Assembly: GCA_020725105.1 (NCBI GenBank) | Contig: DYFQ01000012.1 | Span: 1 to 64,000 of the forward strand | DNA length: 64,000 bases | Direction: 5' to 3' | DNA from: Symbiobacterium thermophilum | Lineage (GTDB): Bacteria; Bacillota; Sulfobacillia; DYFQ01 | Shown here: positions 1-64,000 of the stretch, piece after piece | How positions within the stretch are numbered: position 1 is the stretch's first letter | How the letters are laid out: each line of letters begins with the position of its first letter | Notes under the pieces: generated by a model | Databases searched by the model: none | The model's input: the letters and a program-made list of their open reading frames with translations, nothing else | What the model was told of the DNA's origin: nothing | Translations under genes and position numbers: made by a program

Positions 1-1373
1 GGGAGGCCGGCGCGGGCCGGACTCTGGCGCCGGAACTCGTGGCGGCCCTGGAGGGGGTGCCGGCCACGGAGTTCGTGGGTTACGACTACGAATGCCTGGA
101 CGGCACCGAGGCCACCGTGCTGGCGCTCGTCCGCGACAACCAACGGGTCGACCGGGTCGGGGAGGCCGAGGCCCACGACGCCGAGGTGCTGGTGGTGCTG
201 GACCGGACGCCCTTCTACGCGGAGGCTGGCGGCCAGGTCGGCGACACCGGTACCCTCCGGGTGACCGGCGGCCACGGGGAGGCCAGGGTGGTGGATACCC
301 ACCGCCTGCCCTCGGGGGCCGTCGCGCACCGGGCGCAGGTGGAGCGGGGGAGCCTGGCCCGGGGCGACCGGGTCATGGCCATGGTCGATACCGAGCGGCG
401 CTGGGCGGTGATGCGTAACCACACCGCCACCCACCTCCTCCACCGGGCGCTCAAGGACGTGCTGGGCGAGCACGCCAACCAGGCCGGCTCCCTGGTGGCT
501 CCGGACCGGTTGCGGTTTGACTTCACCCACCACTCGCCGCTGGAACCGGAGGCCGTGGCCCGCATCGAAAGCCTGGTCAACGCCAGCATCCTGGCGGACC
601 GGGAGGTCCGCGCGTACCACGCCACCCTGGAGGAGGCCCGGGCCCAGGGAGCCGTCGCCCTCTTCGGCGAGAAATACGGCGACGTGGTCCGGGTGGTGGA
701 AATCGACGGCGTCAGCCGGGAACTCTGCGGCGGGACCCACGTGCCGCGGACGGGCCAGCTCGGCCTGTTCAAGCTGACGGGCGAGTCGAGCGTGGCGGCG
801 GGTGTCCGCCGGGTGGAGGCGGTGACCGGAACGGGCGTTCTGGAGTTGCTGGAGCGGGTCCAGGGTGCGCTCGAGGCGGCCGCCAGCCTGGTCAAGGCGT
901 CGCCGGCCGACCTGGCCGTCCGGGTCGAAGGCCTTTTGCGCCAGTTGAGGGAGCGGGAGCGGGAACTGGAGGCGCTCCGGTCCCGGGTGGTCCGGGACGA
1001 GGTGGCTGACCTGATCCGCGGGGCCCGGTTCCTCGGCGACGTGCGGGTGGTGGCCGGCACCGTGGAGGCGGGAGACGCCGACGCGCTGCGAGCCACCGCC
1101 GACCTGGTGCGGGACGCGCTTGGCTCCGGCGTGGTCATCCTGGCGGCCGCCGGCGAAGGGCGCGCGCACTTTGTCACCATGGTCACCCGGGACCTGGTGG
1201 CCCGCGGCCTTGACGCCGGCAAGATCGTCCGCGAGGTGGCCAGGGCGGCGGGCGGCGGCGGCGGCGGCCGCCCTGACATGGCCCAGGCGGGGGCCAGGGA
1301 CCCCGCCCGCATCGACGAGGCGCTGGCCCGGGGCCTGGACACCGTCCGCGGGCAACTCGGCCTGACGGCCTGA
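1..1373 (+). CDS. alaS: Alanyl-tRNA synthetase, C-terminal part (5' end outside window)
   Basis: This is the 3' portion of alanyl-tRNA synthetase, which charges tRNA-Ala. The frame is open from the first codon of the window, so the gene starts upstream and about 457 codons are visible. The editing domain shows both halves of its zinc/deacylation site: HTATH near 420-434 and CGGTH near 726-740. A coiled linker rich in Arg/Glu follows (about 930-1010). The C-terminal DHHA1 domain ends in the glycine-rich run before RPDMAQAG typical of AlaS. The ireB homologue follows 75 bases later, which is the usual Firmicute order. Identification is secure; the aminoacylation domain is not in view. Confidence 0.97.
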
Positions 1374-1447
1374 GGTCCGGCGCCGGAGGAAATCGGAGCC
1401 GGGCCGCAGAAGTCTGGCTGCAACGCCGGACAGGGAGCGTGGGCGGC

Positions 1448-1708
1448 ATGGCCGAGGACCAGGAACACACCATGATGTTCCGGGCGCGGACGGAAGAAAC
1501 CCTGCAGGCCCGCGAGATCCTGTTGCAGGTGTACGACGCCCTGCGGGAGAAGGGTTACAACCCGGTGTACCAGATCGTGGGGTACCTGCTTTCGGGCGAC
1601 CCGGCCTACATCACCAGCCACAAGAACGCCCGGGCCCTCGTCCGGAAGCTCGACCGCGACGAGTTACTGGGCGAACTGGTCCGCTACTACCTGGAAGGTC
1701 ACCGGTAG
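1448..1708 (+). CDS. ireB: IreB family regulatory phosphoprotein (DUF965/UPF0297)
   Basis: Small 86-residue protein of the IreB family. In enterococci IreB is a substrate of the PASTA kinase IreK and affects cell-wall stress and cephalosporin resistance. The family signature is obvious: [19 protein letters not shown] followed by AYIT and two conserved Arg/Lys-rich helices. The ATG at 1448 gives the usual family N-terminus; an in-frame GTG nine bases earlier (1439) is an alternative. It sits between alaS and the ruvX/DUF1292 pair, the conserved Firmicute context, although here a rhomboid gene intervenes before ruvX. A terminator-like hairpin follows. Confidence 0.95.
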
Positions 1709-1736
1709 CCTGTCAAAGCTGGGTTCGTTGCCGGAG

Positions 1737-1760
1737 GCCCCGCCCGTCGCGGGGCTTTCT
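1737..1760 (+). terminator. Intrinsic terminator after ireB
   Basis: A perfect 7-bp stem, GCCCCGC (1737-1743) with GCGGGGC (1749-1755), has a five-base loop and is followed by TTTCTGGTTT. It lies 29 bases after the ireB stop codon and probably ends the alaS-ireB transcript. Confidence 0.7.
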
Positions 1761-1867
1761 GGTTTGCGCCACCAGATCCCCCATCAGGTGCCGGGGTCTG
1801 GCGACAGAGGAAGCCGGCCCCGACGGTCCATAATAGGTGGGAAGCGGGGAAGTAAGGAGGCGCGCGG

Positions 1868-2566
1868 GTGATCCCCCTGCGCGATAGCGTCCGGCCGCGG
1901 CGCTTTCCCGTGGCCAACAGCTTGATCATCGCTGCCAACCTGCTGGTCTGGTCTTACATGGTCTTCGGGCTCGACCGCCAGGCGGGCCTGAAGTTCGTAT
2001 TCACCTACGGCCTGGTGCCGCAGCGGGTAGTTCAACTGGCGACGGTCTTCGGCGAGGCAGGCAACCCGCGGTTCCTGGAGGCCCTGGTCGTGCCCTTTCT
2101 CACCGCCATGTTCCTCCACGGTAGCTGGTTCCACGTCCTGGGCAACATGTGGTTTCTCTGGGTTTTCGGCGACAACGTGGAAGACAGCATGGGCTCGTTC
2201 CGCTACCTGGCTTTCTACCTCCTGGCGGGAACGGTGGGCTCGGTGGCCCACGTGGCGGCCAGCCCGCTCTCGCCGGTGCCGGTGATCGGGGCCAGCGGCG
2301 CGGTGGCGGGAGTGCTCGGTGCGTACCTGGTCCGCTTCCCCCGCCACCGGGTGGTCGCCCTGGTTCCCCTGGGGTTCTTCCTGACCGTCGCCGAACTGCC
2401 GGCCCTTGTCTTTCTGCTCCTGTGGTTCTTGATCCAGGTGGCCAACGGGCTGGCTCTGGCCGGAGGGGTGGTGCAGGAGGTCGCCTGGTGGGCCCACATC
2501 GGCGGCTTCGTCGCCGGGATGCTGCTGGTGTCTTCCTTTGCGCGGCGCCGCAGCCGCCACTGGTGA
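1868..2566 (+). CDS. Rhomboid family intramembrane serine protease
   Basis: A 232-residue multi-spanning membrane protein of the rhomboid (S54) family, which cleaves substrates inside the membrane. It begins MIPLRDS, the usual start of bacterial rhomboids. The catalytic serine is in GASGAVAG (Ser143) and the catalytic histidine in WWAHIGGF (His210). The HGSWFHVLGNM segment (about 84-94) supplies the conserved His/Asn of the oxyanion region. The GTG at 1868 is set by AAGGAGG at about 1854-1860. It lies between ireB and ruvX, a position not occupied by a rhomboid in the best-known Firmicutes. The substrate is unknown. Confidence 0.93.
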   Translation: MIPLRDSVRPRRFPVANSLIIAANLLVWSYMVFGLDRQAGLKFVFTYGLVPQRVVQLATVFGEAGNPRFLEALVVPFLTAMFLHGSWFHVLGNMWFLWVFGDNVEDSMGSFRYLAFYLLAGTVGSVAHVAASPLSPVPVIGASGAVAGVLGAYLVRFPRHRVVALVPLGFFLTVAELPALVFLLLWFLIQVANGLALAGGVVQEVAWWAHIGGFVAGMLLVSSFARRRSRHW

Positions 2567-2642
2567 GGGGTGCGGTGGCCGGGTCTGCGGTCTGGGTTAT
2601 GATGGGGCTGGAGCAAGGTTCGCCGCAAGGAGGAGTGGCCTG

Positions 2643-3068
2643 ATGGCCGAGGCCGCCGAGCGCGTCATGGGGCTTGACGTTGGGGACGCTACCATCGGGG
2701 TAGCCGTGTCGGATCCGCTGGCCGTGACGGCGCAACCGGTCGAGGTCATCCGCCGGGCCGGGCTGGGGGCCGACCTGGACCGCCTGGGCCAGCTGGCCAG
2801 AACGTGGGGCGTGGCCCGGATCGTGGTGGGGCTGCCCCGGAACATGAACGGAACCCTGGGGCCTCAGGCCCAAAAGGTCATGGACTTCTGCCGCAGGCTT
2901 GAAGCCGCCCTCGGCCTGCCGGTGGAGACCTGGGACGAGCGCCTCAGCACGCGGGCGGTAGAAAGGGTGCTGCTCCAGGCGGACGTGAGCCGCGCCCGCC
3001 GGAAAAGGACGGTAGACCGGCTGGCCGCCGCCCTCATCCTGCAGGGATACCTTGACGCCCGGCGTTGA
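2643..3068 (+). CDS. ruvX: Holliday junction resolvase-like RuvX/YqgF
   Basis: A 141-residue RNase H-fold protein of the YqgF/RuvX family, linked to 16S pre-rRNA 5'-end processing and proposed as a Holliday junction resolvase. Visible motifs are MGLDVGDATIGVAVSDPL at the N-terminus (first catalytic Asp), VVGLPRNMNGT in the middle, and the ETWDERLST block that carries the second acidic residue. The ATG at 2643 follows AAGGAGG at 2628-2634, so in-frame codons reaching back into the rhomboid gene are not used. DUF1292 follows directly, as in most Firmicutes. Confidence 0.94.
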   Translation: MAEAAERVMGLDVGDATIGVAVSDPLAVTAQPVEVIRRAGLGADLDRLGQLARTWGVARIVVGLPRNMNGTLGPQAQKVMDFCRRLEAALGLPVETWDERLSTRAVERVLLQADVSRARRKRTVDRLAAALILQGYLDARR

Positions 3069-3132
3069 CAGTGCCGGGGCCCGCGGCTATACTTGGGTCG
3101 TTATCCAGCCAGCTTGAGAGGTGGGATCACGC

Positions 3133-3462
3133 GTGGGGGACGCGGAGCAGACCATCGTTTTGACCGACGAGGAAGGGCATGAGCACGAGTTCACCATCAT
3201 CGACGTGATCGAGGTCGACGAGCGCCAGTACGCCGTCCTGCTGCCGGTGGCTCCCCTGGAGGCCGAAGCCGGGGAAGAGGAGCCGGAGGGAATCGAGGAC
3301 GCCGTCATCCTCCGCCTGGAACAGGACGAAAAGGGCGATGACGTACTGGTGGACATCGAAGACGACGATGAGTGGGAGCGGGTCGCCCAGGCCTGGGAGG
3401 AGTCGCTGGAGGAAGAGTTCGAGGACGGCGACGAGGACGAGGACGAGGACGAGGACAGGTAA
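3133..3462 (+). CDS. DUF1292 family acidic protein (YrzB-like)
   Basis: A 109-residue strongly acidic protein of the DUF1292 family, whose function is not established. The core reads IVLTDEEGHEHEFTIIDVIE, followed by the usual YAVLLPV block. The C-terminus is an almost pure Asp/Glu tail of about 20 residues. GTG at 3133 is preferred because GAGAGGTG (about 3115-3122) stands at proper distance; GTG at 3121 would overlap that ribosome binding site. The gene is conserved next to ruvX in Firmicutes. The acidic tail makes the opposite strand look like a poly-Ser reading frame, which is an artefact. Confidence 0.9.
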   Translation: MGDAEQTIVLTDEEGHEHEFTIIDVIEVDERQYAVLLPVAPLEAEAGEEEPEGIEDAVILRLEQDEKGDDVLVDIEDDDEWERVAQAWEESLEEEFEDGDEDEDEDEDR

Positions 3463-3530
3463 CGCACCCCGGTAGGGGCGCCTGGTTGACCGTTCCCCCG
3501 CGCAGCACGATTTCTGCTGGATCAGCATCC

Positions 3531-3556
3531 GGCCGGCCCCCTTCGGGGTGCCGGCC
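3531..3556 (+). terminator. Strong hairpin after the DUF1292 gene
   Basis: GGCCGGC plus CCCC (3531-3541) pairs with GGGG and GCCGGCC (3545-3556), with a three-base loop and one bulged T. There is no T-run after it, so it may be a terminator or an mRNA-stabilising element between the DUF1292 gene and mltG. Confidence 0.45.
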
Positions 3557-3678
3557 GGTACGGTTCATGGCGCCCCGGGGCGGGCCGAGCCCGGCTGGCC
3601 GGCGGCACGCCGGTCGTGCCTGGCGGCAGGATTACGCATGGGCGGGAGCAAACAGGCCATTCCGAAAGGTGGGTCGGG

Positions 3679-4884
3679 ATGTCCGCCCTCGAGCGCCGGT
3701 GGCAGCGGCTGGTAGTCTGGTGGCGCCGGCAAGCCGTTCCCAGGCTGGTCGCCTGGTGGGGTCCGATCGGGCGCGGCCCGGTGATCTTGCGGCGCCGGGT
3801 TGGCCCGCGGCTGGCGGCCGGGGCGTCGGTCCTGATCTCGCGCCGGTTCTGGCTGGGTCTGGTCGTCGTGGGGTTGGCCACGGTCCTGGTGGGCGCCGTG
3901 GCCGCCGGTGCCGGCTGGCTGCACTACCGGCGGGCGCTGGAGCCGGTGAGCCCGGGCAGCCCGGAGCAGGTCGTGGTGTGGATTGCCCCCGGCAGCAGTA
4001 CCCGTCAGATCGGCGAGCTCTTGAAGGAGCGCGGGCTCATCCGGGACGAGCGCGCCTGGCGGCTGTACCTGAGACTGACGGGGCAGGGAGCGCGCCTGCA
4101 GGCCGGCGAGTATGCCCTGGGTCCCGCCCTGAGCCTGCCCGAGATCGTGGAACGGATCCTGCGCGGCCAGGTGATCACCTACCCGTTGACCATTCCCGAA
4201 GGCCTGACCGTGGCCCAGGTGCGGGACCTGCTGGTGACCCAGGGCTGGGCCCGGCCCGAAGTCCTTGACGCGCTGCTGGCCGACGTGGCCGCCGGCCGGT
4301 CCCCACTGGCGGCTGAGTTCCCCTTCCTTCTCCTGGCGCAGGGGCTGGAACAGCCCCTGGAGGGGTATCTGTTTCCCGACACCTACCGTTTTCCTCGCAC
4401 GGCGACGGAGGAAGACGTGATCCGGGCCATGCTCCGCCGGTTCCAGCAGTTTCTCACGGCCGAGGTGCAGGCCCGCGCGGAGGAGCTGGGGATGACCCTT
4501 CACCAGGCGGTGACCCTGGCTTCCATCATCGAGCGGGAGGCCCAGGTGGACGAGGAACGCCCCATCATCTCCGGCGTCTATCATAACCGGCTTCGGGTCG
4601 GGATGAAGCTCGACGCCGACCCGACCCTGCTCTACGCCCTGGGTAACCCGCCCCGCCCCTTGCTTGACCGGGACAAGGAGATGGACTCACCGTACAACAC
4701 TTACCGGTTCGCCGGCCTGCCACCCGGGCCCATCTGCAACCCCGGGGAACAGTCGTTGCGGGCCGCCCTCTATCCCGCCGACGTGCCGTACTTCTACTTC
4801 GTCGCCAGGAACGACGGTACCCACGCCTTCGCCCGGACCCTTCAGGAGCACGTCCAGAACGCCCGCCGCTACCAGCCGCGCTAG
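3679..4884 (+). CDS. mltG: Endolytic murein transglycosylase MltG
   Basis: A 401-residue membrane-anchored lytic transglycosylase of the YceG/MltG family, which cuts nascent glycan strands and sets their length. A basic N-terminus leads to one transmembrane segment (about residues 57-78). A small LysM-like domain follows, then the catalytic domain with GYLFPDTYRFP and LASIIEREAQVDEE, whose Glu is catalytic in the family. SGVYHNRL and a C-terminal NPG/YFYFVA block complete the match. ATG 3679 follows AAAGGTGGG at 3665-3673. It lies between ruvX/DUF1292 and a penicillin-binding protein gene, consistent with a cell-wall role. Confidence 0.93.
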   Translation: MSALERRWQRLVVWWRRQAVPRLVAWWGPIGRGPVILRRRVGPRLAAGASVLISRRFWLGLVVVGLATVLVGAVAAGAGWLHYRRALEPVSPGSPEQVVVWIAPGSSTRQIGELLKERGLIRDERAWRLYLRLTGQGARLQAGEYALGPALSLPEIVERILRGQVITYPLTIPEGLTVAQVRDLLVTQGWARPEVLDALLADVAAGRSPLAAEFPFLLLAQGLEQPLEGYLFPDTYRFPRTATEEDVIRAMLRRFQQFLTAEVQARAEELGMTLHQAVTLASIIEREAQVDEERPIISGVYHNRLRVGMKLDADPTLLYALGNPPRPLLDRDKEMDSPYNTYRFAGLPPGPICNPGEQSLRAALYPADVPYFYFVARNDGTHAFARTLQEHVQNARRYQPR

Positions 4885-4989
4885 CGGGGGAGGCAGGCGC
4901 GCCACTCGAACCCTGTCCGACGAGGCTACACGGCGCAGCGGCCGCCCCGGTGGCAGGAGCCGGATCATCACCCCGGTCTTTCGGGCATG

Positions 4990-5010
4990 TTGAAAGGGAC
5001 ATCCTTTCAA
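4990..5010. promoter_or_regulatory. Perfect inverted repeat upstream of the PBP gene
   Basis: TTGAAAGG (4990-4997) and CCTTTCAA (5003-5010) form a perfect 8-bp inverted repeat around GACAT. It stands 23 bases before the preferred TTG start at 5034. It could be an operator or an RNA hairpin; no regulator is recognised. Confidence 0.35.
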
Positions 5011-5033
5011 GTGTACCGAGGGACGGTGGCGGT

Positions 5034-6653
5034 TTGAAGTCCAGGCTGATCCGGATGGTTTTTCTGGTGAGTATGGCCACGGCAGGCCTGGTGGGGCGCC
5101 TGGCCTGGCTCGGCACCGTGGACTCTTGGGCCCTGGCCCGCGGGGCGGCTCTGGAACGCAGGGTGCTGTTGCCCACCGCACCCCCGCGCGGAGAGGTGCT
5201 CGACCGGCTGGGCCGCCCCCTGTCCGGCACGACCTACGTTCCCGCCCTGGCCGTCATCCCGGTGCTGACTCCGGTGGCCGAGCCGGAGATCGGCCCCTGG
5301 CTGGACTCGCTGCGACAGGTCCTGGGCACGGCGCCGCCCGACCCCGCAGCCCTCTCCCGCCGGCCAGACAGAGGTGAACGGGAGCCGTGGGTTCTTGTGC
5401 CCAGACTGGACGCGGCCGCCCTGGCGCGGCTGGCCCGGGCCGCGGCCGAGGGCCGGTGGCCCCCCGGCCTGGTGCTGGTGAGGTTCGCACAGCGTTACGG
5501 TGATGGCAGCCTGGCCCGCCACGTGGTGGGTTACGTCAACCCTGCCGACGGCCGGGGCGTCGCCGGCCTGGAGGCAGTGTACGACAACTGGCTCCGGGCT
5601 CGGGATCTCGAAGGCGTGGCCGTGCTCACCGACGCCACCGGCCGGCCGCTTCCGGCCGGCTCCCTGCGGTACGTGGCACCGGGCCGCGCCGCCCTGGTGA
5701 CCACGCTAGACCGGGACGTCCAGGCCCTGGTGGAGCGGATCATGGACACCCGGGTGACCCGCGGCGCCGTCGTCGTGGTGGACGCCGGGAGCGGAGACGT
5801 GCTGGCCCTGGCCAGTCGGCCCCACTTCGACCCGCGGCACCCCGCGGACGTCCTCGACCGCGCGGACGCGCCCTTCGTGAACCGTGCCCTGGCCGCGTAC
5901 CCGCCCGGCTCCGTCTTCAAGCTTGTGGTGCTGGCGGCCGCCAGGGCGGAGGGCCTGGCCGGGGAAGAGGAAGCCCGCGCCCTGGCTCGCTCGGTCAACC
6001 CGGTCTTCGTCCGTCTCGGTCTGGAGCTTGGCGCCGGCCGGCTGCTGGAATACGCCCGCCGGCTGGGGCTCGGTGAACCGGTGGGCCTTGGCCTTCCCGG
6101 CGAAGCCCGGGGCTTCTTGCCCGACCCGGCCGGCGTGCAGCAGGGGGAGCTGGCCAATCTGGCCATCGGCCAGGGCCCGGTGCTGGTCACACCACTCCAG
6201 GTGGCCAGGTTGCTCTTCTGGCTGGTCCGTGGCGGGAGTCCGGCGCCCCTGCGCCTGGTGAAGGAGCTGTGGTCCGCCGACGGGATCGTGTACCCACCGG
6301 CGCCGGCTCCGGCCGAGTTCCCCTTGCCGCGACAGTCTGGCATCCGTGCTGAAGTGGCCAGGTGGGTCCGCCGGGCCCTCGAGGCCGGACCCCGGATCGG
6401 CACCGGGACCCGAGCCCAGCCCGCCGGCATCCGGGCGGCCGGGAAGACGGGTACGGCCGAGACCGGCCGGCGGCTGCCGGACGGCCGCGCCGAGACGCAC
6501 GCCTGGTTTGCCGGCTACCTGCCGGCCGGGACGCCCCGGTACATCGTGGTGGTGCTGGTCGAAGGCGGCGGGTCCGGAGGTCTGGTGGCCGCCCCCGTCT
6601 TCCGGGCCGTGGCCGAGGGGCTCCTGGCCCTGGAGCGAACGGGCGGGCCCTAG
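5034..6653 (+). CDS. Class B penicillin-binding protein (peptidoglycan D,D-transpeptidase)
   Basis: A 539-residue penicillin-binding protein that cross-links peptidoglycan outside the membrane. One N-terminal transmembrane segment (MVFLVSMATAGLVGRLA) is followed by the dimerisation domain with PRGEVLDRLGRPL. The transpeptidase domain carries all three active-site motifs: SVFK (in PPGSVFK, about 5905), SVN (about 5992) and KTGTAET (about 6442). At 539 residues it is on the short side for FtsI/SpoVD/PBP2 proteins and lacks a PASTA domain. TTG 5034 is preferred over a GTG at 4950 because a 21-base inverted repeat lies between them. Whether it acts in division, elongation or sporulation cannot be told. 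Confidence 0.88.
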   Translation: MKSRLIRMVFLVSMATAGLVGRLAWLGTVDSWALARGAALERRVLLPTAPPRGEVLDRLGRPLSGTTYVPALAVIPVLTPVAEPEIGPWLDSLRQVLGTAPPDPAALSRRPDRGEREPWVLVPRLDAAALARLARAAAEGRWPPGLVLVRFAQRYGDGSLARHVVGYVNPADGRGVAGLEAVYDNWLRARDLEGVAVLTDATGRPLPAGSLRYVAPGRAALVTTLDRDVQALVERIMDTRVTRGAVVVVDAGSGDVLALASRPHFDPRHPADVLDRADAPFVNRALAAYPPGSVFKLVVLAAARAEGLAGEEEARALARSVNPVFVRLGLELGAGRLLEYARRLGLGEPVGLGLPGEARGFLPDPAGVQQGELANLAIGQGPVLVTPLQVARLLFWLVRGGSPAPLRLVKELWSADGIVYPPAPAPAEFPLPRQSGIRAEVARWVRRALEAGPRIGTGTRAQPAGIRAAGKTGTAETGRRLPDGRAETHAWFAGYLPAGTPRYIVVVLVEGGGSGGLVAAPVFRAVAEGLLALERTGGP

Positions 6654-7669
6654 GGCACCAGCACCACCTTGCCCAGGTTCTTCCGCTCCTGGACGTACCG
6701 GTGGGCGGCGGCCGCCTCCGCCAGCGGGAAGGTCCGATCCACCCTGGGCCGGACTCGCCCTTCCCGGTACCAGGCGAGCAACTGCTCCGACCACTCGGGA
6801 TGGCGCTGAATCTCGTCCCACATCAGACCCAGGTGGACGCCCATGACCGCCTTGTTCTGTCGCAGGAGCACGAGGGGATGAAAGCCGAGGGGCGCCCGCA
6901 AGAGCATGACGAGAGGGGCCAGCAGAAAACGGGTCGGCCCGCGGGCCAGGCTCGAGGCACCAAAGACGATGAGTCGCCCCGTCTTGGCCAGCGACCGGTA
7001 GCTCTTGCGCCACGACTCGCCCCCGACGGGGTCCAGGGCGATGTGGACCCCCTGGCCCGCGGTGAGGCGCCGGACCTCGACCTCGAAGTCCCGGGTCCGG
7101 TAATCGATCAGGTGGTTCACGCCCTGCTGCCGGAGGAACTGGTGCTTGGCCGCGGACGCCGTGCCGATGACCTCGACTCCCAGGATGCGGCAGATGTCGA
7201 CGGCCGCCAGGCCCACGCCCCCGCCGGCGTTGTGGACCAGAACCCGCTCGCCGCGCTTGGCGGCGCCCATCACCACCAGCATGACGTAGGCCGTCAGGTA
7301 GGTGACCAGAAACGCCGCCCCCTCGGCGGCCGGCATCCCGGCCGGGCGTTCCCAGACCTGGGCCGCGGGGACGCAGACCACGTCGGCGTAACCGCCGGAG
7401 CGGGGCACCGCCCCCACCGCCCGGCCCACCCAACCTGGGTCCAGCCCGGGGCCGACGGCGTCCACCGTGCCTGCCACCTCGTAGCCGATGGTGGTGGGCG
7501 GGCGCCGTGACCCCGGATACAGCCCCATCCGCATCAGGATGTCAGAGAAGTTGATGCCCGCCGCCTGGATCCTGACGCGGACGTGGCCGGGCCCCGGCTT
7601 CGGGTCGGGAGCTTCTCTCAGCTCGAGAACCTCGGGTGGCCCGTGACGGGTCAGCCAGATCTGGCGCAC
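6650..7669 (-). CDS. Zinc-type alcohol dehydrogenase-like / quinone oxidoreductase (MDR superfamily)
   Basis: A 339-residue NAD(P)H-dependent oxidoreductase of the medium-chain dehydrogenase/reductase superfamily, closest in look to quinone oxidoreductase and VAT1-type enzymes. The N-terminal GroES-like domain has GINFSDILMRMGLYP. The nucleotide-binding domain has VLVHNAGGGVGLAAVD (about residues 145-160) with the AxxGxxG-type fingerprint. The cysteine and histidine ligands of zinc-dependent members are absent, so it is a zinc-free enzyme. GTG at 7669 follows GGGAGGTG on the minus strand. It converges on the PBP gene and both stop codons come from one CTAG at 6650-6653. The substrate is unknown. 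Confidence 0.85.
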   Translation of the reverse strand: MRQIWLTRHGPPEVLELREAPDPKPGPGHVRVRIQAAGINFSDILMRMGLYPGSRRPPTTIGYEVAGTVDAVGPGLDPGWVGRAVGAVPRSGGYADVVCVPAAQVWERPAGMPAAEGAAFLVTYLTAYVMLVVMGAAKRGERVLVHNAGGGVGLAAVDICRILGVEVIGTASAAKHQFLRQQGVNHLIDYRTRDFEVEVRRLTAGQGVHIALDPVGGESWRKSYRSLAKTGRLIVFGASSLARGPTRFLLAPLVMLLRAPLGFHPLVLLRQNKAVMGVHLGLMWDEIQRHPEWSEQLLAWYREGRVRPRVDRTFPLAEAAAAHRYVQERKNLGKVVLVP

Positions 7670-7826
7670 GGCGGCACCTCCCGATGAGTTGTCCCCGACC
7701 CCTTCCCCGCCGGCGTGCCGGTTTCCCTGCTGGACGGAGGCAGTCACGCCGTCCGGCCGGGCGACATAGGATGCACAATGCCTCCCTGGACGGAGGCCAA
7801 AAGCCGCTACGCCTGGGGGTCAGCTG

Positions 7827-8543
7827 GTGATCGAGTCCGGAATCCTGGCTGCCGGAGCCGTCGTCCTCCTGCGGGCCATGACCCTGCTCGCAGCGTACGT
7901 CGCCAACGCCAATGCCTTTCCTCAGCCCCTGTCGGAAGACGAAGAAGCCGCCTGCCTCGACCGGCTGGAGGCGGGCGACGGGGAAGCCCGCAACGTGCTG
8001 GTCGAACGGAACCTGCGGCTGGTTGCCCACATCGTCAAGAAGTTCGACAACACGGGTGAAGACGTGGATGACCTCATCTCCATCGGCACCGTGGGCCTGA
8101 TCAAGGGGATCGGCACCTTTGACCGTAGCAAGGGCACCCGGCTGGCCACCTACGCGGCCAGGTGCATCGAGAACGAGATCCTGATGCACCTCCGTAGCCG
8201 CAAGCGGGTGCGGTCGGAGGTTTCCCTCTACGACCCCATCGGCGTGGACCGGGAAGGCAACGAGATCACCCTCATGGACGTGCTGGGCACCGACCCCGAC
8301 GTGGTGCCGGAACTGGTCGACAGCAGGTTCGAGGAGATGCGGCTCCGCAAGATCCTCCACCGGCTGGGCAAGAAGGAGCGCCAGGTGCTGGAGTTGCGCT
8401 ACGGCCTGCGGAACGGCGTCCGCAAGACCCAGCGTGAGATTGCTAGGATGCTGGGGATTTCCCGGTCGTACGTCTCGCGGATCGAGAAGAAGGCGGTCAG
8501 CCGGCTGTACCGGGAACTGTTCTCCGACACCCAGGCGCGCTAG
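7827..8543 (+). CDS. sigK: RNA polymerase sporulation sigma factor SigK
   Basis: A 238-residue sigma-70 family factor matching SigK, the late mother-cell sigma factor of endospore formers. The first 20 or so residues form a hydrophobic pro-sequence, as in pro-sigma-K that SpoIVFB cleaves. Region 2 shows ERNLRLVAHIVKKFDNTGED, DLISIGTVGLIKGI and the core-binding YAARCIENEILM. Region 4 ends in the helix-turn-helix TQREIARMLGISRSYVSRIE. The gene is continuous, with no skin-type insertion. A small perfect hairpin (7780-7797) precedes it. Its presence is the strongest evidence here that the organism sporulates. Confidence 0.95.
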   Translation: MIESGILAAGAVVLLRAMTLLAAYVANANAFPQPLSEDEEAACLDRLEAGDGEARNVLVERNLRLVAHIVKKFDNTGEDVDDLISIGTVGLIKGIGTFDRSKGTRLATYAARCIENEILMHLRSRKRVRSEVSLYDPIGVDREGNEITLMDVLGTDPDVVPELVDSRFEEMRLRKILHRLGKKERQVLELRYGLRNGVRKTQREIARMLGISRSYVSRIEKKAVSRLYRELFSDTQAR

Positions 8544-8600
8544 CCGGGATCGGGGGAGGAGTTTCTGGCGGCAAGCCGGCGCGCTTCGGCCTGACGGGCG

Positions 8601-9131
8601 TCACTCCTCGGGAGCTACCGCCCGGGCGCAGAGCTCCAGGACCTGCTGATACACCGCCGGTACGTCCAGTTCCGCGGCCCGGGCCTGCAGGTCAGGCAGC
8701 CAGTCCAGGTGCTGGCTGCGGAAAGTGGCCCGCATCTCGGGGGTGCCATGCTCCAGCAGCAGGCCCAACAGGGTCAGTTCCAGGGCCAGGTGGTCCGGAG
8801 TGTGCGCCAGGCCGGGCGGCACCTCCAGCCCCAGGGCGGCGTACAGGCTGCGCAGGTGGGCGGCTGAGTCCCCGCCGAGCCAGCCCTTCTGCCGCGCCAG
8901 CGGCAACTGGCAGTCGGCAAAGGTGGTCCACGGCTTGAACAGCGACTCCACGGGCCGTAGCCGCGGGCCCACCGGGTTGACGAAGGTCTGCCAGTAGGCC
9001 CGGAGGATTTCCTCCGGGGCGACGGCCAGACCGAACTCGGTCACGGCCGCCTGGCAGGTCGCCAGGTCCGGCTCGTACAGGAGGTTGGCCAGCAGGTAGA
9101 GGCGTTCCGCCGCCTGGCTGGCCTTCCTCAC
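8601..9131 (-). CDS. TorD/DmsD-family molybdoenzyme maturation chaperone
   Basis: A 176-residue all-helical cytoplasmic chaperone of the TorD/DmsD/NarJ family, which holds the Tat-exported catalytic subunit until the cofactor is inserted. The family signature is visible as HTPDHLALELTLLGLLLEHG in the middle and FRSQHLDWLPDL towards the end. It is the last gene of the minus-strand operon and overlaps the stop of the molybdoenzyme gene by four bases, so it is translationally coupled to its client. A typical member in length and position. Confidence 0.88.
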   Translation of the reverse strand: MRKASQAAERLYLLANLLYEPDLATCQAAVTEFGLAVAPEEILRAYWQTFVNPVGPRLRPVESLFKPWTTFADCQLPLARQKGWLGGDSAAHLRSLYAALGLEVPPGLAHTPDHLALELTLLGLLLEHGTPEMRATFRSQHLDWLPDLQARAAELDVPAVYQQVLELCARAVAPEE

Positions 9132-11317
9132 GCCCCCGCCGGTTCCACTTCAACCACGACCTCCATCATCATGGCGTGGCCGCTCATGGGCTCGGTCTGG
9201 AAGGGTACCAGGTCGTTCATGGACAGGCCGAAGCCGTTGGCCCGGGTGAGTCCGGGGGAGAAGTTGCCGTACCCGGACGGGATATAAACAGCCTCGGGGT
9301 GGAGGCGCTCCGTCACCTTGACCCGTACTTGCCGGCTGGCCAGGCTGGACCGGACCCACACCAGGTCTCCGTCCTTGATGCCCAGGGCGGCCGCCCGCCC
9401 GGCGTTCATCCAGAGGCGCTCGGCGTTGTGGTCCCTGGTGATCTGCAGGAGGTATGGAATGTTGGCCGTGGACGTGTGCGAGTGATAACCCTGCTTGCCG
9501 TGGATCAGGCGGAAGCTGTTGGGCCGGGCGGGCTCAGGCATGACGCGGGGTGGGATCCAGCCCGGCACGGCGTTGAATCCTGCCTTGGCAAACCGCTCCG
9601 ACACGAACTCCACCTTGCCCGAGGGCGTCTTCAGCTTGGGCATGCCTTCGACAACAGGCGTCTCGACCTGGATGGAGCCCCTGGCTTTCAGTTCCTCCAG
9701 CGTGATGCCCAAGGGCTGCAGGCGGGCGCTGTTCAGCTCGTCCAGGGTGAAGTTGAAGTACTCGCCCACACCCATCCGCCGGGCCAGGGCCACGATGATC
9801 TCGTCGAAGGTGCGCGTGTTCTCCAGCAGTTTCGGCACCACCCGGGTGCGCATGCAGACGGTGCCCTTCCGGCCGGGGATGGCTTCCACCACCTCTTCCC
9901 GCTCCAGGAAGGAAGGCTCCGGCAACACGTAGTGCGCCAGGCGCGCCGTCTCGGTCATGTGCGTATCGATGACCACCAGCAGGTCCAGGGCCCGCATGCC
10001 CGCCATCATGTGCTCGGGATCCGGGAAGTTGCGCACCGGGTTGTGGTGGCGGACGATGCCGGCCCGCAGCTTTCCTTCCCTGGCTTTGCGGGCCGCCACG
10101 TGCGGCAGACCTTGCGCCGTGGGCGCCAGGGGGAACTCCCCGGCGATGCCGGCGCCGTCGCCCCGGGGTAGCGTCGGCTTGGGCGGATCAGGAGCCTTGT
10201 CGGCCGGCAGCTTGCCAAGTTTGGGCGCCCCGTAGAACGTGAGGCCGCCGGGCTTGTTCAGGTTGCCCAGCAGGGCGTTGATGGCGCCCACTGCCCGGGC
10301 GGTCTCCGTGCCGTTGGCGTAGTTGGCACCGAAGCCGCCCTTCCAGCCCGGGTCCACCACGCAGTTGGGCCGGGCGGCTGCCAGCTCCCGAGCCAGGCGG
10401 GCAATGGTCGTGGCCGGGATATCGGTAATCGGCGCGGCCCAGGCCGGCGAGTATTCCCGGACGGCGGCCGCCAGTTCCTCGAAGCCCACGGTGTGCTCGG
10501 CCACAAACCCCGCGTCGTACAGGTTCTCGGCGATCATGACGTTCATCATCGCCAGCAGGAGTGCCAGGTCGGTGCCGGGGCGGATCGGCACCCACTCGGT
10601 GGCAATAGCCGCCGAGGCGTTGTGCCGGGGGTCCACCACTACCAGCTTGGCCCCCTTCTCGATTGCCCGGGCCAGGGCCGCGCTGTAGCCCGTCTGGATC
10701 CCCTCGGCCGGGTTGCGGCCGATCAGCATGATGTACTTGGAGTTGGCCAGATCGGCCCCCGGGGTCGTACCGAACACGGCCTGGTAGGCCAGGATCAAGC
10801 TGGTGTTGCAGGAGGCGTTGTGGGTCATGGTTGTCGGCGCCCCGAGGGCATGCATGAAGCGGGTGCCGTAGAAGGCGCCGGTCGCCCGGGGATTGTGAGC
10901 GAAGAAGACGGCGCCGGGGCCATGGGCGGCCAGCACGGCCTCGAGTTTCGCGGCGATCTCGTCAAGCGCCTGCTCCCAGTCGATGGGCACAAAGTGGTCT
11001 CCCTCGCGCTTCAGCGGCCCTGCCAGGCGGTCCGGGTCGTAAAGCCAGAAGGCGGCGCCGTGCGCCCTGGCGCATAGTTTGCCCTGGCTGCGCCCATGGT
11101 CCGGATGGCCGGTGATCTTCCACAGGCGGCCGTTCTTCACGTGGGCCAGCATGCCGCAGTGGCTGGAGCAGCCGTTGCACAGCGTTGGAACGACCTCGAC
11201 CCGGGCCTGCTCCTGGCTGGCCGCCCAGGTCCGCATGTCCAGGACAGGCGCGGCCGCCAGCAGGGCGGCGGTGGTCAGGCCGGTCTTGAGGAAGCGGCGA
11301 CGGGTGATGCTGCTCAT
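9128..11317 (-). CDS. Tat-exported molybdopterin oxidoreductase catalytic subunit (PsrA/PhsA-like)
   Basis: A 729-residue catalytic subunit of the DMSO reductase superfamily. The N-terminus carries a twin-arginine signal (RRRFLKTG), so it acts outside the membrane. A CxxCxxxC...C motif (CNGCSSHC, then C in GKLCARAH) binds the proximal [4Fe-4S] cluster. The likely molybdenum ligand is Cys in THNASCNTS (about residue 168). The C-terminal dinucleotide-binding domain has MTETARLAHYVLPEPSFLE and NPVRNFPDP. Length and layout resemble polysulfide/thiosulfate reductase A subunits more than arsenate, nitrate or tetrathionate reductases, but the substrate cannot be assigned. It is in an operon with Fe-S, cytochrome b and TorD genes. 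Confidence 0.88.
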   Translation of the reverse strand: MSSITRRRFLKTGLTTAALLAAAPVLDMRTWAASQEQARVEVVPTLCNGCSSHCGMLAHVKNGRLWKITGHPDHGRSQGKLCARAHGAAFWLYDPDRLAGPLKREGDHFVPIDWEQALDEIAAKLEAVLAAHGPGAVFFAHNPRATGAFYGTRFMHALGAPTTMTHNASCNTSLILAYQAVFGTTPGADLANSKYIMLIGRNPAEGIQTGYSAALARAIEKGAKLVVVDPRHNASAAIATEWVPIRPGTDLALLLAMMNVMIAENLYDAGFVAEHTVGFEELAAAVREYSPAWAAPITDIPATTIARLARELAAARPNCVVDPGWKGGFGANYANGTETARAVGAINALLGNLNKPGGLTFYGAPKLGKLPADKAPDPPKPTLPRGDGAGIAGEFPLAPTAQGLPHVAARKAREGKLRAGIVRHHNPVRNFPDPEHMMAGMRALDLLVVIDTHMTETARLAHYVLPEPSFLEREEVVEAIPGRKGTVCMRTRVVPKLLENTRTFDEIIVALARRMGVGEYFNFTLDELNSARLQPLGITLEELKARGSIQVETPVVEGMPKLKTPSGKVEFVSERFAKAGFNAVPGWIPPRVMPEPARPNSFRLIHGKQGYHSHTSTANIPYLLQITRDHNAERLWMNAGRAAALGIKDGDLVWVRSSLASRQVRVKVTERLHPEAVYIPSGYGNFSPGLTRANGFGLSMNDLVPFQTEPMSGHAMMMEVVVEVEPAGA

Positions 11318-11321
11318 GTTG

Positions 11322-11957
11322 TTACCTCCCCACGGCGGTCCGGTCCAGCTCCGCCAGCCACCCGGGATGCTCCAGCTCGGCGTAGCGCCGGCTCACGTAC
11401 CCGCTGAGCATGCCGGAGAGGGCCCCGTAAACGAAGACAAAGTAGATGTGGCCAACGGTAAGGATCAGCAGCGCGTAAGTGGTGATGTTGTGGACCCAGA
11501 GCGCGGCGACGAAGGCACCCGGGCCGACCAGTGACTTGCCCAGCCACATGAGCAGGCCCGAGACGCTGATGGTCACGTAGCCGATGATGACGAGTGCGTG
11601 GTGCAGCTTCTGACCGGCGTTCAGCCGTCCCTGGGGCGGCAGGTCGTGCGCCAGGCCAAGGAAGTAGCGGGGCAGCCGGGCGAGCCAGCGCAGATCGTCC
11701 CTGTCATAGGTGAACGAGTCGCGGACCAGCCGCTTCAGCCCCTGCCAGTCCAGCACGGCGTAAAGTACCGGAATGGCCAGCAGCACCGCGGCGAAGATGC
11801 GGTGCACCTGGCGGCTCAGGCCGCCCGCCGCCAGCTCTGCCGCCGGGCGGAAGACCAGGAACAGACCAGTGATCGCCAGCGCAAAGAAGGAAAGGGCAAG
11901 AAGCCAGTGGATGGAGCGCTGCGCCCCGGAGTAGCGGAAAACCCGGTCGTTCTGCAT
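11322..11957 (-). CDS. Membrane cytochrome b subunit (FdnI/formate dehydrogenase gamma-like)
   Basis: A 211-residue integral membrane diheme cytochrome b of the formate dehydrogenase gamma type, which passes electrons between the quinone pool and the periplasmic-side Fe-S/molybdenum subunits. Four transmembrane segments are apparent. Candidate heme-ligand histidines lie in QRSIHWLLALSF, RQVHRIFA, LWVHNITT and LTVGHIYF, the last being the FdnI signature. Many PsrA/PhsA systems instead use an NrfD-type subunit, so this pairing is notable. It ends four bases before the molybdoenzyme start and follows the Fe-S gene by three bases. Confidence 0.87.
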   Translation of the reverse strand: MQNDRVFRYSGAQRSIHWLLALSFFALAITGLFLVFRPAAELAAGGLSRQVHRIFAAVLLAIPVLYAVLDWQGLKRLVRDSFTYDRDDLRWLARLPRYFLGLAHDLPPQGRLNAGQKLHHALVIIGYVTISVSGLLMWLGKSLVGPGAFVAALWVHNITTYALLILTVGHIYFVFVYGALSGMLSGYVSRRYAELEHPGWLAELDRTAVGR

Positions 11958-11960
11958 GGC

Positions 11961-12701
11961 CTAGCCCTCCTTGTCCGCGTGCTCGGTCAACACCCGCCGG
12001 GCGTTGCGCCGTGCCACTACGAAGGTGAGTGCGGAGATCGCCGCGGCCGCCGCAACGCTCAGCAGCCCGGCCGGCTGCACCACGTCCTTGAGTACGCGGA
12101 TCCCGGCGGGGGTGATCGGGTCAGCCGGCAACCCGTATGCCTCCGGGCTGTCCCGCAGCACCCAGATAAGGTGCGTCCCGCCGACTCCGCCAGGCGAGTA
12201 CACGTTGGCATTGGGCCACCGGCGGCGCAGGGCGGCCACCCGCTGCTCCGCCCTCAGGAGTTGCTGAGCCCGGGGGCCGTAGCTCAGGGCCCCGGCAAGG
12301 CACGTTTGCACGCAGGCCGGGGGCTGCCCGTCGGCGGTCAGGGCCGGGCAGCCAGCGCAGCGCACCGCCTGATCAGCCTTTACGGTGGGAACCGCGAAGG
12401 GGCACACTTCGGCACAGTAGCCGCAGCCGCTGCACCGGGCCGGGTCGAAGTGGGTGAGTCCCTCCTCGCCCTTGTAAACCGCCCCGGTGGGGCAGATGGC
12501 CACGCAGGCGGCATCGGCGCAGTGCTGGCAGGTCAACCGCGCCACGTGGTGGGACACTTCGGGGAAGACGCCGGACTCCCGGAACTGAAACCTTGCATAG
12601 GAGACATCGGGCGGCAGCTGGTTTTGCAGCTGGCAGGCCACACGGCACGCCTGGCATTCAATACACAACGAGGTATCCTGCAGAATAGCTGCTTCCGGCA
12701 T
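11961..12701 (-). CDS. Four-cluster ferredoxin subunit with C-terminal membrane anchor
   Basis: A 246-residue iron-sulfur electron-transfer subunit of the FdnH/DmsB type. Cysteine motifs for four [4Fe-4S] clusters are visible: CIECQACRVACQ, CQHCADAACVAICP, CSGCGYCAEVCPF and CAGCPAL...CVQTC. A single hydrophobic helix near the C-terminus (LLSVAAAAAISALTFVVA) should anchor it, as in FdnH. ATG at 12701 is chosen because GGAGGTG lies ten bases upstream on the minus strand; reading further back enters the promoter and operator. It is the first gene of the operon with cytochrome b, catalytic subunit and TorD. Confidence 0.87.
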   Translation of the reverse strand: MPEAAILQDTSLCIECQACRVACQLQNQLPPDVSYARFQFRESGVFPEVSHHVARLTCQHCADAACVAICPTGAVYKGEEGLTHFDPARCSGCGYCAEVCPFAVPTVKADQAVRCAGCPALTADGQPPACVQTCLAGALSYGPRAQQLLRAEQRVAALRRRWPNANVYSPGGVGGTHLIWVLRDSPEAYGLPADPITPAGIRVLKDVVQPAGLLSVAAAAAISALTFVVARRNARRVLTEHADKEG

Positions 12702-12760
12702 AAGCAAAGAGCACCTCCGCCCATGGTTGCCGGACCCCGAGCTGCTGAGGGGGGCTTCTG

Positions 12761-12784
12761 AGATTGTGAAAGGCGTCACAATCT
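12761..12784. promoter_or_regulatory. Rex-like (or CRP/FNR-like) palindromic operator
   Basis: A perfect inverted repeat, AGATTGTGA (12761-12769) and TCACAATCT (12776-12784), separated by AAGGCG. The core TTGTGAA-N4-GTCACAA differs by one base from the Rex consensus TTGTGAA-N4-TTCACAA, and it also contains the CRP/FNR core TGTGA-N6-TCACA. It lies just downstream of the minus-strand promoter at 12797-12826, a repressor position that favours Rex. It stands 60 bases before the Fe-S subunit start. Confidence 0.65.
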
Positions 12785-12796
12785 TTGCCTTGCAAA

Positions 12797-12826
12797 ACTA
12801 TAACTCCCCTTGCCCGTTCGTGTCAA
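12797..12826 (-). promoter_or_regulatory. Sigma-A-type promoter of the molybdoenzyme operon
   Basis: On the minus strand, TTGACA (12821-12826) and TATAGT (12797-12802) are separated by 18 bases. This is one of the best promoter matches in the window. Transcription would begin near 12790 and run through the palindrome at 12761-12784 into the Fe-S subunit gene. Confidence 0.65.
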
Positions 12827-12829
12827 GCT

Positions 12830-13255
12830 GGTCAGACCCTCATTCGTGCCGGCTTTTGTACGCAACCCCGACCGGTAGTCACGCGATCCGGATCCGGCTG
12901 ATCGCTGTCAGCCACTTTCCTTTGTGGCGCTCCGCCCGGTCCGCGACGGCGTGGCCCCGCGGAAGTCGCCGGTGCGCCAGCCGGCGTGGGGGGAGTCAGG
13001 CCGTGGGCAGCGTGCCGCACAGCCTCCGCACGCCGCCGGGATCTGATATGTGGTCTCTCATCTCATTGAGTGCAACAACATGGCCTTCCGGGCAGGAGAT
13101 GGTGCCGTGATGTATAAAGAAGCAATCCAGGCAGCACCGGCCCGGGGGTTCCGGCGATGCCCTCCCCCCGAGGGTTGGGAGATCGGGTAGCGGTGGTGGG
13201 AGACGCCGGTAGCATCACGGCGAGAGACATCGGGCGGCGTCAGTAAAGAAGGGCG
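12830..13255. other. Intergenic region before the IclR regulator
   Basis: About 420 bases with no convincing gene on either strand; open frames here have no ribosome binding site and no recognisable protein. The stretch is less GC-rich than its neighbours around 13040-13130. It presumably holds the promoter of the IclR gene, but no clear -35/-10 pair was found. Confidence 0.4.
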
Positions 13256-14050
13256 ATGACCGCGCTGAAGACAGGGCAGAGCAGGGGTGGAGTCCAGGTC
13301 CTCGACCGGGCGCTGGACATCCTGGAGACCTTGGCCGGGGACGACGAGCCGGTACGGCTGGTGGACCTGGCCAGCCGGCTGGGTCTGCACAAGAGCACGG
13401 TACACCGCCTGGTGGCCACGCTGGCCAGGCGAAGGTACGTGGAGCGGGACCGGAACACGGGTCACTATCGCCTGGGCCTGAAAGTGTTCGAACTGGGTTC
13501 CTGGTTCTTCAACCGCATGGAGCTGCGCCAGGAGGCCCGGCCCCACATGCAGGAACTCGTGGACCAAACGCTGGAGACGGCCCACCTGGGAGTGCTCGAC
13601 GAGGGGCAGGTGATCTACATCGAGAAGGTGGAGAGCCCGCAGCGGGTGCGGATGTACTCGGAACTGGGCAAGCGGGCTCCGGCCCACTGTACCGGCATGG
13701 GCAAGGTGCTCCTGGCCCACCTGCCCGAGGAAGAATTGGACGGCCTGATCAGCCTGCGGGGACTGAAGCGCTTTACCAGCAACACCATCACCGATCCGGA
13801 GCAGTTGAAGGACCACCTGGCGCGCGTGCGGGCCCAGGGCTTCGCCATCGACGACACCGAGCACGAGGAGGCCATCAGATGCGTGGCCGCCCCGGTCCGC
13901 AACTACCGGAACGAGGTTGTGGCCGCGCTCAGCATTTCCGGGCCGGCCAGCCGACTCAGCCGCGAACGCCTGGCGCAACTGGCGGACCTGGTCAGGGCGG
14001 CCGCCCTGCGGATCTCCCGGCGGCTGGGCTACAACGGCAACGGCGGTTAG
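13256..14050 (+). CDS. IclR family transcriptional regulator
   Basis: A 264-residue regulator of the IclR family. The N-terminal winged helix-turn-helix is clear (VLDRALDILETLAGDDEPVR, then LGLHKSTVHRLVATLARRRY). The C-terminal effector domain carries the family blocks APAHCTGMGKVLLAHLPEEE and the closing GFAIDDTEHEEAIRCVAAPV. IclR proteins usually act on adjacent catabolic genes and bind small organic acids. Here the next gene, 70 bases on, starts the oxidoreductase operon, and a palindrome at 14073-14089 lies in the gap. Control of the oxidoreductase, and perhaps of the transporter and oxidase genes, is inferred. Confidence 0.92.
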   Translation: MTALKTGQSRGGVQVLDRALDILETLAGDDEPVRLVDLASRLGLHKSTVHRLVATLARRRYVERDRNTGHYRLGLKVFELGSWFFNRMELRQEARPHMQELVDQTLETAHLGVLDEGQVIYIEKVESPQRVRMYSELGKRAPAHCTGMGKVLLAHLPEEELDGLISLRGLKRFTSNTITDPEQLKDHLARVRAQGFAIDDTEHEEAIRCVAAPVRNYRNEVVAALSISGPASRLSRERLAQLADLVRAAALRISRRLGYNGNGG

Positions 14051-14072
14051 GCTGCTTTTTTATGCGCCAATT

Positions 14073-14089
14073 GTGAAACCAGGTTTTAC
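14073..14089. promoter_or_regulatory. Palindrome, candidate IclR operator
   Basis: GTGAAACC (14073-14080), A, GGTTTTAC (14082-14089): a 17-base imperfect palindrome (7 of 8 positions pair). It lies between the IclR gene and the operon it is likely to control, 31 bases before the start codon at 14120. GAAAC/GTTTC half-sites are common in IclR-family operators such as KdgR. A weaker GTTT-N9-AAAC occurs at 18179-18195 before the transporter gene. Confidence 0.5.
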
Positions 14090-14119
14090 GATACAGAACA
14101 CCTGAGGGGGGCGACGGCG

Positions 14120-15637
14120 TTGCGCGTGATCCTCATCGGGCAGGAGGCGTTCGGGCGCGCCTGCCTGGAAGCGCTGCTCGACCAGGGAGAGACGGTCGTA
14201 GGCGTCGTCACCGTGCCCGAGATACCGGGGGCAAAGCCCAATCCCGTGCGGCAACTGGCCGAGGAGAAGGACATCCGGTGTCTCCAGCCCCGACGGTTGA
14301 AAGAGGACCAGGTCTACGAGTGGGTGCGGGCGCTCGAGCCCGACCTGCTGGTGCTGGCCTACGTGACCCAGTTTGTCCCCGGGCGCTTGATCCGGCTGGC
14401 CCGCCGCGGCGGGATCAACTACCACCCCTCGCTGCTGCCCAAGTATCGCGGGGGTACCGCCATCAACTGGGCCATCATCCGCGGCGAGCGGGAGACGGGC
14501 GTCACCATCCACTGGCTTGACGAGGGCGTGGACACCGGGGACATCCTGCTGCAGCGCAAGGTGGAGATCGGCCCGGACGACACGGCGGCCTCGCTCTACT
14601 TCAACAAGCTTTTCCCCCTGGGCGTGGAGATGATCGCCGAGGCGGTCAAGCTCGTCCGGGAAGGCAAGGCCCCCCGGATCAAGCAGGACGACGCGCTGGC
14701 GTCCTTTCAACCAGTCATCAAAGACAAGGACACGGGGGTCGACTGGTTCTGGCCGGCCCGGCGTGTCCACGACCTCGTCCGGGGCGCGGCTCCCCGGCCG
14801 GGCGCGTGGACCACGTGGGCGGGCCGCAGGGTACGGGTGTGGGAGTCGGCTCTCCCGGCGGCCAGGGGCGGAAACGGTCACGAGCCGGGCCGGGTGCTGG
14901 AGGTAGGCGCCGACGGCGCGCTGGTGGCGACCGGCGCCGGGGCCGTCCTCCTCAAGCGGCTGGGCGAGGAGGGTGGTCCCAAACTGGCCGCGGCGGACTT
15001 CGCGGCCCAGGCGGGGCTGGCTCCCGGCCACCGGTTGGGGGCCGAAGGCGAAAGGGGGCTTGAGGAGATGGCGCTGGAGGTCAGGTGGCATGCCCGGGGA
15101 GGCCAGGGGGCGGTGCTCGGCTCCCGGTTTCTGGCCGCGGCGTCGCTGCGCGAGGGCAAGTACTTCCAGGCGTTTCCCCAGTTCGGCACCGAGCGGATGG
15201 GGGCGCCCATCGTGGCGTTCACCAGGGTGGGCCCGTCACCGGTCCACACCCACTGCGCGGTGACGGAACCCGATGCCGTGGTGGTGCTGGACCATACGCT
15301 ACTGGGCCAGGTGGACGTGACGGCCGGCCTCAAGCCGGAGGGCACCGTGGTCGTCAACTTCCCCGGCAGCGTGGAGGAACTGCGGGCAACTATCAGGCTG
15401 CCGTCGGGCGCCAGGGCGGCGGTGGTGGACGCCACGCGTATCTCCCGCGAAGAGATGGGGCGGGCCATTCCCAACACCCCGATGGTGGGGGCCCTGGCCA
15501 GGGTGACCGGGGTGGTGGCCATGGACAACGTGCTGGCCGAGTTCAAGGAGGGCCTTGGCGCGCGCTTCTCGCCCGAGGTGGTTGAGGCAAATCTGCGAGC
15601 CATCAGGCGCGCCTACGAGGAGGTGCAGGTGGGGTGA
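14120..15637 (+). CDS. Formyltransferase / 2-oxoacid:ferredoxin oxidoreductase gamma-subunit fusion
   Basis: A 505-residue protein made of two families normally on separate chains. Residues 1-205 are a formyltransferase domain like Fmt, ArnA and HypX, with the catalytic triad Asn100, His102 (NYHPSLLPKYRGG) and Asp138 (EGVDTGDIL) at the ArnA spacing. Residues 205-310 resemble the Fmt C-terminal domain. Residues 320-505 are a PorG-type gamma subunit with HARGGQGAVLGSRFLA and FPQFGTERMGAPIVAFTRV. No frameshift or internal start separates them. The stop overlaps the porD start (GTGA), and porA and porB follow. The fusion suggests formyl transfer linked to the oxidoreductase reaction; the substrate is not shown by the sequence. 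Confidence 0.9.
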   Translation: MRVILIGQEAFGRACLEALLDQGETVVGVVTVPEIPGAKPNPVRQLAEEKDIRCLQPRRLKEDQVYEWVRALEPDLLVLAYVTQFVPGRLIRLARRGGINYHPSLLPKYRGGTAINWAIIRGERETGVTIHWLDEGVDTGDILLQRKVEIGPDDTAASLYFNKLFPLGVEMIAEAVKLVREGKAPRIKQDDALASFQPVIKDKDTGVDWFWPARRVHDLVRGAAPRPGAWTTWAGRRVRVWESALPAARGGNGHEPGRVLEVGADGALVATGAGAVLLKRLGEEGGPKLAAADFAAQAGLAPGHRLGAEGERGLEEMALEVRWHARGGQGAVLGSRFLAAASLREGKYFQAFPQFGTERMGAPIVAFTRVGPSPVHTHCAVTEPDAVVVLDHTLLGQVDVTAGLKPEGTVVVNFPGSVEELRATIRLPSGARAAVVDATRISREEMGRAIPNTPMVGALARVTGVVAMDNVLAEFKEGLGARFSPEVVEANLRAIRRAYEEVQVG

Positions 15638-15945
15638 CGAGGATCGCCCCGCCCCCCCGGGGACTTCCGGCCTGGCAGGAGATCCCGCTGGGCGGCATCG
15701 TGGCGGGACCTGGAAACTCCCACGAGTACCTGACCGGTAGCTGGCGGACGCGACGGCCCATCCACGACCCCGGAAAGTGCACCAGCTGCATGATCTGCTG
15801 GCTCTTCTGCCCCGACTCCGCCATCCTGGTGGAAGAGGAGCGGGTGGTCGGCATCGATACCGGCCACTGCAAGGGCTGTGGCATCTGCGCCCGCGAGTGC
15901 CCCATCGAGGGCGCCATGGTGATGGCCGAAGGCGGCAGCTACTGA
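15634..15945 (+). CDS. porD: 2-oxoacid:ferredoxin oxidoreductase delta (ferredoxin) subunit
   Basis: A 103-residue two-cluster ferredoxin that carries electrons from the TPP-bearing subunit to free ferredoxin. It has the short N-terminal GGIVAGPGNS segment typical of PorD. Two CxxCxxCxxxCP motifs follow: CTSCMICWLFCPDSA (about residues 49-63) and CKGCGICARECPIEGA (about 78-93). It starts with GTG inside the stop codon of the fusion gene and is followed 28 bases later by porA, with GGAAAGGAGG before the next ATG. Confidence 0.93.
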   Translation: MTRIAPPPRGLPAWQEIPLGGIVAGPGNSHEYLTGSWRTRRPIHDPGKCTSCMICWLFCPDSAILVEEERVVGIDTGHCKGCGICARECPIEGAMVMAEGGSY

Positions 15946-15973
15946 AGGAACGCGGCGGAAAGGAGGAACTGGC

Positions 15974-17161
15974 ATGCCGAGGATAGTGGGACTCACCGGC
16001 GACGGCGCCGCCGCCGAGGCCATGCGGCAGATCGATCCCGACGTGGTGGCCGCCTACCCCATCACGCCCCAGACCGAGATCGTGGAGAGATTCGCCGAGT
16101 TCGTGGCCGAGGGTCTGGTGAACACCGAGTTCGTGGCGGTGGAGTCCGAGCACAGCGCGCTTTCGGCGTGCTGCGGCGCGGCCGCCGCCGGGGCCCGGGC
16201 CATCACCTGCACCTCGTCTCAGGGGCTGGCGCTCATGCACGAGATTCTTTACATCGCGGCGGGCAACCGCCTGCCCATGGTGCTCACCAACGTGAACCGG
16301 ACCCTGTCGGCGCCGCTCAACATCCACTGCGACCATTCCGACAGCATGGGCTCGCGGGACTCGGGCTGGATCCAGCTGTACTGCGAGAACGTGCAGGAGG
16401 TCTACGACACCGTCATCCAGGCCGTGCGCATCGCCGAACACCCCGAGGTCAACCTGCCGGTCATGCTCAACCTGGACGGGTTCGTGATCAGCCACTCCAT
16501 GCAGCCGGTGGAACTGATGGACGATGCGGCGGTCAAGGAGTTCGTCGGGCCCTTCCGGCCGGTGGTGGACCTCTTGGACTTCCAGAACCCCATCGCCCTG
16601 GGCGCCCTGGTGGCGCCGGAGTTCCAGTTCGAGCACAAGTACGCCCAGTGGCGGGCCATGGACTCGGCCCGCGGGGTGATCGGAGAGGTCGGGCGCGAGT
16701 TCGGCGAGGGCACCGGCCGGCACTACGGGCTGCTTGACCCGTACCGGCTGGACGACGCCGCGGTGGTCGTGGTGGTCATGGGCTCCGCCGCCGGGACGAG
16801 CCGGGCGGTGGTGGACGAGTTGCGGTCGAGCGGGGTCAGGGCAGGCCTGCTCAGGGTCAGGGCTTTCCGGCCGTTTCCGGCCGACGAGATCACCGCCGCC
16901 CTCGAGGGCAGGGAGGCAGTGGCCGTCCTGGACCGGGCCGGGACCCAGGGGGGTGAGGGGGGCCCCCTCTTCACCGAGGTCCGGGCGGCCCTCTACACGC
17001 GAGGCGTGTCTCTCCCGGTCCTGGGCTACATCTACGGCCTGGGGGGCCGCGACGTACCGCCCGCCTCGCTGCGGCGGGTGTTCGAGCACGTGCGGCGGGC
17101 GGCGGCGACGGGCAAGGTGGACCGGGCCGTCAACTACCTGGACCTGCGGGGGTGGAAGTGA
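15974..17161 (+). CDS. porA: 2-oxoacid:ferredoxin oxidoreductase alpha subunit (pyruvate synthase type)
   Basis: A 395-residue alpha subunit. Close to the N-terminus is AAYPITPQTEIVERFAEF, the pyruvate-oxidoreductase hallmark, and later APLNIHCDHSDSMGSRDSGW, also typical of PorA. The second half (from about residue 250) holds the domain with VVMGSAAGTSRAVVDELR and the CoA-side region. These motifs resemble pyruvate rather than 2-oxoglutarate or indolepyruvate enzymes, but they do not exclude another small 2-oxoacid such as glyoxylate. The stop overlaps the porB start (TGATG at 17159-17163). Confidence 0.92.
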   Translation: MPRIVGLTGDGAAAEAMRQIDPDVVAAYPITPQTEIVERFAEFVAEGLVNTEFVAVESEHSALSACCGAAAAGARAITCTSSQGLALMHEILYIAAGNRLPMVLTNVNRTLSAPLNIHCDHSDSMGSRDSGWIQLYCENVQEVYDTVIQAVRIAEHPEVNLPVMLNLDGFVISHSMQPVELMDDAAVKEFVGPFRPVVDLLDFQNPIALGALVAPEFQFEHKYAQWRAMDSARGVIGEVGREFGEGTGRHYGLLDPYRLDDAAVVVVVMGSAAGTSRAVVDELRSSGVRAGLLRVRAFRPFPADEITAALEGREAVAVLDRAGTQGGEGGPLFTEVRAALYTRGVSLPVLGYIYGLGGRDVPPASLRRVFEHVRRAAATGKVDRAVNYLDLRGWK

Positions 17162-18096
17162 TGGCGGTGAACCTGAAGAAGCTGGCCGGCCAGGGCTCGC
17201 CGCTGGCGCCGGGCCACCGGTTGTGCAGCGGCTGCGCGGCGCCCACCGTTGCCAAGCAAGCGCTTCTGGCGGCGGGGAAACCGGCCGTGGTCGTCCAGCC
17301 CACCGGTTGCCTGGAAATCTCGTCGGTGGTGTTCCCGTACTCCGCGTGGAGGACGCCCTACTACCACAACGCCTTTGAGAACGCCGCGGCCGTGGCTTCC
17401 GGCATCGAAGCAGCCCTGAAAGCGCGCCGACGGCGCGGCGACCTGCCGGCCGACCTGGACGTGGCCATCATCACCATCGGGGGTGACGGAGGGACTTACG
17501 ACATCGGTTTTCAGGCCCTGTCCGGGGCCCTGGAGCGGGGTCACCGCATACTCCACATCTGCTACGACAACGGGGCCTACATGAACACGGGCATCCAGCG
17601 CTCGGGGGCGACCCCCTTTGGCGCCTGGACCACCACCAGCCACGTGGGGCAGGCCCTCAAGGGCAAGCCGGAACGGCGCAAGGACCTGACGGCCATCGTG
17701 GCCGGCCACAATCCGGCCTACGTGGCCCAGGCCTCGCCCCACAATTTCAGGGACTTCATGCGCAAGGTCAAGAAGGCGGTGGACGCCGACGGTCCGTCCT
17801 TCATCAACGTCATCGCGCCCTGCTGGCGCGGCTGGCGTTTTCCCGAGGAGGAGACCATCGAGGTGGCCCGGCTGGCGGTGGACACCTGCTACTGGCCGCT
17901 GCTGGAGGTCCAGGACGGCAAGTGGACCCTGAACTACGTGCCGCGGAAGAAGAAGCCCCTGGCGGACTGGCTCAGGAAGCAGGGGCGCTTCTCCCACTTC
18001 TTCGAGCCCGGCAACGAGTGGATGCTGGAGCACCTGCAGGCCGAAGTGGACCGGCAGTGGGAGGAACTGCTGACCCGTGCCGGCGTGGAGCGGTGA
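17161..18096 (+). CDS. porB: 2-oxoacid:ferredoxin oxidoreductase beta (TPP-binding) subunit
   Basis: A 311-residue TPP- and Fe-S-binding beta subunit that carries out the decarboxylation. GHRLCSGCAAP and PTGCLEISS supply three of the four cluster cysteines, and IAPCWRGW the fourth. The TPP motif is GGDGGTYDIGFQALSGALER, with ICYDNGAYMNTGIQRSG coordinating the Mg/pyrophosphate. ATG 17161 follows GGGGGTGGAAG and overlaps the porA stop. With the fused gamma subunit, PorD and PorA this completes a four-domain-set enzyme. Confidence 0.93.
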   Translation: MAVNLKKLAGQGSPLAPGHRLCSGCAAPTVAKQALLAAGKPAVVVQPTGCLEISSVVFPYSAWRTPYYHNAFENAAAVASGIEAALKARRRRGDLPADLDVAIITIGGDGGTYDIGFQALSGALERGHRILHICYDNGAYMNTGIQRSGATPFGAWTTTSHVGQALKGKPERRKDLTAIVAGHNPAYVAQASPHNFRDFMRKVKKAVDADGPSFINVIAPCWRGWRFPEEETIEVARLAVDTCYWPLLEVQDGKWTLNYVPRKKKPLADWLRKQGRFSHFFEPGNEWMLEHLQAEVDRQWEELLTRAGVER

Positions 18097-18391
18097 ATCC
18101 GCGGAACGGCGGGGATGAATCTGGAGAAAGAGGAGGAATTTGCCATGAATCCGTCGAACATCCGTGTATTACAACCCGGTTTTGAAATGTGAAACTTGCG
18201 CGCCCGGGCGGACCAGGGGGGGAGCCAGCGGGACCGAGCCCCCACGAGCATTGAGCCCTGAAGGAGGTGATGCTTGCCCAGCGCGTTCAGACCAGCCTCA
18301 CAGGCACAGAGCGTCACGCGGTGATGAGATCAGAGGCGGGCTGTTCGTGGTGACTGGGTGGGTTCCCCTGGGAAGGAGGTAAGGTCAGGAA
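18097..18391. other. Intergenic region with repeated Shine-Dalgarno sequences and two very short frames
   Basis: Nearly 300 bases between porB and the transporter. AGGAGG (18131-18136) stands at ideal distance before ATG 18145, which opens a 15-codon frame (MNPSNIRVLQPGFEM). AAGGAGGTGATG (18261-18272) heads another tiny frame of 16-27 codons. A third AAGGAGGT near 18373 serves the transporter. The two short frames could be leader peptides or remains of lost genes. GTTT-N9-AAAC at 18179-18195 may be a second IclR site. Confidence 0.4.
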
Positions 18392-19864
18392 GTGAGCCTT
18401 CAGGCTAGAGAGGGCGACGAGGTGCGCATTGGTCACGGTCCACCCTGTACGATTGACGAGTTGCCTGCGCCCCCAGCCTACAACCGGGCCAACCTGATGC
18501 GGCTCGTGGGTCCCGGCGTGATCCTGCTCTCGCTGTCCATCGGCAGCGGCGAGTGGCTCATGGGACCCGCGTCCGCCGTCTCTTACGGGGCAGCCATCAT
18601 GTGGGTCGCCACCATCGGCATCGTCACCCAGGTCTTCTTCAACCTTCAGTGCACTCGCTACACCCTCTACACCGGCGAGCCCATCATGATCGGCTTTACC
18701 CGCCTGTGGCCGGGCCCCAAGCTGTGGACCCCGATGTGGGTGCTCCTCGCGTTCCTGTGCCTGGGCCCAGGCTGGGCGGTGGCGGCCGCGACGGCCGGCG
18801 GCGCCCTGATCCTCGGCCGCATGCCCGAGGCGGCCGACCGGCCCACGGTTCAGCTCATCGGGGGCCTGCTCTTCGCGTCGGTCATCCTCATCCTGATGTT
18901 CGGCGGCAAGATCCAGGCCATGCTGGAGAAGGTCAACAAGGTGCTGGTGGCCTTCATCTTCGCCAGCCTGATCCTGCTGGGGTTCATGGTGGCGTCTCCG
19001 GCCGTCTGGTGGGAGGTCTTCAGCGGCTTCTTCAAGTTTGGCTGGCTGCCGCCGGGCGAGATTGACTGGTTCCTGCTCGCCGGCCTGGCGGGATTCGCCG
19101 CGGCCGGCGGCATCTTCAACATGGCCGTTTCCAACTATTTCCGCGACAAGGGCTACGCCATGGGCGAGCGGGTCGGCTACATCCCCTCCCTCATCGGCGG
19201 CCGCGTTGTCCGGGTCTCACCGGTGGGCAAGGTGTTCCGGATCACCGCGGACAACGTAGAGCACTTCCGCACCTGGTGGAAGTACGTCATCGCCGACCAG
19301 GTCTGGGTCTGGGGCGCCGGGTGCTTCATCGGAATGTTCCTGTGCGTCCTGGTGGCGTATGCCGTCGTCCCCGTGGGCACCAAGGTGGGCGGCTGGGCCG
19401 TCGCCGCCATGCAGGCCGAGGGCGTGGCCAGGCTCATCGGGCCCCTCGGCTGGTACTGGGTGCTGTTCATCGGCTTCTGGGTCCTGTGGGGCACCCAGCT
19501 GTCGGTGTCCGACACCTTCGTCCGCCAGGTGACCGACCTGGTGTGGTATGCCAGCCCGCGGGTGCGCGATAGGTGGGCCAGGGAGGACATCCGCAAGCTC
19601 TACTACAGTATCCTCCTGCTGTTTACCATCTGGGCCTTCTACATGTTCAACAAGGGCGTGCCCCTGTTTCTCGTGGTGCTCGTGGCCAACATGGCCAACG
19701 TCGTCTTCTTCGTGGGCGGTCTTCAACTGCTGTTCATGAACAGGTTGTTGCCGAAGGAGATCAGGGGAGGCCTTCTGCACCAGCTTGGCGTGGTGGGCCT
19801 GGTCGCCTTCTACGGTATCTGGATGACGCTGGGCCTCGGTCGCGGCTTGTTCAAGCTGTGGTAA
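18392..19864 (+). CDS. Nramp-fold membrane transporter lacking the metal-binding motif
   Basis: A 490-residue polytopic membrane protein with about 11-12 transmembrane segments that aligns with the Nramp (SLC11) fold. Canonical Nramp proteins have DPGN in the first helix and a Met-containing metal site in helix 6. Here helix 1 reads GPGVILLSLSIGSGEWLMGP, with GSGEW where DPGN is expected, and helix 6 reads AAGGIFNMAVSNYFRDKG. The transition-metal site is therefore probably missing. It lies between the oxidoreductase operon and the 2-hydroxyacid oxidase, so it may carry a small organic acid or another solute; this is inference. GTG 18392 follows AAGGAGGT by 11 bases. Confidence 0.75.
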   Translation: MSLQAREGDEVRIGHGPPCTIDELPAPPAYNRANLMRLVGPGVILLSLSIGSGEWLMGPASAVSYGAAIMWVATIGIVTQVFFNLQCTRYTLYTGEPIMIGFTRLWPGPKLWTPMWVLLAFLCLGPGWAVAAATAGGALILGRMPEAADRPTVQLIGGLLFASVILILMFGGKIQAMLEKVNKVLVAFIFASLILLGFMVASPAVWWEVFSGFFKFGWLPPGEIDWFLLAGLAGFAAAGGIFNMAVSNYFRDKGYAMGERVGYIPSLIGGRVVRVSPVGKVFRITADNVEHFRTWWKYVIADQVWVWGAGCFIGMFLCVLVAYAVVPVGTKVGGWAVAAMQAEGVARLIGPLGWYWVLFIGFWVLWGTQLSVSDTFVRQVTDLVWYASPRVRDRWAREDIRKLYYSILLLFTIWAFYMFNKGVPLFLVVLVANMANVVFFVGGLQLLFMNRLLPKEIRGGLLHQLGVVGLVAFYGIWMTLGLGRGLFKLW

Positions 19865-19869
19865 GGGGA

Positions 19870-19904
19870 GCGCGGGGGCCGGCGCCACGGCGCCGGCCCC
19901 GCGC
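19870..19904 (+). terminator. Strong hairpin after the transporter gene
   Basis: GCGCGGGGGCCGGCGCC (19870-19886) pairs with GGCGCCGGCCCCGCGC (19889-19904) with one bulged G. It begins seven bases after the transporter stop codon (18392-19864). It lacks a T-run but is likely to end or attenuate the transcript before the glcDE gene. Confidence 0.5.
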
Positions 19905-19927
19905 CCTTCCCGGCCCCGGTAAAGTAC

Positions 19928-19956
19928 TTGCCCCCGCTCCCTGCCCGTGTTACCAT
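19928..19956 (+). promoter_or_regulatory. Possible promoter of glcDE-glcF
   Basis: TTGCCC (19928-19933) and TACCAT (19951-19956) with a 17-base spacer, 72 bases before the glcDE start and after the hairpin that closes the transporter unit. A moderate match only. Confidence 0.35.
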
Positions 19957-20027
19957 GAAGTCGCCGTGGAACGGATGTTCGCTCTCCAGGGAAGCCGCCC
20001 GGCTGCCGGACCGGAAGGGATGGCCGG

Positions 20028-22790
20028 ATGAAAGGTCGGCCGCTGGTCAGGGCGTTGGAGAAACTGGCGGGCCCCGGGAACGTGCTTTCCTCGCCGGTCA
20101 GCCTGGCCACCTATGGCTACGACGCCACGCTGCTGGAAGGACGGGCCGACGCGGTGGTCTTTCCCACCAGCACCGAGCAGGTGTCCGCCTTGCTCGCCTT
20201 CTGCCACCGGCACCGCGTTTCGGTGGTCCCCCGGGGCCACGGCACCAACCTGAGCGGCGGTTCGGTTCCCCAGGGCGGGGTGGTGATGGCCCTCACCCGC
20301 ATGAACCGCGTTCTCTCGGTGGATGCCCCCAACCGCCTGGCCGTCGTCCAGTGCGGCGTCATCAACCTGGACCTGCAGAAGGCGGCGGAGAGGGCGGGGT
20401 TGATGTACGCCCCCGACCCGGCGAGCCAGAAGGTGTGCTCCCTGGGGGGTAACGTGGCCGAGGGCGCCGGCGGCATGCGGGGCCTGAAGTACGGGGTGAC
20501 CAAGGATCACGTGATCGGGCTGAAGTTCGTTCTGGCGGACGGGGAGGTGTGCCAGGCCGGCGGAGGACTGCAGCCCGTGGCGCCGGTTCCCGACTGGACC
20601 GGGCTGCTGGTTGGCTCCGAGGGCACCCTCGGCGTGGTCACCGAGATCACCGTCCGGCTGATTCCCAGACCGCCGGCGGTCAAGACAATGCTGGCCGTGT
20701 TTGACCGCCTGGAGGACGCGACCGCCACCGTGTCGGCCATCGTGGCCCGGGGCATCGTGCCCACCACCCTGGAACTCATGGACCGCCCGGTCGTCGAGGC
20801 GGTGGAGGCCTACGTCCACGTGGGCCTGCCCACCGACGCCGAGGTGGTTCTGCTCATCGAGGTGGACGGGCTCGAGGCGGGTCTGGACCGCCAGGCCGAG
20901 GTGGTGCAGGACGTGTGCCGCGGGCAGGGTGCCCGCGAGGTGCGGCTGGCGCGGTCCGCCGCCGAGCGGGACCGGCTGTGGCTCGGCCGCCGCACCGCCA
21001 TCGGAGCCATTGCCCGCCTGGCTCCCTGCTACGATCTGGAGGACGTGACCGTACCGCGCAACAGGCTTACCGACATGGCCCGAGTGGTGAGGGAACTGTC
21101 GCAGAAGTACGACCTGACCATCGGGATTCTGGCCCACGCCGGCGACGGCAACCTTCACCCCCTGGTGCTGTTCGACGACCGCGACGCCGACGAGGTGAAC
21201 CGGATGATGGGCGCCCGGCGGGAGCTATTCCGCCGCGCCCTTGACCTGGGCGGTACGCTCACCGGGGAGCACGGGATCGGCCTTTTGAAGAAAGAGTTCA
21301 TGCCCTGGCTCTTCTCGCCGCGGGAACTGCGAACCATGGACCACGTGAAGGCTGCCTTCGATCCGGCGGGAGTGCTGAACCCCGGGAAGGTGCTCGGAGA
21401 GGGGTCTGCACCGAAACAACCTGAGCGGTCCCCGGACGCCGCGGCGCGGGATCGCCTGGTGTCGCGGCTGGAAGGGTTGCTTGGCCCCGCCGCCGTGGCG
21501 GCCGGGGACCAGCTTGACGGCGCTCCCGGACGGGTGCCCGACGTCTGGGCGGCACCGGCGGACGAACCGCAGCTCAGGGAGCTTCTGGGCTGGGCCACCC
21601 GGGAGCGGGTGCCGGTGTACCCCCGCGGCGGCGGTACCCGCTGGGCGGAGGCGTTCCGGCCGTTCAGGGGCGGCGTCGGACTGGACCTGCGGCGGCTGGA
21701 TCGCATGGAGGACCTGGACGCCGACAACCTCACCGTGGTGGCGGGGGCCGGGATGACCCACGAGACCCTTCAGCGGGCGCTGGCTGCGCACCGGCTCTTT
21801 TGGCCCTCGGAGACGGCCTGGCCCCAACGCTCGACCCTGGGTGGCGAGGTGGCCACCGACGCGTCGGGGCCGCGCAGGTACGGCTGGGGATCGGTGCGCT
21901 CCCACCTCCTGGGCTGCCGGGTCGTGTTTCCCGACGGGTCAGGCGGACTCTTCGGCGGCAAGCAGGTGAAGAACGTCTCCGGCTACGACGTTTCCCGGTT
22001 TCTCTGCGGCTCGTGGGGCTCACTGGGCGTCATCACCCAGGTAATCCTGAAGGTGAGGCCGCGCCCCGAGCGGTCACTGGTCAGGGTCTACGAGGGACCT
22101 GCCCGCGGCGTGCTGCGGGCGGCGGAAGAGGTAAGGCTGGGTCTGTTCGGCGCCGTGGCCATCGAGGTCCTGCTGGGCCAGGCTGTGGGCTGGTTCCACG
22201 GCCGGGCGTCGGGTCACCTTCCGTTCGACCAGGGCGTGTTGCTGGTGGGGCTGGAGGGCGCCGAGGAGGCGGTCGCCTGGCAGACGGCGCGGGCGGACAA
22301 GGTGGCGGCGGGGCAGGGTCTGACCCTCCGGCCCCAGGGCCCGGAGGCTCAGGGGGTCTGGAGGGCCCTCCGGGCCCTGCCGGACCTGGCCCGCCGGTCG
22401 GGCCTGGCCGTCTGGAACCTGGCGGTCCTGCCGGCTGACCTGGAGGGCTTGCTGGCCAGCCTGGCCGAGCCCGGCGCCGCCGCAGCCGGTGGCGCGCCCG
22501 GCGGCGCTGTGGTCGGTGTGGCGGCGCACGCCGGCAACGGTCACGCTCGCCTGTTCGTGACACCGGAGAATGGCGGGCCGCCGGAGGGCGGCCAGCTTGC
22601 CGAGGTCGGCGCCCGGGTCAGGACCAGGGGCGGCTGCCTGGCGCCCGAGGACGCCGTCCTGGCCGACAGCCCCTTTCGGGTACTGCCCGCCACGGGGTCG
22701 TTGGGTCCGGTATGGCAACGGCTCAAGAACGTGCTGGATCCCGCCGGCATCATGGGCCCCGCGGGACGGATAGGGGACAGGGCGGGATGA
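20028..22790 (+). CDS. GlcD-GlcE fusion, FAD-linked 2-hydroxyacid (glycolate/D-lactate) dehydrogenase
   Basis: A 920-residue fusion of the two FAD-binding subunits of glycolate oxidase. Residues 1-455 are GlcD: VVPRGHGTNLSGGSVPQGG and LGGNVAEGAGGMRGLKYGVT bind FAD, and the C-terminal cap holds HAGDGNLHPLVLFD, GGTLTGEHGIGLLKK and FDPAGVLNPGK. Residues 470-920 are GlcE-like: VPVYPRGGGTRW, STLGGEVATDASGPRRYGWG, NVSGYDVSRFLCGSWGSLG and a final LDPAGIMGP. ATG 20028 follows GGAAGGG. The stop overlaps the start of the glcF homologue (ATGA). The enzyme should oxidise a 2-hydroxyacid to a 2-oxoacid; glycolate and D-lactate are both possible. Confidence 0.88.
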   Translation: MKGRPLVRALEKLAGPGNVLSSPVSLATYGYDATLLEGRADAVVFPTSTEQVSALLAFCHRHRVSVVPRGHGTNLSGGSVPQGGVVMALTRMNRVLSVDAPNRLAVVQCGVINLDLQKAAERAGLMYAPDPASQKVCSLGGNVAEGAGGMRGLKYGVTKDHVIGLKFVLADGEVCQAGGGLQPVAPVPDWTGLLVGSEGTLGVVTEITVRLIPRPPAVKTMLAVFDRLEDATATVSAIVARGIVPTTLELMDRPVVEAVEAYVHVGLPTDAEVVLLIEVDGLEAGLDRQAEVVQDVCRGQGAREVRLARSAAERDRLWLGRRTAIGAIARLAPCYDLEDVTVPRNRLTDMARVVRELSQKYDLTIGILAHAGDGNLHPLVLFDDRDADEVNRMMGARRELFRRALDLGGTLTGEHGIGLLKKEFMPWLFSPRELRTMDHVKAAFDPAGVLNPGKVLGEGSAPKQPERSPDAAARDRLVSRLEGLLGPAAVAAGDQLDGAPGRVPDVWAAPADEPQLRELLGWATRERVPVYPRGGGTRWAEAFRPFRGGVGLDLRRLDRMEDLDADNLTVVAGAGMTHETLQRALAAHRLFWPSETAWPQRSTLGGEVATDASGPRRYGWGSVRSHLLGCRVVFPDGSGGLFGGKQVKNVSGYDVSRFLCGSWGSLGVITQVILKVRPRPERSLVRVYEGPARGVLRAAEEVRLGLFGAVAIEVLLGQAVGWFHGRASGHLPFDQGVLLVGLEGAEEAVAWQTARADKVAAGQGLTLRPQGPEAQGVWRALRALPDLARRSGLAVWNLAVLPADLEGLLASLAEPGAAAAGGAPGGAVVGVAAHAGNGHARLFVTPENGGPPEGGQLAEVGARVRTRGGCLAPEDAVLADSPFRVLPATGSLGPVWQRLKNVLDPAGIMGPAGRIGDRAG

Positions 22791-24220
22791 AGGGCCTGTC
22801 TGACGTCCTCGAAGAGATCGTCAGGTGCAACAAGTGCGGGTTCTGCCAGGAGGTCTGCCCCACCTACAAGGTGACCGGCCGCGAGTTTGACGCGGCCCGG
22901 GGCCGGAACCGGCTCTTGCGGCTGGTGGTGGACGGGCGCATGAGCCTGACCGCCAACCCCGAACTGGCAACCCATCTCTATTCCTGCCTGCTCTGCGGGG
23001 CCTGCGCCGCGGTCTGCCCGCCCGGCATTCCCACCCACCGCCTGGTGGAGGCTGCCAGGGCCGAGCTCACCCGGCGGGAGGGGCTGTCGCTGCTGAAGCG
23101 GATCGCGCTGCGCGGTGTGCTGCGGAGCCCGCGACGGGTCGCCGTCCCCGCCCGGCTGCTCCGGTTCTACCAGCGGTCCGGGCTGCGGTGGGTGGCCCGT
23201 CACACCGGGCTCCCGCGGCTGATAGGCTCCCTGGGGCAGCTTGAGGGGCTGGTGCCGAGCCTGCCGGCGGCCTCGCTGAGGGCGAGGTTACGGGCGCGCC
23301 CAGGGGGAGCCCCGGGACCGGGCCTGGACTACGCCAGCCCGCCGGAGGCTCTTGACCGGCCCCGGCGCGCCCGCGTCGCCTACTTCCTCGGTTGTGTGAC
23401 CGACAACCTTTTCCCGCCCGTCGGCGAGGCCGTGGTGGCGGTCCTCGAGCGCAACGGGTATGAGGTCGTGGTCCCGGCCAACATGTGCTGCGGGGTGGCC
23501 CAGCGGGCCTACGGGGACCACGCCTCCGCCGCCGAGCTGGCCCGGCAGAACCTGGCCCTTCTGGCGGCCAGCGGGGCGGAATTTGTGGTGTCTGACTGCG
23601 CCACGTGCGCCCATACCCTCAAGGAGTACCCCGAACTGTTGAGGGACGATCCGGACTCCGGCCAGGCGGCCACAAGAGTTGCCACGAAGGTGCGGGAGGC
23701 CAGCCAGTTGCTGGCCGACGAAGGGTTTGAGGCGCCCGAGGGAGGGGTCGACGCGACCGTTACCTATCACGACCCCTGCCATCTGAGCCGGGGCCTGGGA
23801 GTCCGCGCCCAGCCGCGCGCCGTGCTCAAGAGCATCCCCGGTCTCAAGCTGGAGGAACTGCCCGAGGCCGACTGGTGCTGCGGCGGAGCGGGTTCCTACA
23901 ACCTGACCAACCGCCGGCTGTCGGGCGGTATCCTCGACCGCAAGGTGGAGAACTTCCGCAAGACCGGAGCCACCCTGATGGCCGCCGCGTGTCCAGCCTG
24001 CCTGCTGCAACTGGGATTCGGCTTACGGCAGGCCGGTGTGGAGGGCCGGGTGGTCCACCCGGTCCAGGTGCTCTACCGTGCGTACAGCTCGCGACGCGGC
24101 TCCAGCTGTGGTGACGCTGTGGCAGCCAGGGGCTTGGGAATCGCTGCCGGAACCTCGTGGCGAGCAACCGGGAGACGACATGGCGGACATATCTCGGCCC
24201 GAGAGGACCGAAGGCGCTAG
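22787..24220 (+). CDS. GlcF-like iron-sulfur subunit of 2-hydroxyacid oxidase
   Basis: A 477-residue Fe-S subunit that takes electrons from the GlcDE flavoprotein. Two [4Fe-4S] motifs at the N-terminus, CNKCGFCQEVCPTYK (about residues 14-28) and CLLCGACAAVCPPG (about 69-82), are followed by two CCG domains: ANMCCGVAQ with DCATCAH, and YHDPCHLSRG with ADWCCGGAG and ACPACLLQ. ATG 22787 overlaps the stop of the preceding gene. The last 40 residues after YRAYSSRR are low-complexity and may be a run-on. It ends in CTAG, which also provides the stop of the convergent 72-residue gene. Confidence 0.88.
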   Translation: MKGLSDVLEEIVRCNKCGFCQEVCPTYKVTGREFDAARGRNRLLRLVVDGRMSLTANPELATHLYSCLLCGACAAVCPPGIPTHRLVEAARAELTRREGLSLLKRIALRGVLRSPRRVAVPARLLRFYQRSGLRWVARHTGLPRLIGSLGQLEGLVPSLPAASLRARLRARPGGAPGPGLDYASPPEALDRPRRARVAYFLGCVTDNLFPPVGEAVVAVLERNGYEVVVPANMCCGVAQRAYGDHASAAELARQNLALLAASGAEFVVSDCATCAHTLKEYPELLRDDPDSGQAATRVATKVREASQLLADEGFEAPEGGVDATVTYHDPCHLSRGLGVRAQPRAVLKSIPGLKLEELPEADWCCGGAGSYNLTNRRLSGGILDRKVENFRKTGATLMAAACPACLLQLGFGLRQAGVEGRVVHPVQVLYRAYSSRRGSSCGDAVAARGLGIAAGTSWRATGRRHGGHISAREDRRR

Positions 24221-24435
24221 CCCCTCTCGTGGCGATGCCCGTAGTGCTTGGTGATGGACTCCACCTCGTCACCGTCGATGACGTACTGGGCCTGCGGTGT
24301 GTTCAGCCGGATTACCCGGGCTTCGGTGTCGAACTCGGTGTCGCCCAGGTGAATCTCGTAGCGGTCGCCCGCCTCGGTGGTGATGATCAACTCGCCCCAG
24401 GCTTCCAGCTCGGCACGGACCATCTCCATCTTCAT
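24217..24435 (-). CDS. Uncharacterised 72-residue protein
   Basis: I do not recognise this gene. It encodes 72 residues, acidic, predicted mostly beta-strand (ELIITTEAGDRYEIHLGD, then ARVIRLNTPQAQYVIDG) with a charged His-rich end (HYGHRHERG). On the minus strand GAGGGGAG precedes the ATG by about nine bases, so it is probably translated. It converges on the glcF homologue, sharing its CTAG stop, and diverges from the promoter and riboswitch at 24603-24758. Confidence 0.6.
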   Translation of the reverse strand: MKMEMVRAELEAWGELIITTEAGDRYEIHLGDTEFDTEARVIRLNTPQAQYVIDGDEVESITKHYGHRHERG

Positions 24436-24602
24436 GCGCGTAGGCTCCCCTCACGGCTGTTCCTGGCGTCGGGACTTCCACGGGCCGGGCTGTCAACCCT
24501 GCTGGCGGACGGCCGCGAGGTGCTCCGGCGCCGGCTCCCCCGGCATGGCATCCTGCTCCTCCAGGTCCGTTGCTGTCGCCCCAGCTACACTCCGCGGACG
24601 GG

Positions 24603-24631
24603 TTGACCGCCCCGTTCGCTTGGGATAGTAT
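24603..24631 (+). promoter_or_regulatory. Sigma-A-type promoter before the Mn riboswitch
   Basis: TTGACC (24603-24608) and TAGTAT (24626-24631) with a 17-base spacer. Transcription would begin near 24638, directly at the 5' edge of the riboswitch. Confidence 0.6.
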
Positions 24632-24635
24632 ACGG

Positions 24636-24758
24636 TGGTGAGGGGAGTAATCGGTGGCCCAAGAACGGGCCACGACAGGGCCGTCAGTACGGCGCATTGC
24701 CCGGCCCTGTCTTCCACGGTGAGACCTCCGGAGCGGCGTGGCCGTCCGGGGGTCTTTT
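24636..24758 (+). promoter_or_regulatory. yybP-ykoY (Mn2+) riboswitch with terminator platform
   Basis: The leader has the marks of the yybP-ykoY manganese riboswitch. GGGGAGTA (24642-24649) forms the conserved first loop. A perfect stem GTGGCCC/GGGCCAC (24654-24673) follows, then GACAGGGCC/GGCCCTGTC (24674-24711) enclosing GTCAGTACGG, and the closing GGTGAGACCTCC (24718-24729). GAGG (24640-24643) can pair with CCTC (24725-24728) as P1. The same 3' arm also pairs in GACCTCCGGA (24723-24732 region) with TCCGGGGGTC (24745-24754) followed by TTTT, an intrinsic terminator. Metal binding would free the downstream genes, the usual ON switch. Confidence 0.75.
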
Positions 24759-24811
24759 GCTGCCGGGGGGCGACATGGGGTTTTGAGGTTCAACGGGGGA
24801 GGGACGTTTCG

Positions 24812-25063
24812 ATGCCGGCAGTGATCTGTCCGAACTGCAATGCAGGGATGCATGAGGTATCCCGGAACGGCGTGCTCATCGATGTGTGCACGCAGTGCCG
24901 GGGGGTGTGGCTGGACCGAGGCGAGCTGGAGAAGCTCCTGGACTTTGTGCGTCGGCTCGACGAGGAATGGTCCCGCGACGGCCGGGATTGGGACGACGAT
25001 CGCCGGGCAAGCCGGCCTGTCCGGAAATCCGGACTGTCCCGGATCTTCGACATCTTCGACTAG
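24812..25063 (+). CDS. Small zf-TFIIB zinc-ribbon protein
   Basis: An 83-residue protein with the bacterial zf-TFIIB (COG3809-type) domain. CPNCN (about residues 6-10) and CTQCRGVWLDRGELEKL (about 29-45) make the zinc site and its signature. The remainder is charged and ends RIFDIFD. ATG 24812 follows GGGGGAGGGA. It is the first gene behind the Mn2+ riboswitch and stands 60 bases before the exchanger gene, so both may be metal-controlled. Members often sit beside membrane proteins; no molecular function is established. Confidence 0.82.
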   Translation: MPAVICPNCNAGMHEVSRNGVLIDVCTQCRGVWLDRGELEKLLDFVRRLDEEWSRDGRDWDDDRRASRPVRKSGLSRIFDIFD

Positions 25064-25123
25064 CGGACGGACCGTGGTGACGCAGACCGGCGATGTCACC
25101 GGTGATCGGAAGGTGAACGAGAC

Positions 25124-26119
25124 TTGAGTCTGGACCTGGCCGTTCTTGCCTTTCTCGCCAGCATGCTTGCTATATGGGCGGGAGGCCGCGCCCTGACGCG
25201 GTCGGCTGATCTCATCGCTGGCCACACGGGCCTGGGGCGCGTCTTCGTCGGGAGCTTTTTGCTGGCCGCCACCACGTCACTGCCCGAGATCGCCACAGAG
25301 GCTGCCGCGGCTTCGCTGGGCCTGGTAGACATCGCCCTGGGCGACCTGTTTGGCAGCAACATCTTCAACATGACCATCATCGCGGTGGCGGGCGCGGTAT
25401 GGGGGGGCGGTTCGCTCCTGGCCGCGGCTTCCAGGTCGCACATCGTCACGGCGACCTTCGGGATGCTATTGTCCGCCATGGCCGCCATGGCCGTTCTTGT
25501 CCGGCCGAACGTGGGCGTCCTTGGGATCGGCGCGGACGTGTGGTTGATCGTTGCCGTGTACGTCATGGGAATCCGGCTGCTGAAGTCACATGCCATGGAA
25601 GATCGGGCGGACGCGGCCGGCAGGGCGGCCGAGCGCAGCGTGCTGGCCGACATCGTAGCCGTGTGGGCGCGCTACCTCGCCGCCGGCGCGCTGGTGATCG
25701 GGGGGGCAATCCTGCTGGCCAGGGCCGCGGAGACCATTGCCGAGGCTACCGGCCTGGGCCAGACGTTTGTGGGTTCCACCATGGTCGCCATTACCACCTC
25801 GACCCCGGAGATCGTCACCACCATCGCCGCCGTGCGCCTGGGAGCGGTGGACCTGGCCGTGGGGAACGTCCTGGGCAGCAACATCTTCAACATGACGATC
25901 CTGCTGGTGTCGGACATCTTCTACCGGGGAGGCTACATCCTCTCGGCGGGGGGCCAGACGCATGCCCTGACGGCTCTTGTCGGACTCATCCTGAGCGGGC
26001 TGGTAGTCCTGGGGCTGGCAGCGCCCATCACCCGCCGCCTCGGACGGGTTTCCGGAGAAGCCGCGCTGCTGCTGGGGGTCTATCTTGTCGGGACGATCAT
26101 CCTGTTCCTGCACCGCTAG
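25124..26119 (+). CDS. Sodium/calcium exchanger family (CaCA) cation antiporter
   Basis: A 331-residue membrane protein of the Ca2+/cation antiporter family with the two inverted alpha repeats. Repeat 1 has GSFLLAATTSLPEIATE and GDLFGSNIFNM (about residues 44-82). Repeat 2 has GSTMVAITTSTPEIVTT and GNVLGSNIFNM (about 217-258). The conserved Glu of each PEI motif is present. About ten transmembrane segments are visible. TTG 25124 follows GGAAGGTG. Relatives exchange Na+ or H+ for Ca2+; the upstream Mn2+ riboswitch suggests Mn2+ export here, which is inference. Confidence 0.88.
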   Translation: MSLDLAVLAFLASMLAIWAGGRALTRSADLIAGHTGLGRVFVGSFLLAATTSLPEIATEAAAASLGLVDIALGDLFGSNIFNMTIIAVAGAVWGGGSLLAAASRSHIVTATFGMLLSAMAAMAVLVRPNVGVLGIGADVWLIVAVYVMGIRLLKSHAMEDRADAAGRAAERSVLADIVAVWARYLAAGALVIGGAILLARAAETIAEATGLGQTFVGSTMVAITTSTPEIVTTIAAVRLGAVDLAVGNVLGSNIFNMTILLVSDIFYRGGYILSAGGQTHALTALVGLILSGLVVLGLAAPITRRLGRVSGEAALLLGVYLVGTIILFLHR

Positions 26120-26288
26120 CGGGGGGCTTGGCCGGATCGAGCACCCGGCCATCCGAGCACACCGAGGTGCCGTCCGGGCCCACAAACTTCCGGGCGGCCG
26201 GGGGCCGGTGTCGCCCGGACGTGACGTTCACAATAACGGAGGCGCGAGACCCTGTGCCGACTCGCTCGCCGAGGGAGATGGAAGGGAG

Positions 26289-27185
26289 ATGGAACCGTAC
26301 GTGGAGGGTGCCGCGCGGGCCGGTGGCCGGGGAGCGCCGCCGGTGTACGCCGGTAGAACCGTGGCCCTGTTGACGCAGCATCGCAAGGAGCTGGTCATCA
26401 CGCCTGTCCTCGAGGCCGGGCTGGGGTGCGTGGTGGAGCTGGTCACGGGCTTTGATACGGACCGGTTCGGCACCTTCACCCGCGAGATCCCGCGTCCCGG
26501 GACGCTGGTGGAGACCGCACGCAAGAAGGCTCGCCAGGGGATGGTCCTTTCCGGCCTTCCCCTGGGCGTCGCCAGCGAGGGCGCCTTCGGGCCGGACCCG
26601 GTGATCGGATTCATGCCGTGGAACGTGGAACTCGTGATCTGGGTCGACGATGCCCTGGGCCTGGAGGTAATGGGTACGGTGGCCAACAGCCGTACCAACT
26701 TCGACCACCTCGTGACCGCGGACTGGGACGAGCTGTCGGCCTTCGCCCGCAAGGTCGGGTTCCCGGACCATCATCTGGTCGTGCGTCCCGACGGGGCAGA
26801 CGACCCCCGCGTGCGCAAGGGGCTTTCAGACTGGGAGGCTCTTGAGGGGGCGTTTGCCTGGGCTCTGGCGCAGTCGGCCGGCGGGCGCGTGTTTGTGGAG
26901 ACGGACATGCGCGCCCACGCCAACCCAACGCGCATGACCAACATCCGGGCGGCGGCGGAAGACCTCGTCAGCAAGTTGCGGTGCCCGTGTCCAGCCTGCC
27001 GCGCGCCGGGTTTCGCGGTGGCGGGTCGCGTCCCCGGCCGGCCGTGCGAGCTGTGCGGCACACCGACCCCGGAACCGGTGGCCGAGGTCCACCGGTGCCC
27101 CAGGTGCGGCCACGAGCAGCGGGCCGAGCCGGACGGCGCGCCCGCGCGGGCCCCGGCGGCGGTGTGCCCCTTTTGCAACCCGTAG
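26289..27185 (+). CDS. DUF6671 family protein with C-terminal zinc ribbon
   Basis: A 298-residue protein that I match to DUF6671. Conserved-looking blocks are YAGRTVALLTQHRKE, GFDTDRFGTFTREIPR, SGLPLGVASEGAFGPDP, PWNVELV and VFVETDMRAHANPTRM. The C-terminal 60 residues carry CPCPACRAPGF, CELCGTPT, CPRCGHE and CPFC, which look like two zinc-ribbon sites. ATG 26289 is taken because nothing upstream resembles the family. No activity is known. It precedes purE by 20 bases. Confidence 0.72.
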   Translation: MEPYVEGAARAGGRGAPPVYAGRTVALLTQHRKELVITPVLEAGLGCVVELVTGFDTDRFGTFTREIPRPGTLVETARKKARQGMVLSGLPLGVASEGAFGPDPVIGFMPWNVELVIWVDDALGLEVMGTVANSRTNFDHLVTADWDELSAFARKVGFPDHHLVVRPDGADDPRVRKGLSDWEALEGAFAWALAQSAGGRVFVETDMRAHANPTRMTNIRAAAEDLVSKLRCPCPACRAPGFAVAGRVPGRPCELCGTPTPEPVAEVHRCPRCGHEQRAEPDGAPARAPAAVCPFCNP

Positions 27186-27205
27186 GCAGGTGAGGTGGTG
27201 ACGGT

Positions 27206-27706
27206 ATGGTTGCGGGTGACGCGGCGGCCACGCCCCGGGTGGCCGTCATCATGGGCAGCAAGAGTGACTGGGCGACGATGCGACGCGCCGCCGAAGTCCT
27301 TGAAGAACTGGGCGTTCCGTACGAGGCGAAGATCGTCTCGGCGCACCGGACCCCTGATTTTCTCTTCGAGTACGTGGCCGGAGCCGAAAGCCGAGGCATC
27401 CAGGTCATCATCGCCGGAGCAGGCGGCGCGGCGCATCTTCCCGGCATGGCCGCCGCCAAGACGACGCTGCCGGTCCTGGGCGTGCCGGTGCAGTCCCACG
27501 CCTTGAACGGGCTTGACTCGCTGCTATCCATCGTGCAGATGCCGCGCGGCGTGCCGGTGGGCACGCTGGCCATCGGCGAAGCCGGCGCCGCCAACGCGGC
27601 GCTGCTGGCGGCGGCCATCATCGCCCTTGGCGATCCGGCCACCCGGGAACGGCTCAAGGCCTACCGAGCCCGCCAGACCGCCCGCGTCCTGGAGGAGAAA
27701 CTGTGA
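27206..27706 (+). CDS. purE: N5-carboxyaminoimidazole ribonucleotide mutase PurE
   Basis: A 166-residue class I PurE that converts N5-CAIR to CAIR in purine synthesis. The N-terminal [20 protein letters not shown] holds the catalytic Ser/Asp. [13 protein letters not shown] supplies the catalytic His, and [18 protein letters not shown] and [15 protein letters not shown] complete the active site. The stop overlaps the purK start (GTGA at 27703), so the two are coupled as usual. Confidence 0.96.
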
Positions 27707-28884
27707 CCGTCGTCTGGCCGGGCGGAACCCTCGGGATCATCGGAGGCGGGCAACTCGCGCGGATGATGGCACTGGAAGCCCGCCGCATGGGCTACCGGGT
27801 GGCCGTGCTGGATCCCGAGCCGGACGGATCGGCCGGCCAGGTGGCGGACCACGCGGTGCAGGGGGCCTTCGATGACGTCGAGGCCGGCGACAGGCTGGCG
27901 GTGCAGGCCGACGTGGTCACCCTGGACACCGAGCACGTTCCCGCCCCCTTGCTGGAGCGGATCGAGGCGACAACGCCGGTACGCCCCTCCGCGGCGGTGA
28001 TGCGCGTCGTCCAGGACCGCTTGGAGCAGCGGCGCTTTCTCGAAGCCATCGGCGCGCCGCAGCCGCGATATGCGCCCTTCTCCGACGCCCAAGGCTTCCG
28101 GGAGGCGACCGCGGCGGTGGGCTATCCCTGCGTCCTGAAGACGCGCCGGGAGGGCTACGACGGAAAGGGGCAGGTCCGCATCGGAAGCGAAGCCGATCTG
28201 GAGGGCGCCCGGCGGGCCGTCGGACGCGCGCCGGCGCTCGTGGAGGCCTTCGTCGACTTCGAAAAGGAGATCTCGGTCCTGCTCGCCCGGGACCTGGAGG
28301 GCAACGTCCGCTTCTACCCGCTCGCCGAGAACACCCACCGCCGCCACATCCTCCACACCAGCCGGGTGCCGGCGCGCGTGCCCGCCGCGCTGGTGGCGCA
28401 GGCGGCGGAGCTGGGGGCCCGCATCGCCGCGGCCCTGGGGCACGTCGGTGTGATGGCGGTGGAGCTGTTCGTGACCAGGGACGGCCGGCTGCTGGTCAAC
28501 GAGATCGCGCCGCGCCCGCACAACAGCGGCCACTACACCTTCGGGGCGTGCGTCACGTCCCAGTTCGAGCAGCACGTGAGGGCCGTGTGCGGCCTGCCGC
28601 TGGGCGACCCGACGCTGCTCAGGCCCGCGGTCATGGTGAACCTGCTCGGCGACTTGTGGCGGGCCGGGGAGCCCGACTGGGGGGTTGTGCTCCGGCACCC
28701 CGAGGCGCGGCTCCACCTCTACGGCAAGCGCGAGGCCCGGGACGGCCGCAAGATGGGGCACGTGCTCGTTCTGGACGACGACACCGACCGCGCCATGGCG
28801 CTGGCCGAGGACATCCTGGCCCAGCTGGACCGGCCCACCGCCGCGCCCCTTCCGGCGCGGAGGAAGCGGTCGGCCACCCCTTGA
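27703..28884 (+). CDS. purK: N5-carboxyaminoimidazole ribonucleotide synthase PurK
   Basis: A 393-residue ATP-grasp enzyme that makes N5-CAIR from AIR, ATP and bicarbonate. The N-terminus is [20 protein letters not shown]. The ATP-grasp core has [14 protein letters not shown] and [17 protein letters not shown], and the metal-binding region [19 protein letters not shown]. It overlaps purE and ends the pur pair; the next stretch is a decayed transporter gene. The later purine genes are not in this window. Confidence 0.96.
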
Positions 28885-28911
28885 AATGGCCTCTGGCGGC
28901 CCGGGCGTGCC

Positions 28912-29506
28912 GGGCTACGACTTAGCGTTTTACCTGCTGGCCCGGGCCGGCTTTCGCGAGGCGTCCTCCGGGTCCGGCACGGGGTGATGGACCTGCGCGC
29001 CGCTTCCGAGCTTGCCGGGCTGCCGGCGCTGGTGGCGCTTGCCGTCATCCTGCTTGAACACGGTTTGCGCGGTCGCTCCCGCTACAGGTTACGCCATGCC
29101 CGGCGCAGTCATCGCCGTTGTCCTGATGGTGGTGTCCGCCCTCGATCACGCGATAAACCACGTGTGGCAGGCCTGGCGCGGCGCTGCAGTTGGGCCGATG
29201 TTCACCGGCTCGCTGGCCGGGCTGCTCTATGCATACACGGCCCGCTTCATGGCGGTGACGTACGCAAGCGTCGACGCGAGCATGGAAAAGATCAGCGCGA
29301 GCCTGGTTGAGGCGGCAAGGATGATGGGAGTAAGCCACTGGCGGATCATGTGGCAGCTGGCGACCTGGGTCTGGCAGATGGCGACCGAGTCACTGTGGGC
29401 AGGCGCCTCCTTGCCCGCCCTGGCCATCGTCCTGGTCGGGCTCCTGCCCGTGGTGTTGCTGACGGCCGCCCGGGCGGCCGGGGCCGCGCAGGTCACTGGG
29501 CCGTGA
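28912..29506 (+). pseudogene. Decayed iron(III)-type ABC transporter permease
   Basis: A relic of an FbpB/SfuB-type permease spread over three frames. YDLAFYLLARAGF (about 28916) is in one frame. LPALVALAVILLEHGLRGR (about 29020) is in a second. A longer piece from about 29083 has ATGYAMPGAVIAVVLMV, ARFMAVTYASVDASMEKISA and SLPALAIVLVGLLPVVLLTA. Between MWQLA and the C-terminal helix a segment is missing compared with normal permeases. There is no start codon with a ribosome binding site and no ATPase or binding protein nearby. At least two frameshifts make it non-functional. Confidence 0.65.
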
Positions 29507-29552
29507 GCTCCGCCTGAGGGTCTGTGCTCGAGGAAGACCGTTTGGGGGCCGG

Positions 29553-29912
29553 TTATCGTTCGGCGGAGCCGACGCACGTCTCGACCGGTGTCACCGTCAG
29601 GATGCCGCCCCAGCGCCGAAGCAGCGGCTCGGCAGCCCGTACGATCTGCTCCGCCACGTCGGCCCGGGCGATGATCACCACCATGTCGTTTTTGAGAACG
29701 TTGGAAAAGCCCAGGTCCCGCCGGACTCCGCGGTGACCCTTGCCGTGGACGCGAGGGATGACCGTATACCCCGCGGCCCCCGCCCGCTCCACGACGGCAA
29801 GGAGCCGCTGGAGCTCCAAGGTTTCGAACACGATCTCGACCCGCTTGAGCTCCGTCGCTCCCGCCACCTCCGCGCCTCCCTGCCGGGAGACCTGAGTCTG
29901 ACGCCTTGCCAC
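29553..29912 (-). CDS. PII-like SbtB-type regulatory protein
   Basis: A 119-residue PII-fold protein encoded beside an SbtA transporter. In cyanobacteria SbtB binds SbtA and adenine nucleotides to gate bicarbonate uptake. The family pattern is visible as KRVEIVFETLELQRLLAVV, AGYTVIPRVHGKGHRG (the T-loop region) and DMVVIIARADVAEQIVRA. The redox CGPxGC tail of some cyanobacterial SbtB proteins is absent. GTG 29912 is preferred because GGAGGTGG precedes it on the minus strand. It follows sbtA by about 50 bases in the same operon. Confidence 0.78.
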   Translation of the reverse strand: MARRQTQVSRQGGAEVAGATELKRVEIVFETLELQRLLAVVERAGAAGYTVIPRVHGKGHRGVRRDLGFSNVLKNDMVVIIARADVAEQIVRAAEPLLRRWGGILTVTPVETCVGSAER

Positions 29913-29962
29913 TACCCGCCACCTCCGTGTCCGGACGCGGTACCCACAACCGTCCCACGGCC

Positions 29963-30961
29963 TCACGTTCCGGCCAAGGCCTGCGCAAGGGTGTAAAACA
30001 GGGGGATGCCCAGCAGAATGTTGAACGGGAACGTGGTCCCAAGGGAAAGAGTCATCGAGAGGGAAGGATTGGCCTGGGGGAGGGAGAGCCGCACCGCCGC
30101 CGGGGCAACGATGTAGGACGCGCTGGCGGCCAGCAGCGCCAGCAGCGTACTACCACCCGGGCTCAGTCCCACCAGTGACCCCAGCGTGACTCCCAGGCTG
30201 CCGCCAATGAGCGGCATGACAATGCCGAACCCAACCAGGAAGCGGCCAAGGCGGAAGAACTCTCCGAGCCGCCGGGCGGTGGTGAGACCCATATCCAGGA
30301 GGAAAACGGCGAGGGCGCCGGGGAAGAGGTCAACCACGAAAGGGCTGACTTTCGCCATCCCTTTCTCACCGGTAAGCGCCCCGATGGCGAAGCTGCCGAG
30401 CAGGAGCACCACGCTGCCTCCGAAGAGCGCCTCCCGTGCCAGACGGCGGAGATCGTTGCCGTTGACCGGAACCCCAGAGGATCCGCGTTGCCGGTACACC
30501 TTGGCCAGGAGGATACCGACGATGATCCCTGGCGTCTCCATCAGGGCCATTACCGCCACCATGAACCCCTCGAAGGGGGCACCCGCCTGATTCAGAAACT
30601 CTATAGTGGTCACAAAGGTCACGGCGCTGATGGAACCGTAATGCGCGGCGATGGCGCCGGCGTTGGTGGGGTCGAGCCTGCCGACCGTTGTCAGGATGGC
30701 GAACGCGACGAGCGGGATGACCAGGCCCAGCGCGACGCCGCATCCGGCGGCCGCGGCCATCTGCCAGGAGAACCCGGCGTGCGCCAGCTCTACCCCGCCG
30801 CGGAAGCCGATGGCCAGCATCAGGTAGAGTGCCAGGACCCCGGTGGCTTCCCGGGGGATGCTGAGGTCGGACTGCGCCAGCCCCGCCAGGAGGCCGAGGA
30901 TGAAGAAGAGAATGGCCGGCGAGAGCACGTTGCTCGCAGTCTGGCCGATCAGGTCAAGCAC
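29963..30961 (-). CDS. SbtA family sodium-dependent bicarbonate transporter
   Basis: A 332-residue integral membrane protein of the SbtA (DUF897) family, which in cyanobacteria imports bicarbonate with Na+. Two inverted halves of about five helices each are evident. The first includes ALYLMLAIGFRGGVELAH and AAHYGSISAVTFVTTIEFL, and the second FLLDMGLTTARRLGEF and AASASYIVAPAAVRLSLPQA, both typical. GTG 30961 has GGGAGG upstream on the minus strand. It is first in a two-gene operon with the PII-like protein. In a heterotroph it may feed carboxylases such as PurK; this is speculative. Confidence 0.85.
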   Translation of the reverse strand: MLDLIGQTASNVLSPAILFFILGLLAGLAQSDLSIPREATGVLALYLMLAIGFRGGVELAHAGFSWQMAAAAGCGVALGLVIPLVAFAILTTVGRLDPTNAGAIAAHYGSISAVTFVTTIEFLNQAGAPFEGFMVAVMALMETPGIIVGILLAKVYRQRGSSGVPVNGNDLRRLAREALFGGSVVLLLGSFAIGALTGEKGMAKVSPFVVDLFPGALAVFLLDMGLTTARRLGEFFRLGRFLVGFGIVMPLIGGSLGVTLGSLVGLSPGGSTLLALLAASASYIVAPAAVRLSLPQANPSLSMTLSLGTTFPFNILLGIPLFYTLAQALAGT

Positions 30962-31064
30962 ACGCAGCCTCCCGGTTCACTCGCGGCCGGTGACCGCCGG
31001 ACAGACAGGCCCTCAGCTCCGAGAGCCGCCGGGCCGCCGTCACCTGACACCTCTCACCGGCGGA

Positions 31065-31076
31065 GATTGGCCAATC
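31065..31076. repeat. 12-bp perfect palindrome upstream of sbtA
   Basis: GATTGGCCAATC is fully self-complementary and lies 104 bases upstream of the sbtA start (minus strand) and 135 bases before the YqeG start. It may be an operator for either; no regulator is known. Confidence 0.25.
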
Positions 31077-31210
31077 AGGGACGGAATACCTGCGGGGTCC
31101 TCCGGACCCGGCGCTGGCCGCGCCGGCCGCGCGGCAGGCTCTCCTGGCCGGTCGGCGGCGGTCCGCGACCGGGGCAGGAACCGGCGGGGCGCCGGCCGAA
31201 TTGGGCGGCT

Positions 31211-31735
31211 ATGCTGGACAGATTGCTTCGGCTGGTAGCCCCCAGGCAGTTCACCGAGTCCGTCTACACGCTGAACCTGGACGCCCTCGCCGCCCGGGGA
31301 ATCCGGGCCATCATCTTCGATCTGGATAACACCCTGGCACCGTGGCGGACGGGTCTTCCCGGCCGGCGGCTGGCCGACTGGTTTGGGGACCTCCGGGCCA
31401 GAGGGTTCAGGGCCTGCATCCTCTCGAACGCCCCGGAATCCCGGGTGCGGCAGTTCACTTCGGTCCTTGGCGTGCCGGGAATGTCCAAGGCGGGCAAGCC
31501 CCGGGCGGGCGCCTTCCGGGACGCTCTCAACCTCCTGGAGGCCGCCCCGGACGAGACGGCCATGGTGGGCGACCAGCTGTTCACCGACGTGCTTGGGGGC
31601 AACCGCCTGGGGCTGTGGACGGTGCTGGTGGTTCCCGTCAGTGGCCGGGACTTTCCCCTCACCCGGCTGGTCCGAGCGGCGGAGCGGTTCGTCCTCCGGG
31701 CCCTTGAGCGCCGGGGCTGGCTCTCCGCGGGCTGA
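31211..31735 (+). CDS. YqeG family HAD IIIA-type phosphatase
   Basis: A 174-residue HAD phosphatase of the YqeG family. Motif I is IIFDLDNTLAPW, motif II ILSNAPESRV, the conserved Lys is in SKAGKPRAGAF, and motif III is TAMVGDQLFTDVLGGNRLGL. In Firmicutes yqeG commonly lies near aroE, and here aroE follows after one small gene. ATG 31211 begins MLDRLLRLVAPRQFTESVY, the expected family N-terminus, although the ribosome binding site is weak. The substrate is not established. Confidence 0.9.
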   Translation: MLDRLLRLVAPRQFTESVYTLNLDALAARGIRAIIFDLDNTLAPWRTGLPGRRLADWFGDLRARGFRACILSNAPESRVRQFTSVLGVPGMSKAGKPRAGAFRDALNLLEAAPDETAMVGDQLFTDVLGGNRLGLWTVLVVPVSGRDFPLTRLVRAAERFVLRALERRGWLSAG

Positions 31736-31883
31736 CCCCGGTCAGGCCCGCGCCTCCGCTCGCCCGCGCGCCTTGCCTGCCCGAAGCCAACTTTCGCGCC
31801 GTTGCCGGATTCCGCGGTCCCGCCGGGTTCATACTGATAAGGTAAGCCGGCGCCGATGCGCCGACCGGCACTGATCGCGAGGA

Positions 31884-32147
31884 ATGGCCGTGTCCACCGC
31901 CCGGAAAGCATCGCGCGGCACCGCCCGTGCGCAGGTCGCGCCGCCGGGCACGACCCTGCTGACCGTTGCGCGTCTGATACCCGCGGACGTGCTTCGGCCG
32001 GACCGGCGCCCCGGCCTGCTGGCCACCGTCCGGCGGCTGGTGGGGGAGATCAGGCGCGACCAGGGCCTGGCCCGCTATCGCCTGTACGACGTGGGCTTTG
32101 TCCGCCGGGGCGACCACCTGGAGGTACGGCTGTATCTCTATCGATGA
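31884..32147 (+). CDS. Uncharacterised 87-residue protein
   Basis: I do not recognise this gene. It encodes 87 residues, basic at the N-terminus, followed by LLTVARLIPADVLRPDRRPG and a C-terminal segment YRLYDVGFVRRGDHLEVRLY with alternating polar and hydrophobic residues that suggests beta-strands. AGGA lies just before the ATG. It fills the gap between yqeG and aroE in the same direction, and no better frame exists there, so it is probably real. Confidence 0.5.
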   Translation: MAVSTARKASRGTARAQVAPPGTTLLTVARLIPADVLRPDRRPGLLATVRRLVGEIRRDQGLARYRLYDVGFVRRGDHLEVRLYLYR

Positions 32148-32283
32148 ATCCAGTCCTTGCCGCCCGCGCTCTGTCACCCTCGGGCTGGAGGGAATTGCAG
32201 CGCCCGCCGGGAAACAGCCCGAGAGCGGCGCCGGGGGTTCACCCTGGTAGCCTCGAGCGGTGCCCGGAAGGCAGGTGGGGCAG

Positions 32284-33189
32284 GTGGACCGGGCGGAAGC
32301 GCCCGTCGCCATCGACGGCGAGACCCGGCTCGCCGTCGTCCTGGGCCACCCCATCGCCCATTCGCTGTCGCCCGCCATGCACAACGCCGCCTTCCGGGCG
32401 GCCGGGGTGAACGCCGTCTACTGCGCCTTTGACGTCCCACCGGCCAGGCTGGGGGCTGCCGTGGCCGGCCTGCGCGCGCTGGGGTTTCTGGGCGCCAACG
32501 TGACCGCACCCCACAAGGAGGCCGTGGCGGACCTGGTAGACGGACTGGAGTCCGAGGCGAGGGACGCCGCGGCCGTGAACACCCTCTACTGGCGGGAATC
32601 GGCCCTCTGGGGCGCCAACACCGACGGCGCGGGGTTTCTGCTGGCGCTGCGGGGGCGGGCCGGGCTGGACCCCGCCGGCAAGACCGCCGTCGTCCTCGGG
32701 GCCGGCGGGGCCGCCCGCGGGGTAGGGCTTGCGCTGGCCCGGGGGGGCGCCTCGGGGCTCGTGTTCCTGAACCGGACTCCGGACCGGGCGACCAGGCTGG
32801 CCGAGGCCGTTGGCCGGCTGGCGCCCGGCTGCCGGGTGGAGGCGGGGGGCCTGAGCCCGGAGGCGGCCGGCCGGGACAGGGGAGCCGAGCTTGTGATCAA
32901 CGCTACCCCGGCCGGCCCGGGCGGCGGGCCGGATGAAGCCCGGTTCTGGAAGGTCGTGGAATCGCTGATGGGGCCCGGAACCCTGGTGGCGGACCTGGTC
33001 TACCGGCCGGTGGAGACGCCCTTTCTGGCCCTGGCCCGCCGCCGGGGCGCCCGCGCGCTGCCGGGGTACTGGATGCTGCTCTACCAGGGGGCGCTGGCCT
33101 TCGAGCGCTGGCTCGGCCGTCCGGCGCCCGTCGGCGCCATGATCGCGGCCCTGGTGGCGTCACTTGAGGGCGGAGCGCACCCACCATGA
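32284..33189 (+). CDS. aroE: Shikimate dehydrogenase AroE
   Basis: A 301-residue NADP-dependent shikimate dehydrogenase. The substrate-binding N-terminus has LGHPIAHSLSPAMHNAAF and the catalytic Lys/Asp pair in NVTAPHKEAV and GANTDGAGF. The NADP fold has VVLGAGGAARGVGLAL and FLNRTPDRA. ATPAGPGGGPDE and GYWMLLYQGALAFERW close the match. GTG 32284 is preferred because AGGTGG lies five bases before it; GTGs at 32260 and 32275 are alternatives. It is followed by a coupled 39-residue frame and then aroC and aroKB, so this is a shikimate operon. Confidence 0.94.
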   Translation: MDRAEAPVAIDGETRLAVVLGHPIAHSLSPAMHNAAFRAAGVNAVYCAFDVPPARLGAAVAGLRALGFLGANVTAPHKEAVADLVDGLESEARDAAAVNTLYWRESALWGANTDGAGFLLALRGRAGLDPAGKTAVVLGAGGAARGVGLALARGGASGLVFLNRTPDRATRLAEAVGRLAPGCRVEAGGLSPEAAGRDRGAELVINATPAGPGGGPDEARFWKVVESLMGPGTLVADLVYRPVETPFLALARRRGARALPGYWMLLYQGALAFERWLGRPAPVGAMIAALVASLEGGAHPP

Positions 33190-33305
33190 CGGCGGCCTTC
33201 GTCATCGGGGCGGTTGCCGGCACCCTGCTCGACGAGGTCGCCGACAGTTTGCCCTGGTCTACCGCCGCCCGGGCTGGGGCCTGGACCTTGTGGGGGGTGG
33301 GCTAG
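33186..33305 (+). CDS. 39-residue hydrophobic frame coupled to aroE
   Basis: The ATG at 33186 overlaps the aroE stop (ATGA), giving translational coupling to a 39-residue hydrophobic peptide (FVIGAVAGTLLDEVADSLPW). The pattern G-x-x-x-G-x-x-L-[DN]-x-x-x-D-x-L-P resembles the first helix of prepilin peptidases, so it may be the truncated start of such a gene. It could equally be a small membrane protein. It ends 15 bases before aroC. Confidence 0.35.
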   Translation: MTAAFVIGAVAGTLLDEVADSLPWSTAARAGAWTLWGVG

Positions 33306-33320
33306 CTGGGTGGCTTACGG

Positions 33321-34559
33321 ATGCTCACCGCCGGTGAGTCTCACGGGCGGGCGCTGGTGACGATCGTGGAGGGGATGCCGGCCGGGCTGCCCCTGGAGGC
33401 GGCCGACATCGACCGGCACCTGGCCCGCCGCCAGCAGGGCCACGGCCGCGGGGCTCGGATGGCCATCGAGCGGGACCGGGTCGAGATCCTGGCCGGCGTC
33501 CGCCACGGGCAAACCCTCGGCAGCCCCGTCGCCCTCCTGATCGAGAACCGGGACTGGGCCAACTGGCAGGCGACCATGGCGGTGCAAGGGCCGTCTCCCG
33601 CCGACCCGGCCGCGGCCCGGCTCCTCACCCGGCCGCGGCCCGGCCACGCCGACCTGGCGGGCGGCCTGAAGTACGGGCATAAAGACCTGCGTAACGTGCT
33701 GGAGCGGGCCAGCGCCCGGGAGACGGCCGCCCGCGTCGCCGCCGGCAGCGTCGCCCGGCGACTCCTGGAGGAACTGGGGATCGAGATCGCCAGCCGAGTC
33801 GTGTCCATCGGCCAGGTCAAGTCGGGGGTCGAGCCGCCCCACGCCGCCGAGGCCGGAGGCGACCCACCGGACCCGGAGGCCGTGGCCGAGGCCTATCGGG
33901 GTCTTGCCAGGGCGGCCGAGGCCTCGCCGGTCCGCTGCGCCGACCCCGACGCCAGCCGGTTGATGGTGGCCGCCATCGACGCCGCCCGCCGGGCCGGCGA
34001 GACCCTGGGAGGCGTCTTCGAGGTCGTTGCCTGGGGTGTGCCGCCGGGCCTGGGCAGCCACGTCCAGTGGGACCGCAGGCTGGATGGGCGCCTGGCCCAG
34101 GCGTTCATGAGCATCCAGGCGGTCAAGGGGGTCGAGATCGGCCTGGGGTTCGAGGCGGCCTGCCGTCCGGGTTCCCGGGCCCACGACGAGATCCTGCTCA
34201 CCACCGGTGAGGACGCCCGCCGGGGGGCTTTCAGGCTGCGCCGGGCGAGCAACCGGGCGGGCGGCCTCGAGGGGGGCATGACCAACGGCCAGCCGGTGGT
34301 GGTGCGGGCGGCCCTGAAGCCCATCGCCACCCTGGTCCGACCGCTGGAAAGCGTGGACCTGGCCACGATGACTCCGGCCCGGGCCGGCTTCGAGCGTTCC
34401 GACGCCTGCGCCGTCCCGGCGGCCGCCGTGATCGGTGAGGCCGTGCTGGCCTGGTGTCTGGCGGAGGCGCTCCTGGAGAAGACGGGCGGCGACAGCCTGG
34501 CCGAGACCCGGCGCAACCTGGAAGGCTACCTGGCCCAGCTGGAGGCCTACCCGCGGTGA
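33321..34559 (+). CDS. aroC: Chorismate synthase AroC
   Basis: A 412-residue chorismate synthase, which uses reduced FMN to make chorismate from EPSP. The family N-terminus [20 protein letters not shown] is clear, followed by [12 protein letters not shown], the FMN/substrate block [19 protein letters not shown] and [15 protein letters not shown]. The C-terminal half shows [20 protein letters not shown] and [20 protein letters not shown]. The first two residues of most homologues (MR) are missing before MLTAGE, so the true start might lie slightly upstream. The stop overlaps the aroKB start (GTGA). Confidence 0.96.
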
Positions 34560-36211
34560 GCGGGTGGGTCGTCCTGGTCGGGTTCATGGGCGCGGGCAAG
34601 ACCGCGGTCGGGCGGCGCCTGGCCGAAAGGCTCGGCGTGCCTTTCGTGGACCTGGACCGGCTGATCGAGACTCAGGCTGGCGCCGGGGTGGCGGAGATCT
34701 TCGCCCGGGAGGGCGAGGCGGGCTTCCGCGCTCGGGAGCGCGAGGCGGTGGCGCGCCTGGCCGCCGAGGCCGGGGTGGCCGGCGACCGGGGCGACCGGGA
34801 ACCGGCCGCGGGCCACAGTGGGCCGGCGACGGGCGGGGGGGTGCTGGCCACGGGCGGAGGCGCCCTGCTGGACCCCGAGAACTTCAGGCTCCTGCGCCGC
34901 CTCGGCATCGTCGTCGCCCTCACCGTATCGGCGGAGGAGGCCGTTCGCCGGCTCGAGGGCAAGCCGGAGCGGCCCCTGCTGGCCGGCGGGGAACCCCTGG
35001 CTCGCGCCAGAGCGCTCCTGGAAGCCAGGGCTCCCCTCTACCGGCAGGCGGACGCCTCGGTGCCGACCGAGGGGCGGGACCCGGACCAGGTGGTCGCCAC
35101 CGTGGCCAGGCTGCTGGAAGTGGACGAGGTTCGCGTGGACCTGGGCGGGCGGGGCTACTCCGTCCACGTGGGGCTCGGGCTTGTCTGCCGGGCCGGCGCC
35201 CTGCTGCCCTCCGCGGACCGTCCTCACCGGGTCCTCATCGTCTCCGACCCCCCGGTGTGGGAGGCCCACGGCAACCGGGCGGCCGCCGGCTTCGCCAGAG
35301 AGGGCCTGGCGGTCCGGCACGCGCTGGTGCCGGCGGGGGAAGCCTGCAAGACCCTGGCCCAGGCGGAGCGGCTGTACGATCGGGCGCTGGACGCGGGCCT
35401 CGACCGCGGGGACGCCATCGCCGCCCTGGGCGGAGGGGCCGTCGGCGACCTGGCCGGTTTCGTGGCCGCCACCTACCTCCGGGGAGTCGACTTCATCCAG
35501 CTACCCACCACGCTGGTGGCCCAGGTCGACGCCAGCGTGGGCGGTAAGGTGGCCGTGAACCACCCCCGGGGCAAGAACCTCATCGGCGCCTTCCACCAGC
35601 CCCGGGTGGTGGTGGCCGACCCTTCCGCCCTCCGGACCCTGCCCGACCGGGAACTGGCCAGCGGCCTGGCCGAGGTGGTGAAGCACGGTTGCATCGCCGA
35701 TCCCGGCCTGGTGTCCTTCGTCAGGGAGCGGGCCGCCGCGCTCATGGAACGGGACCCGGGCGCCATCCGGTGGGTCGTGCGCCGGTCCTGCGAGATCAAA
35801 GCCGCCATCGTCGCCCGGGACGAGCGGGAAACCGGGGTTCGCGCCCACCTGAACTTCGGCCACACCGTCGGGCACGCGGTGGAGAAGGCCACCGGCTTCG
35901 GGGCCTGGCTCCACGGGGAAGCGGTGGCCGCGGGCATGGTGGCCGAGGCCCGGCTGGCGGCCCGGCTGGGCGTGTGCGCTGACGAGGTTCCTCAGGCCAT
36001 CGAAGCGGCGCTGGCCGCCGTGGGCCTGCCGGTCCGGCTGCCGCCGGTCTCCACGACCGACCTCCTGGACGCCATGGCCGTCGACAAGAAAGTCCGCGCC
36101 GGCCGCTGGCGGCTGGCTCTGCCCGAAGCCGTGGGAAAGGTCGGCCTGCGCGACGGCATCGACCCCGCCGCCGTCGCTCGCGTCCTGGCTGAACTCGGCG
36201 CCCGGGGCTAG
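34556..36211 (+). CDS. aroKB: Bifunctional shikimate kinase / 3-dehydroquinate synthase
   Basis: A 551-residue fusion. Residues 1-185 are shikimate kinase with Walker [26 protein letters not shown] for shikimate binding and [14 protein letters not shown]. The kinase also has an unusual Gly/Ala/Pro-rich insert (about 34776-34836) before GGG. Residues 190-551 are dehydroquinate synthase with [40 protein letters not shown] and the metal ligands in [20 protein letters not shown] and [13 protein letters not shown] 34556 lies in the aroC stop. Such fusions are known (for example in Thermotoga). Confidence 0.93.
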
Positions 36212-36363
36212 CCCCAGGTTCCCCTGCTCCGACACACCCGGCAGTTTTTGCGCCAGGTTCTGGCCTGTCCCCCCTAAAATTCCAGCGGCCTACGAACGGT
36301 ATGAACAAGCGGTCGGGGGACCCACGTCCCCGCCGCACGCAACACACACCGCAGTCGACCGCG

Positions 36364-36473
36364 ACAAAGGCAAACGTCCCCGAAAGGGGCGGGCGCAAAG
36401 CCACGGGTCTACAGCGCGAGAGCCGGCGACCGGCCGAGGTCGCCGCCGCGCCAGGACGGCCGGGTTGCCGAAC
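36364..36473 (+). promoter_or_regulatory. c-di-GMP-I (GEMM-I) riboswitch
   Basis: The sequence carries the conserved GEMM-I framework. AAAGGCAAAC (36366-36375) is followed by a stem TCCCC/GGGG closed by a GAAA tetraloop (36382-36385). Then come GCGCAAAGCCACGGGTCTAC (36393-36412), a variable hairpin (GCGCG...GGCGACC/GGTCGCC...CGCGC) and the tetraloop-receptor end CCAGGACGG with CGGGTTGCCGAACGG (about 36451-36475). It lies about 100 bases before the Flp pilin gene, and a terminator-like hairpin at 36503-36548 can serve as expression platform. GEMM-I riboswitches are known upstream of pilus genes. Confidence 0.85.
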
Positions 36474-36502
36474 GGGAGACCAGGGGTCGGTTCAGCGGCC
36501 CC

Positions 36503-36548
36503 CACGGGCGCCGTCCGGTGAGGCAACCGGAGCGCCCGTGTTCTCTCT
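36503..36548 (+). terminator. Terminator of the c-di-GMP riboswitch
   Basis: CACGGGCGC (36503-36511) pairs with GCGCCCGTG (36532-36540), and inside it TCCGGT (36514-36519) with ACCGGA (36526-36531). TTCTCTCT follows. It stands between the riboswitch and the pilin gene and is the likely control point. Confidence 0.65.
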
Positions 36549-36574
36549 GGGGAGTCGAGCGCCGAGGAAGGGGG

Positions 36575-36775
36575 GTGCGAGCGGTGCTGCTCAAGGCGTA
36601 CGCGTGGTGGTGCAGCCGGGTTCGCAACGACGAGCGCGGCCAGGGGATGGTGGAGTACGCTCTGATTCTTGCTCTGGTGTCGGTGGTGGCGATCCTCCTG
36701 CTGACCAACATCGGCGGGGAGATCAGGCGGATCTTTCAGGACGTCCTGAACGGCCTGACGAGCGGAACGCCCTAG
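36575..36775 (+). CDS. flp: Flp/Fap-type pilin
   Basis: A 66-residue Flp pilin, the major subunit of Tad pili. A basic leader (WWCSRVRNDERGQG) precedes the processing motif G/MVEY with the conserved Glu, and the hydrophobic helix VEYALILALVSVVAILLLTN. The short C-terminal part is polar. GTG 36575 and GTG 36584 are both possible starts behind AGGAAGGGG. It is the first gene of the Tad operon, behind the c-di-GMP riboswitch and terminator. Two very strong hairpins follow it, which should make its mRNA more abundant than that of the assembly genes. Confidence 0.92.
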   Translation: MRAVLLKAYAWWCSRVRNDERGQGMVEYALILALVSVVAILLLTNIGGEIRRIFQDVLNGLTSGTP

Positions 36776-36785
36776 CGAGGAGTCG

Positions 36786-36811
36786 GCGGCCGGCCACGCG
36801 TGGCCGGCCGC
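36786..36811 (+). repeat. 26-bp perfect palindrome after the pilin gene
   Basis: GCGGCCGGCCACG continues with its exact reverse complement to 36811. It begins 11 bases after the pilin stop codon (36575-36775) and is followed by a second strong hairpin. Likely a processive-termination or mRNA-stability element. Confidence 0.6.
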
Positions 36812-36833
36812 GGTCGGGCCAGCCGGGGGTGGG

Positions 36834-36869
36834 GCGGACCCCGGCCCGCCGAGGCGGGCCGGGGTCCGC
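36834..36869 (+). terminator. 17-bp perfect hairpin between flp and tadE
   Basis: GCGGACCCCGGCCCGCC (36834-36850) pairs perfectly with 36853-36869, leaving a minimal loop. No T-run follows, so it probably attenuates transcription or protects the pilin mRNA 3' end. Confidence 0.6.
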
Positions 36870-36924
36870 CGGGTACCTCACCGGTGGCGGCAGGCCCGCG
36901 GGGTGAGGGGTTGGGGGTGCGGTC

Positions 36925-37347
36925 ATGGGTGCGGGGCGGCGGGCCCGGAGGTGGTCCCGGGCCGCCCGGGACTGCCGGGGCCAGACCATCGTGGAGCTGG
37001 CGGTCGTCCTGCCGGTGGTGCTGCTGATGCTCTTCGGCATGGTTGAGTTCGGCCGCGCCTACCACGCCTACGTCACCGTGCAGCACGCCACCAGGGAAGG
37101 AGCCAGGCTGGGGATCACGGGGGCCAGCGACGAGGCCATCCGGCAGCGGATCCTGGACACCAGCGCCGGCCTGGACCCGGCCAGGTTCGAGATCAGCATC
37201 AGCCCGGCCAGGGCCGAGCGGGTGAAGGGGTCCAGCCTGACGGTGGCGGTGCGGTACCTCTTTCCGCTCTGGATTCCTCTCATCACCGCCCTGGTGGGCG
37301 ACGGCATCCCCTTGGAGGCCGAGTTGATCATGCGGGTGGAGGGTTGA
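36925..37347 (+). CDS. tadE: TadE-like minor pseudopilin
   Basis: A 140-residue TadE-family protein. After a basic leader, RGQTIVELAVVLPVVLLMLF gives the TadE signature (conserved Glu within a hydrophobic helix), followed by GMVEFGRAYHAYVTVQHATREGAR cut at the usual VQHATREGAR block. The rest is a small extracytoplasmic domain. It is second in the Tad operon. TadE proteins are minor pilins or assembly adaptors processed by the same prepilin peptidase as Flp. Confidence 0.88.
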   Translation: MGAGRRARRWSRAARDCRGQTIVELAVVLPVVLLMLFGMVEFGRAYHAYVTVQHATREGARLGITGASDEAIRQRILDTSAGLDPARFEISISPARAERVKGSSLTVAVRYLFPLWIPLITALVGDGIPLEAELIMRVEG

Positions 37348-37397
37348 GCCTCAAGGTTTGAAGACGGTCCGCCTCATCCCGGCGCCGGAGGAGCACC

Positions 37398-38375
37398 GTG
37401 CTCCGCGGGAGGGTGAACACACACATGGACCTGGGGCAGCGAACAGGCCGGACCTGCCGCCGGCGGGGCCTGGCCGGGGACGAGCGGGGGATGGTCGTAA
37501 TCGCGTTCGCGGTGGCCATGGCGGCCGTGGTCGGGTTGAGCGCGCTGAGCCTGGATTCGGCCAAGCTCTTCGGGGTCCGGCACCGGCTCATCAACGTGGC
37601 CGACGCGGCCGCCCTCGCCGGGGGACAACTGTTGCCCGAGGACCCGGCGGGCGCCGTTCAGGCTGCTCGGGAGTACGTGGCCCGCAACGGACTCGATCCC
37701 GACCGGGCCGAGGTGACCGTGTGGCGGGCCAGCCAGCGGATAACCGTCACCCTGCACGCGGACGTGCCGTTGAACTTCGGCCCGGCGGTGGGGATGTCCG
37801 TCTCCAGCCTGGGTTCGGACGCCACGGCGGAGACGGGAATGCTCCACGCCGTGCGGGGTGCCCAGCCCTGGGGCATGGAAGACCCGGGCGACCTGGAGCT
37901 GGGCTTTGGCGAACTGTACACCATCAAGCTCTCCGCCTCGGGAGACGGGGGCACCCGCGGGAACTTCCAGGCCCTGGCCCTGGGCGGCACCGGCGCCGAC
38001 AACTACCGCGACAACATCATCAACGGCTTCCCCGGGCTCCTGGCCCGCGGGGACGTGGTGGACACGGAGCCCGGTGACATGCGGGGACCCACCCGGCAAG
38101 GGCTCCGGTACCGGCTTGACGCCGATCCCGACGCGACCTGGACGACCGTGGTCGCCAGTTCGCCCCGGATCGTGGTGGTGCCCGTAGTGTCCTCGTTCAA
38201 GGAGGCTTCGGGCCGCTCGGTAGTCAGGGTGCTCGGGTTCGGCGCCTTCTTCCTGGAGGACGTCCAGGGTAACCAGGTCGTGGGCCGGTTCCTGCGGCTG
38301 GTCGTCGACGGTGAGCCAGGCGAGTTCGGTTCGGGCAAAGATTACGGTCCGAAGGTGGTCCGCCTGATCGACTGA
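37398..38375 (+). CDS. TadG-like pilus-assembly protein
   Basis: A 325-residue protein with an N-terminal TadE/G-like (TadG_N) domain: GDERGMVVIAFAVAMAAVVG, a hydrophobic helix, then LSLDSAKLFGVRHRL and NVADAAALAGG, the usual signature. The remaining 220 residues are extracytoplasmic and lack the von Willebrand A domain of full TadG proteins, so it resembles the shorter Firmicute version. GTG 37398 has GGAGGAG four bases upstream; ATG 37425 is an alternative. Located between tadE and the cpaB-type gene. Confidence 0.82.
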   Translation: MLRGRVNTHMDLGQRTGRTCRRRGLAGDERGMVVIAFAVAMAAVVGLSALSLDSAKLFGVRHRLINVADAAALAGGQLLPEDPAGAVQAAREYVARNGLDPDRAEVTVWRASQRITVTLHADVPLNFGPAVGMSVSSLGSDATAETGMLHAVRGAQPWGMEDPGDLELGFGELYTIKLSASGDGGTRGNFQALALGGTGADNYRDNIINGFPGLLARGDVVDTEPGDMRGPTRQGLRYRLDADPDATWTTVVASSPRIVVVPVVSSFKEASGRSVVRVLGFGAFFLEDVQGNQVVGRFLRLVVDGEPGEFGSGKDYGPKVVRLID

Positions 38376-38377
38376 GC

Positions 38378-39820
38378 TTGACCGGTCGTGACAGGCGGGT
38401 CCCGGGGGCCGTTGCGGGGGCGCGACGCGTGCGGAAAGTGCGGCTGGTTCGTCTCCTGGTCCTACCGGTCACCGTGGGGCTTGTCATCACCGGGCTGGTC
38501 TATGCCTACCTGGACCAGCTGGTCCCGGCGGGAGAGCAGCCCGCCGTCGTTCAGGTGGTGGTGGCGGCGGAGCCCATTCCGGCCAAGGCCCAGCTCGGCC
38601 GGGAGAAGCTGGCGCTGCGTCCGGTCCCCCAGGAGTTCGCGCCGCCCGGCGCGGCCACGGCCGTCGAGGCCGTGCTGGGCCGGATCACCCTGGTCCCGCT
38701 GGCCCGGGGCGAGGTCGTCCTCGCGTCCAAGCTGGCGTCCCGCGACCAGCCGGCGGGGCTGGCCTACCGGATCCCCGACGGGCGCCGGGCGATGACGGTG
38801 AGGGTGAGCGAGGTGATCGGCGTCGCCGGGTTCCCGCAGCCGGGCGATGCCGTGGACGTGGTGGCCACCTTCACCCGGGAAGTGACGGGAGTGGACAAGA
38901 CCCAGTTGTTGCTGGAAGATGTTCCCGTGCTGGCCGTCGGGCAGCAGACGGCGGTCAGCGAGGCCCAGCCCCGGCCCGAGACCCTCACCTCGCTGACCCT
39001 GGCGGTCACCCCCGAGCAGGCGGTGCTCCTGACCCTGGCGGAGGAGGTGGGCCGCCTCCGGGTGCTGCTCCGACCGGTGCTCGGTGACCGGAGCCGGGGC
39101 CGGCTCGAGGTGACCACCGGCGTGTTCCTCGACGGGGGCACGGCCGGGCTGGAACTCGAGGTCCGGCGGAAGGTCGCCCTGCTGGTCCGGCTGGCGGAGG
39201 TGGATCGCGCCGCCCTGGGAGGGCTGGGCGTGGCGCCGGCGGCCCCGGGCACCGACGGTGCCGGCCTTGTCACCATGAAGGTCGCCTCGCTGAGCGCCGC
39301 GGCCGCGGAGTACTTCGAGGACCTGGTGCGGACCGGCCGGGCCCGGGTCCTCGCCCGGGCCGACCTGGAGGGGCTGAGCCGCGACCGGGTCAGGGTGAGC
39401 TACCTGACCCGGGCACCCCTCTACAGCCGGACGGGCGGGGTCGAGGTCCTCAACTGGCTGGAGTACGGGGTGAACCTGGCGGTGGTGCCCATCGTCTACG
39501 AGGGAGACTCTGTCGACCTCGACGTGCGGCCGGAGGTGCGGGCGGTTGACCTGGTCGCGGCCGGAGCCGAGGCCGCTCCCCTGGTCTGGACCACCGAGGG
39601 CACCGAGCCGGTGGTGCGGCTGCGGACCACCGCCGCCACGGTCCGGCTGGAGCCCGGCCAGGCAGCCATCGTCACCGGCCTGGTGGGGCCGGCCGACTTC
39701 TTGACCGGACCCGAGTTCAAGACCAGGCACGTGCTACCCGAGGAGTACCTGACCGAGGCCGTCCGCGCCGGGCGGCGCGAACTGGTGATCGTCATCTTGC
39801 CCACCGTGGTCTCCCGGTAG
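38378..39820 (+). CDS. CpaB/RcpC SAF-domain protein fused to a secretin-like C-terminal domain
   Basis: A 480-residue protein. After one transmembrane helix (about residues 25-47), residues 58-260 match CpaB/RcpC: VVVAAEPIPAKAQLGREKL and a LARGEVVLASKLA block form the SAF domain, followed by RRAMTVRVSEVIGVAGF and PGDAVDVVATF. Residues 270-480 resemble the C-terminal secretin core of CpaC/GspD: VEVLNWLEYGVNLAVVPIVY, DSVDLDVRPEVRAVD, RLRTTAATVRLEPGQAAIV and RRELVIVILPTVV. The two are normally separate (CpaB and CpaC). The start is uncertain: TTG 38378, or GTG near 38429. Confidence 0.72.
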   Translation: MTGRDRRVPGAVAGARRVRKVRLVRLLVLPVTVGLVITGLVYAYLDQLVPAGEQPAVVQVVVAAEPIPAKAQLGREKLALRPVPQEFAPPGAATAVEAVLGRITLVPLARGEVVLASKLASRDQPAGLAYRIPDGRRAMTVRVSEVIGVAGFPQPGDAVDVVATFTREVTGVDKTQLLLEDVPVLAVGQQTAVSEAQPRPETLTSLTLAVTPEQAVLLTLAEEVGRLRVLLRPVLGDRSRGRLEVTTGVFLDGGTAGLELEVRRKVALLVRLAEVDRAALGGLGVAPAAPGTDGAGLVTMKVASLSAAAAEYFEDLVRTGRARVLARADLEGLSRDRVRVSYLTRAPLYSRTGGVEVLNWLEYGVNLAVVPIVYEGDSVDLDVRPEVRAVDLVAAGAEAAPLVWTTEGTEPVVRLRTTAATVRLEPGQAAIVTGLVGPADFLTGPEFKTRHVLPEEYLTEAVRAGRRELVIVILPTVVSR

Positions 39821-39887
39821 GCCCGTCCCCCGCCGGGCCGGCCGGCGGGTCCCCGGTGGGAGTCCTTTTCAGGCGGAGGTGGTCCCG

Positions 39888-41294
39888 GTGCACCCCAACG
39901 GCAGCGAAAAGCCAGGAGCAGGGAGACGCCTGGTGTTACTGGCCCTGGGCGCCGGGGCCGGCCCCGGCGCCGACGGTCGCCTGCCCGAGCTGCTGGAGCA
40001 GGCCGGGTTCTCCGTCCTGGGCGCGTCCGGGCCCGACGACCTCCTGGACCTGATCGGCCGCGAGGGTCCCGACGTCCTGCTCTACGACATCGACGATCCT
40101 GAACTGGGGGGCTGGGAGGGCATGTCCCGGGCCCGCCTCGCCTGGCCGGGCCCGGTCATCGTCGTCAGCGGCCGCGGTGACGAGGCAGACCTGGAGGAGG
40201 CGGTTCGCCGCGGGGCCCAGGAGTATCTGACCCGGCCCCTGGACACCGAGTCGCTCCTGGCGGCGCTCTCGGCGGTCAACCGCCAGGCCGAGCCTGTAGC
40301 GGCCGCCGGCGGAAGGGACGGCCAGGCGCGGACCGCGGCTCAGGCGAGCTCGGGCCCCGCCCCCGCCGGCTCCGCGCCCGGACCACCCGGGCCCCGGGAG
40401 GGGGAGCCTCCTCCCGGCCGCCAGGCCACGGTCATCGCCGTCTTCAGCACCAAGGGCGGGGTGGGCAAGACCACGCTGGCCTCCAACCTGGCCGTGGCGC
40501 TGTTCCAGGCAACAGGCGAGGAGGTCGTCCTGGTCGACCTGGACCTGGAGTTCGGTTCGCTCGCCACCTACTTCGGCCTGCGGCCGCCGGCGACCATCGT
40601 GGACCTGTGCCGGCTGGCGGAGCCGATCACCCCGGAAGTCGTTCACAAGGCCCTGGTCGCCGCCCAGCCGCCGGGCGTCCGGCTGCTGGCGGCGCCGGCC
40701 AGCCCCGACCTGGCGGCCGAGGTTGAAGGCGAGGGGCGCAAGCAGCCCGACCGCAACTACGTCGAGGAGATCCTGACCGCCCTGGCCGCGCACAACCGGT
40801 TCGTGGTGGTCGACACGGGCTGCAACTTCCGGGAGGCGGTGCTGACCACCCTCGACCTGGCCGAACGGGTGCTGCTGGTCTCCACACCGGACATCCCCGC
40901 CCTTCAGAACACCGGCAAGGCGCTGGACGTCCTCCTGAAGCGGCTGGAGTACCCGGCCGCCAAGGTGAACCTGGTCCTGAACCGGGCCGACAAGCTCCTG
41001 GGCCTGACGGAGGACGACATCCGGCAGGGACTCGAGTTCCAGATCGCCTTCAAGCTACCCACGGACGAGGCGACGGCGGTCTGGGCCGCCAACTACGGCC
41101 GCCCGTTCATGCTGGACAGACCGGGGAGCCGGCTGGGCCGGGCCGTGACCCAGGTGGCGCGAGCCCTCGTGAAGGCGGGCACGCCGGCCCGGGCCGGAGG
41201 TCCTCCCCGAGGGGGAAGTAAGGCGGCCCGGGACGCGTCGTGGCGGTGGACCGACGGCGGTTTCATGGACACGTTGCCCAGCCCGAGGGTGTGA
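39888..41294 (+). CDS. cpaE: CpaE-like pilus assembly ATPase (receiver-like domain plus ParA/MinD)
   Basis: A 468-residue CpaE/TadZ-type protein, which positions Tad machinery at the cell pole. Residues 10-130 are a receiver-like domain with DVLLYDIDDPELGGWEG and QEYLTRPLD in place of typical phospho-receiver residues. A Pro/Gly-rich linker leads to a ParA/MinD ATPase with deviant Walker A FSTKGGVGKTTLASNLAVAL, VDLDLEFGSLATYFGL and FVVVDTGCNFREAVL. GTG 39888 follows GGAGG by nine bases. Operon position between cpaB and cpaF is standard. A second, more diverged copy is at 61431-62825. Confidence 0.88.
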   Translation: MHPNGSEKPGAGRRLVLLALGAGAGPGADGRLPELLEQAGFSVLGASGPDDLLDLIGREGPDVLLYDIDDPELGGWEGMSRARLAWPGPVIVVSGRGDEADLEEAVRRGAQEYLTRPLDTESLLAALSAVNRQAEPVAAAGGRDGQARTAAQASSGPAPAGSAPGPPGPREGEPPPGRQATVIAVFSTKGGVGKTTLASNLAVALFQATGEEVVLVDLDLEFGSLATYFGLRPPATIVDLCRLAEPITPEVVHKALVAAQPPGVRLLAAPASPDLAAEVEGEGRKQPDRNYVEEILTALAAHNRFVVVDTGCNFREAVLTTLDLAERVLLVSTPDIPALQNTGKALDVLLKRLEYPAAKVNLVLNRADKLLGLTEDDIRQGLEFQIAFKLPTDEATAVWAANYGRPFMLDRPGSRLGRAVTQVARALVKAGTPARAGGPPRGGSKAARDASWRWTDGGFMDTLPSPRV

Positions 41295-41308
41295 TCGGAG
41301 GGAACGGG

Positions 41309-42763
<1,455 letters not shown>

Positions 42764-42765
42764 CC

Positions 42766-43848
42766 ATGAGCCTCTCCGGCCTGCTTCTGGCGGTCTTTGC
42801 CGTCACCTCCCTGGCGACTCTCGCCCTGGTGGTGGCCGACGGGCCAGCCAGGCCCGGTGGGTCCCCCCTTGCGACCCGGCAGTCCCTGAGACCGGGGCTT
42901 GCCGCGCCGGGACTGGCGAAGCACCAGGACCCGGCTGGTGACGGCCGGGTCCCCCTTTCCCTGGCCCGGGCGGGGTGGACCGTCCTGGGGCTGGTCGGAC
43001 GCCTGGTGTTGCTGCCCCTGAAGCTGCTTGGCCGGGCCCGGGCCGATCACGGCCCGCCGTCCGAGACCGGCAGGGTCGGCGCCCCCGGGCGGGACGGGAA
43101 CGGTTACTACCAGGGCCTTCCAGGGCTCTTGCGCCGGGCGGAGTTGAAGTTCCAGCCCCACGAGTTCGTGTCCCTGGCCGTCGTGGCCGCCGGGGCCGGC
43201 ATGGTGGCCGGGCTATTGCTGGGCCGGGGGTTCGTCCCCGGCCTCCTGGGGGCGGCCCTCGCCGGGTGGCTGCCCTTCGGCTGGGCGCGCCAGCGGGCCG
43301 CCCAGCGGCTGAAGAGCTTCAACCAGCAGTTGCCCGACGCCCTGGACATCGTGGCCAACGCGTTGCGTTCAGGGTACGCGTTTCTGCAGGCCCTGGACGT
43401 GGTGGCCCACGAACTGCCCCCGCCCATCGCCCGGGAGTTCGGGCAGGTGGTGAAGGAGTGCCGGGTGGACATCCCGGTGGAGGATGCCCTGTTGAACCTG
43501 GTGGAGCGGGTGCCCGGCGACGACCTGGACCTGGTGGTCACCGCCGTCCTGGTCCAGCGGCAGGTGGGCGGTAACCTCTCCGAGGTGCTGGACACCATCA
43601 ACCACACCATCAGGGAGCGCATGCGGGTCCAGGGGGAGATCAAAGTGCTCACCGCCCAGGGACGCCTGTCGGGGGTGGTGGTCGCCCTGGTGCCGGTGGG
43701 GCTGGCCGTCGCCCTCCACCTGGTCAACCCCGACTTCATCCGGCCCATGTTCCAGCACCCGCTGGGCCTGGCCCTGCTGGCCGTGGGGGCGGCCATGCAG
43801 GTGGTCGGGTTCGTGGTCATCCGGCGGATGGTCAACATCGAGGTGTAG
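42766..43848 (+). CDS. tadB: TadB-like inner-membrane pilus assembly protein
   Basis: A 360-residue integral membrane protein with a type II secretion F (T2SSF) domain. QLPDALDIVANALRSGYAFL starts the domain, followed by REFGQVVKECRVDIPVEDAL and ERVPGDDLDLVVTAVLVQRQ. Hydrophobic segments at the N-terminus, near residues 143-175 and at the C-terminus anchor it. ATG 42766 is three bases after the cpaF stop. It pairs with TadC. Confidence 0.9.
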   Translation: MSLSGLLLAVFAVTSLATLALVVADGPARPGGSPLATRQSLRPGLAAPGLAKHQDPAGDGRVPLSLARAGWTVLGLVGRLVLLPLKLLGRARADHGPPSETGRVGAPGRDGNGYYQGLPGLLRRAELKFQPHEFVSLAVVAAGAGMVAGLLLGRGFVPGLLGAALAGWLPFGWARQRAAQRLKSFNQQLPDALDIVANALRSGYAFLQALDVVAHELPPPIAREFGQVVKECRVDIPVEDALLNLVERVPGDDLDLVVTAVLVQRQVGGNLSEVLDTINHTIRERMRVQGEIKVLTAQGRLSGVVVALVPVGLAVALHLVNPDFIRPMFQHPLGLALLAVGAAMQVVGFVVIRRMVNIEV

Positions 43849-43860
43849 GTGGGGGAGCCC

Positions 43861-44790
43861 ATGCAATCCACGCCAACCTTCCTGGGCCTGGTGTTCGCGG
43901 TGTGCGCCACCTCGACGTACCTGTGGCTGGCCCTGGCCGAGCACGAGCGCCACGCGGTGGGCCGGCGGGCAAGGGCGCTGCGGGCCGGGCACAACCCCTA
44001 CCGGCTGGAAGAGGAGGAACTGGAGCAACCCTTTCATCAGCGGGTGCTGGCGCCGATGGCCCGGCGGCTGTTCGCCCTGGCCGCCAGGCTGACTCCGGCG
44101 GACCTTCGCGCCCGCGTCGAGGCGCGGCTCGCCCGGGCGGGCAGCGAGGCCGACGCGGCCACCTTCCTCACCACCAAGCTCCTGCTGGCCCTGTCGGCGG
44201 GAGGAGGTTACATCTTGTTGACCCTGCTGGCCGGCCCCGGCCGGTGGCCGTCGGCCACCGCCGGGACGCTCGTCCTGGCCGGCATGGGCTTTGTTCTCCC
44301 TGACCTCCGGCTCGCCCGCCTGGCGGCCGCGCGGCGGCGTGCCATCCAGCGGGCGCTGCCCGACGTCCTCGACCTCCTGTCGGTATCCGTCGAGGCGGGC
44401 CTCGGGTTCGACGCCGCCATCCAGAAGGTGGCCGAGAAGTTCAAAGAGCCCGTCGCCGGCGAGTTCCGGGCCTACCTCAAGGAGGTCCGGCTGGGCAAGA
44501 CGCGGACCGACGGTCTGCGCGCCCTGGCCGACCGGGTGGACCTGCCCGAGGTGAAGACCTTCACCGCCGCCATCATCCAGGCCGAACAACTGGGCATCCG
44601 GCTGGCCAGGGTGCTCCGGGTCCAGTCAGACCAGATGCGGCTCCGCCGCAAGCAGAAGGCGGAGGAGCTGGCGATGAAGCTTCCGGTGAAGCTCGTGTTC
44701 CCGCTGGTCTTCTTCATCTTTCCCACGGTGTTCCTGGTGGTCCTCGGCCCGTTGCTGCTGCAGTTCCTGTCGGGGGCGGGTCCCCGGTGA
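43861..44790 (+). CDS. tadC: TadC-like inner-membrane pilus assembly protein
   Basis: A 309-residue partner of TadB with a T2SSF domain: QRALPDVLDLLSVSVEAGLG, FDAAIQKVAEKF, AGEFRAYLKEVRLGKTRTD and a C-terminal KLPVKLVFPLVFFIFPTVFL helix pair. ATG 43861 has GGTGGGGGAG upstream; a GTG at 43849 is the alternative. The stop overlaps the start of the DUF192 gene (GTGA), so that protein is part of the same operon. Confidence 0.9.
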   Translation: MQSTPTFLGLVFAVCATSTYLWLALAEHERHAVGRRARALRAGHNPYRLEEEELEQPFHQRVLAPMARRLFALAARLTPADLRARVEARLARAGSEADAATFLTTKLLLALSAGGGYILLTLLAGPGRWPSATAGTLVLAGMGFVLPDLRLARLAAARRRAIQRALPDVLDLLSVSVEAGLGFDAAIQKVAEKFKEPVAGEFRAYLKEVRLGKTRTDGLRALADRVDLPEVKTFTAAIIQAEQLGIRLARVLRVQSDQMRLRRKQKAEELAMKLPVKLVFPLVFFIFPTVFLVVLGPLLLQFLSGAGPR

Positions 44791-45155
44791 ACCGGTGGCC
44801 GGCGAGCCTTGTGCTCGTGAACGGCAGCCGCGGCCGGGTTGTGGCCCGGCGGGTCCGGGTGGCGGCAAGCTTCTGGGCCCGCCTGGCGGGGTGGATGTTC
44901 CGGGCGCGGCTGAACGGGGAGGAGGGCCTCCTCCTACCGGGTTGCCGGGCGGTACACACCTTCGGGATGCGGGCGGCCATCGACGTGTGCTTTCTCGACG
45001 CCCGGTTCCGGGTGGTCCGGACCTACCGGCACGTCCGGCCCTGGCGCGCCACCGGCTGGGTGGCCGGGGCCGTGTGCGCCCTCGAGCTGCCGGCCGGCGC
45101 CCTTGTCCGGTCAGGGACCGTTGAGGGCGACGTCCTGGAAGGCCTGGCTGCCTGA
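44787..45155 (+). CDS. DUF192 family protein
   Basis: A 122-residue protein of the DUF192 family. The recognisable blocks are FWARLAGWMFRARLNGEEGL (the family's short fold-entry motif), CRAVHTFGMRAAIDVCFLD and VRPWRATGWVAGAVCALELPAG, the last matching the usual AxxVLELPAG end. It overlaps the tadC stop. DUF192 genes are repeatedly found at the end of Tad clusters, but their role is not known. Confidence 0.85.
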   Translation: MNRWPASLVLVNGSRGRVVARRVRVAASFWARLAGWMFRARLNGEEGLLLPGCRAVHTFGMRAAIDVCFLDARFRVVRTYRHVRPWRATGWVAGAVCALELPAGALVRSGTVEGDVLEGLAA

Positions 45156-45173
45156 CCTGGACCCTTTCCAGCC

Positions 45174-45232
45174 TTGACCCCGGCCTCCGCCGGAGATAGA
45201 ATGACTGTGGCCTGGACTGACTGGTCAGTCCA
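45174..45232 (+). promoter_or_regulatory. Promoter and TetR-type operator
   Basis: TTGACC (45174-45179) and TAGAAT (45197-45202) with a 17-base spacer make a good promoter. Directly downstream, TGGACTGAC (45213-45221) and GTCAGTCCA (45224-45232) form a perfect 9-bp inverted repeat with a 2-base gap, the usual shape of TetR operators. It covers about +4 to +23, so autorepression of tetR and the exporter operon is likely. Confidence 0.7.
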
Positions 45233-45269
45233 AAAACGGGTCTAGCCAGGATTGGGGGTGGCCCGCCCG

Positions 45270-45878
45270 GTGACGAGAACGGGCGCGACCGAGATCAGAC
45301 CCAAGGCCGAGCGGATCCTGGAGACCGCGGCCCGGGTCTTCGCCGAGCGGGGTTACCACCGGGCCACCATCGACGAGATCATCCAGCGGGCCGGCACGGG
45401 GAAGGGCACCGTCTACAATTATTTCCCGTCCAAGGAAAGGCTGTTCCTGGCGGTGATCGAGTCCCGCGAGGAGGTCCTGCGGGCTTCGCTGCGGCAGGCG
45501 GCGGCGTCGGCCGCCGCGGTCCGCGGGCGTGTCGAGGCGGTGGCCCGGGCCTACCTCAAGTTTTTCGCCGACCACGCCGACCTGTGGAAGGTATTGATTC
45601 ACGAGTTCAACCAGGCGCATCCCGAGGTCCGGGTCGAGCGGAGGCGGCGGGCGCGGGCCCGCCACCAGGAGATCACCGCCCTCATCGAGGCCTTGCTCGA
45701 GGAAGGGCTGGCCCGGGGGGAGGTCCGGCTCCCGGCCTCGGCGGGTGGGGTCCCGGCGCTGGCCAGGGTCTTTTACGCCGCGCTCTTTGGCGTCATGGTC
45801 CTGGGTGAGCGGTCGGAAGACGCCGAGCGCCTGGTACCGCCCCTGATCGCCCTGGTGTTTGAAGGAGCGGGAGGATAG
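45270..45878 (+). CDS. TetR/AcrR family transcriptional regulator
   Basis: A 202-residue TetR repressor. The DNA-binding domain is typical: ERILETAARVFAERGYHRAT, IDEIIQRAGTGKGTVYNYF and SKERLFLAVIES. The C-terminal ligand domain is helical. GTG 45270 follows GGGGGTGG; GTG 45258 and TTG 45252 are possible. It precedes two ABC exporter genes by three bases, so it most likely controls drug or lipid export, acting on the palindrome at 45213-45232. Confidence 0.92.
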   Translation: MTRTGATEIRPKAERILETAARVFAERGYHRATIDEIIQRAGTGKGTVYNYFPSKERLFLAVIESREEVLRASLRQAAASAAAVRGRVEAVARAYLKFFADHADLWKVLIHEFNQAHPEVRVERRRRARARHQEITALIEALLEEGLARGEVRLPASAGGVPALARVFYAALFGVMVLGERSEDAERLVPPLIALVFEGAGG

Positions 45879-45880
45879 GC

Positions 45881-47764
45881 TTGCGGACCATCGCTCGGAT
45901 CCTGCGGTTTGCCGTCCCGTACTGGCCCTGGTTTCTGGTGGCTCAGGTATCGGTGTTTCTCTCCGCCGGGCTCATCCTGGTGGTGCCAAGGCTGTTGCGG
46001 GACGCCATCGACCGGGCCATTCTCGGCGGGAACCCGAGGCTGCTGCTGGCCGTGGCCCTGGGCGTCATAGGCGTGGCGGTGTTGCGGGGGCTCTTCCTCT
46101 TTACCCAGCGCTACGCCATGGAGTGGGTGGCCCAGAAGTCCATCTACGACCTGCGGAACGCCCTGTACCGGCACCTGCAGCACCTGTCGTTCAGCTTTTA
46201 CGACCAGGCCCGGACGGGGCAACTCATGTCCCGGGCCATGCAGGACGTGGAGACGGTACGGCGGCTGTTCTCCTTCGGCGTGCACAACCTGCTCCGGAAC
46301 TTCCTGCAGTACGCGGGGATCGTGGTCATCCTGCTCCTGACCCACTGGAAGCTGGCGCTGCTTTCCATGGCCACCGTGCCCCTGGCCGTCCACGCCATCG
46401 GCATCTTCGGCCGGCGCATCCGGCCGGCCTTCACCGAGATCCAGCAGGAACTGGCCGAGCTCACCAACGTGCTGCAGGAGAACATCACCGGCGTCCGGGT
46501 CGTCAAGGCCTTTGCCCGCGAGGACCACGAGATCGAGAAGTTCCGGGCGACCAACTGGACGCTCCTGGAGAAGAACCTGGTGGCCCAGCGCCTGATGGCC
46601 TTCTACCACCCCTACATGGACTTTCTGGCGGCGGTGGGGACGGCGCTCATCCTCTGGTACGGCGGCCGGGAGGTCATCCTCGGGCGGATGAGCCTGGGGA
46701 CGCTGGTGGCCTTCAACGCCTACCTGATGCTGCTCCTGGAGCCCATGCGCTGGATCGGCATGCTGGTGAGCCTGGTCAGCCGGGCCATCGCGTCCGGCCA
46801 GCGGGTGCTGGAGATCCTGGACACCCGGCCGGAGATCGAGGACGCCCCCGACGCCATCGAGTTGAAGAGCGTCCAGGGTCACGTCAGGCTGGAGGACGTG
46901 TGGTTTTCATACCCGGACGAGCCCGACGTGCCGGTGTTGAAAGGAATCACCATCGACGCGCCGCCGGGGAGGACCATCGCGCTGCTGGGCGCCACGGGAT
47001 CGGGCAAGAGCACCGTTATCCACCTCGTGCCGCGCTTTTACGACGTGACCCGCGGCCGGGTCACGGTCGACGGGATAGATGTCCGCCGGGTCAAGCTGGA
47101 AAGCCTGCGCTCCCACATCGGCATCGTGCTGCAGGAGACGTTTCTCTTCTCCACCACCATCCGGGAGAACATCGCCTACGGCCGGCCACGGGCCACGGAC
47201 GAGGAGATCGTGGCCGCGGCCAGGGCGGCCAGGATTCACGACTTCATCATGAGCCTGCCCCAGGGCTACGACACGGTGGTGGGGGAGCGCGGGGTCGGCC
47301 TGTCGGGGGGCCAGAAGCAGCGGGTGGCCATCGCCCGGGCCCTGCTCATGGACCCGCGCGTCCTGATCCTGGACGACTCCACCTCCAGCGTGGACACGGA
47401 GACGGAATACCTCATCCAGGAGGCCCTGCGGGCGCTGATGAAAGGCCGGACCACCTTCGTCATCGCCCAGCGGCTGTCCACGGTGAAGAACGCCGACGAG
47501 ATCGTCGTGCTGGACCAGGGAGAGGTCGTCCAGCGGGGCCGGCACGAGGACCTCCTGGCCCAGCCCGGCATCTACCGGGAGATCTTCGAGCTGCAGCTGA
47601 AACCGCAAGAGGTGTCGGAGGCGGAAGCCGAGGCCAGGGCCGAGTCGGAGGCGGCCCGGGAGCGTGGCCGCCAGCCCGTGGCGACCGGTGGCAGACAGGC
47701 GGTCCGCCCGGTGGCCGGCGGCGCGGCCGACCGTTCCGAGGCGCCCGAAGGGAGGGACGGCTAG
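45881..47764 (+). CDS. ABC exporter half-transporter, degenerate-site subunit
   Basis: A 627-residue type IV ABC exporter half with an N-terminal six-helix membrane domain and a C-terminal ATPase. Walker A is LLGATGSGKSTVIHLVPRFY, the signature is the canonical LSGGQKQR, but Walker B reads LILDDSTSSVD (Asp instead of the catalytic Glu) and the switch is VIAQRLSTV (Gln instead of His). This is the pattern of the inactive-site subunit of heterodimers such as TM287 or BmrC. TTG 45881 follows GGGAGGA. About 50 Ala/Glu/Arg-rich residues extend the C-terminus. The partner follows. Confidence 0.9.
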   Translation: MRTIARILRFAVPYWPWFLVAQVSVFLSAGLILVVPRLLRDAIDRAILGGNPRLLLAVALGVIGVAVLRGLFLFTQRYAMEWVAQKSIYDLRNALYRHLQHLSFSFYDQARTGQLMSRAMQDVETVRRLFSFGVHNLLRNFLQYAGIVVILLLTHWKLALLSMATVPLAVHAIGIFGRRIRPAFTEIQQELAELTNVLQENITGVRVVKAFAREDHEIEKFRATNWTLLEKNLVAQRLMAFYHPYMDFLAAVGTALILWYGGREVILGRMSLGTLVAFNAYLMLLLEPMRWIGMLVSLVSRAIASGQRVLEILDTRPEIEDAPDAIELKSVQGHVRLEDVWFSYPDEPDVPVLKGITIDAPPGRTIALLGATGSGKSTVIHLVPRFYDVTRGRVTVDGIDVRRVKLESLRSHIGIVLQETFLFSTTIRENIAYGRPRATDEEIVAAARAARIHDFIMSLPQGYDTVVGERGVGLSGGQKQRVAIARALLMDPRVLILDDSTSSVDTETEYLIQEALRALMKGRTTFVIAQRLSTVKNADEIVVLDQGEVVQRGRHEDLLAQPGIYREIFELQLKPQEVSEAEAEARAESEAARERGRQPVATGGRQAVRPVAGGAADRSEAPEGRDG

Positions 47765-49642
47765 GTGGGCTGGCACGGCGGCGGGTGGCTTGACGAGGAG
47801 GCCGCCCGCAGGGTGGACCCGCAACTGCTGCGGCGGTTGCTGGCCTACCTGGCCCCCTACCGGGCCCACGTGATCCTGGCCCTGCTGGCCATGCTGCTGG
47901 CCACCGCGGCCACGGTGGTGGGGCCTTACATCCTGGCCCGGGCCATCGACCACTACGTCATCCCCGGCCACGAGGCCTGGCGGGCCGGCGACTTCGGCCG
48001 CGCCGAACGGATGATCGCCGGGGCCACCATGGTGGCCGGCCTCTACCTGGGCCTCCAGTTACTCTTCTGGCTGGCCACCTACGGCCAGGTGTACCTCATG
48101 TCCTGGGCGGCCCAGAACGCCATCTTCCGGCTGCGGCAGGACCTGTTCGCCCACATCCAGCGGCTGTCCCTCAGGTGGTTCGACGGCCGGCCGGCGGGCG
48201 TGGTCATGTCCCGGGTGACCAACGACATCGAGTCGATGAAGGAACTCATCTCCTCGGGAATGATCCAGGTCATCGGAGACTTCTTCATCCTGGCCGGGAT
48301 CATGGGCTTCATGCTGGCCATGAACTGGAAGCTGGCCCTGCTGGCCTTCATCACGCTGCCCTTTTGCGTGATCCTGGCCACCACTTTCCGGGAGCGGGTG
48401 ATCAACGCCTACCGGAAGGTCCGCCAGAAGATCGCCGAGATCGCCGCCAACCTGCAGGAATCCATCTCCGGAGTGCGGGTTACCCAGTCCTTCGTACGGG
48501 AAGACGCCAACCTGGCCCGGTTTGACCGGACCAACCAGGAGAACTTCGCCGCCAACATGCAGGCGGCCACCCTGTGGGCCATGTTCTGGCCGCTGGTGGA
48601 AGTGATCGGCGCCTTCGGCACCGCCATCGTCATCTGGTGGGGCGGCCAGTGGGCCATGCGGGAGTACCTGGCCGGGGTGCCGTGGGAACTGGCGGCGGTG
48701 AGCCCCGGCGTCATCGTGGCCTTCATCCAGTACATCGACCGCTTCTTCTGGCCCATCAGGAACATGGCCATGATCTACACCGAGATCCAGCACGCCACCG
48801 CCGCCTGCGAGAAGATCTTCGAGATCATGGACACCGAACCCGAGATCAAGGACGCTCCCGGCGCGGTGGAGCTTGGCGCCATCCGGGGCGAGGTAAGGTT
48901 CGAGGCCGTCACCTTCGGCTACGAGCCGGACCAGCCGGTGCTGCGCCAGCTGTCGTTGGTGGCTGAACCGGGCCAGCGGGTGGCCCTGGTCGGGCCCACC
49001 GGAGCGGGGAAGACGTCCATCATCAACCTGCTGGCCCGGTTCTACGACCCGCAGCAGGGCCGGATCCTGGTGGACGGCGTCGACGTCCGCACCGTCACCC
49101 AGCACTCCCTGCGCCGGCAGATGGGGATCGTGCTCCAGGACACCTTCCTGTTTTCCGGCACGGTGCTGGACAACATCCGCTACGGCCGGCTGGAGGTCGG
49201 CGAGGAGGAAGTCGTCGGGGCGGCCCGGGCCGTGGGGGCCCACGAGTTCATCATGCGGCTGCCGGAGGGCTACCGGACCGAGGTTCAGGAGCGGGGCGGC
49301 AAGCTCTCCATCGGCCAGCGGCAACTGGTGTCCTTTGCCCGGGCGCTCCTGGCCGACCCGCGCATCCTGATCCTGGACGAGGCCACCTCCAGCGTGGACG
49401 CCTACACCGAGGTCCTCATCCAGCGGGCCCTGGAGCGGCTGCTCGAGGGCCGCACCTCCTTCGTCATCGCCCACCGGCTGTCCACCGTCCGCAGCGCCGA
49501 CAAGATCCTGGTGGTGGACGGGGGCCGGGTCGTCGAAGAGGGCACGCACGAAGCGTTGCTGGCGGCCGGCGGGGTCTACGCGCGGCTCTACGAGACGCAG
49601 TTCAAGTACCAGGAGACCGAGGCCGTCCCCGCCGACGACTGA
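47765..49642 (+). CDS. ABC exporter half-transporter, catalytic subunit
   Basis: A 625-residue partner of the preceding exporter half. Walker A is LVGPTGAGKTSIINLLARFY. Walker B keeps the catalytic Glu (LILDEATSSVD) and the switch His is present (VIAHRLSTV), while the signature is altered to LSIGQRQL. The two proteins thus complement each other into one canonical and one degenerate ATP site, as in TM287/288, LmrCD and BmrCD. GTG 47765 follows GAAGGGAGGG and is next to the previous stop. A multidrug or lipid export role is likely; the substrate is unknown. Confidence 0.91.
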   Translation: MGWHGGGWLDEEAARRVDPQLLRRLLAYLAPYRAHVILALLAMLLATAATVVGPYILARAIDHYVIPGHEAWRAGDFGRAERMIAGATMVAGLYLGLQLLFWLATYGQVYLMSWAAQNAIFRLRQDLFAHIQRLSLRWFDGRPAGVVMSRVTNDIESMKELISSGMIQVIGDFFILAGIMGFMLAMNWKLALLAFITLPFCVILATTFRERVINAYRKVRQKIAEIAANLQESISGVRVTQSFVREDANLARFDRTNQENFAANMQAATLWAMFWPLVEVIGAFGTAIVIWWGGQWAMREYLAGVPWELAAVSPGVIVAFIQYIDRFFWPIRNMAMIYTEIQHATAACEKIFEIMDTEPEIKDAPGAVELGAIRGEVRFEAVTFGYEPDQPVLRQLSLVAEPGQRVALVGPTGAGKTSIINLLARFYDPQQGRILVDGVDVRTVTQHSLRRQMGIVLQDTFLFSGTVLDNIRYGRLEVGEEEVVGAARAVGAHEFIMRLPEGYRTEVQERGGKLSIGQRQLVSFARALLADPRILILDEATSSVDAYTEVLIQRALERLLEGRTSFVIAHRLSTVRSADKILVVDGGRVVEEGTHEALLAAGGVYARLYETQFKYQETEAVPADD

Positions 49643-49674
49643 GGCAAGTCCGCCGCCGGGAACTGAGGCCCGAG

Positions 49675-49860
49675 GTGTTCACCGTCACCTGGCACGAACG
49701 CCGGGGAAAGAACCCCCTTTGAATGGAGCAGGAGCCGGGCTACGTGGTCCGTCCCGGCTGGAACGTGCCGCACAACGGCCGTGACCTGCGCTACCACGGC
49801 GGCATGGCCGCGCCGGTCCGTTCCGGCGACCGGGTCACGCTGGTGCCGCCGGCCCGGTAG
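49675..49860 (+). pseudogene. MoaD/ThiS-like remnant interrupted by an in-frame TGA
   Basis: GTG 49675 opens a frame VFTVTWHERRGKNPL that stops at TGA 49720-49722. The same frame then continues from ATG 49723 with EPGYVVRPGWNV and AAPVRSGDRVTLVPPAR to a TAG at 49860. The final block resembles the end of MoaD/ThiS-like ubiquitin-fold proteins (DGDxVTLxPP), but the C-terminal Gly-Gly is missing and the whole is short. It may be a decayed gene; alternatively the 45-residue second part could be a small protein of its own. Confidence 0.35.
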
Positions 49861-49883
49861 CCCCCGGGCCCGGGCCACCGAAG

Positions 49884-49917
49884 GCCTGGCGGCCGCCCCT
49901 GGAGGCGGCCGCCAGGC
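49884..49917. terminator. 14-bp perfect hairpin between convergent genes
   Basis: GCCTGGCGGCCGCC (49884-49897) pairs with GGCGGCCGCCAGGC (49904-49917) around CCTGGA. It lies between the exporter side and the convergent gerW gene and probably serves as terminator for one or both. No T-run is present. Confidence 0.5.
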
Positions 49918-49942
49918 AGATCGGGCCTGAACGCGCCACGGT

Positions 49943-50365
49943 TCAGCCCGCTGGCGGCTCCTGAGCCTCCGGCTTTTCCGCCGCCTGGGAACCCTTGCCC
50001 TTGGCGGCCTTGGCCTGCTTCAACTGCTTGAGGTGCTCCGCCATGCGGCCGCCAAGCTCGGGCAAGGTTTCGATGAACTGTCCCAGTGCCCCCGGCCGCC
50101 TGAGCGGCAGCACCTCCACCTGGTCCGGGGAGGCGCTGATGACGGCGATGGGGTTGATCCGCAGGCCGGCGCCGGCGCCGCCGCCCGCGCCTTCCTGGTT
50201 CTGCTGCTTGCCGGTCCCGCCCCCGGCGCCGAAACCCAGGCTCACGCTCATGACGGGGATGAGCGTCCTGTCGCCGACGGTTATCGGTTCGCCGAAGACC
50301 GTCTTGGTGGTGAGCACCTTCTCCAGCTGGGCCATGAGCTCAGCCAGCGACTCCTTGATATCCAT
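49943..50365 (-). CDS. gerW: GerW family sporulation protein (YtfJ)
   Basis: A 140-residue protein of the GerW/YtfJ family, needed in Bacillus for normal germination responses of spores. It begins MDIKESLAELMAQLEKVLTT and contains FGEPITVGDRTLIPVMSVSL, GFGAGGG and a GGGAGAGLRINPIAVI block, all typical. The C-terminus is Lys/Ala/Glu-rich. ATG 50365 is preferred because AAGGAGG is then at proper distance; ATG 50371 is too close. The DUF2953 gene lies upstream in the same orientation, matching the ytfI-ytfJ order. Confidence 0.9.
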   Translation of the reverse strand: MDIKESLAELMAQLEKVLTTKTVFGEPITVGDRTLIPVMSVSLGFGAGGGTGKQQNQEGAGGGAGAGLRINPIAVISASPDQVEVLPLRRPGALGQFIETLPELGGRMAEHLKQLKQAKAAKGKGSQAAEKPEAQEPPAG

Positions 50366-50486
50366 CTCCATTCCTCCTTGATCCCGGACCCCGGTTTCCC
50401 GGTACCTGAGTGTTCTCGCCCGGCGGGGAGGGAGCGATTCCGGTTGGTCTTGACGTACGGATGCCGCCCGCGTGTTCCCGGGCCGA

Positions 50487-51248
50487 TCAGGTGCCTCCAG
50501 ACGCGGCCCCAGCCGGCAGCCCGGAGGCGCGCCCGGGGCGGGCTCTGGCGCGGCGGCGCCACCGTTGCCACCACCAGCGGCGTACGGGGCGAGCCAGGAA
50601 GAACCGGCCCATCGCCCACGCAGCGGCCAGGGGGCGCCCGCGCGCGGCCACCGACACCCGAAGGTCGAGAACCGGACACGTGAAATCGGGCGTGAGGTTC
50701 GTCGCCAGGCCCCGCCAGGGCCCCGCCATCAGGGCCGCCCACGCCATACCCGTGTCGGCCGGGTCGTCAAACCCGAACTGACCGCTGGCCTCGCCCCGAA
50801 CCCGCACGCTCCCGGCCAGGCGGGAGAGCAGGTGACCGACCTCTTGGGCCACCGCGGGGCCGGTCGCCAGCAGGTCCATGGCCAGCCAGAACCAGCGCCA
50901 CGGCCGGAGCGGGAACGGTACCGTGGGCCGGGCGGGGCGGCGGACCTTGCGCGGGCCGGGCCGGCGGGGAACGGCTGCGGGCGACGCGCGCCGCCCCCGG
51001 CTCACCGGACGTCCGAAGACCGCTACCCCCAGCGGGACTCCGGCCGCTTCCCGAGCAAGGCGCACCGGCGGGGTTCCGGGCCAGCCACCCGGCCAGTCCA
51101 GGCTGAAGCTTCGGAGGTCAACGCCGCCGGGGGTCACGCGGGCCTCGGCGCGCCCGGCGACCGGCACGGCCAGCAGGGCCAGGACCAGCGCCGGCAGGCC
51201 CAGGGCCAGCACCAGCAGGACGCCGGTCAACCACAGCGCCGGCGACAC
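50487..51248 (-). CDS. DUF2953 domain membrane-associated protein (YtfI-like)
   Basis: A 253-residue protein with an N-terminal transmembrane helix (WLTGVLLVLALGLPALVLAL) and a C-terminal part that includes FGFDDPADTGMAWAALMAGP and NLTPDFTCPVLDLRVSVAAR, the marks of DUF2953. Homologues (YtfI) lie directly upstream of gerW/ytfJ in endospore formers, as here. GTG 51248 is chosen because GGGGGGTG precedes it on the minus strand and the membrane helix then starts at once. The function is unknown but sporulation-linked. Confidence 0.78.
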   Translation of the reverse strand: MSPALWLTGVLLVLALGLPALVLALLAVPVAGRAEARVTPGGVDLRSFSLDWPGGWPGTPPVRLAREAAGVPLGVAVFGRPVSRGRRASPAAVPRRPGPRKVRRPARPTVPFPLRPWRWFWLAMDLLATGPAVAQEVGHLLSRLAGSVRVRGEASGQFGFDDPADTGMAWAALMAGPWRGLATNLTPDFTCPVLDLRVSVAARGRPLAAAWAMGRFFLARPVRRWWWQRWRRRARARPGRASGLPAGAASGGT

Positions 51249-51440
51249 AGCCACACCCCCCAAGGCAATTCTAGCCCGAGGCGCACCTCGCCCCACCCGG
51301 ACTTCAACGGGCAGGAGCCCGGCCCGGCGGGAGGGAAGAGACCGGCTCTTCCTCCACGAACTCGGGCAGCACCTGTTCGGGATTCCCAGCGAGATGCACC
51401 GGGCCACGTTGGCGACTGGTGCGGGTGGGGGGGGACGGTG

Positions 51441-52166
51441 GTGAACAGGCGGTGGCAATCCGTCCGGACGGTCCACGGGGTGGACTTCAGCGGCGCCAGC
51501 GACGCCGGACGGAAGATCTGGATCGCCAGTGGCGTGGCGGCCGGCAGCGGCCTCCGGGTTGAGACTTGCCGCCGGGCCGAGGCCCTTCCGGACTCTGACC
51601 GCCAGCGGGACCGCTGTGTCGATGGCTTTGTCCGGTCCTTTTCCGCCCGGTACGCGAGCCCGCAAGCTTTCCGTGAAGCTTGCCGGGCGGCCGCCGGCGG
51701 CGCCGAACTGAAGCGCGTCACCGACGTGGAAAGCCGGACGCCCTTCTCCCCCTACAACCTCCGGCTGTACCGCCAGGCCTATTTCGGCACGAGAGACCTG
51801 CTGGCCCCACAGGTCCGGGAGGGCGCCGTCTCGGTCCTTCCCATGCAGCGGCCCGAGCCCGGCCGGCCCCGGCTGATCGAGGTTTGCCCGGCGTCGACGC
51901 TGCGGCGACTCGGCTGCCGCGGGCCGTACAAGGGCCGCGGGACGACCCGGCGCCAGGCCCGGGAGGCCATCCTGGCCAGACTGGAAGAGGAAAGCCTGAC
52001 CCCTCTGGCCCCGGAGCTTCGCCGGGAGGCGGTGAGGGACGTGGAGGGCGACGTGTTGGACAGCGTGGTGGCGGCTCTCGCCGCCTTCCGGGCCCTGGGC
52101 GACCCGGCCGTCCTTCACCCTCCGCCCTCGGAGGCCTGCGCCCAGGAAGGTTACGTGCACGTCTAG
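51441..52166 (+). CDS. DUF429 family protein
   Basis: A 241-residue protein of the DUF429 family, whose fold is related to RNase H-like nucleases. The N-terminal VHGVDFSGASDAGRKIWIA is the family signature with its acidic residue. RTPFSPYNLRLYRQAYFGTR, VLPMQRPEPGRPRLIEVCPA and EGDVLDSVVAALAAFRAL follow the usual order. GTG 51438 and GTG 51441 are both in frame behind a run of G. It precedes the ECF transporter genes by 17 bases. No activity is known. Confidence 0.82.
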   Translation: MNRRWQSVRTVHGVDFSGASDAGRKIWIASGVAAGSGLRVETCRRAEALPDSDRQRDRCVDGFVRSFSARYASPQAFREACRAAAGGAELKRVTDVESRTPFSPYNLRLYRQAYFGTRDLLAPQVREGAVSVLPMQRPEPGRPRLIEVCPASTLRRLGCRGPYKGRGTTRRQAREAILARLEEESLTPLAPELRREAVRDVEGDVLDSVVAALAAFRALGDPAVLHPPPSEACAQEGYVHV

Positions 52167-52183
52167 CTCGAAGAGGCGGGGGT

Positions 52184-53989
52184 ATGGAGCGGGCGGACCT
52201 GACGGAGGCAGCGCAGTTGGCCAGCGTAGACGGTAACTGGGCTATCAAGGCCGACGGGGTTTCCTTCACCTACTCCGGAGCCGGCCGCAAGGCCCTGGAC
52301 GGCCTCAACCTGGCCATCCGGGCGGGGGAGTTCACCGTCATCGCCGGCGCCAGCGGGGCCGGCAAGTCCACTTTCTGCTACTGCTGCAACGGCCTGATCC
52401 CCCACTTCGTCCGGGGGCAACTGGACGGCGACGTCCGTGTTTTCGGCCGTTCCACCGGGAGCAGCAAGATCAACCAGCTGGCGCAGGACGTGGGCCTGGT
52501 GTTCCAGGACTTCGAGGCCCAGCTGTTCTCGACCAACGTCGAACTCGAGGTGGCCTTCGGGCCGGAAAACTTCGCGCTGCCCCGCGAGGAGATCCGCCGC
52601 CGGGTGCGGGAGTCCCTGGCCACGGTGGGCCTGACGGGCCTGGAGCGCCGGGAGCCCGCCACCCTTTCGGGCGGCCAGAAGCAGCGGCTGGCCATTGCTT
52701 CGGTGCTGGCCATGGAGCCCCGCGTCATCGTCATGGACGAGCCCACCACCGACCTGGACCCCGTCGGCAAGGAAGGCGTCTTCCGGGTGGCCCGGCAGCT
52801 CAGGGAGCGGGCCGAGTTCACCATGGTGGTGGCCGAACACGAGACGGAGGAGGCCATCGGGGCCGACCGGGTGGTGGTCCTGGACGGCGGCCGGATCGTG
52901 GCCGACGGATCGCCCCGGGCGGTGCTGGCCCGGGCCGACTGGCTGGAGGAGCTGGGCGTCCAGCCGCTGGGAGCCGCTCAGGTCCTGGCCCGGCTCGGCG
53001 AGCCGGTGGCCCTCACGGTGGAGGAGGCCGCCGCCCGGCTGGCCGACCGGGGCTACCGGATCGACCCGGCGTCCGCCGCCCGGCAGGACGCGGCCGAGGC
53101 GGCCCGGGCGGCGGGCTACGGGGAAGTGGTGCTGGAAGCCCGGGACCTGGCCTACACCTACCCGAACGGGGTGGCCGCCCTGAGCGGCGCCAACCTGTCG
53201 GTACGCCGGGGCGAGTTCGTGGCCGTGGTCGGGCAGAACGGGAGCGGCAAGACCACCCTGGTCAAGCACTTCAACGGGCTGCTCGCCCCGACCGCCGGCG
53301 AGGTGACGGTGCTGGGCAGGCCCACCACCGGCCAGAGCGTGCTGCAACTCGGCCGGTCCGTCGGCTACGTGTTCCAGAACCCGGACCACCAGATCTTCGC
53401 CGAAACGGTTTTTGACGAGGTGGCCTTCGGGCCGCGCAACCACGGGGTGCCCCCCGGCGAGGTGAAGGAGCGCGTGGCGGAGGCCCTGGCGGCCGTGGGG
53501 CTGGCCGGCCGTGACCGGGAGGACCCCTTCGCCATGACCAAGGGGGAGCGGCAGCGGGTGGCGGTGGCGTCGGTGCTGGCCACCCGGCCACACGTCATCG
53601 TCCTGGACGAGCCCACCACGGGCCTGGACTACCGCGAGCAGCGGCGCATGATGGACCTGGTCCGGCGGCTCAACGAGGCCGGCCACACCGTCATCATCGT
53701 CACCCACACCATGTGGGTGGTGGCCGAGTACGCCCACCGGACGGTGGTCGTGAAGGACGGGGCCATCTGGCTGGACGGGCCCACCCGGGCAGTCATGGCC
53801 CGGGAAGAGGAACTGCTGGCCGCCAGCCTGAAGCCGCCCCAGGTGGTGCGGCTGGGCAACCGCCTGGGCCGGGCGTTTCTGTCGGTGGCGGAAGCCGTGC
53901 GGCTGCTGGAGCGGCCGGAGGCCGCCGGCGACGCGGCACCTGACGACGCCGCGCCGGGTCGGGCGGCGGGCCGCGGGGGGCGGGGCTGA
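52184..53989 (+). CDS. Fused energy-coupling factor ATPase (EcfA-EcfA')
   Basis: A 601-residue fusion of the two ATPases of an ECF vitamin/metal transporter. The first half has Walker A GASGAGKSTFCYCCNGLIP, signature LSGGQKQRLAIASVLAMEPR and Walker B VIVMDEPTTDLD. The second has GQNGSGKTTLVKHFNGLL, the altered signature MTKGERQRVAVASVLATRP and VIVLDEPTTGLD. The EcfA-type VFQNPDHQIFAETVFDEVAF (Q-helix region) is present in both. ATG 52184 follows GAGGCGGGGG. EcfT and an S component follow, so the operon encodes a dedicated ECF transporter. Confidence 0.92.
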   Translation: MERADLTEAAQLASVDGNWAIKADGVSFTYSGAGRKALDGLNLAIRAGEFTVIAGASGAGKSTFCYCCNGLIPHFVRGQLDGDVRVFGRSTGSSKINQLAQDVGLVFQDFEAQLFSTNVELEVAFGPENFALPREEIRRRVRESLATVGLTGLERREPATLSGGQKQRLAIASVLAMEPRVIVMDEPTTDLDPVGKEGVFRVARQLRERAEFTMVVAEHETEEAIGADRVVVLDGGRIVADGSPRAVLARADWLEELGVQPLGAAQVLARLGEPVALTVEEAAARLADRGYRIDPASAARQDAAEAARAAGYGEVVLEARDLAYTYPNGVAALSGANLSVRRGEFVAVVGQNGSGKTTLVKHFNGLLAPTAGEVTVLGRPTTGQSVLQLGRSVGYVFQNPDHQIFAETVFDEVAFGPRNHGVPPGEVKERVAEALAAVGLAGRDREDPFAMTKGERQRVAVASVLATRPHVIVLDEPTTGLDYREQRRMMDLVRRLNEAGHTVIIVTHTMWVVAEYAHRTVVVKDGAIWLDGPTRAVMAREEELLAASLKPPQVVRLGNRLGRAFLSVAEAVRLLERPEAAGDAAPDDAAPGRAAGRGGRG

Positions 53990-53992
53990 GCC

Positions 53993-54775
53993 GTGGACAT
54001 CTACCTCTACGTCGAGGCCGACACCCCGTTGCACCGCCTGGACCCGCGGGCCAAGATGCTCATGCTCCTGGCGCTCTTGCTCATGGCGGTGGCCGTCGAC
54101 CACCCCGTGCTGCCCGGCGGCCTCTTTTTGCTGGTGCTGGTCCTGGCCCACGTGGGGCGCGCCTGGCGGTCGCTGCGCCGGGTGAGGACGCTGCTCTTCA
54201 TCATCGGGGTCTTCTCCACCGTCACCTGGTCGCTGTTTGCCCGGGGCGAGACGCCGCTCTTCGGCCCGGTGCAAGTGGAGGCCCTGCTGTACGGCATCGG
54301 GACCGGCTTCAAGCTGGTTTCCACCATCGCCGGCAGCGTGGTCTTCCTGGCCACCACCAAGAACGAGGAGATCGCCACCGGGCTCATCAGGATCGGGGTG
54401 CCGTACCCGGTCGCCTTTGCCTTTTCGACCGCGCTGAGGCTCGTACCGACCTTCGTCGGCGCCGGAGTCACCATCATCCAGGCCCAGAAGTCCCGCGGCC
54501 TCGACGTCGAGTCGGGCGGCTTCTTCCAGCGGCTGCGCAAGCACCTGCCGCTGATGGTGCCGGTTTTCGCCGCCGCCATCCGCTCCACCAACCAGCTGGC
54601 CATGGCGCTGGAGGCCAAGGGCTTCGGGGCCCGGCCTGTCCGCACCTACTACCTGCACCTGGAGTTCCGTCCGGCCGACTGGATCACCGCCGCCACCGGC
54701 GCGGCGCTGGTGGTCACCGCCCTGTACCTGCGGCTCTTCAGCGACGCGCTGCGGATTCCAGGCCTCATCCGCTGA
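53993..54775 (+). CDS. ecfT: Energy-coupling factor transmembrane protein EcfT
   Basis: A 260-residue transmembrane subunit of the ECF module. After DTPLHRLDPRAKMLMLLAL, about five or six transmembrane segments are visible. The coupling-helix signature near the C-terminus appears as KSRGLDVESG and ALEAKGFGARPVRTYY, corresponding to the two Ala-Arg-Gly-type motifs that contact EcfA. GTG 53993 lies three bases after the ATPase gene. Confidence 0.9.
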   Translation: MDIYLYVEADTPLHRLDPRAKMLMLLALLLMAVAVDHPVLPGGLFLLVLVLAHVGRAWRSLRRVRTLLFIIGVFSTVTWSLFARGETPLFGPVQVEALLYGIGTGFKLVSTIAGSVVFLATTKNEEIATGLIRIGVPYPVAFAFSTALRLVPTFVGAGVTIIQAQKSRGLDVESGGFFQRLRKHLPLMVPVFAAAIRSTNQLAMALEAKGFGARPVRTYYLHLEFRPADWITAATGAALVVTALYLRLFSDALRIPGLIR

Positions 54776-54922
54776 GGGCCGGGCGCCGGATGCCGCGCTC
54801 CCGATGTCAGGCTGGCCCGTGGCCGCGCGGCGCGGGCACGACGGGAAACGGCAGGAAACGCCGGCCCGTTGGCCAACTCATGGACCGCAAAGACAACTTC
54901 GACGAAAGGAGCGTTGAACCCG

Positions 54923-55774
54923 GTGAAAGAGTTACTGACCATGTGGCGGCACACCCGGATGATCATCCTGGTGGCGCTGACGGCCGCGGTCTACGCCGCC
55001 GTCCTCATCCCGTTCAAGGCCATCCCGCTGATCCCGGGCATCACCGAGATCCGGGTGGCCCAGATCATCCCGCCCGTCGCGTCGCTTCTCTTCGGGCCGG
55101 CCGCCGCGTGGGGGACCGCCATCGGCAACCTCATCGGCGACCTCTTCGGCACCTTCGGTCCCGGCAGCTTCTTCGGCTTCATCGGCAACTTCTTCCTGGG
55201 CTTCATCCCGTACGCCCTCTGGGGCCGGCTGGGCTTTCTGTCCTCGGGGCAGGAACCGGCGATGAGGAACAGCCGCCAGGTGGTGGAGTTCGTCGCCGTT
55301 GTGCTGGTCTCGGCCGTGGCCTGCGCCGTCATCATCGCCTGGGGCCTGGAGGTGCTGGGACTCCTGCCCTTCGCGGTGCTGGGCAACATCATCACCCTGA
55401 ATAACTTCATCTTCCCGGCCATTGTCGGGCCGATTCTGCTGGGCCTGCTCTACGGTCGGGTCAAGCGGTGGGGTCTCCTCTGGACCCAGATCATGCCCGC
55501 CGAGGACATCAGCACCGGCCGCGGCACCGTCGGGACCGGCCTGGCCATCGTGGGCAGCTTCGGCGCCTACGTGCTGGGCAACTGGATCTCCATCAGCGGC
55601 GGCGCGCTACCGTTCGCCGCCGGCTTTGGCCAGTTCGGTGATCCCGCGGTGGTGGGCAAGGCCAGCCTGGTGTGGGCCCTGGCCCCGTTCATGCTGGCGT
55701 TGCTCCTGGCGCTGTTCCTCTGTCGCCCCCGGACCGACCTGGCGGCCTCGGCGGAGCGGGGAATGGCCGCCTAG
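54923..55774 (+). CDS. ECF transporter S component (QueT-like), substrate unknown
   Basis: A 283-residue polytopic membrane protein behind EcfT. AVYAAVLIPFKAIPLIPG, then IRVAQIIPPVASLLFGPAAA and GNLIGDLFGTFGPGS fit the S-component pattern of QueT and related vitamin or precursor carriers, but I cannot name the substrate. At 283 residues it is longer than most S components (about 180-200). GTG 54923 follows AAAGGAG. No vitamin riboswitch was found upstream. Confidence 0.7.
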   Translation: MKELLTMWRHTRMIILVALTAAVYAAVLIPFKAIPLIPGITEIRVAQIIPPVASLLFGPAAAWGTAIGNLIGDLFGTFGPGSFFGFIGNFFLGFIPYALWGRLGFLSSGQEPAMRNSRQVVEFVAVVLVSAVACAVIIAWGLEVLGLLPFAVLGNIITLNNFIFPAIVGPILLGLLYGRVKRWGLLWTQIMPAEDISTGRGTVGTGLAIVGSFGAYVLGNWISISGGALPFAAGFGQFGDPAVVGKASLVWALAPFMLALLLALFLCRPRTDLAASAERGMAA

Positions 55775-55850
55775 CGACACGGTTGCGGCCACGTTGGGCC
55801 GGAGCCCGACCTGAGAAGGGCAAGGGCGGAGGCCCGGGAAAGGCGAGGAC

Positions 55851-55877
55851 GGAGGCCCGCCGCTCAGGCGGGCCTCC
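55851..55877 (+). terminator. Hairpin after the ECF operon
   Basis: GGAGGCCCGCC (55851-55861) and GGCGGGCCTCC (55867-55877) form a perfect 11-bp stem around GCTCA. It lies 77 bases after the S-component stop. The following bases are not T-rich. Confidence 0.45.
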
Positions 55878-55889
55878 CGACTGCCGGCC

Positions 55890-56069
55890 GTGGCCAAGCT
55901 CGACCGTGGTCCCAGACCAGGGAGGTTGCCGGAGGTCCACCGGTGGGCCGTGGAGCAAGGCGCCACCGAGGTGCGGTTGAACGTCTGGGAGTTCAACGCG
56001 GGGGCGGTGGCCTTTTACGAGGCGCCGGGTTACCGGACCCTCAAGCGGACGCCCGTCCGCGAACTGTAG
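55890..56069 (+). pseudogene. C-terminal fragment of a GNAT acetyltransferase
   Basis: From GTG 55890 the frame gives about 59 residues. VHRWAVEQGATEVRLNVWEF, then NAGAVAFYEAPGYRTLKRTP, is the C-terminal end of a GNAT acetyltransferase with the AxxFYExxGY signature. The acetyl-CoA-binding half (R/Q-x-x-G-x-G/A) is missing, and the leading 15 residues do not match. It lies between the ECF operon terminator and ahcY and is most likely a relic. Confidence 0.55.
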
Positions 56070-56150
56070 GTCCGGCAGGTGCGCCGGATGGGGCGGCCGA
56101 ACCCCGACCGGGAAGCCTGTTCGCACCTGGCGCGAAGGGAGGCGGGCGCG

Positions 56151-57419
56151 GTGACGGAGTCCAAGGTTGCCCGGTCGAGCCTGCGCGATCCGTCCCTGGC
56201 CCCCGAGGGACACCTGAAGCTGGACTGGGCCGGCCGGCACATGCCCGTGCTCAACGAGATACGGGCCGAGTTCGAAGCCGGCCGCCCCCTGGCCGGCCGC
56301 CGGCTGGCCATGTGCCTGCACCTGGAAGCCAAGACGGCGTATCTGGCCACCGTCTTTCTGGCCGGCGGGGCCGAGGTCGTCGTCTGCGGCTCCAACCCCC
56401 TCTCGACCCAGGACGACGTCTGCGCCGCCCTGGCCGAGCGGGGGGTGACGGTCCACGCCTGGCACAATGCCACCCCCGAGGAGTACCGGGAGCACCTCAA
56501 CCGGGTGCTGGATACCCGGCCCGACCTCATCCTGGACGACGGCGCCGACCTGGTGACGGCGCTGCACACCCAGCGCCGGGACCAGCTGGGTGAGATCATC
56601 GGGGGCAGTGAGGAGACCACCACCGGCGTCCTGCGGCTGAAGGCGATGGCCGACGAAGGGGCGCTGGCCTTTCCCATGTTCGCGGTGAACGACGCCTACA
56701 TGAAGCACCTCTTCGACAACCGCTACGGCACCGGCCAGTCCGCCTGGGACGGGATCATGCGCACCACCAACCTGACGGTGGCCGGAAAGACGGCGGTGGT
56801 GGCCGGCTACGGCTGGTGCGGCAAGGGGCTGGCCATGCGGGCCCGGGGGCTGGGGGCGCGGGTCGTCGTCACCGAGGTGGACCCCATTGCCGCCAACGAA
56901 GCGCTCATGGAAGGCTTCGAGGTCATGCCCATGGTCCGGGCGGCCGCCCGGGCCGACTTCATCGTCACCGCCACCGGCTGCGAAGGGGTCGTCCGGGCCG
57001 AGCACTACGAGGTGATGAAGGACGGCTGCGTGCTGGCCAACGCCGGCCACTTCGACGTGGAGCTGTCCAGGCCCGACCTGGAGCGGGCGGCGGGCCGGCC
57101 CCGCCGGGTCCGCAAGAACGTGGACGAGTACCGCTTCCCCGACGGCCGGAGGGTGTACCTCCTGGCCGAGGGCCGCCTGGTGAACCTGGCCGCCGGCGAC
57201 GGCCACCCGGCGGAGATCATGGACCTGGCCTTCGCCGTGCAGGCCCTGGCCCAGCAGCACCTGGTGGAGCGGGCGTGGAAGCTGCCGAGAACCGTCCTGC
57301 CCGTCCCCCGCGAGATCGATCTGCGGGTGGCCGAACTGCGGTTGCGTGCCCTGGGTGTGTCCATCGACCGGCTCACGCCGGAGCAGGAGGCCTACCTCCG
57401 GTCGTGGCGGCCGGAGTAG
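56151..57419 (+). CDS. ahcY: Adenosylhomocysteinase (S-adenosyl-L-homocysteine hydrolase)
   Basis: A 422-residue NAD-dependent enzyme that splits S-adenosylhomocysteine to adenosine and homocysteine; in some archaea the homologue uses S-inosylhomocysteine. MCLHLEAKTAYLATVFLAGG, GSNPLSTQDDV and DDGADLV lie in the substrate domain. The NAD-binding site is VVAGYGWCGKGLAMRARGLG, and NAGHFDVE and LVNLAAGDGHPAEIMDLAFA complete the match. GTG 56151 follows GGGAGG. An M42 aminopeptidase follows. Confidence 0.93.
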   Translation: MTESKVARSSLRDPSLAPEGHLKLDWAGRHMPVLNEIRAEFEAGRPLAGRRLAMCLHLEAKTAYLATVFLAGGAEVVVCGSNPLSTQDDVCAALAERGVTVHAWHNATPEEYREHLNRVLDTRPDLILDDGADLVTALHTQRRDQLGEIIGGSEETTTGVLRLKAMADEGALAFPMFAVNDAYMKHLFDNRYGTGQSAWDGIMRTTNLTVAGKTAVVAGYGWCGKGLAMRARGLGARVVVTEVDPIAANEALMEGFEVMPMVRAAARADFIVTATGCEGVVRAEHYEVMKDGCVLANAGHFDVELSRPDLERAAGRPRRVRKNVDEYRFPDGRRVYLLAEGRLVNLAAGDGHPAEIMDLAFAVQALAQQHLVERAWKLPRTVLPVPREIDLRVAELRLRALGVSIDRLTPEQEAYLRSWRPE

Positions 57420-57471
57420 ACGCCGCCGAATCCCCGCCGAGGAGGTGACGGCCCGCCCGGGCGGGCTCGAG

Positions 57472-58584
57472 ATGGACCAGCTGGACCAGCAAACCTTTGA
57501 CGCCGAGTTCGTTCCCCTGCTGGCCGAGTTGACCGCGCTTGACGGGCTTGCGGGCCACGAGCAACCGGTGGTCCGCCGGCTGGCGGAACTTCTGTCGCCC
57601 CACGCCGACCGGCTCACCGTGGACCACATGGGAAACCTGTACGCTACCCGGACCGGCCGGGGACCCGGCCCGACGGTGATGATCGTGCCTCACTGCGACG
57701 AGATCGGGCTGGTGGTCCGCCACGTGGAGCCCGGCGGGTTCTTGCGGGTGGAGCGGGTCGGCGGCGTCTCCGAGGCGTGGCTGCCGGGCACCCGGGTCAG
57801 GGTGGCGGGCCACCTGGGTGTGGTCGGGGTCAAGGCCGGCCACTTCCAGACCGAGGAGGACCGGCGGCGGGTCAGTTCCCTTGACGAGCTATACGTCGAC
57901 GTGGGCGCGTCGGGCGCCGAGGAGGTGGCGGCGCTGGGCATCGGGGTGGGCAGCCCCGTGGTCCCCGCCGCCGAACTGGCCGTGTTCTCCGGCGGCCGGC
58001 GGGTGACCGGTAAGGCCCTGGACAACCGGATCGGCTGCGCGCTGCTGGTCATGCTCTTCCGCCACCTGGCGGCGCCGGACCTCGCCGGCACCCTGGTGGG
58101 GGTGGTCGCGGTCCAGGAAGAGGTCGGGCTCCGGGGGGCGCAGGTGTCGGCGTTCCGGGTGAAGCCCGATTACGCCCTGGCGGTGGACACCATTCCCTGC
58201 GGGGGCACGCCCGACGTGCCGGTCACCGCCTCGCCCGCGGTCATCGGGCGGGGCCCGGTGATTCCCCTGGCCGCCCACTCGCTCGTGCAGCGGTTCTTCA
58301 TCCACCCCGGCGTCAGGGCGATGCTGGAGGGGCTGGCGGCCGCGGAGGGTATCCCGTGCCAGCCGGCCGTGTTCCGGGGCGTGTCCAACGACTCCGCCGC
58401 CATCGCCCAGGCGGGGGAGGGGGTGCCGGCGGGGTCGGTGTGCATCCCGCGGCGCTACTCCCACTCGCCGGCGGAAACGGCCGACCCGGGCGATTGCTAC
58501 CACGCCTTCCGCCTGCTCGAGGCGGTGGTGCGGACCAACGGCCCCGACCGGCGCTTCGACTTCCTAGCCGGAGGCACGAACTGA
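57472..58584 (+). CDS. M42 family metalloaminopeptidase
   Basis: A 370-residue dinuclear-metal aminopeptidase of the M42 family (TET/FrvX/YsdC type). The metal and catalytic residues are visible: His/Asp in VPHCDEIGLV, Asp in GKALDNRIGC, the Glu pair in VAVQEEVGLRGAQ, Asp in LAVDTIPCGG and the final His in RRYSHSPAE. GHEQPVVRRLAELL at the N-terminus is usual. ATG 57472 is taken; a GTG at 57445 is an in-frame alternative. The last 45 codons (58432-58565) are repeated exactly 1402 bases downstream. Confidence 0.9.
   Translation: MDQLDQQTFDAEFVPLLAELTALDGLAGHEQPVVRRLAELLSPHADRLTVDHMGNLYATRTGRGPGPTVMIVPHCDEIGLVVRHVEPGGFLRVERVGGVSEAWLPGTRVRVAGHLGVVGVKAGHFQTEEDRRRVSSLDELYVDVGASGAEEVAALGIGVGSPVVPAAELAVFSGGRRVTGKALDNRIGCALLVMLFRHLAAPDLAGTLVGVVAVQEEVGLRGAQVSAFRVKPDYALAVDTIPCGGTPDVPVTASPAVIGRGPVIPLAAHSLVQRFFIHPGVRAMLEGLAAAEGIPCQPAVFRGVSNDSAAIAQAGEGVPAGSVCIPRRYSHSPAETADPGDCYHAFRLLEAVVRTNGPDRRFDFLAGGTN
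58432..58565 (+). repeat. Direct repeat, copy 1 (within the M42 gene end)
   Basis: These 134 bases are identical to 59834-59967, at a constant offset of 1402. Copy 1 is inside the intact M42 gene and encodes the region of YSHSPAE to RRFDF. Weaker similarity extends upstream to about 58393. Confidence 0.9.
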
Positions 58585-58655
58585 TGGGCAGTCACTTGCT
58601 CCGGCGGCCGGAAACCGTTGGGTACCTTGAGCATCAGGATCAGCCGCTGCAGCTA

Positions 58656-59093
58656 TCACCTTGGCGGGTGCGGGGTGAGTTCAAGCGTCTCCTTTCGCCC
58701 CAGCCACTCCACCGTCACCTGAATGGTCATTGTGGTATCCGGGGCCCGTAACAAGTGAGCGCCGTATTGGTTGCCCATTGAGGACACCTGAAGCAGGCCC
58801 TCACTGTTCAGGGGCATCGTGCCGGCTGCCGAGTGGCCGATCATCTCGTAGGACCAGCGGATCATGTCCGGTCTTGGCTCCCCGGCTGCATCCTTGTAGG
58901 CGAGAACCATCTTCCGGTCGACCCACGTCGCGTTCCCGACCGTAAAAAAGGTCAGCTCCATACGGGCCGTCCAATGGTGACTTTCCCCGTAGAACACCGC
59001 GGAATCCCGGTTCGCCCGGTTGACCAAGGTGTAGGTAAGGCTCGCCGCGGCGACCAGGGCCAGGAGACCAGCCAGCCAAAGTTTCCGGGTCAT
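58656..59093 (-). CDS. Uncharacterised protein with N-terminal membrane anchor
   Basis: I do not recognise this gene. It encodes 145 residues: a basic start (MTRKLW), a transmembrane or signal-anchor helix (LAGLLALVAAASLTYTLV), and about 110 extracytoplasmic residues with MELTFFTVGNATWVDRKMVL and MTIQVTVEWLGRKETLELTP, which look like beta-sandwich strands. The ATG at 59093 is taken because the helix starts there, although GGAGGG is 15 bases away. It lies inside the DNA enclosed by the 134-bp direct repeats and is less GC-rich than its surroundings. Confidence 0.6.
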   Translation of the reverse strand: MTRKLWLAGLLALVAAASLTYTLVNRANRDSAVFYGESHHWTARMELTFFTVGNATWVDRKMVLAYKDAAGEPRPDMIRWSYEMIGHSAAGTMPLNSEGLLQVSSMGNQYGAHLLRAPDTTMTIQVTVEWLGRKETLELTPHPPR

Positions 59094-59456
59094 CTTCGGA
59101 TTCGGAATCCCTCCAAAACCCTCCAAAAGGCCAATTCGTTGTAGACACAACGGGGACAAGCGACATCTATTGTCTGGCGCTGACTGCCTTGCTTGGATGC
59201 CATCTGGTTCTACATTACGCTCCCGGCCCACGCCGGAACAGACTCAGCCCGCAGCTTGCCTTCTAAGCGGACCAGTAGCCCAACGCTGCTAGCGCCGATT
59301 CGCCCTGGCCGCGGACCCCTCTTGCCTTTAGGTCCGGTTGCTGCACCTGGCTGGCGTGAGGGCTTCCGCCATGAAGTCGGCCGCGTGCTGGTCACCAGGT
59401 CAGAAGCAGCCGGGTCGCCCCAGCGGCTTCCAATACCACCTAGCCTGACGACCGTG
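59094..59456. other. Non-coding stretch inside the repeated region
   Basis: About 360 bases of lower GC content with no convincing gene. Open frames on both strands lack ribosome binding sites and recognisable sequence. GTTGT-GTCT-ACAAC (about 59136-59149) is a small inverted repeat upstream of the minus-strand gene at 58656-59093. Confidence 0.35.
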
Positions 59457-59793
59457 TTACCCTGTGGTGCAAGGGCCGGTGCCCGAAGACCACTGGTTGA
59501 TGAACTCATCGGTCCAGCTACTTGAGCCCCTGGTGATCTTGACCCAGGCTGCCCTTCCGAGGTGATAACCTAACCCGGACCAGACAGGTAACCACTCTGT
59601 GGGAGCAGTGTAAGAATAGGAGTTCAGCGAGGGGTACCGGTCGGTGCTATATTGACGGCAGAGCCGTTCCGTGGTCAGGCCAGCCTGCCCGAGCGTGACC
59701 TTACGGTCGGACAGCGTATAGCTGGAGTCGTAGACCTTCCAACCTCTGACGCGGCCAAGCGGGTACGCGAGCCGTGATCCAGGGTGGGGCTGC
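59457..59793 (-). pseudogene. 5'-truncated unknown gene ending at the repeat junction
   Basis: On the minus strand the frame ending at TAA 59457-59459 is open for over 110 codons upstream to the repeat copy, yet has no ATG, GTG or TTG. It reads in part WKVYDSSYTLSDRKVTLGQA, RYPSLNSYSYTAPTEWLPVW, HLGRAAWVKITRGSSSWTDE and FINQWSSGTG. The Ser/Tyr/Trp-rich composition and lower GC suggest the C-terminal part of a secreted protein. Upstream of about 59793 the frame runs into the antisense of the M42 copy, so the 5' end was lost there. Confidence 0.5.
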
Positions 59794-59794
59794 G

Positions 59795-59980
59795 GGGGCG
59801 GCCATCGCCCGGGCCGGTGAGGGTGTGCCGGCCGGGTCGGTGTGCATCCCGCGGCGCTACTCCCACTCGCCGGCGGAAACGGCCGACCCGGGCGATTGCT
59901 ACCACGCCTTCCGCCTGCTCGAGGCGGTGGTGCGGACCAACGGCCCCGACCGGCGCTTCGACTTCCTCGTCGGAGACTTG
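59795..59980 (+). pseudogene. Duplicated C-terminal fragment of the M42 aminopeptidase gene
   Basis: This segment encodes a second copy of the end of the M42 protein (from AIARAGEGVPAG through SPAETADPGDCYHAFRLLEA to RRFDFLV). It lacks the other metal ligands and about 310 N-terminal residues, so it cannot function. The core 59834-59967 is identical to the intact gene, and the flanks have diverged. Confidence 0.85.
59834..59967 (+). repeat. Direct repeat, copy 2
   Basis: Identical to 58432-58565 over 134 bases. Copies 1 and 2 bound the unknown DNA between the M42 gene and the small membrane-protein gene. A weaker second similarity links 58608-58650 with 60190-60230, within the next minus-strand gene, so the duplicated unit once included more. 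Confidence 0.9.
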
Positions 59981-60026
59981 GTGGGGCGCCGCGCGGCCCC
60001 CGGCGCGGCCGGGGGGCCCGGCCGGG

Positions 60027-60287
60027 TCACCGGAACCGCACGCGGGCCGACTGAGCGATGTAGGTGATGAGCATGATGCCCGTCCAGAGCTTCACGAACT
60101 GAAGGGCGGTCAGTTCCTCCAGCGACCACCTGGCCGCGTCGCAGACGAGCATCCCCAGGAGGGTCACGGCGAGGCCCGGGGAGGCCAGCGGCCGGAAGCC
60201 GTTGGGCACCTCCAGGACCAGGATCATCGCCAGGCCTACCGGGATGAGGGGCGCGGCCAGGCGACACCAGAACAGACCGTCCGGCAC
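60027..60287 (-). CDS. Small uncharacterised membrane protein
   Basis: An 86-residue hydrophobic protein that I do not recognise. Two or three transmembrane segments are likely: LAAPLIPVGLAMILVLEV, LAVTLLGMLVCD and FVKLWTGIMLITYIAQ. GTG 60287 has GGGAGG about eight bases upstream on the minus strand. A short degraded stretch of the same sequence lies after the intact M42 gene (about 58608-58650), showing that the gene was part of the duplicated segment. Confidence 0.5.
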   Translation of the reverse strand: MPDGLFWCRLAAPLIPVGLAMILVLEVPNGFRPLASPGLAVTLLGMLVCDAARWSLEELTALQFVKLWTGIMLITYIAQSARVRFR

Positions 60288-60625
60288 GGGGGCATCCTCC
60301 CGCCGCCGGACTCCTCGAGGCCGGCGGAAACTTGCGGGATTAGCCTGCCCCCGAAGCCGCCTGCCAACACTTGCCTCTTTTTTTCACGGCCTTCCGACGG
60401 GACCCGGCACCGGCAACCTGAACCGGCGCCGTAGGCCCGGCTTCGTGCGCCGGTTTCGGACACCGTCCGCCAGCGCCTCGCTCCGGGGCAACATGCTGCC
60501 GAACGGCGCCTCGTGCCGTCGAGCCTCGACGTGACGGGCATCGCGACGCGCCACACCACGGGCGAAGCCACTGCGGCCGGCGCGGGCCGTGGCGGCCCCG
60601 CTCGAACCGGCCCGACGGCCGCGCT
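60288..60625. other. Intergenic region before the second Tad cluster
   Basis: About 340 bases without a supported gene. CTTTTTTTCA (about 60374-60383) is a conspicuous T-run, but no good stem precedes it. The region ends at the promoter at 60626-60655. Confidence 0.35.
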
Positions 60626-60655
60626 TTGACAAGCCGCCAGCACCGGGCCTACAAT
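60626..60655 (+). promoter_or_regulatory. Sigma-A-type promoter of the second Tad cluster
   Basis: TTGACA (60626-60631) and TACAAT (60650-60655) with an 18-base spacer. It lies 57 bases before the preferred cpaB start at 60713, which also rules out the in-frame TTG at 60626 as a start codon. Confidence 0.7.
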
Positions 60656-60712
60656 CGAGGCACGTCCCTGGCAGGTTCTTCCATTCCACGGGCTCGACGG
60701 CAGGTGACGCCG

Positions 60713-61447
60713 GTGCTGCGCGAAAACCGCTACCTTCTGCTGGCTTTTCTGGCCGCCGTGGCCACCGGGCTGTTTACCTACGCCTACCTGGCGCAGCTGG
60801 ACCGCCGGGTGGAGGTGGTGGTGGCGGCGGCCGCGGTTCCCCAGTACGCCCGGCTCGACACCGGCACGGTGAAAGTGGTCCGGCTGCCGGTGCAGGCCGT
60901 CCACCCCGACGCGGTTCTGCGGCTCGAGGACGCCCTGGGCCGCCACGTGCTGGTCCCGTCGGAGCCCGGCGAGCAGATCCTCCGCTCGAAGCTGGCCGGG
61001 AGCGGCCGGGACGCCCGTTTCGTCGCCCGCCTCGGGCCCGAGGAGCGGGCGATGATGGTGCCGGTCGGCCTGGCCCAGGGCGCCGGCGGCGCCGTCCGGC
61101 CGGGCGACCGGGTGGACGTGGTGTTCGTCACCACCGAGCACCAGAGTGGTTTCGCTCTGGCCAGGACGTTGCTCTACGGTGTCACGGTGCTGGACGTCCG
61201 GAACGACCAGGGCCGTTCGGCCACGGAGCGGGACGCAGGCCAGCCGGCGGGGGTCGTCCTGGCCGTCTCGCCCGGGCAGGCCGAACGGCTGGCCTTCGCC
61301 ATGGAGAACGGGCGGCTTTACCTCTCGCTCAGCGGCTACACGGCGGTGGAGGTGCAGACGCCGGGCGTGACCTGGGAGACCCTGTTCGCGTCGGATCCAC
61401 CGCCCGTGGTGGCAGGGGAGGGAAACCCTGGTGGCGCGCCCCGCTGA
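60713..61447 (+). CDS. CpaB/RcpC-like SAF-domain protein (second cluster)
   Basis: A 244-residue CpaB-type protein with one N-terminal transmembrane helix (YLLLAFLAAVATGLFTYAYL) and the SAF/RcpC region: VVVAAAAVPQYARLDTGTVK, SEPGEQILRSKLA, ERAMMVPVGLAQGAGG and RPGDRVDVVFVT. Unlike the copy at 38378-39820 it has no secretin-like C-terminal domain. GTG 60713 has GGCAGG upstream; GTG 60704 is possible. It overlaps the next gene by 17 bases. Confidence 0.82.
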   Translation: MLRENRYLLLAFLAAVATGLFTYAYLAQLDRRVEVVVAAAAVPQYARLDTGTVKVVRLPVQAVHPDAVLRLEDALGRHVLVPSEPGEQILRSKLAGSGRDARFVARLGPEERAMMVPVGLAQGAGGAVRPGDRVDVVFVTTEHQSGFALARTLLYGVTVLDVRNDQGRSATERDAGQPAGVVLAVSPGQAERLAFAMENGRLYLSLSGYTAVEVQTPGVTWETLFASDPPPVVAGEGNPGGAPR

Positions 61448-62825
61448 CGCCTGGCCGTCGGGCCACTGGACCCCGCCGGGCTGGGAAGCATCCCGCCGGG
61501 TCGCCGTCATCGCCGGCCAGTCGGGGCTGGGCGCGATCACCGGTGACCGCCGGTGGACCGTGGTGGCCCAGGCGGCCGATCCCCGGGCCGTGCTGCCCCT
61601 GGTGACGGCCGGGCTGGTGGACGTGCTGCTGGTGGAACGGGCCCTGGTCCCCGACGGGCAACTGGAACCCTTCGTCCGCCACGTCAAGCAGGTCGCTCCC
61701 GGCGTCCTGTTCTTTCTCCTGGCGCCCCCGGCGGCCGCGGGCCCGTGGTCCTGGGATGCCGGGCCGGCCGCCGTGCCGGGCGTGGACGGTGAGATCCCGC
61801 ACCCCTGGACGGCGGACGGCGTTGCCGCCGCCATGACCGCCGCGCCCCGAGCCCAAGGAGCGGCGCCGCCGGCGCGGCACGCGCCGCAGGCTGGTCCTGG
61901 CGGACAGGTCCTGACGGGGGACGCCCCAGGTTTCACCCCCAGGCCTTCAGGGGTCGCCCGGGAGGATCGCGGGACGGTCGTCCCGAGACCCCGGGTGCTC
62001 ACCCAGCAACTGGTGGCCGTGGTGAGCCCCAAGGGCGGGGTGGGCAAGACCTTCCTCGCCACCAACCTGGCGGTGGCCGTGGCGCGGGAGCTTGAGGCCC
62101 CCGTGGCCCTGCTCGACCTGGACCTGGCCTGCGGCGACGTGGGAATCGCCCTGGACCTCCTGTCCGGGCCGACCATTGCCGACCTGTTGCCGCAACTGGC
62201 CGGGCTGCGGCGCGACGGTTTCCGGCGGTTTCTGGTCCGCCACGCCTCCTCAGGCGTCGACGTGCTCCTGGCGCCTCCCCGGCCGGAACAGGCGGAGGAG
62301 GTGGGCGTTGACGCCGTCCGCCAGATCCTCGACCTCGTCCGGCGGGAATATGCCTTCGGCTTCATGGACACCGGGCCCACCGGCACCAGCGACGTGACCT
62401 TCGAGTGCATCGAGCAGGCGAGCCGGATCGTGCTGGTGACCACGGTGGACGCCGCCGCCCTCCGGCAGACTCAGGTCCTGGTCGAGGTGCTGAAACGGCT
62501 CAGCATCCCGCTGGAAGACCGGGTGGTCCTGGTGCTGAACCAGGTCCCGGCGCAGCCGTTTCTCTCCCCCGGCCGGGTCGAGCGGTTTCTGGGTCTGCCG
62601 GCCCGCGGCGTGATCCCGTACGACCGGCGGCTGGCGGAGACGGCGGGCTTCGAAGGCAGGCCGGCGGTGGACGCCCCGCGTTCCCACCCTCTGGTCCGCG
62701 CGCTGTACCAGGTGGCCCACGAGCTATGTCCCGTGTTCGAGGAGCCCGCGGCCAGACAGTCGGTGCTGGGGCGGCTGGCCTTGAGGCTGCGAGCGGGGCG
62801 AACGGCGGGGGTGGGCCGGCGGTGA
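61431..62825 (+). CDS. CpaE-like ParA/MinD ATPase (second cluster)
   Basis: A 464-residue CpaE homologue. The first 130 residues are a degenerate receiver-like region (VLLVERALVPDGQLEPFVRH). After a Pro/Ala-rich linker comes the ATPase with deviant Walker A VVSPKGGVGKTFLATNLAVA, LLDLDLACGDVGIALDLLSG and GFMDTGPTGTSDVTFECIEQ. The position before cpaF is the same as in the first cluster. GTG 61431 follows GGGGAGGG. The stop overlaps the cpaF start (GTGA). Confidence 0.86.
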   Translation: MARPADAWPSGHWTPPGWEASRRVAVIAGQSGLGAITGDRRWTVVAQAADPRAVLPLVTAGLVDVLLVERALVPDGQLEPFVRHVKQVAPGVLFFLLAPPAAAGPWSWDAGPAAVPGVDGEIPHPWTADGVAAAMTAAPRAQGAAPPARHAPQAGPGGQVLTGDAPGFTPRPSGVAREDRGTVVPRPRVLTQQLVAVVSPKGGVGKTFLATNLAVAVARELEAPVALLDLDLACGDVGIALDLLSGPTIADLLPQLAGLRRDGFRRFLVRHASSGVDVLLAPPRPEQAEEVGVDAVRQILDLVRREYAFGFMDTGPTGTSDVTFECIEQASRIVLVTTVDAAALRQTQVLVEVLKRLSIPLEDRVVLVLNQVPAQPFLSPGRVERFLGLPARGVIPYDRRLAETAGFEGRPAVDAPRSHPLVRALYQVAHELCPVFEEPAARQSVLGRLALRLRAGRTAGVGRR

Positions 62826-64000
62826 GGGCCCGCGAGGGGGACTCTCCGGCGGGAGCGTCTGACGGCCCGAGCCTGCCTGCCGTGGGCGCCGGGCTTCGCC
62901 GCCGGCTGCTGCGCCAGGAGGGCGGTACGCCGCCCGAGGCTCCGCCGGCACGGGTCGTCGCCGAGTCCTGGCCGCCGGCTCCCGGCGCGGCAGCAGCGTC
63001 GGCCCGCGCGAGCCCGCGGCCGGCCGACGGCGCCGCCCTCGTCGGCTACATGCAGCGCCGGGCTCTGGAGCAGTTCGCGGGGTTGGTGGAAGCAGCCGCC
63101 GGGGGACCCCAGGGGCGCCAGGCGCTGAAGCAGGCGATCGCGGCCGTCCTGGTCGAGCAGAACCTGGTCCTGGCCGGCTACACCCGCGACGCCCTGGCCG
63201 AGCTGCTGGTGGCCGAGATCGCCGGGTACGGGCCCATCGACCCGCTGCTCCGGGACGACACGGTGAGCGAGGTCATGGTGGTCGGCCCGGACCGGGTGTA
63301 CGTGGAGCGGGAGGGACGGTTGGAGGCGGTAGGGGCGCGGTTCCGCGACGAGGACCACCTGCTCGGGGTCATCAACCGGATGGTGGCCCCGGTGGGCAGG
63401 AGGATCGACCGCGCGCAACCCTTCGCCGACGCCCGCCTCCCGGACGGCTCCCGGGTTCACGCCATCATCCCCCCGCTGGCCCTGGACGGCCCGGCCCTCA
63501 CCGTGCGCAAGTTCACCGCCCAGGCTTTCAGCGGCCGGGACCTGGTCCGGCTGGGCACCCTCAGCGGGGAGATGCTGGAGTTCCTGGCCGCCTGCGTCCG
63601 CGGGCGGCTGAACCTGCTGGTGTCGGGCGGGGCCGGGAGCGGCAAGACCACCCTGCTGAACGCCTTGAGCCAGTACATCGCCGGTGAGGCGGAGCGGATC
63701 ATCACCATCGAGGACTCGGCGGAACTCAGGCTCGCTCACCCTCACGTGGTCCGGCTGGAAAGCCGGCCGCCCAACCTGGAGGGCAAGGGTGAGGTCACCA
63801 TCCGGATGCTGGTCCGCAACGCCCTCCGGATGCGGCCCGACCGGATCATCATCGGGGAAGTCCGGGGCGAGGAAGCCTTTGACCTGCTGCAGGCGCTCAA
63901 CACCGGCCACGCCGGTTCCCTCGGGACGCTCCACGCCAACTCGCCGCGGGACGCCCTCGTCCGCTTCGAAAACATGGTGCTCATGGCCGGCGAGGCGTTG
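62822..64000 (+). CDS. CpaF/TadA-like secretion ATPase (second cluster, 3' end outside window)
   Basis: The first 393 codons of a CpaF-type ATPase that continues past the window. A Pro/Ala-rich N-terminus of about 75 residues precedes [20 protein letters not shown]. Walker A is [20 protein letters not shown], then [35 protein letters not shown] and [20 protein letters not shown]. It is clearly paralogous to 41309-42763, with the same block order. GTG 62822 lies in the stop of the preceding gene. Confidence 0.92.

Follow-up and report, generated by a model that had tools for sequence, protein, structure and literature searches.

What business would a formyltransferase have with a 2-oxoacid:ferredoxin oxidoreductase? 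This question is raised by a locus in a 64,000-nucleotide stretch of Symbiobacterium thermophilum (contig DYFQ01000012.1, positions 1 to 64,000; the window), where a single frame joins a formyltransferase (Fmt) to the gamma subunit (PorG) of such an oxidoreductase (POR) and is followed by the remaining por genes. The features of this cluster are the following:

13256..14050, + strand, IclR-family regulator, 264 aa (IclR_C 210.6 bits)
14120..15637, + strand, Fmt-PorG fusion, 505 aa, reading frame initiated by TTG and uninterrupted by stops; residues 1-297 formyltransferase, about 298-317 linker, 318-505 POR gamma
15068..15637, + strand, PorG part with a possible internal ATG start, GAGGAG directly 5' of the ATG
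15634..15945, + strand, porD, 103 aa, delta subunit resembling a two-[4Fe-4S] ferredoxin (Fer4 families; PorD_KorD 95.4 bits, over cut-off)
15974..17161, + strand, porA, alpha subunit, 395 aa (POR_N 260.8 bits, PFOR_II 99.8 bits)
17152..18096, + strand, porB, beta subunit (TPP), 314 aa (TPP_enzyme_C; NCBIfam PorB 358.4 bits, below the cut-off of 405)
18392..19864, + strand, membrane protein of Nramp type, 490 aa (165 bits with NCBIfam Nramp_1 against a cut-off of 50; without Pfam match)
20028..22790, + strand, GlcD-GlcE fusion of 920 aa, carrying the FAD subunits of an enzyme of the glycolate-oxidase type (NCBIfam)
22787..24220, + strand, GlcF-type iron-sulfur subunit (CCG, Fer4_8)

Results

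The original prediction had described an uninterrupted 505-codon gene with Asn100, His102 and Asp138 in place, and both points stand: the frame at 14120-15637 is unbroken, Pfam recognizes Formyl_trans_N at residues 1-160 (1.5e-37), Formyl_trans_C at 200-297 (2.7e-21) and POR at 327-500 (1.2e-38), and the three catalytic residues are all present in the Fmt part. Of the overlapping codons that had been reported, those of porG/porD (4 bases) and porA/porB (10 bases) hold, while porD and porA are separated by a gap of 28 bases. The subunits carry the domains of a heterotetrameric POR (POR_N, PFOR_II, TPP_enzyme_C, POR and two [4Fe-4S] motifs); the NCBIfam model PorC_KorC exceeds its cut-off and the GGQG loop is retained in the PorG part. 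The AlphaFold model of the fusion has a mean pLDDT of 91.9, with residues 310-314 below 50, and its pTM of 0.65 suggests that the Fmt and PorG domains are loosely placed relative to each other. Free PorG could be made from the internal ATG at 15068, given the GAGGAG before it.

The fused state was seen in no genome but the window's. In G424 and G425, which are its nearest relatives, fmt and porG are separate neighbours with a stop codon and a spacer at the junction, and the window, which has no stop here, is shorter than these genomes by 14 and 37 bases, respectively. A single-base error is insufficient to account for both the lost stop and the shortened junction, and was therefore rejected as the origin of the fusion. 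A scan of genome contigs gave 29 loci, every one of which matched the gamma part only; their examined flanks, some of them only 3-4 kb, contain no fmt belonging to the operon clade, and the Fmt hits in two of these loci (L046 and L053) fall outside that clade in the tree. Searching plasmids by tblastn yielded 15 records, all of which cover less than 80% of the fusion query. The original prediction had called for a search for other fusions and their neighbours, and would have counted it as refuting evidence if fusions were rare and relatives lacked the catalytic triad. No second fusion turned up in these searches or in the sample of 398 genomes of the window's phylum (three candidates scored per genome). 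With one genome carrying it the fusion is rare, but the split gene group recurs and the relatives retain the residues, the catalytic Asn/His/Asp being invariant in 25/25 Fmt-clade members examined.

The group fmt-porG-porD-porA-porB plus glc genes occurs in four families of the phylum, counting that of the window; since the gene order recurs in three further families it is not due to chance. Genes for Fmt, PorGDAB and Glc proteins are visible in six genomes (the window's, G425, G526, G162, G390 and G187, with no glcE in view in the G526 cluster), and G424 has fmt and porGDAB on a contig that ends after porB. In G537, fmt is followed after 47 bases by a single-chain PFOR (1192 aa) and then by glcD-glcE-glcF, all on the same strand. 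Across 22 genomes of the class of G162 a glcE-type gene (E up to 1e-130) was present in 12/12 genomes with the Fmt clade and in 2/10 without it (Fisher p 1.4e-4, the E limit having been picked after the list was seen and kinship being uncorrected); at the search's own limit of 1e-60 the same comparison gives 12/12 versus 3/10. Six g24 genomes carry fmt-glcDEF without porGDAB, and no PorA of more than 50% identity was found in the five of these that were searched (all but G540). Distant kor-type genes (24-31% identical) lie upstream on the same strand in all six of these g24 genomes, in G539 (contig of 12.7 kb) and in G537, and are possibly an alternative partner of Fmt or merely its neighbours. 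No POR or glc gene was present in the examined flanks, some of them short, of nine of the 25 Fmt-clade members (f127, f77 and f87). G351 and G173 have the same POR subtype, including residue N106 of PorA, with fmt and glc genes absent from the examined flanks.

The GlcD part of the window's 920 aa protein exceeds the cut-off of the TIGR00387 glcD model (609.6 bits against 567.9), and the GlcE model gives 178.1 bits, below its cut-off of 284. The start of the GlcF-type gene at 22787 was chosen by us in a frame open from 22712; its product has LdhH as top NCBIfam model (258.4 bits) and scores 183.9 bits with GlcF, whose cut-off is 333, both being below cut-off. The Nramp-like gene, which is present in the G425 cluster too, is probably part of the operon. 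No aminotransferase was found among the operon genes examined (Pfam/NCBIfam annotation). The regulator has BhcR as best NCBIfam match (265.9 bits, below the cut-off of 350). In a PDB alignment with E. coli IclR, mapped by eye, four of five oxygen-binding positions are the same (G160, D212, S239 and S241) and A161 is replaced by Met, the ligand residues being those of a table in PMC11323563.

The operon PorA proteins fall in a nine-row clade (support 97/97), and a second POR, belonging to another clade, is present in each of G424, G425, G526 and the window's own genome (G000). The pyruvate-type residues tested (T31, R109 and I117) are retained, Thr31 and Arg109 presumably being the active-site residues for the 2-oxoacid carboxylate, so pyruvate is still a plausible substrate. 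At positions 106 and 110 the window's PorA (N106, T110) departs from the majority of the other aligned PORs; N106, three residues before the active-site R109, is found in 7/7 operon PorA proteins and in 2/2 sisters, as against 0/31 nearer and 0/19 more distant PorA rows.

To our knowledge, the routes for glyoxylate are those via malyl-CoA, glycerate (Gcl) and hydroxyaspartate. The sinks searched were malate synthase, HpcH and Gcl. In G162, G390, G187 and G424 there was no match to malate synthase (PF01274), no full PF03328 match for HpcH and no Gcl-level protein (TIGR01504 reaching no more than 359 bits against a cut-off of 711). HpcH proteins are present in G425, G526 and G000, the last of which also has a malate synthase adjoining isocitrate lyase, and a malyl-CoA-type cluster is found in G261, one of the six fmt-glcDEF g24 genomes. 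Formate-THF ligase (FTHFS) was present in 15/15 genomes tested and acetyl-CoA synthase (ACS) in 7/7 genomes with fmt beside porGDAB; no ACS was seen in G537.

Discussion

We give an even chance to the reading of the window's cluster as a glycolate-use operon of an anaerobe, in which glycolate becomes glyoxylate, the POR yields formyl-CoA, CO2 and reduced ferredoxin, and Fmt forms 10-formyl-THF. GlcDE and GlcF would oxidize glycolate; PorABDG would decarboxylate and oxidize glyoxylate on TPP, reducing ferredoxin and producing a formyl unit that would most likely stay on gamma, the subunit that binds CoA, as formyl-CoA; the formyltransferase, which shares a chain with gamma here and is encoded beside it in relatives, would pass the formyl to tetrahydrofolate; and 10-formyl-THF could then feed the Wood-Ljungdahl methyl branch or yield ATP via formate-THF ligase. 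PMC8091585 reports that PFOR binds CoA through its domain III (gamma). We infer that glycolate and not D-lactate would be the starting acid, glyoxylate the substrate of the POR and formyl-CoA the carrier, and likewise that the Fmt part transfers the formyl group, and in this direction. Slightly below an even chance we place the more specific proposal that the POR is a glyoxylate:ferredoxin oxidoreductase dedicated to this substrate and equipped with a formyltransferase of its own (glyoxylate + THF + oxidized ferredoxin giving 10-formyl-THF + CO2 + reduced ferredoxin), formyl-CoA or a formyl-TPP adduct passing from one to the other within a single complex; this would be an undescribed entry of glycolate to the Wood-Ljungdahl methyl branch, in acetogens and relatives, with the thioester energy kept. 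Neither a glyoxylate:ferredoxin oxidoreductase nor an Fmt-PorG fusion was described in the titles or abstract starts among the matches listed (open-licence PMC).

The glyoxylate reading is supported because glycolate-oxidase-type genes share the gene group in the window and relatives, because the upstream regulator best matches BhcR (albeit below cut-off), because the Fmt catalytic residues are invariant throughout the clade, and because FTHFS and ACS are both encoded in each of the seven genomes that have fmt adjoining porGDAB. It is favoured further by the recurrence of the gene group in four families, the fmt-PFOR-glcDEF order of G537, the co-occurrence of glcE-type genes with the Fmt clade, the separate Fmt and PorA clades, N106, and the absence of the tested sinks from four genomes. 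Against it stand the pyruvate-type residues of PorA, the nine Fmt-clade members lacking POR or glc genes in the examined flanks, the POR of G351 and G173 lacking fmt and glc in theirs, the six g24 genomes with fmt-glcDEF and no porGDAB, the malyl-CoA-type cluster of one of these (G261), the kor-type genes upstream in the six and in G539 and G537, the loose arrangement of the predicted domains, the HpcH proteins of three cluster genomes and the malate synthase of one, the LdhH-like GlcF part, and G537 without ACS.

Several of these observations would be accommodated by ordinary pyruvate use, an unlikely but serious rival, with the Glc-type enzyme acting as a dehydrogenase of D-lactate or another 2-hydroxyacid, PorABDG working as a pyruvate:ferredoxin oxidoreductase and Fmt having an unrelated task in folate metabolism. 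It draws on the retained residues, on LdhH, on G351 and G173, on the Methanosarcina PFOR being the PDB entry most closely related to PorA and PorB, and on the binding of pyruvate too by IclR-type pockets (PMC11323563). This rival offers no explanation for the fusion or for the recurrence of the fmt-por-glc group; moreover the glcD model's cut-off is exceeded, a GlcE-type part is present and four of the genomes already have another POR. Less probable again is repair, in which a POR or PFOR working mainly on pyruvate also attacks glyoxylate during glycolate use and by-product formyl-CoA is salvaged by the Fmt part to 10-formyl-THF. Repair would suit the pairing of fmt and glcDEF in the g24 genomes, of which five were searched and lack operon-type PorA and one has a malyl-CoA-type cluster, as well as the PFOR that takes the place of porGDAB next to fmt in G537, but neither the diverged POR clade nor the absence of the three tested sinks from four genomes is explained by it. 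The reverse, reductive direction, in which formyl from 10-formyl-THF, CO2 and reduced ferredoxin would give glyoxylate for glycine synthesis, appears very improbable. POR-type enzymes are reversible, ACS is present and the glyoxylate/10-formyl-THF + CO2 couple lies near -0.44 to -0.46 V, close to ferredoxin (computed from formation energies), all of which count for it; the CO2-fixing direction, one of the two options of the original prediction, nevertheless fits poorly because the operon holds an oxidative enzyme of glycolate-oxidase type and its regulator is of a glyoxylate/pyruvate-responsive family, with no aminotransferase among the genes examined. An oxalate oxidoreductase (OOR) variant was set aside as scarcely credible: the nearest solved relatives of PorA and PorB include OOR alpha and beta, and T110 is shared with OOR, but R31, D112 and F117 of Moorella OOR (PDB 5c4i), which we take to be important alpha-subunit positions, are T31, S112 and I117 in the window, where PorG and PorD are separate proteins and the OOR delta model spans both.

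The cluster hints that anaerobes may have an undescribed route by which glyoxylate carbon enters folate one-carbon metabolism, and the fusion suggests which two activities may be coupled. If the glyoxylate route is true, C2 acids would supply low-potential electrons and folate one-carbon units via a ferredoxin-linked route to 10-formyl-THF, and a reversible C1/C2 interconversion would be on offer to pathway engineers.

Comparison with known systems

The operon Fmt clade is set apart from other Fmt rows at 100/100 support (20 versus 15 rows). Its fold and profile are closest to two families. The FDH hydrolase domain (ALDH1L1, PDB 4qpd) shares the whole two-domain fold (Z 35.1, profile 252 bits) but has Ile where the Fmt part keeps Asn100; 10-formyl-THF dehydrogenase has a linked carrier domain and an aldehyde dehydrogenase domain, and in the window Pfam finds only POR gamma after the Fmt part. 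Methionyl-tRNA formyltransferase shares the two-domain fold (Z 35.9, PDB 1fmt; profile 254 bits, PDB 4iqf) and Formyl_trans_N and Formyl_trans_C with Asn/His/Asp; this identity was rejected, the GRG-type loop of housekeeping rows, which has a tRNA role, being missing from the clade and the NCBIfam equivalog giving 183.1 bits (cut-off 201.5). A separate housekeeping-group Fmt, on a long branch, is present in the window's genome (G000:C68). HypX/HoxX, earlier taken for the closest relative, has a formyltransferase domain too but matches far more weakly (82 bits against 252-254; Z 21.9), which led us to reject a HypX-like origin, and its partner is an enoyl-CoA hydratase type domain where Pfam finds POR gamma in the window. 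Transfer of formyl from 10-formyl-THF to CoA by the HypX/HoxX domain is proposed, not directly shown, in PMC6802093.

Among glyoxylate systems, the malyl-CoA pathway of Moorella HUC22-1 (Sakai 2008, as cited in PMC8092247 and PMC6313629) resembles the proposal in anaerobic glycolate/glyoxylate use, and G261 has a suitable cluster; it differs in that malate synthase and full-length HpcH were not found in G162, G390, G187 and G424. The beta-hydroxyaspartate cycle with BhcR, as given in PMC11323563, likewise has an IclR-type regulator beside glyoxylate-use genes, but employs other enzymes, and the window's regulator is below the BhcR cut-off. OOR belongs to the same superfamily as the window's POR and performs C2 acid chemistry with reduced ferredoxin. 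The nearest counterpart of the POR itself, Methanosarcina acetivorans PFOR (PDB 9bt4), shares with it the division into alpha, beta, gamma and delta, the domains for TPP and Fe-S clusters, the residues T31/R109/I117 and the GGQG loop; what sets the window's POR apart is a formyltransferase fused or adjacent, a PorA clade of its own, N106, T110 and other changes.

The fusion gene and its operon

The formyltransferase (Fmt) and the gamma subunit (PorG) of a 2-oxoacid:ferredoxin oxidoreductase (POR) had been described as sharing one frame, and this was borne out: the frame runs for 505 codons from a TTG start and matches both kinds of domain. Of the overlaps claimed for the por genes, those of porG with porD and of porA with porB hold, but porD and porA lie 28 bases apart.

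Genes of the operon
IclR-type gene, ending 69 bases ahead of the Fmt-PorG fusion
14120-15637, + strand: Fmt-PorG fusion, 505 codons; Formyl_trans_N, Formyl_trans_C and POR gamma domains
porD, porA and porB, downstream of the fusion at successive gaps of -4, 28 and -10 bases
18392-19864: Nramp-like gene, 295 bases past porB
20028-22790: GlcD-GlcE fusion, 163 bases past the Nramp-like gene
GlcF-type gene, -4 bases from the GlcD-GlcE fusion

GlcD and GlcE (glycolate oxidase type) form a single 920-aa frame, which gives the operon two fusions; they are two genes in the related genome G425. The first helix of the Nramp-like protein reads GSGEW at the site where metal-transporting Nramps have DPGN, and its gene lies within the glycolate cluster in both the window and G425; for these reasons its cargo may be an organic acid or something else. 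Between porB and the Nramp-like gene, the G425 cluster carries an FMN-dependent dehydrogenase-family gene of the 2-hydroxyacid oxidase type (L087:5488-6564). Upstream of the fusion and on the opposite strand, 9128-12779 (-) encodes molybdopterin oxidoreductase, membrane and Fe-S subunits, the top NCBIfam match of the large subunit being PhsA, under the cut-off. Elsewhere the window's genome (G000) has a separate housekeeping-group fmt on a long branch of the tree (G000:C68) and a second por operon (G000:C64).

According to excerpts of PMC11323563, IclR responds to glyoxylate and pyruvate, and glyoxylate loosens the binding of BhcR to its promoter, whereas pyruvate or oxalate tightens it. The window's IclR-type regulator keeps four of the five oxygen-binding positions, so that either glyoxylate or pyruvate is possible as ligand.

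Origin of the fusion

The nearest relatives found, G424 and G425 (Fmt 73%, PorG 78-79% identical to the window), have fmt and porG as separate, adjoining genes, and the two are also separate in G526, G162, G390 and G187. In the aligned DNA the window lacks the fmt stop and is shorter there by 14 bases than G424 and by 37 bases than G425, with the frame continuing; on this alignment, the lost stop and the missing bases would rule out a single base-call error as the source of the fusion. A separate PorG could possibly start from an internal start codon at 15068. The predicted model of the fusion has two well-folded parts (pLDDT 91.9) that would be loosely arranged (pTM 0.65).

Among the genomes searched, the fused state was seen in one, while the fmt/por/glc gene group proved recurrent in relatives; the fusion is a local change to a gene group that occurs more widely. 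Rarity and loss of the catalytic triad in relatives had both been named as counting against the prediction: the fusion is indeed rare, but Asn100, His102 and Asp138 are invariant in 25/25 members of the Fmt clade (20 tree rows and five more). The 20 rows stand apart from 15 housekeeping and other Fmt rows with support of 100/100, and the loop bearing GRG in most of the latter is shortened in the clade.

Neighborhood of the Fmt-clade genes

The 25 members came from searches over 398, 154, 22 and 97 genomes, of which the 398-genome search scored three candidates per genome and its misses are weak. Placement in the clade was by tree for 20 and by identity (51-54% to the window) for five.

Gene context of the 25 Fmt-clade members
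6/25: fmt, porGDAB and glc genes (including G526, with no glcE in view)
1/25: fmt and porGDAB, contig ending after porB (G424)
1/25: fmt, single-chain PFOR and glcDEF (G537)
6/25: fmt and glcDEF without porGDAB (G371, G098, G212, G261, G308, G540)
1/25: fmt on a contig of unclear context (G539)
1/25: fmt apart, glcE elsewhere in the genome (G237)
9/25: no POR or glc gene near fmt in the flanks examined, some contigs being short (G307, G622, G623, G624, G625, G613, G138, G334, G356)

By these counts the association of fmt with glc genes is commoner than that with porGDAB, and both have exceptions. The flanks examined at 29 other POR-gamma loci, taken as a control, held no Fmt gene of this clade. 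At eight loci of taxon f22 (L073-L077, L127, L129, L130; the six glcDEF-only genomes, G539 and G537), the region upstream of fmt holds, in the orientation of fmt, distant kor-type genes (24-31% identity to PorA, PorB or PorG), which may be mere neighbors or another partner.

In G526 a URO-D-type and a B12-binding protein, resembling a corrinoid methyltransferase pair, are encoded directly upstream of fmt (L089:946-2689). In family f127 the Fmt-clade gene follows a UPF0004/radical SAM gene and is itself followed by genes for an AAA/M41 protease and for CinA (L079:8200-14227); L176, L177 and L179 have genes of equal length downstream of fmt, the order around fmt being fixed in f127, and no POR or glc gene is present at these four loci.

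Substrate of the operon enzyme

In the PorA tree (41/59 rows kept after thinning), the window's protein groups with the six other operon PorAs and with those of G351 and G173, which show no fmt or glc in the flanks examined; this clade of nine rows has support of 97/97. G000, G424, G425 and G526 each have a second POR, which branches outside it. The G351 and G173 loci (L081, L082) hold the window's POR subtype beside a kor-type operon.

Residues were counted with the remaining rows grouped by identity, as nearer or more distant, and not by known function. PorA N106, three residues ahead of R109, is present in 9/9 clade rows (seven operon, two sisters), 0/31 nearer and 0/19 more distant rows; T110 occurs in 7/7 operon, 1/2 sister, 1/31 nearer and 2/19 more distant rows, and PorB Y71 in 7/7, 2/2 and 0/30 respectively, but also in 3/6 distant rows. 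T31, R109 and I117 of PorA are the same as in pyruvate enzymes. Judged from sequence, these differences suggest a changed site, without naming its substrate.

From formation energies we computed -0.575 V for glyoxylate to formate and CO2, and about -0.44 to -0.46 V for glyoxylate to 10-formyl-THF and CO2. On these values, ferredoxin reduction coupled to formyl-THF formation would be near equilibrium, which makes the proposed reaction possible and reversible. The original prediction, that glyoxylate yields a formyl unit passed to THF, gained genomic context and is the best single account, but the Fmt clade also occurs without the fusion, and use of pyruvate or lactate may be the actual role.

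Metabolic setting

Malate synthase, HpcH, Gcl and formate-THF ligase were surveyed on 15 genomes and acetyl-CoA synthase (ACS) on 14. Malate synthase is genuine in G000 only, with isocitrate lyase adjoining; a G526 match of 21.8 bits was rejected, as it coincides with the HpcH protein of that genome. Full-length HpcH/HpaI proteins occur in 11/15 genomes and were not found in G162, G390, G187 or G424. The last had no match, and the other three gave matches of 26-33 bits, barely above the family cut-off, in 480-504-codon frames taken to be pyruvate kinases. The Gcl cut-off was reached in 0/15 genomes (relatives at 576-602 bits in five g24 genomes, <=384 in the rest). Formate-THF ligase is present in 15/15 and ACS in 11/14, including 7/7 with fmt beside porGDAB; ACS was not found in G537, G351 or G138. 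The pattern resembles one of alternative sinks for glyoxylate, but HpcH proteins also occur in G425, G526 and G000. In G261, which has fmt-glcDEF but no operon-type PorA, genes for two subunits of CoA-ligase type, for HpcH and for malic enzyme are clustered; this would fit the malyl-CoA pathway that Moorella HUC22-1 is reported to have, as cited in excerpts of PMC8092247 and PMC6313629.

Comparison with known enzymes

Among the matches listed from the open-licence PMC literature, no title or abstract opening named an Fmt-PorG fusion or a glyoxylate:ferredoxin oxidoreductase. Among solved structures, a single-sequence comparison gives the hydrolase domain of 10-formyl-THF dehydrogenase (FDH; 194 bits) as the top match of the Fmt part. 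Profile comparison ties tRNA Fmt (254 bits) with FDH (252 bits), scores that name neither acceptor nor donor, and places HypX far below (82 bits). Model comparison likewise ties tRNA Fmt (Z 35.9), FDH (35.1) and ArnA (34.9), values from which acceptor and donor are not readable. The gamma part has its GGQG loop intact, and its counterpart, domain III of PFOR, is described as CoA-binding in excerpts of PMC8091585; by this analogy, fusion to gamma suggests CoA as the carrier.

Follow-up and report, generated by a model that had tools for sequence, protein, structure and literature searches.

The locus lies within a window of 64,000 nt, by which we mean the whole stretch of DNA analysed, and all of its elements are on the plus strand. 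A sigma70-type promoter occupies 24603–24631, with TTGACC at 24603–24608, a 17-nt spacer and TAGTAT at 24626–24631. It is the sole sigma70-like site in 24560–26320, where 0.2 would be expected, and the transcription start is predicted at about 24638. The promoter is followed by a riboswitch leader of the yybP-ykoY class (24638–24770) that includes a terminator incompatible with the closed aptamer. Two genes lie downstream. The first (24812–25063) is preceded by the Shine-Dalgarno sequence GGGGGAGGG at 24795–24803 and encodes an 83-residue, ZifS-like zf-TFIIB protein (PF13453, E 7e-20). The second (25124–26119) starts with TTG and encodes a 331-residue exchanger of the CaCA family (Na_Ca_ex, PF01699, E 7.5e-33), presumed to be an Mn2+ exporter.

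Elsewhere in the window, a c-di-GMP-I riboswitch (36359–36472; 56.2 bits, E 2.7e-8) lies about 0.9 kb upstream of ORFs that by eye resemble pilus-assembly genes (TadG-like, 37398–38375; CpaB-like, 38378–39820). The region 20028–22790 encodes a single 920-residue protein that fuses GlcD-like and GlcE-like halves with two FAD_binding_4 domains, and a GlcF-like protein comes next. On the minus strand, 29553–30961 encodes a Na+-dependent bicarbonate transporter (Sbt_1, PF05982) adjoining a P-II protein, an arrangement like the SbtA–SbtB pair.

Structure of the leader

The aptamer (24640–24728) has a three-way form without P4, and all of its pairs are standard. P1.1 is formed by 24640–24643 and 24725–24728 and is only 4 bp long. 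P1.2 pairs 24650–24653 with 24717–24720, and P3.2 pairs 24691–24693 with 24699–24701. The two stems originally predicted to be perfect are P2 (24654–24660 with 24667–24673), paired at 7 of 7 positions, and P3.1 (24674–24683 with 24702–24711), paired at 10 of 10. The conserved L1/P1 core GGGGAGTA is found at 24642–24649, GTCAGTACGG at 24683–24692, the L3 loop UCAGUAC at 24684–24690 and the conserved 3' core GAGACC at 24721–24726; together with the promoter, every sequence element named in the original prediction is where it had been placed. GGGGAGTA is invariant in 34 of 34 training sequences of our covariance model (see below), which were themselves gathered by a pattern containing GGGGAGTA. 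The expected architecture is the minimum free energy fold of 24640–24728 (z = −3.46; 0 of 200 shuffles equally good), and the three-block sequence pattern occurred in none of 200 first-order random windows.

The intrinsic terminator (24723–24758) consists of a 10-bp hairpin, 24723–24732 with 24745–24754, followed by TTTT. It is visible in the computed fold and absent from the output of a simple terminator scan, probably owing to its bulge and long loop. The 5' arm includes the 3' strand of P1.1, CCUC 24725–24728, and this overlap makes the terminator and the closed aptamer mutually exclusive. Such sharing had been predicted for P1 and is borne out for its P1.1 segment. Without ligand, the terminator state is favoured over the aptamer state by about 12 kcal/mol (−57.4 versus −45.6).

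Assignment to the yybP-ykoY class

RF00080 gave no match in the window at its gathering cut-off, no match in the region even at E ≤ 10 and no match in the whole genome. The experimentally proven mntP and alx switches of E. coli MG1655, whose leaders both have GGGGAGTA followed by GAGACC, also fall below the RF00080 cut-off, and the same cut-off missed all 18 further pattern loci that were tested. Such low sensitivity makes a negative RF00080 result uninformative. A covariance score below this threshold had been named beforehand as a refutation of the class. The score is indeed below it, but a test that mntP and alx also fail is not valid as a refuter, and the class claim stands. The gathering cut-off is a database criterion and not a biochemical one, and we do not take it as defining the class. 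Because it hides real Mn switches, lists of partner genes based on RF00080 are likely incomplete.

A pattern of three conserved blocks retrieved 118 loci from many phyla. The covariance model R1 was built from 34 diverse loci among these, with the window and E. coli left out. R1 scores 50.2 bits on the window (E 2.8e-11) and recovers E. coli mntP (33.6 bits) and alx (29.9 bits). It finds no second copy of the switch in the whole genome, the next-best place having 13.6 bits (E about 6). In the R1 helices, 90.4% of cells are paired as compared with 67.5% in shuffles, and the helix covariation is 0.587 as compared with 0.176; the covariation collapses when the partners are slid.

The window has the element order of the class, GGGGAGUA, then an L3 loop with the invariant A, then GAGACC. 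Helices P1, P2 and P3 are present, and a tertiary L1–L3 contact would be expected from the class; P4 is missing, a trait shared with several of the 34 sequences behind R1. UCAGUAC in L3 differs from UCAUUAC of E. coli alx only at the fourth base, which was free in the search pattern and is variable in the alignment of 34, so that core and L3 together equal those of alx save for one naturally variable base. The L3 adenosine coordinates Mn2+ via N7 in the L. lactis (A41) and X. oryzae (A48) switches (PMC6754395). A24686 aligns with these two residues and is the conserved counterpart of the Mn-binding adenosine. Judged by its sequence, 24638–24770 is a yybP-ykoY-class (Mn2+) riboswitch. The covariance model, the core sequence, the invariant L3 adenosine and the expression platform all agree with the class originally predicted.

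The best Rfam match to the leader is SSRC10 (RF02617), with 34.2 bits against a cut-off of 56. The RF02617 consensus has the same yybP-type core, so SSRC10 was dropped as an independent sRNA family and treated as the same class; RF02617, 'Streptococcus sRNA 10', is itself probably a terminated Mn riboswitch leader. The CGUCANUACGG loop was considered as the mark of a new variant class and ruled out, since alx has the same loop. At seven other loci (L205, L209, L215, L217, L054, L105 and L131), Mn-type switches stand before genes that by eye are Na+-translocating decarboxylase beta-like or NhaA-like, and these are possible ligand variants.

The CaCA exchanger

The exchanger contains two PF01699 stretches, and its TSLPE and TSTPE motifs align to NCX_Mj, which is the nearest solved structure (E 3.5e-12). 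It has the two alpha-repeat domains and conserved acidic residues of a CaCA protein. In the second GSN motif the last residue is N, against D in NCX_Mj.

The switch was detected in 75 of 201 genomes of relatives. Comparison of coordinates across the class/phylum sample shows about 18 genomes in which the switch is directly followed by a CaCA gene; examples are G009:C30, G097:C10, G064:C1, G002:C29 and, twice, G045:C1. In a tree of 25 exchangers, switch-linked members fall into at least four separate CaCA groups. A single origin of the switch-linked CaCA genes was rejected, as the tree requires several changes. The window exchanger belongs to a fully supported group of five members, two of them switch-linked. 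None of its three closest relatives (G021, G054 and the paralog G000:C52) adjoins a switch, so the subfamily is not bound to Mn control.

A precedent comes from B. pertussis. BP3410 is a published Mn exporter of the CaCA family under yybP-ykoY control; it reduces the Mn content of the cell, and it is Mn, not Ca, that induces it (PMC8546581). The repeated, independent pairing of CaCA genes with the switch and this precedent give good support to the exporter function that had been proposed for the window exchanger. From its riboswitch and by analogy to BP3410, it likely exports Mn2+.

The zinc-ribbon protein and its linkage to the switch

An alignment of 15 family members reveals a common C4 ribbon, an invariant GVWLDxGEL block and a helix, followed by a linker that is charged, varies in sequence and contains a basic patch, and at the end by an IFDxFD-like motif. 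The window protein has the C4 ribbon with the GVWLDxGELxK block as well as the C-terminal IFDxFD-like motif. Its predicted model is confident for approximately residues 1–55 and poor beyond. The only close solved structure is that of ZifS (TTHA0897) from T. thermophilus (PDB 8YOZ), which matches over the full length (E 1.8e-22). Our literature search found no paper on ZifS/TTHA0897, none linking zf-TFIIB with manganese and none reporting a link between a zinc-ribbon protein and the Mn riboswitch.

A tblastn comparison of the 83-residue protein with the 118 pattern loci gave 10 matches, every one of them same-strand and no more than 3.5 kb downstream of the switch; there were 0 cases of a zinc-ribbon gene upstream or antisense of the switch. 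The 10 linked loci belong to five Thermus species, two Actinomycetota, two Deltaproteobacteria and one Chloracidobacterium. Besides the window, three relatives (G040, G012 and G087) carry the gene after the switch, and the two elements are linked in 4 of the 7 relatives having both. Overall, the family occurs behind the switch in five phyla, where its neighbours are mostly exporters and a membrane zinc metalloprotease, either HtpX or PF04298. The gene orders vary. In Thermus, the switch is followed by a PF04298 membrane metallopeptidase and the zinc-ribbon gene, in Deltaproteobacteria by HtpX, the zinc-ribbon gene and a P-type ATPase, and in Actinomycetota by a P-type ATPase, the zinc-ribbon gene and HtpX. 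The order in Chloracidobacterium is switch, htpX, switch, zinc-ribbon gene and TerC. Among the relatives, the zinc-ribbon gene lies between a P-type ATPase and GDT1 in G087, after HtpX in G012 and directly between the switch and TerC in G040, as it lies between the switch and the CaCA gene in the window. Bacterial GDT1 genes have been reported to lie almost always under a yybP-ykoY switch (PMC7380456).

HtpX-type membrane zinc protease genes adjoin Mn riboswitches at L048, L078, L100, L108, L142, L206, L208 and L221. The protease gene comes after TerC in L206 and after a CaCA exchanger in L208. At L142 (G337:C68:90389–92040), two riboswitch copies lie about 1 kb apart with htpX between them, and the zinc-ribbon gene and TerC follow the second.

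Within 40 switch-bearing genomes there are about 21 strong PF13453 genes, 9 of which are linked, and the estimated chance linkage is about 0.05% per gene (within 3 kb, same strand, 3-Mb genome). Lineages, of which there are about eight, are a safer unit than these gene counts because the counts include related species. In most Bacillota with both a zf-TFIIB gene and the switch, the two are unlinked, which indicates that the protein is not exclusive to manganese.

Proposed mechanism and alternative explanations

For yybP-ykoY switches, the published mechanism is that Mn2+ strengthens the weak P1.1 in its competition with the terminator (PMC6754395). For the window we propose that, at low Mn2+, the leader RNA would form the strong hairpin 24723–24754 and RNA polymerase would halt at the U run. 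When Mn2+ is high, binding of the metal between L1 and L3 (A24686) would dock both legs. The bound ion would stabilise the 4-bp P1.1 and withhold CCUC 24725–24728 from the terminator. Transcription would then continue into both downstream genes; the CaCA exchanger would export Mn2+, and the zinc-ribbon protein would serve as a cytosolic accessory protein of the Mn2+ response. We infer a transcriptional ON switch because the 3' strand of P1.1 is at the same time part of the 5' arm of the terminator, as published for the class, and the ligand-free advantage of the terminator state is what an ON switch needs. The U run of only 4 T and the 4-bp length of P1.1 count against it. We put the probability at roughly 80% that the leader is a yybP-ykoY-class switch, turned on by Mn2+ at the level of transcription, and drives a two-gene manganese-detoxification operon.

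The aptamer could instead be a yybP-type variant for another divalent ion, such as Ca2+ or Fe2+, with the exchanger acting as an ordinary Na+/Ca2+ antiporter. The exchanger is like NCX_Mj and keeps both acidic site residues, some switch-linked genes of the relatives (Na+-pump-like and NhaA-like) are unlike Mn exporters, and Breaker and colleagues, in a review, expect ligand-altered yybP variants, some of which may sense other divalent ions (PMC7266159). However, the metal-site loop of the window is that of the proven Mn switch alx apart from the variable base, and BP3410 is a CaCA protein under the same switch class that exports Mn and whose expression shows no Ca effect (PMC8546581). We consider a different ion improbable. 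A second alternative concerns the zinc-ribbon gene. Small zf-TFIIB genes sit widely, and presence in the operon would say nothing of manganese if the gene were a passenger, as the many Bacillota genomes carrying both elements unlinked and four same-class relatives (family f23) that keep the gene without any switch match would allow. A passenger should not be confined to the downstream, same-strand side of the switch in five phyla, be linked so far above the chance rate both in the 40 genomes and among the relatives, or have partners that are consistently exporters or membrane zinc proteases, and we judge this explanation rather unlikely. A place for the protein in the same response, originally argued from operon position alone, gains support from the recurrence across phyla.

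As for what the protein would do there, a transcription factor or an RNA polymerase-binding regulator acting in the manganese response might be suggested by its zinc-ribbon fold, its Pfam name and weak structural matches to RPB9-like polymerase subunits and the antitoxin MqsA. These matches reach no better than E 0.2 and for the most part span the ribbon only, there is no recognisable DNA-binding domain, and the charged, disordered C-terminus ending in the conserved FLxxIFDxFD looks more like a docking tail; a regulator is distinctly unlikely. The partner genes and the conserved tail favour a cytosolic adaptor for membrane exporters or membrane proteases, a role that we hold tentatively and at less than an even chance.

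The riboswitch itself adds a member to a known class, and its combination with an exporter is ordinary, extending a known Mn2+ system to a further lineage. The potentially new finding is that ZifS-type zinc-ribbon proteins, and membrane zinc proteases with them, are repeatedly linked to the Mn riboswitch across phyla. The ZifS family has a solved structure (8YOZ) and no published role that we could find, and linkage to a metal-specific switch in five phyla suggests a specific, testable one. ZifS-family proteins could be a dedicated, widely conserved part of the bacterial Mn2+-overload response. They would be produced in the ON state of the switch and work alongside Mn exporters (CaCA, TerC, P-type ATPase, GDT1) and membrane zinc proteases (HtpX, PF04298), so that mismetallated proteins of the membrane or of the exported fraction are protected or cleared; we rate this proposal a little short of even odds. 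The link to htpX and PF04298 metalloproteases suggests that Mn stress also affects the quality of membrane proteins, in agreement with the TerC–HtpX association reported for B. subtilis (PMC10550928).

Comparison with known systems

The window switch shares with those of E. coli alx and mntP, L. lactis yoaB and X. oryzae the GGGGAGUA and GAGACC core and an L3 loop with the invariant Mn-binding A. The mutual exclusion of P1.1 and the terminator and the position upstream of a cation exporter are common as well. It differs from the known yybP-ykoY switches in having no P4 arm, and so a three-way rather than a four-way junction, in being very GC-rich and in going unreported by RF00080.

BP3410 and the window exchanger are both CaCA exchangers under the yybP-ykoY class and both relatives of M. 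jannaschii NCX; unlike the window operon, BP3410 has no zinc-ribbon partner named in the excerpts of its report (PMC8546581). In the tree of 25 exchangers, from which BP3410 was left out, the window exchanger stands in a CaCA group of its own with five members. TerC proteins of B. subtilis, among them MeeY/YkoY with its Mn riboswitch control, are recovered together with HtpX on purification; excerpts of that study make no mention of a zf-TFIIB protein (PMC10550928). In other phyla, htpX and zinc-ribbon genes cluster behind the same switch, whereas the window operon is without htpX.

The zinc-ribbon protein has the same C4 ribbon, helix and C-terminal FDxFD end as ZifS (TTHA0897) of T. thermophilus HB8 (8YOZ). 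In five other Thermus species the ZifS gene also lies behind the riboswitch, and the first gene of these operons is the PF04298 membrane metallopeptidase and not an exporter.
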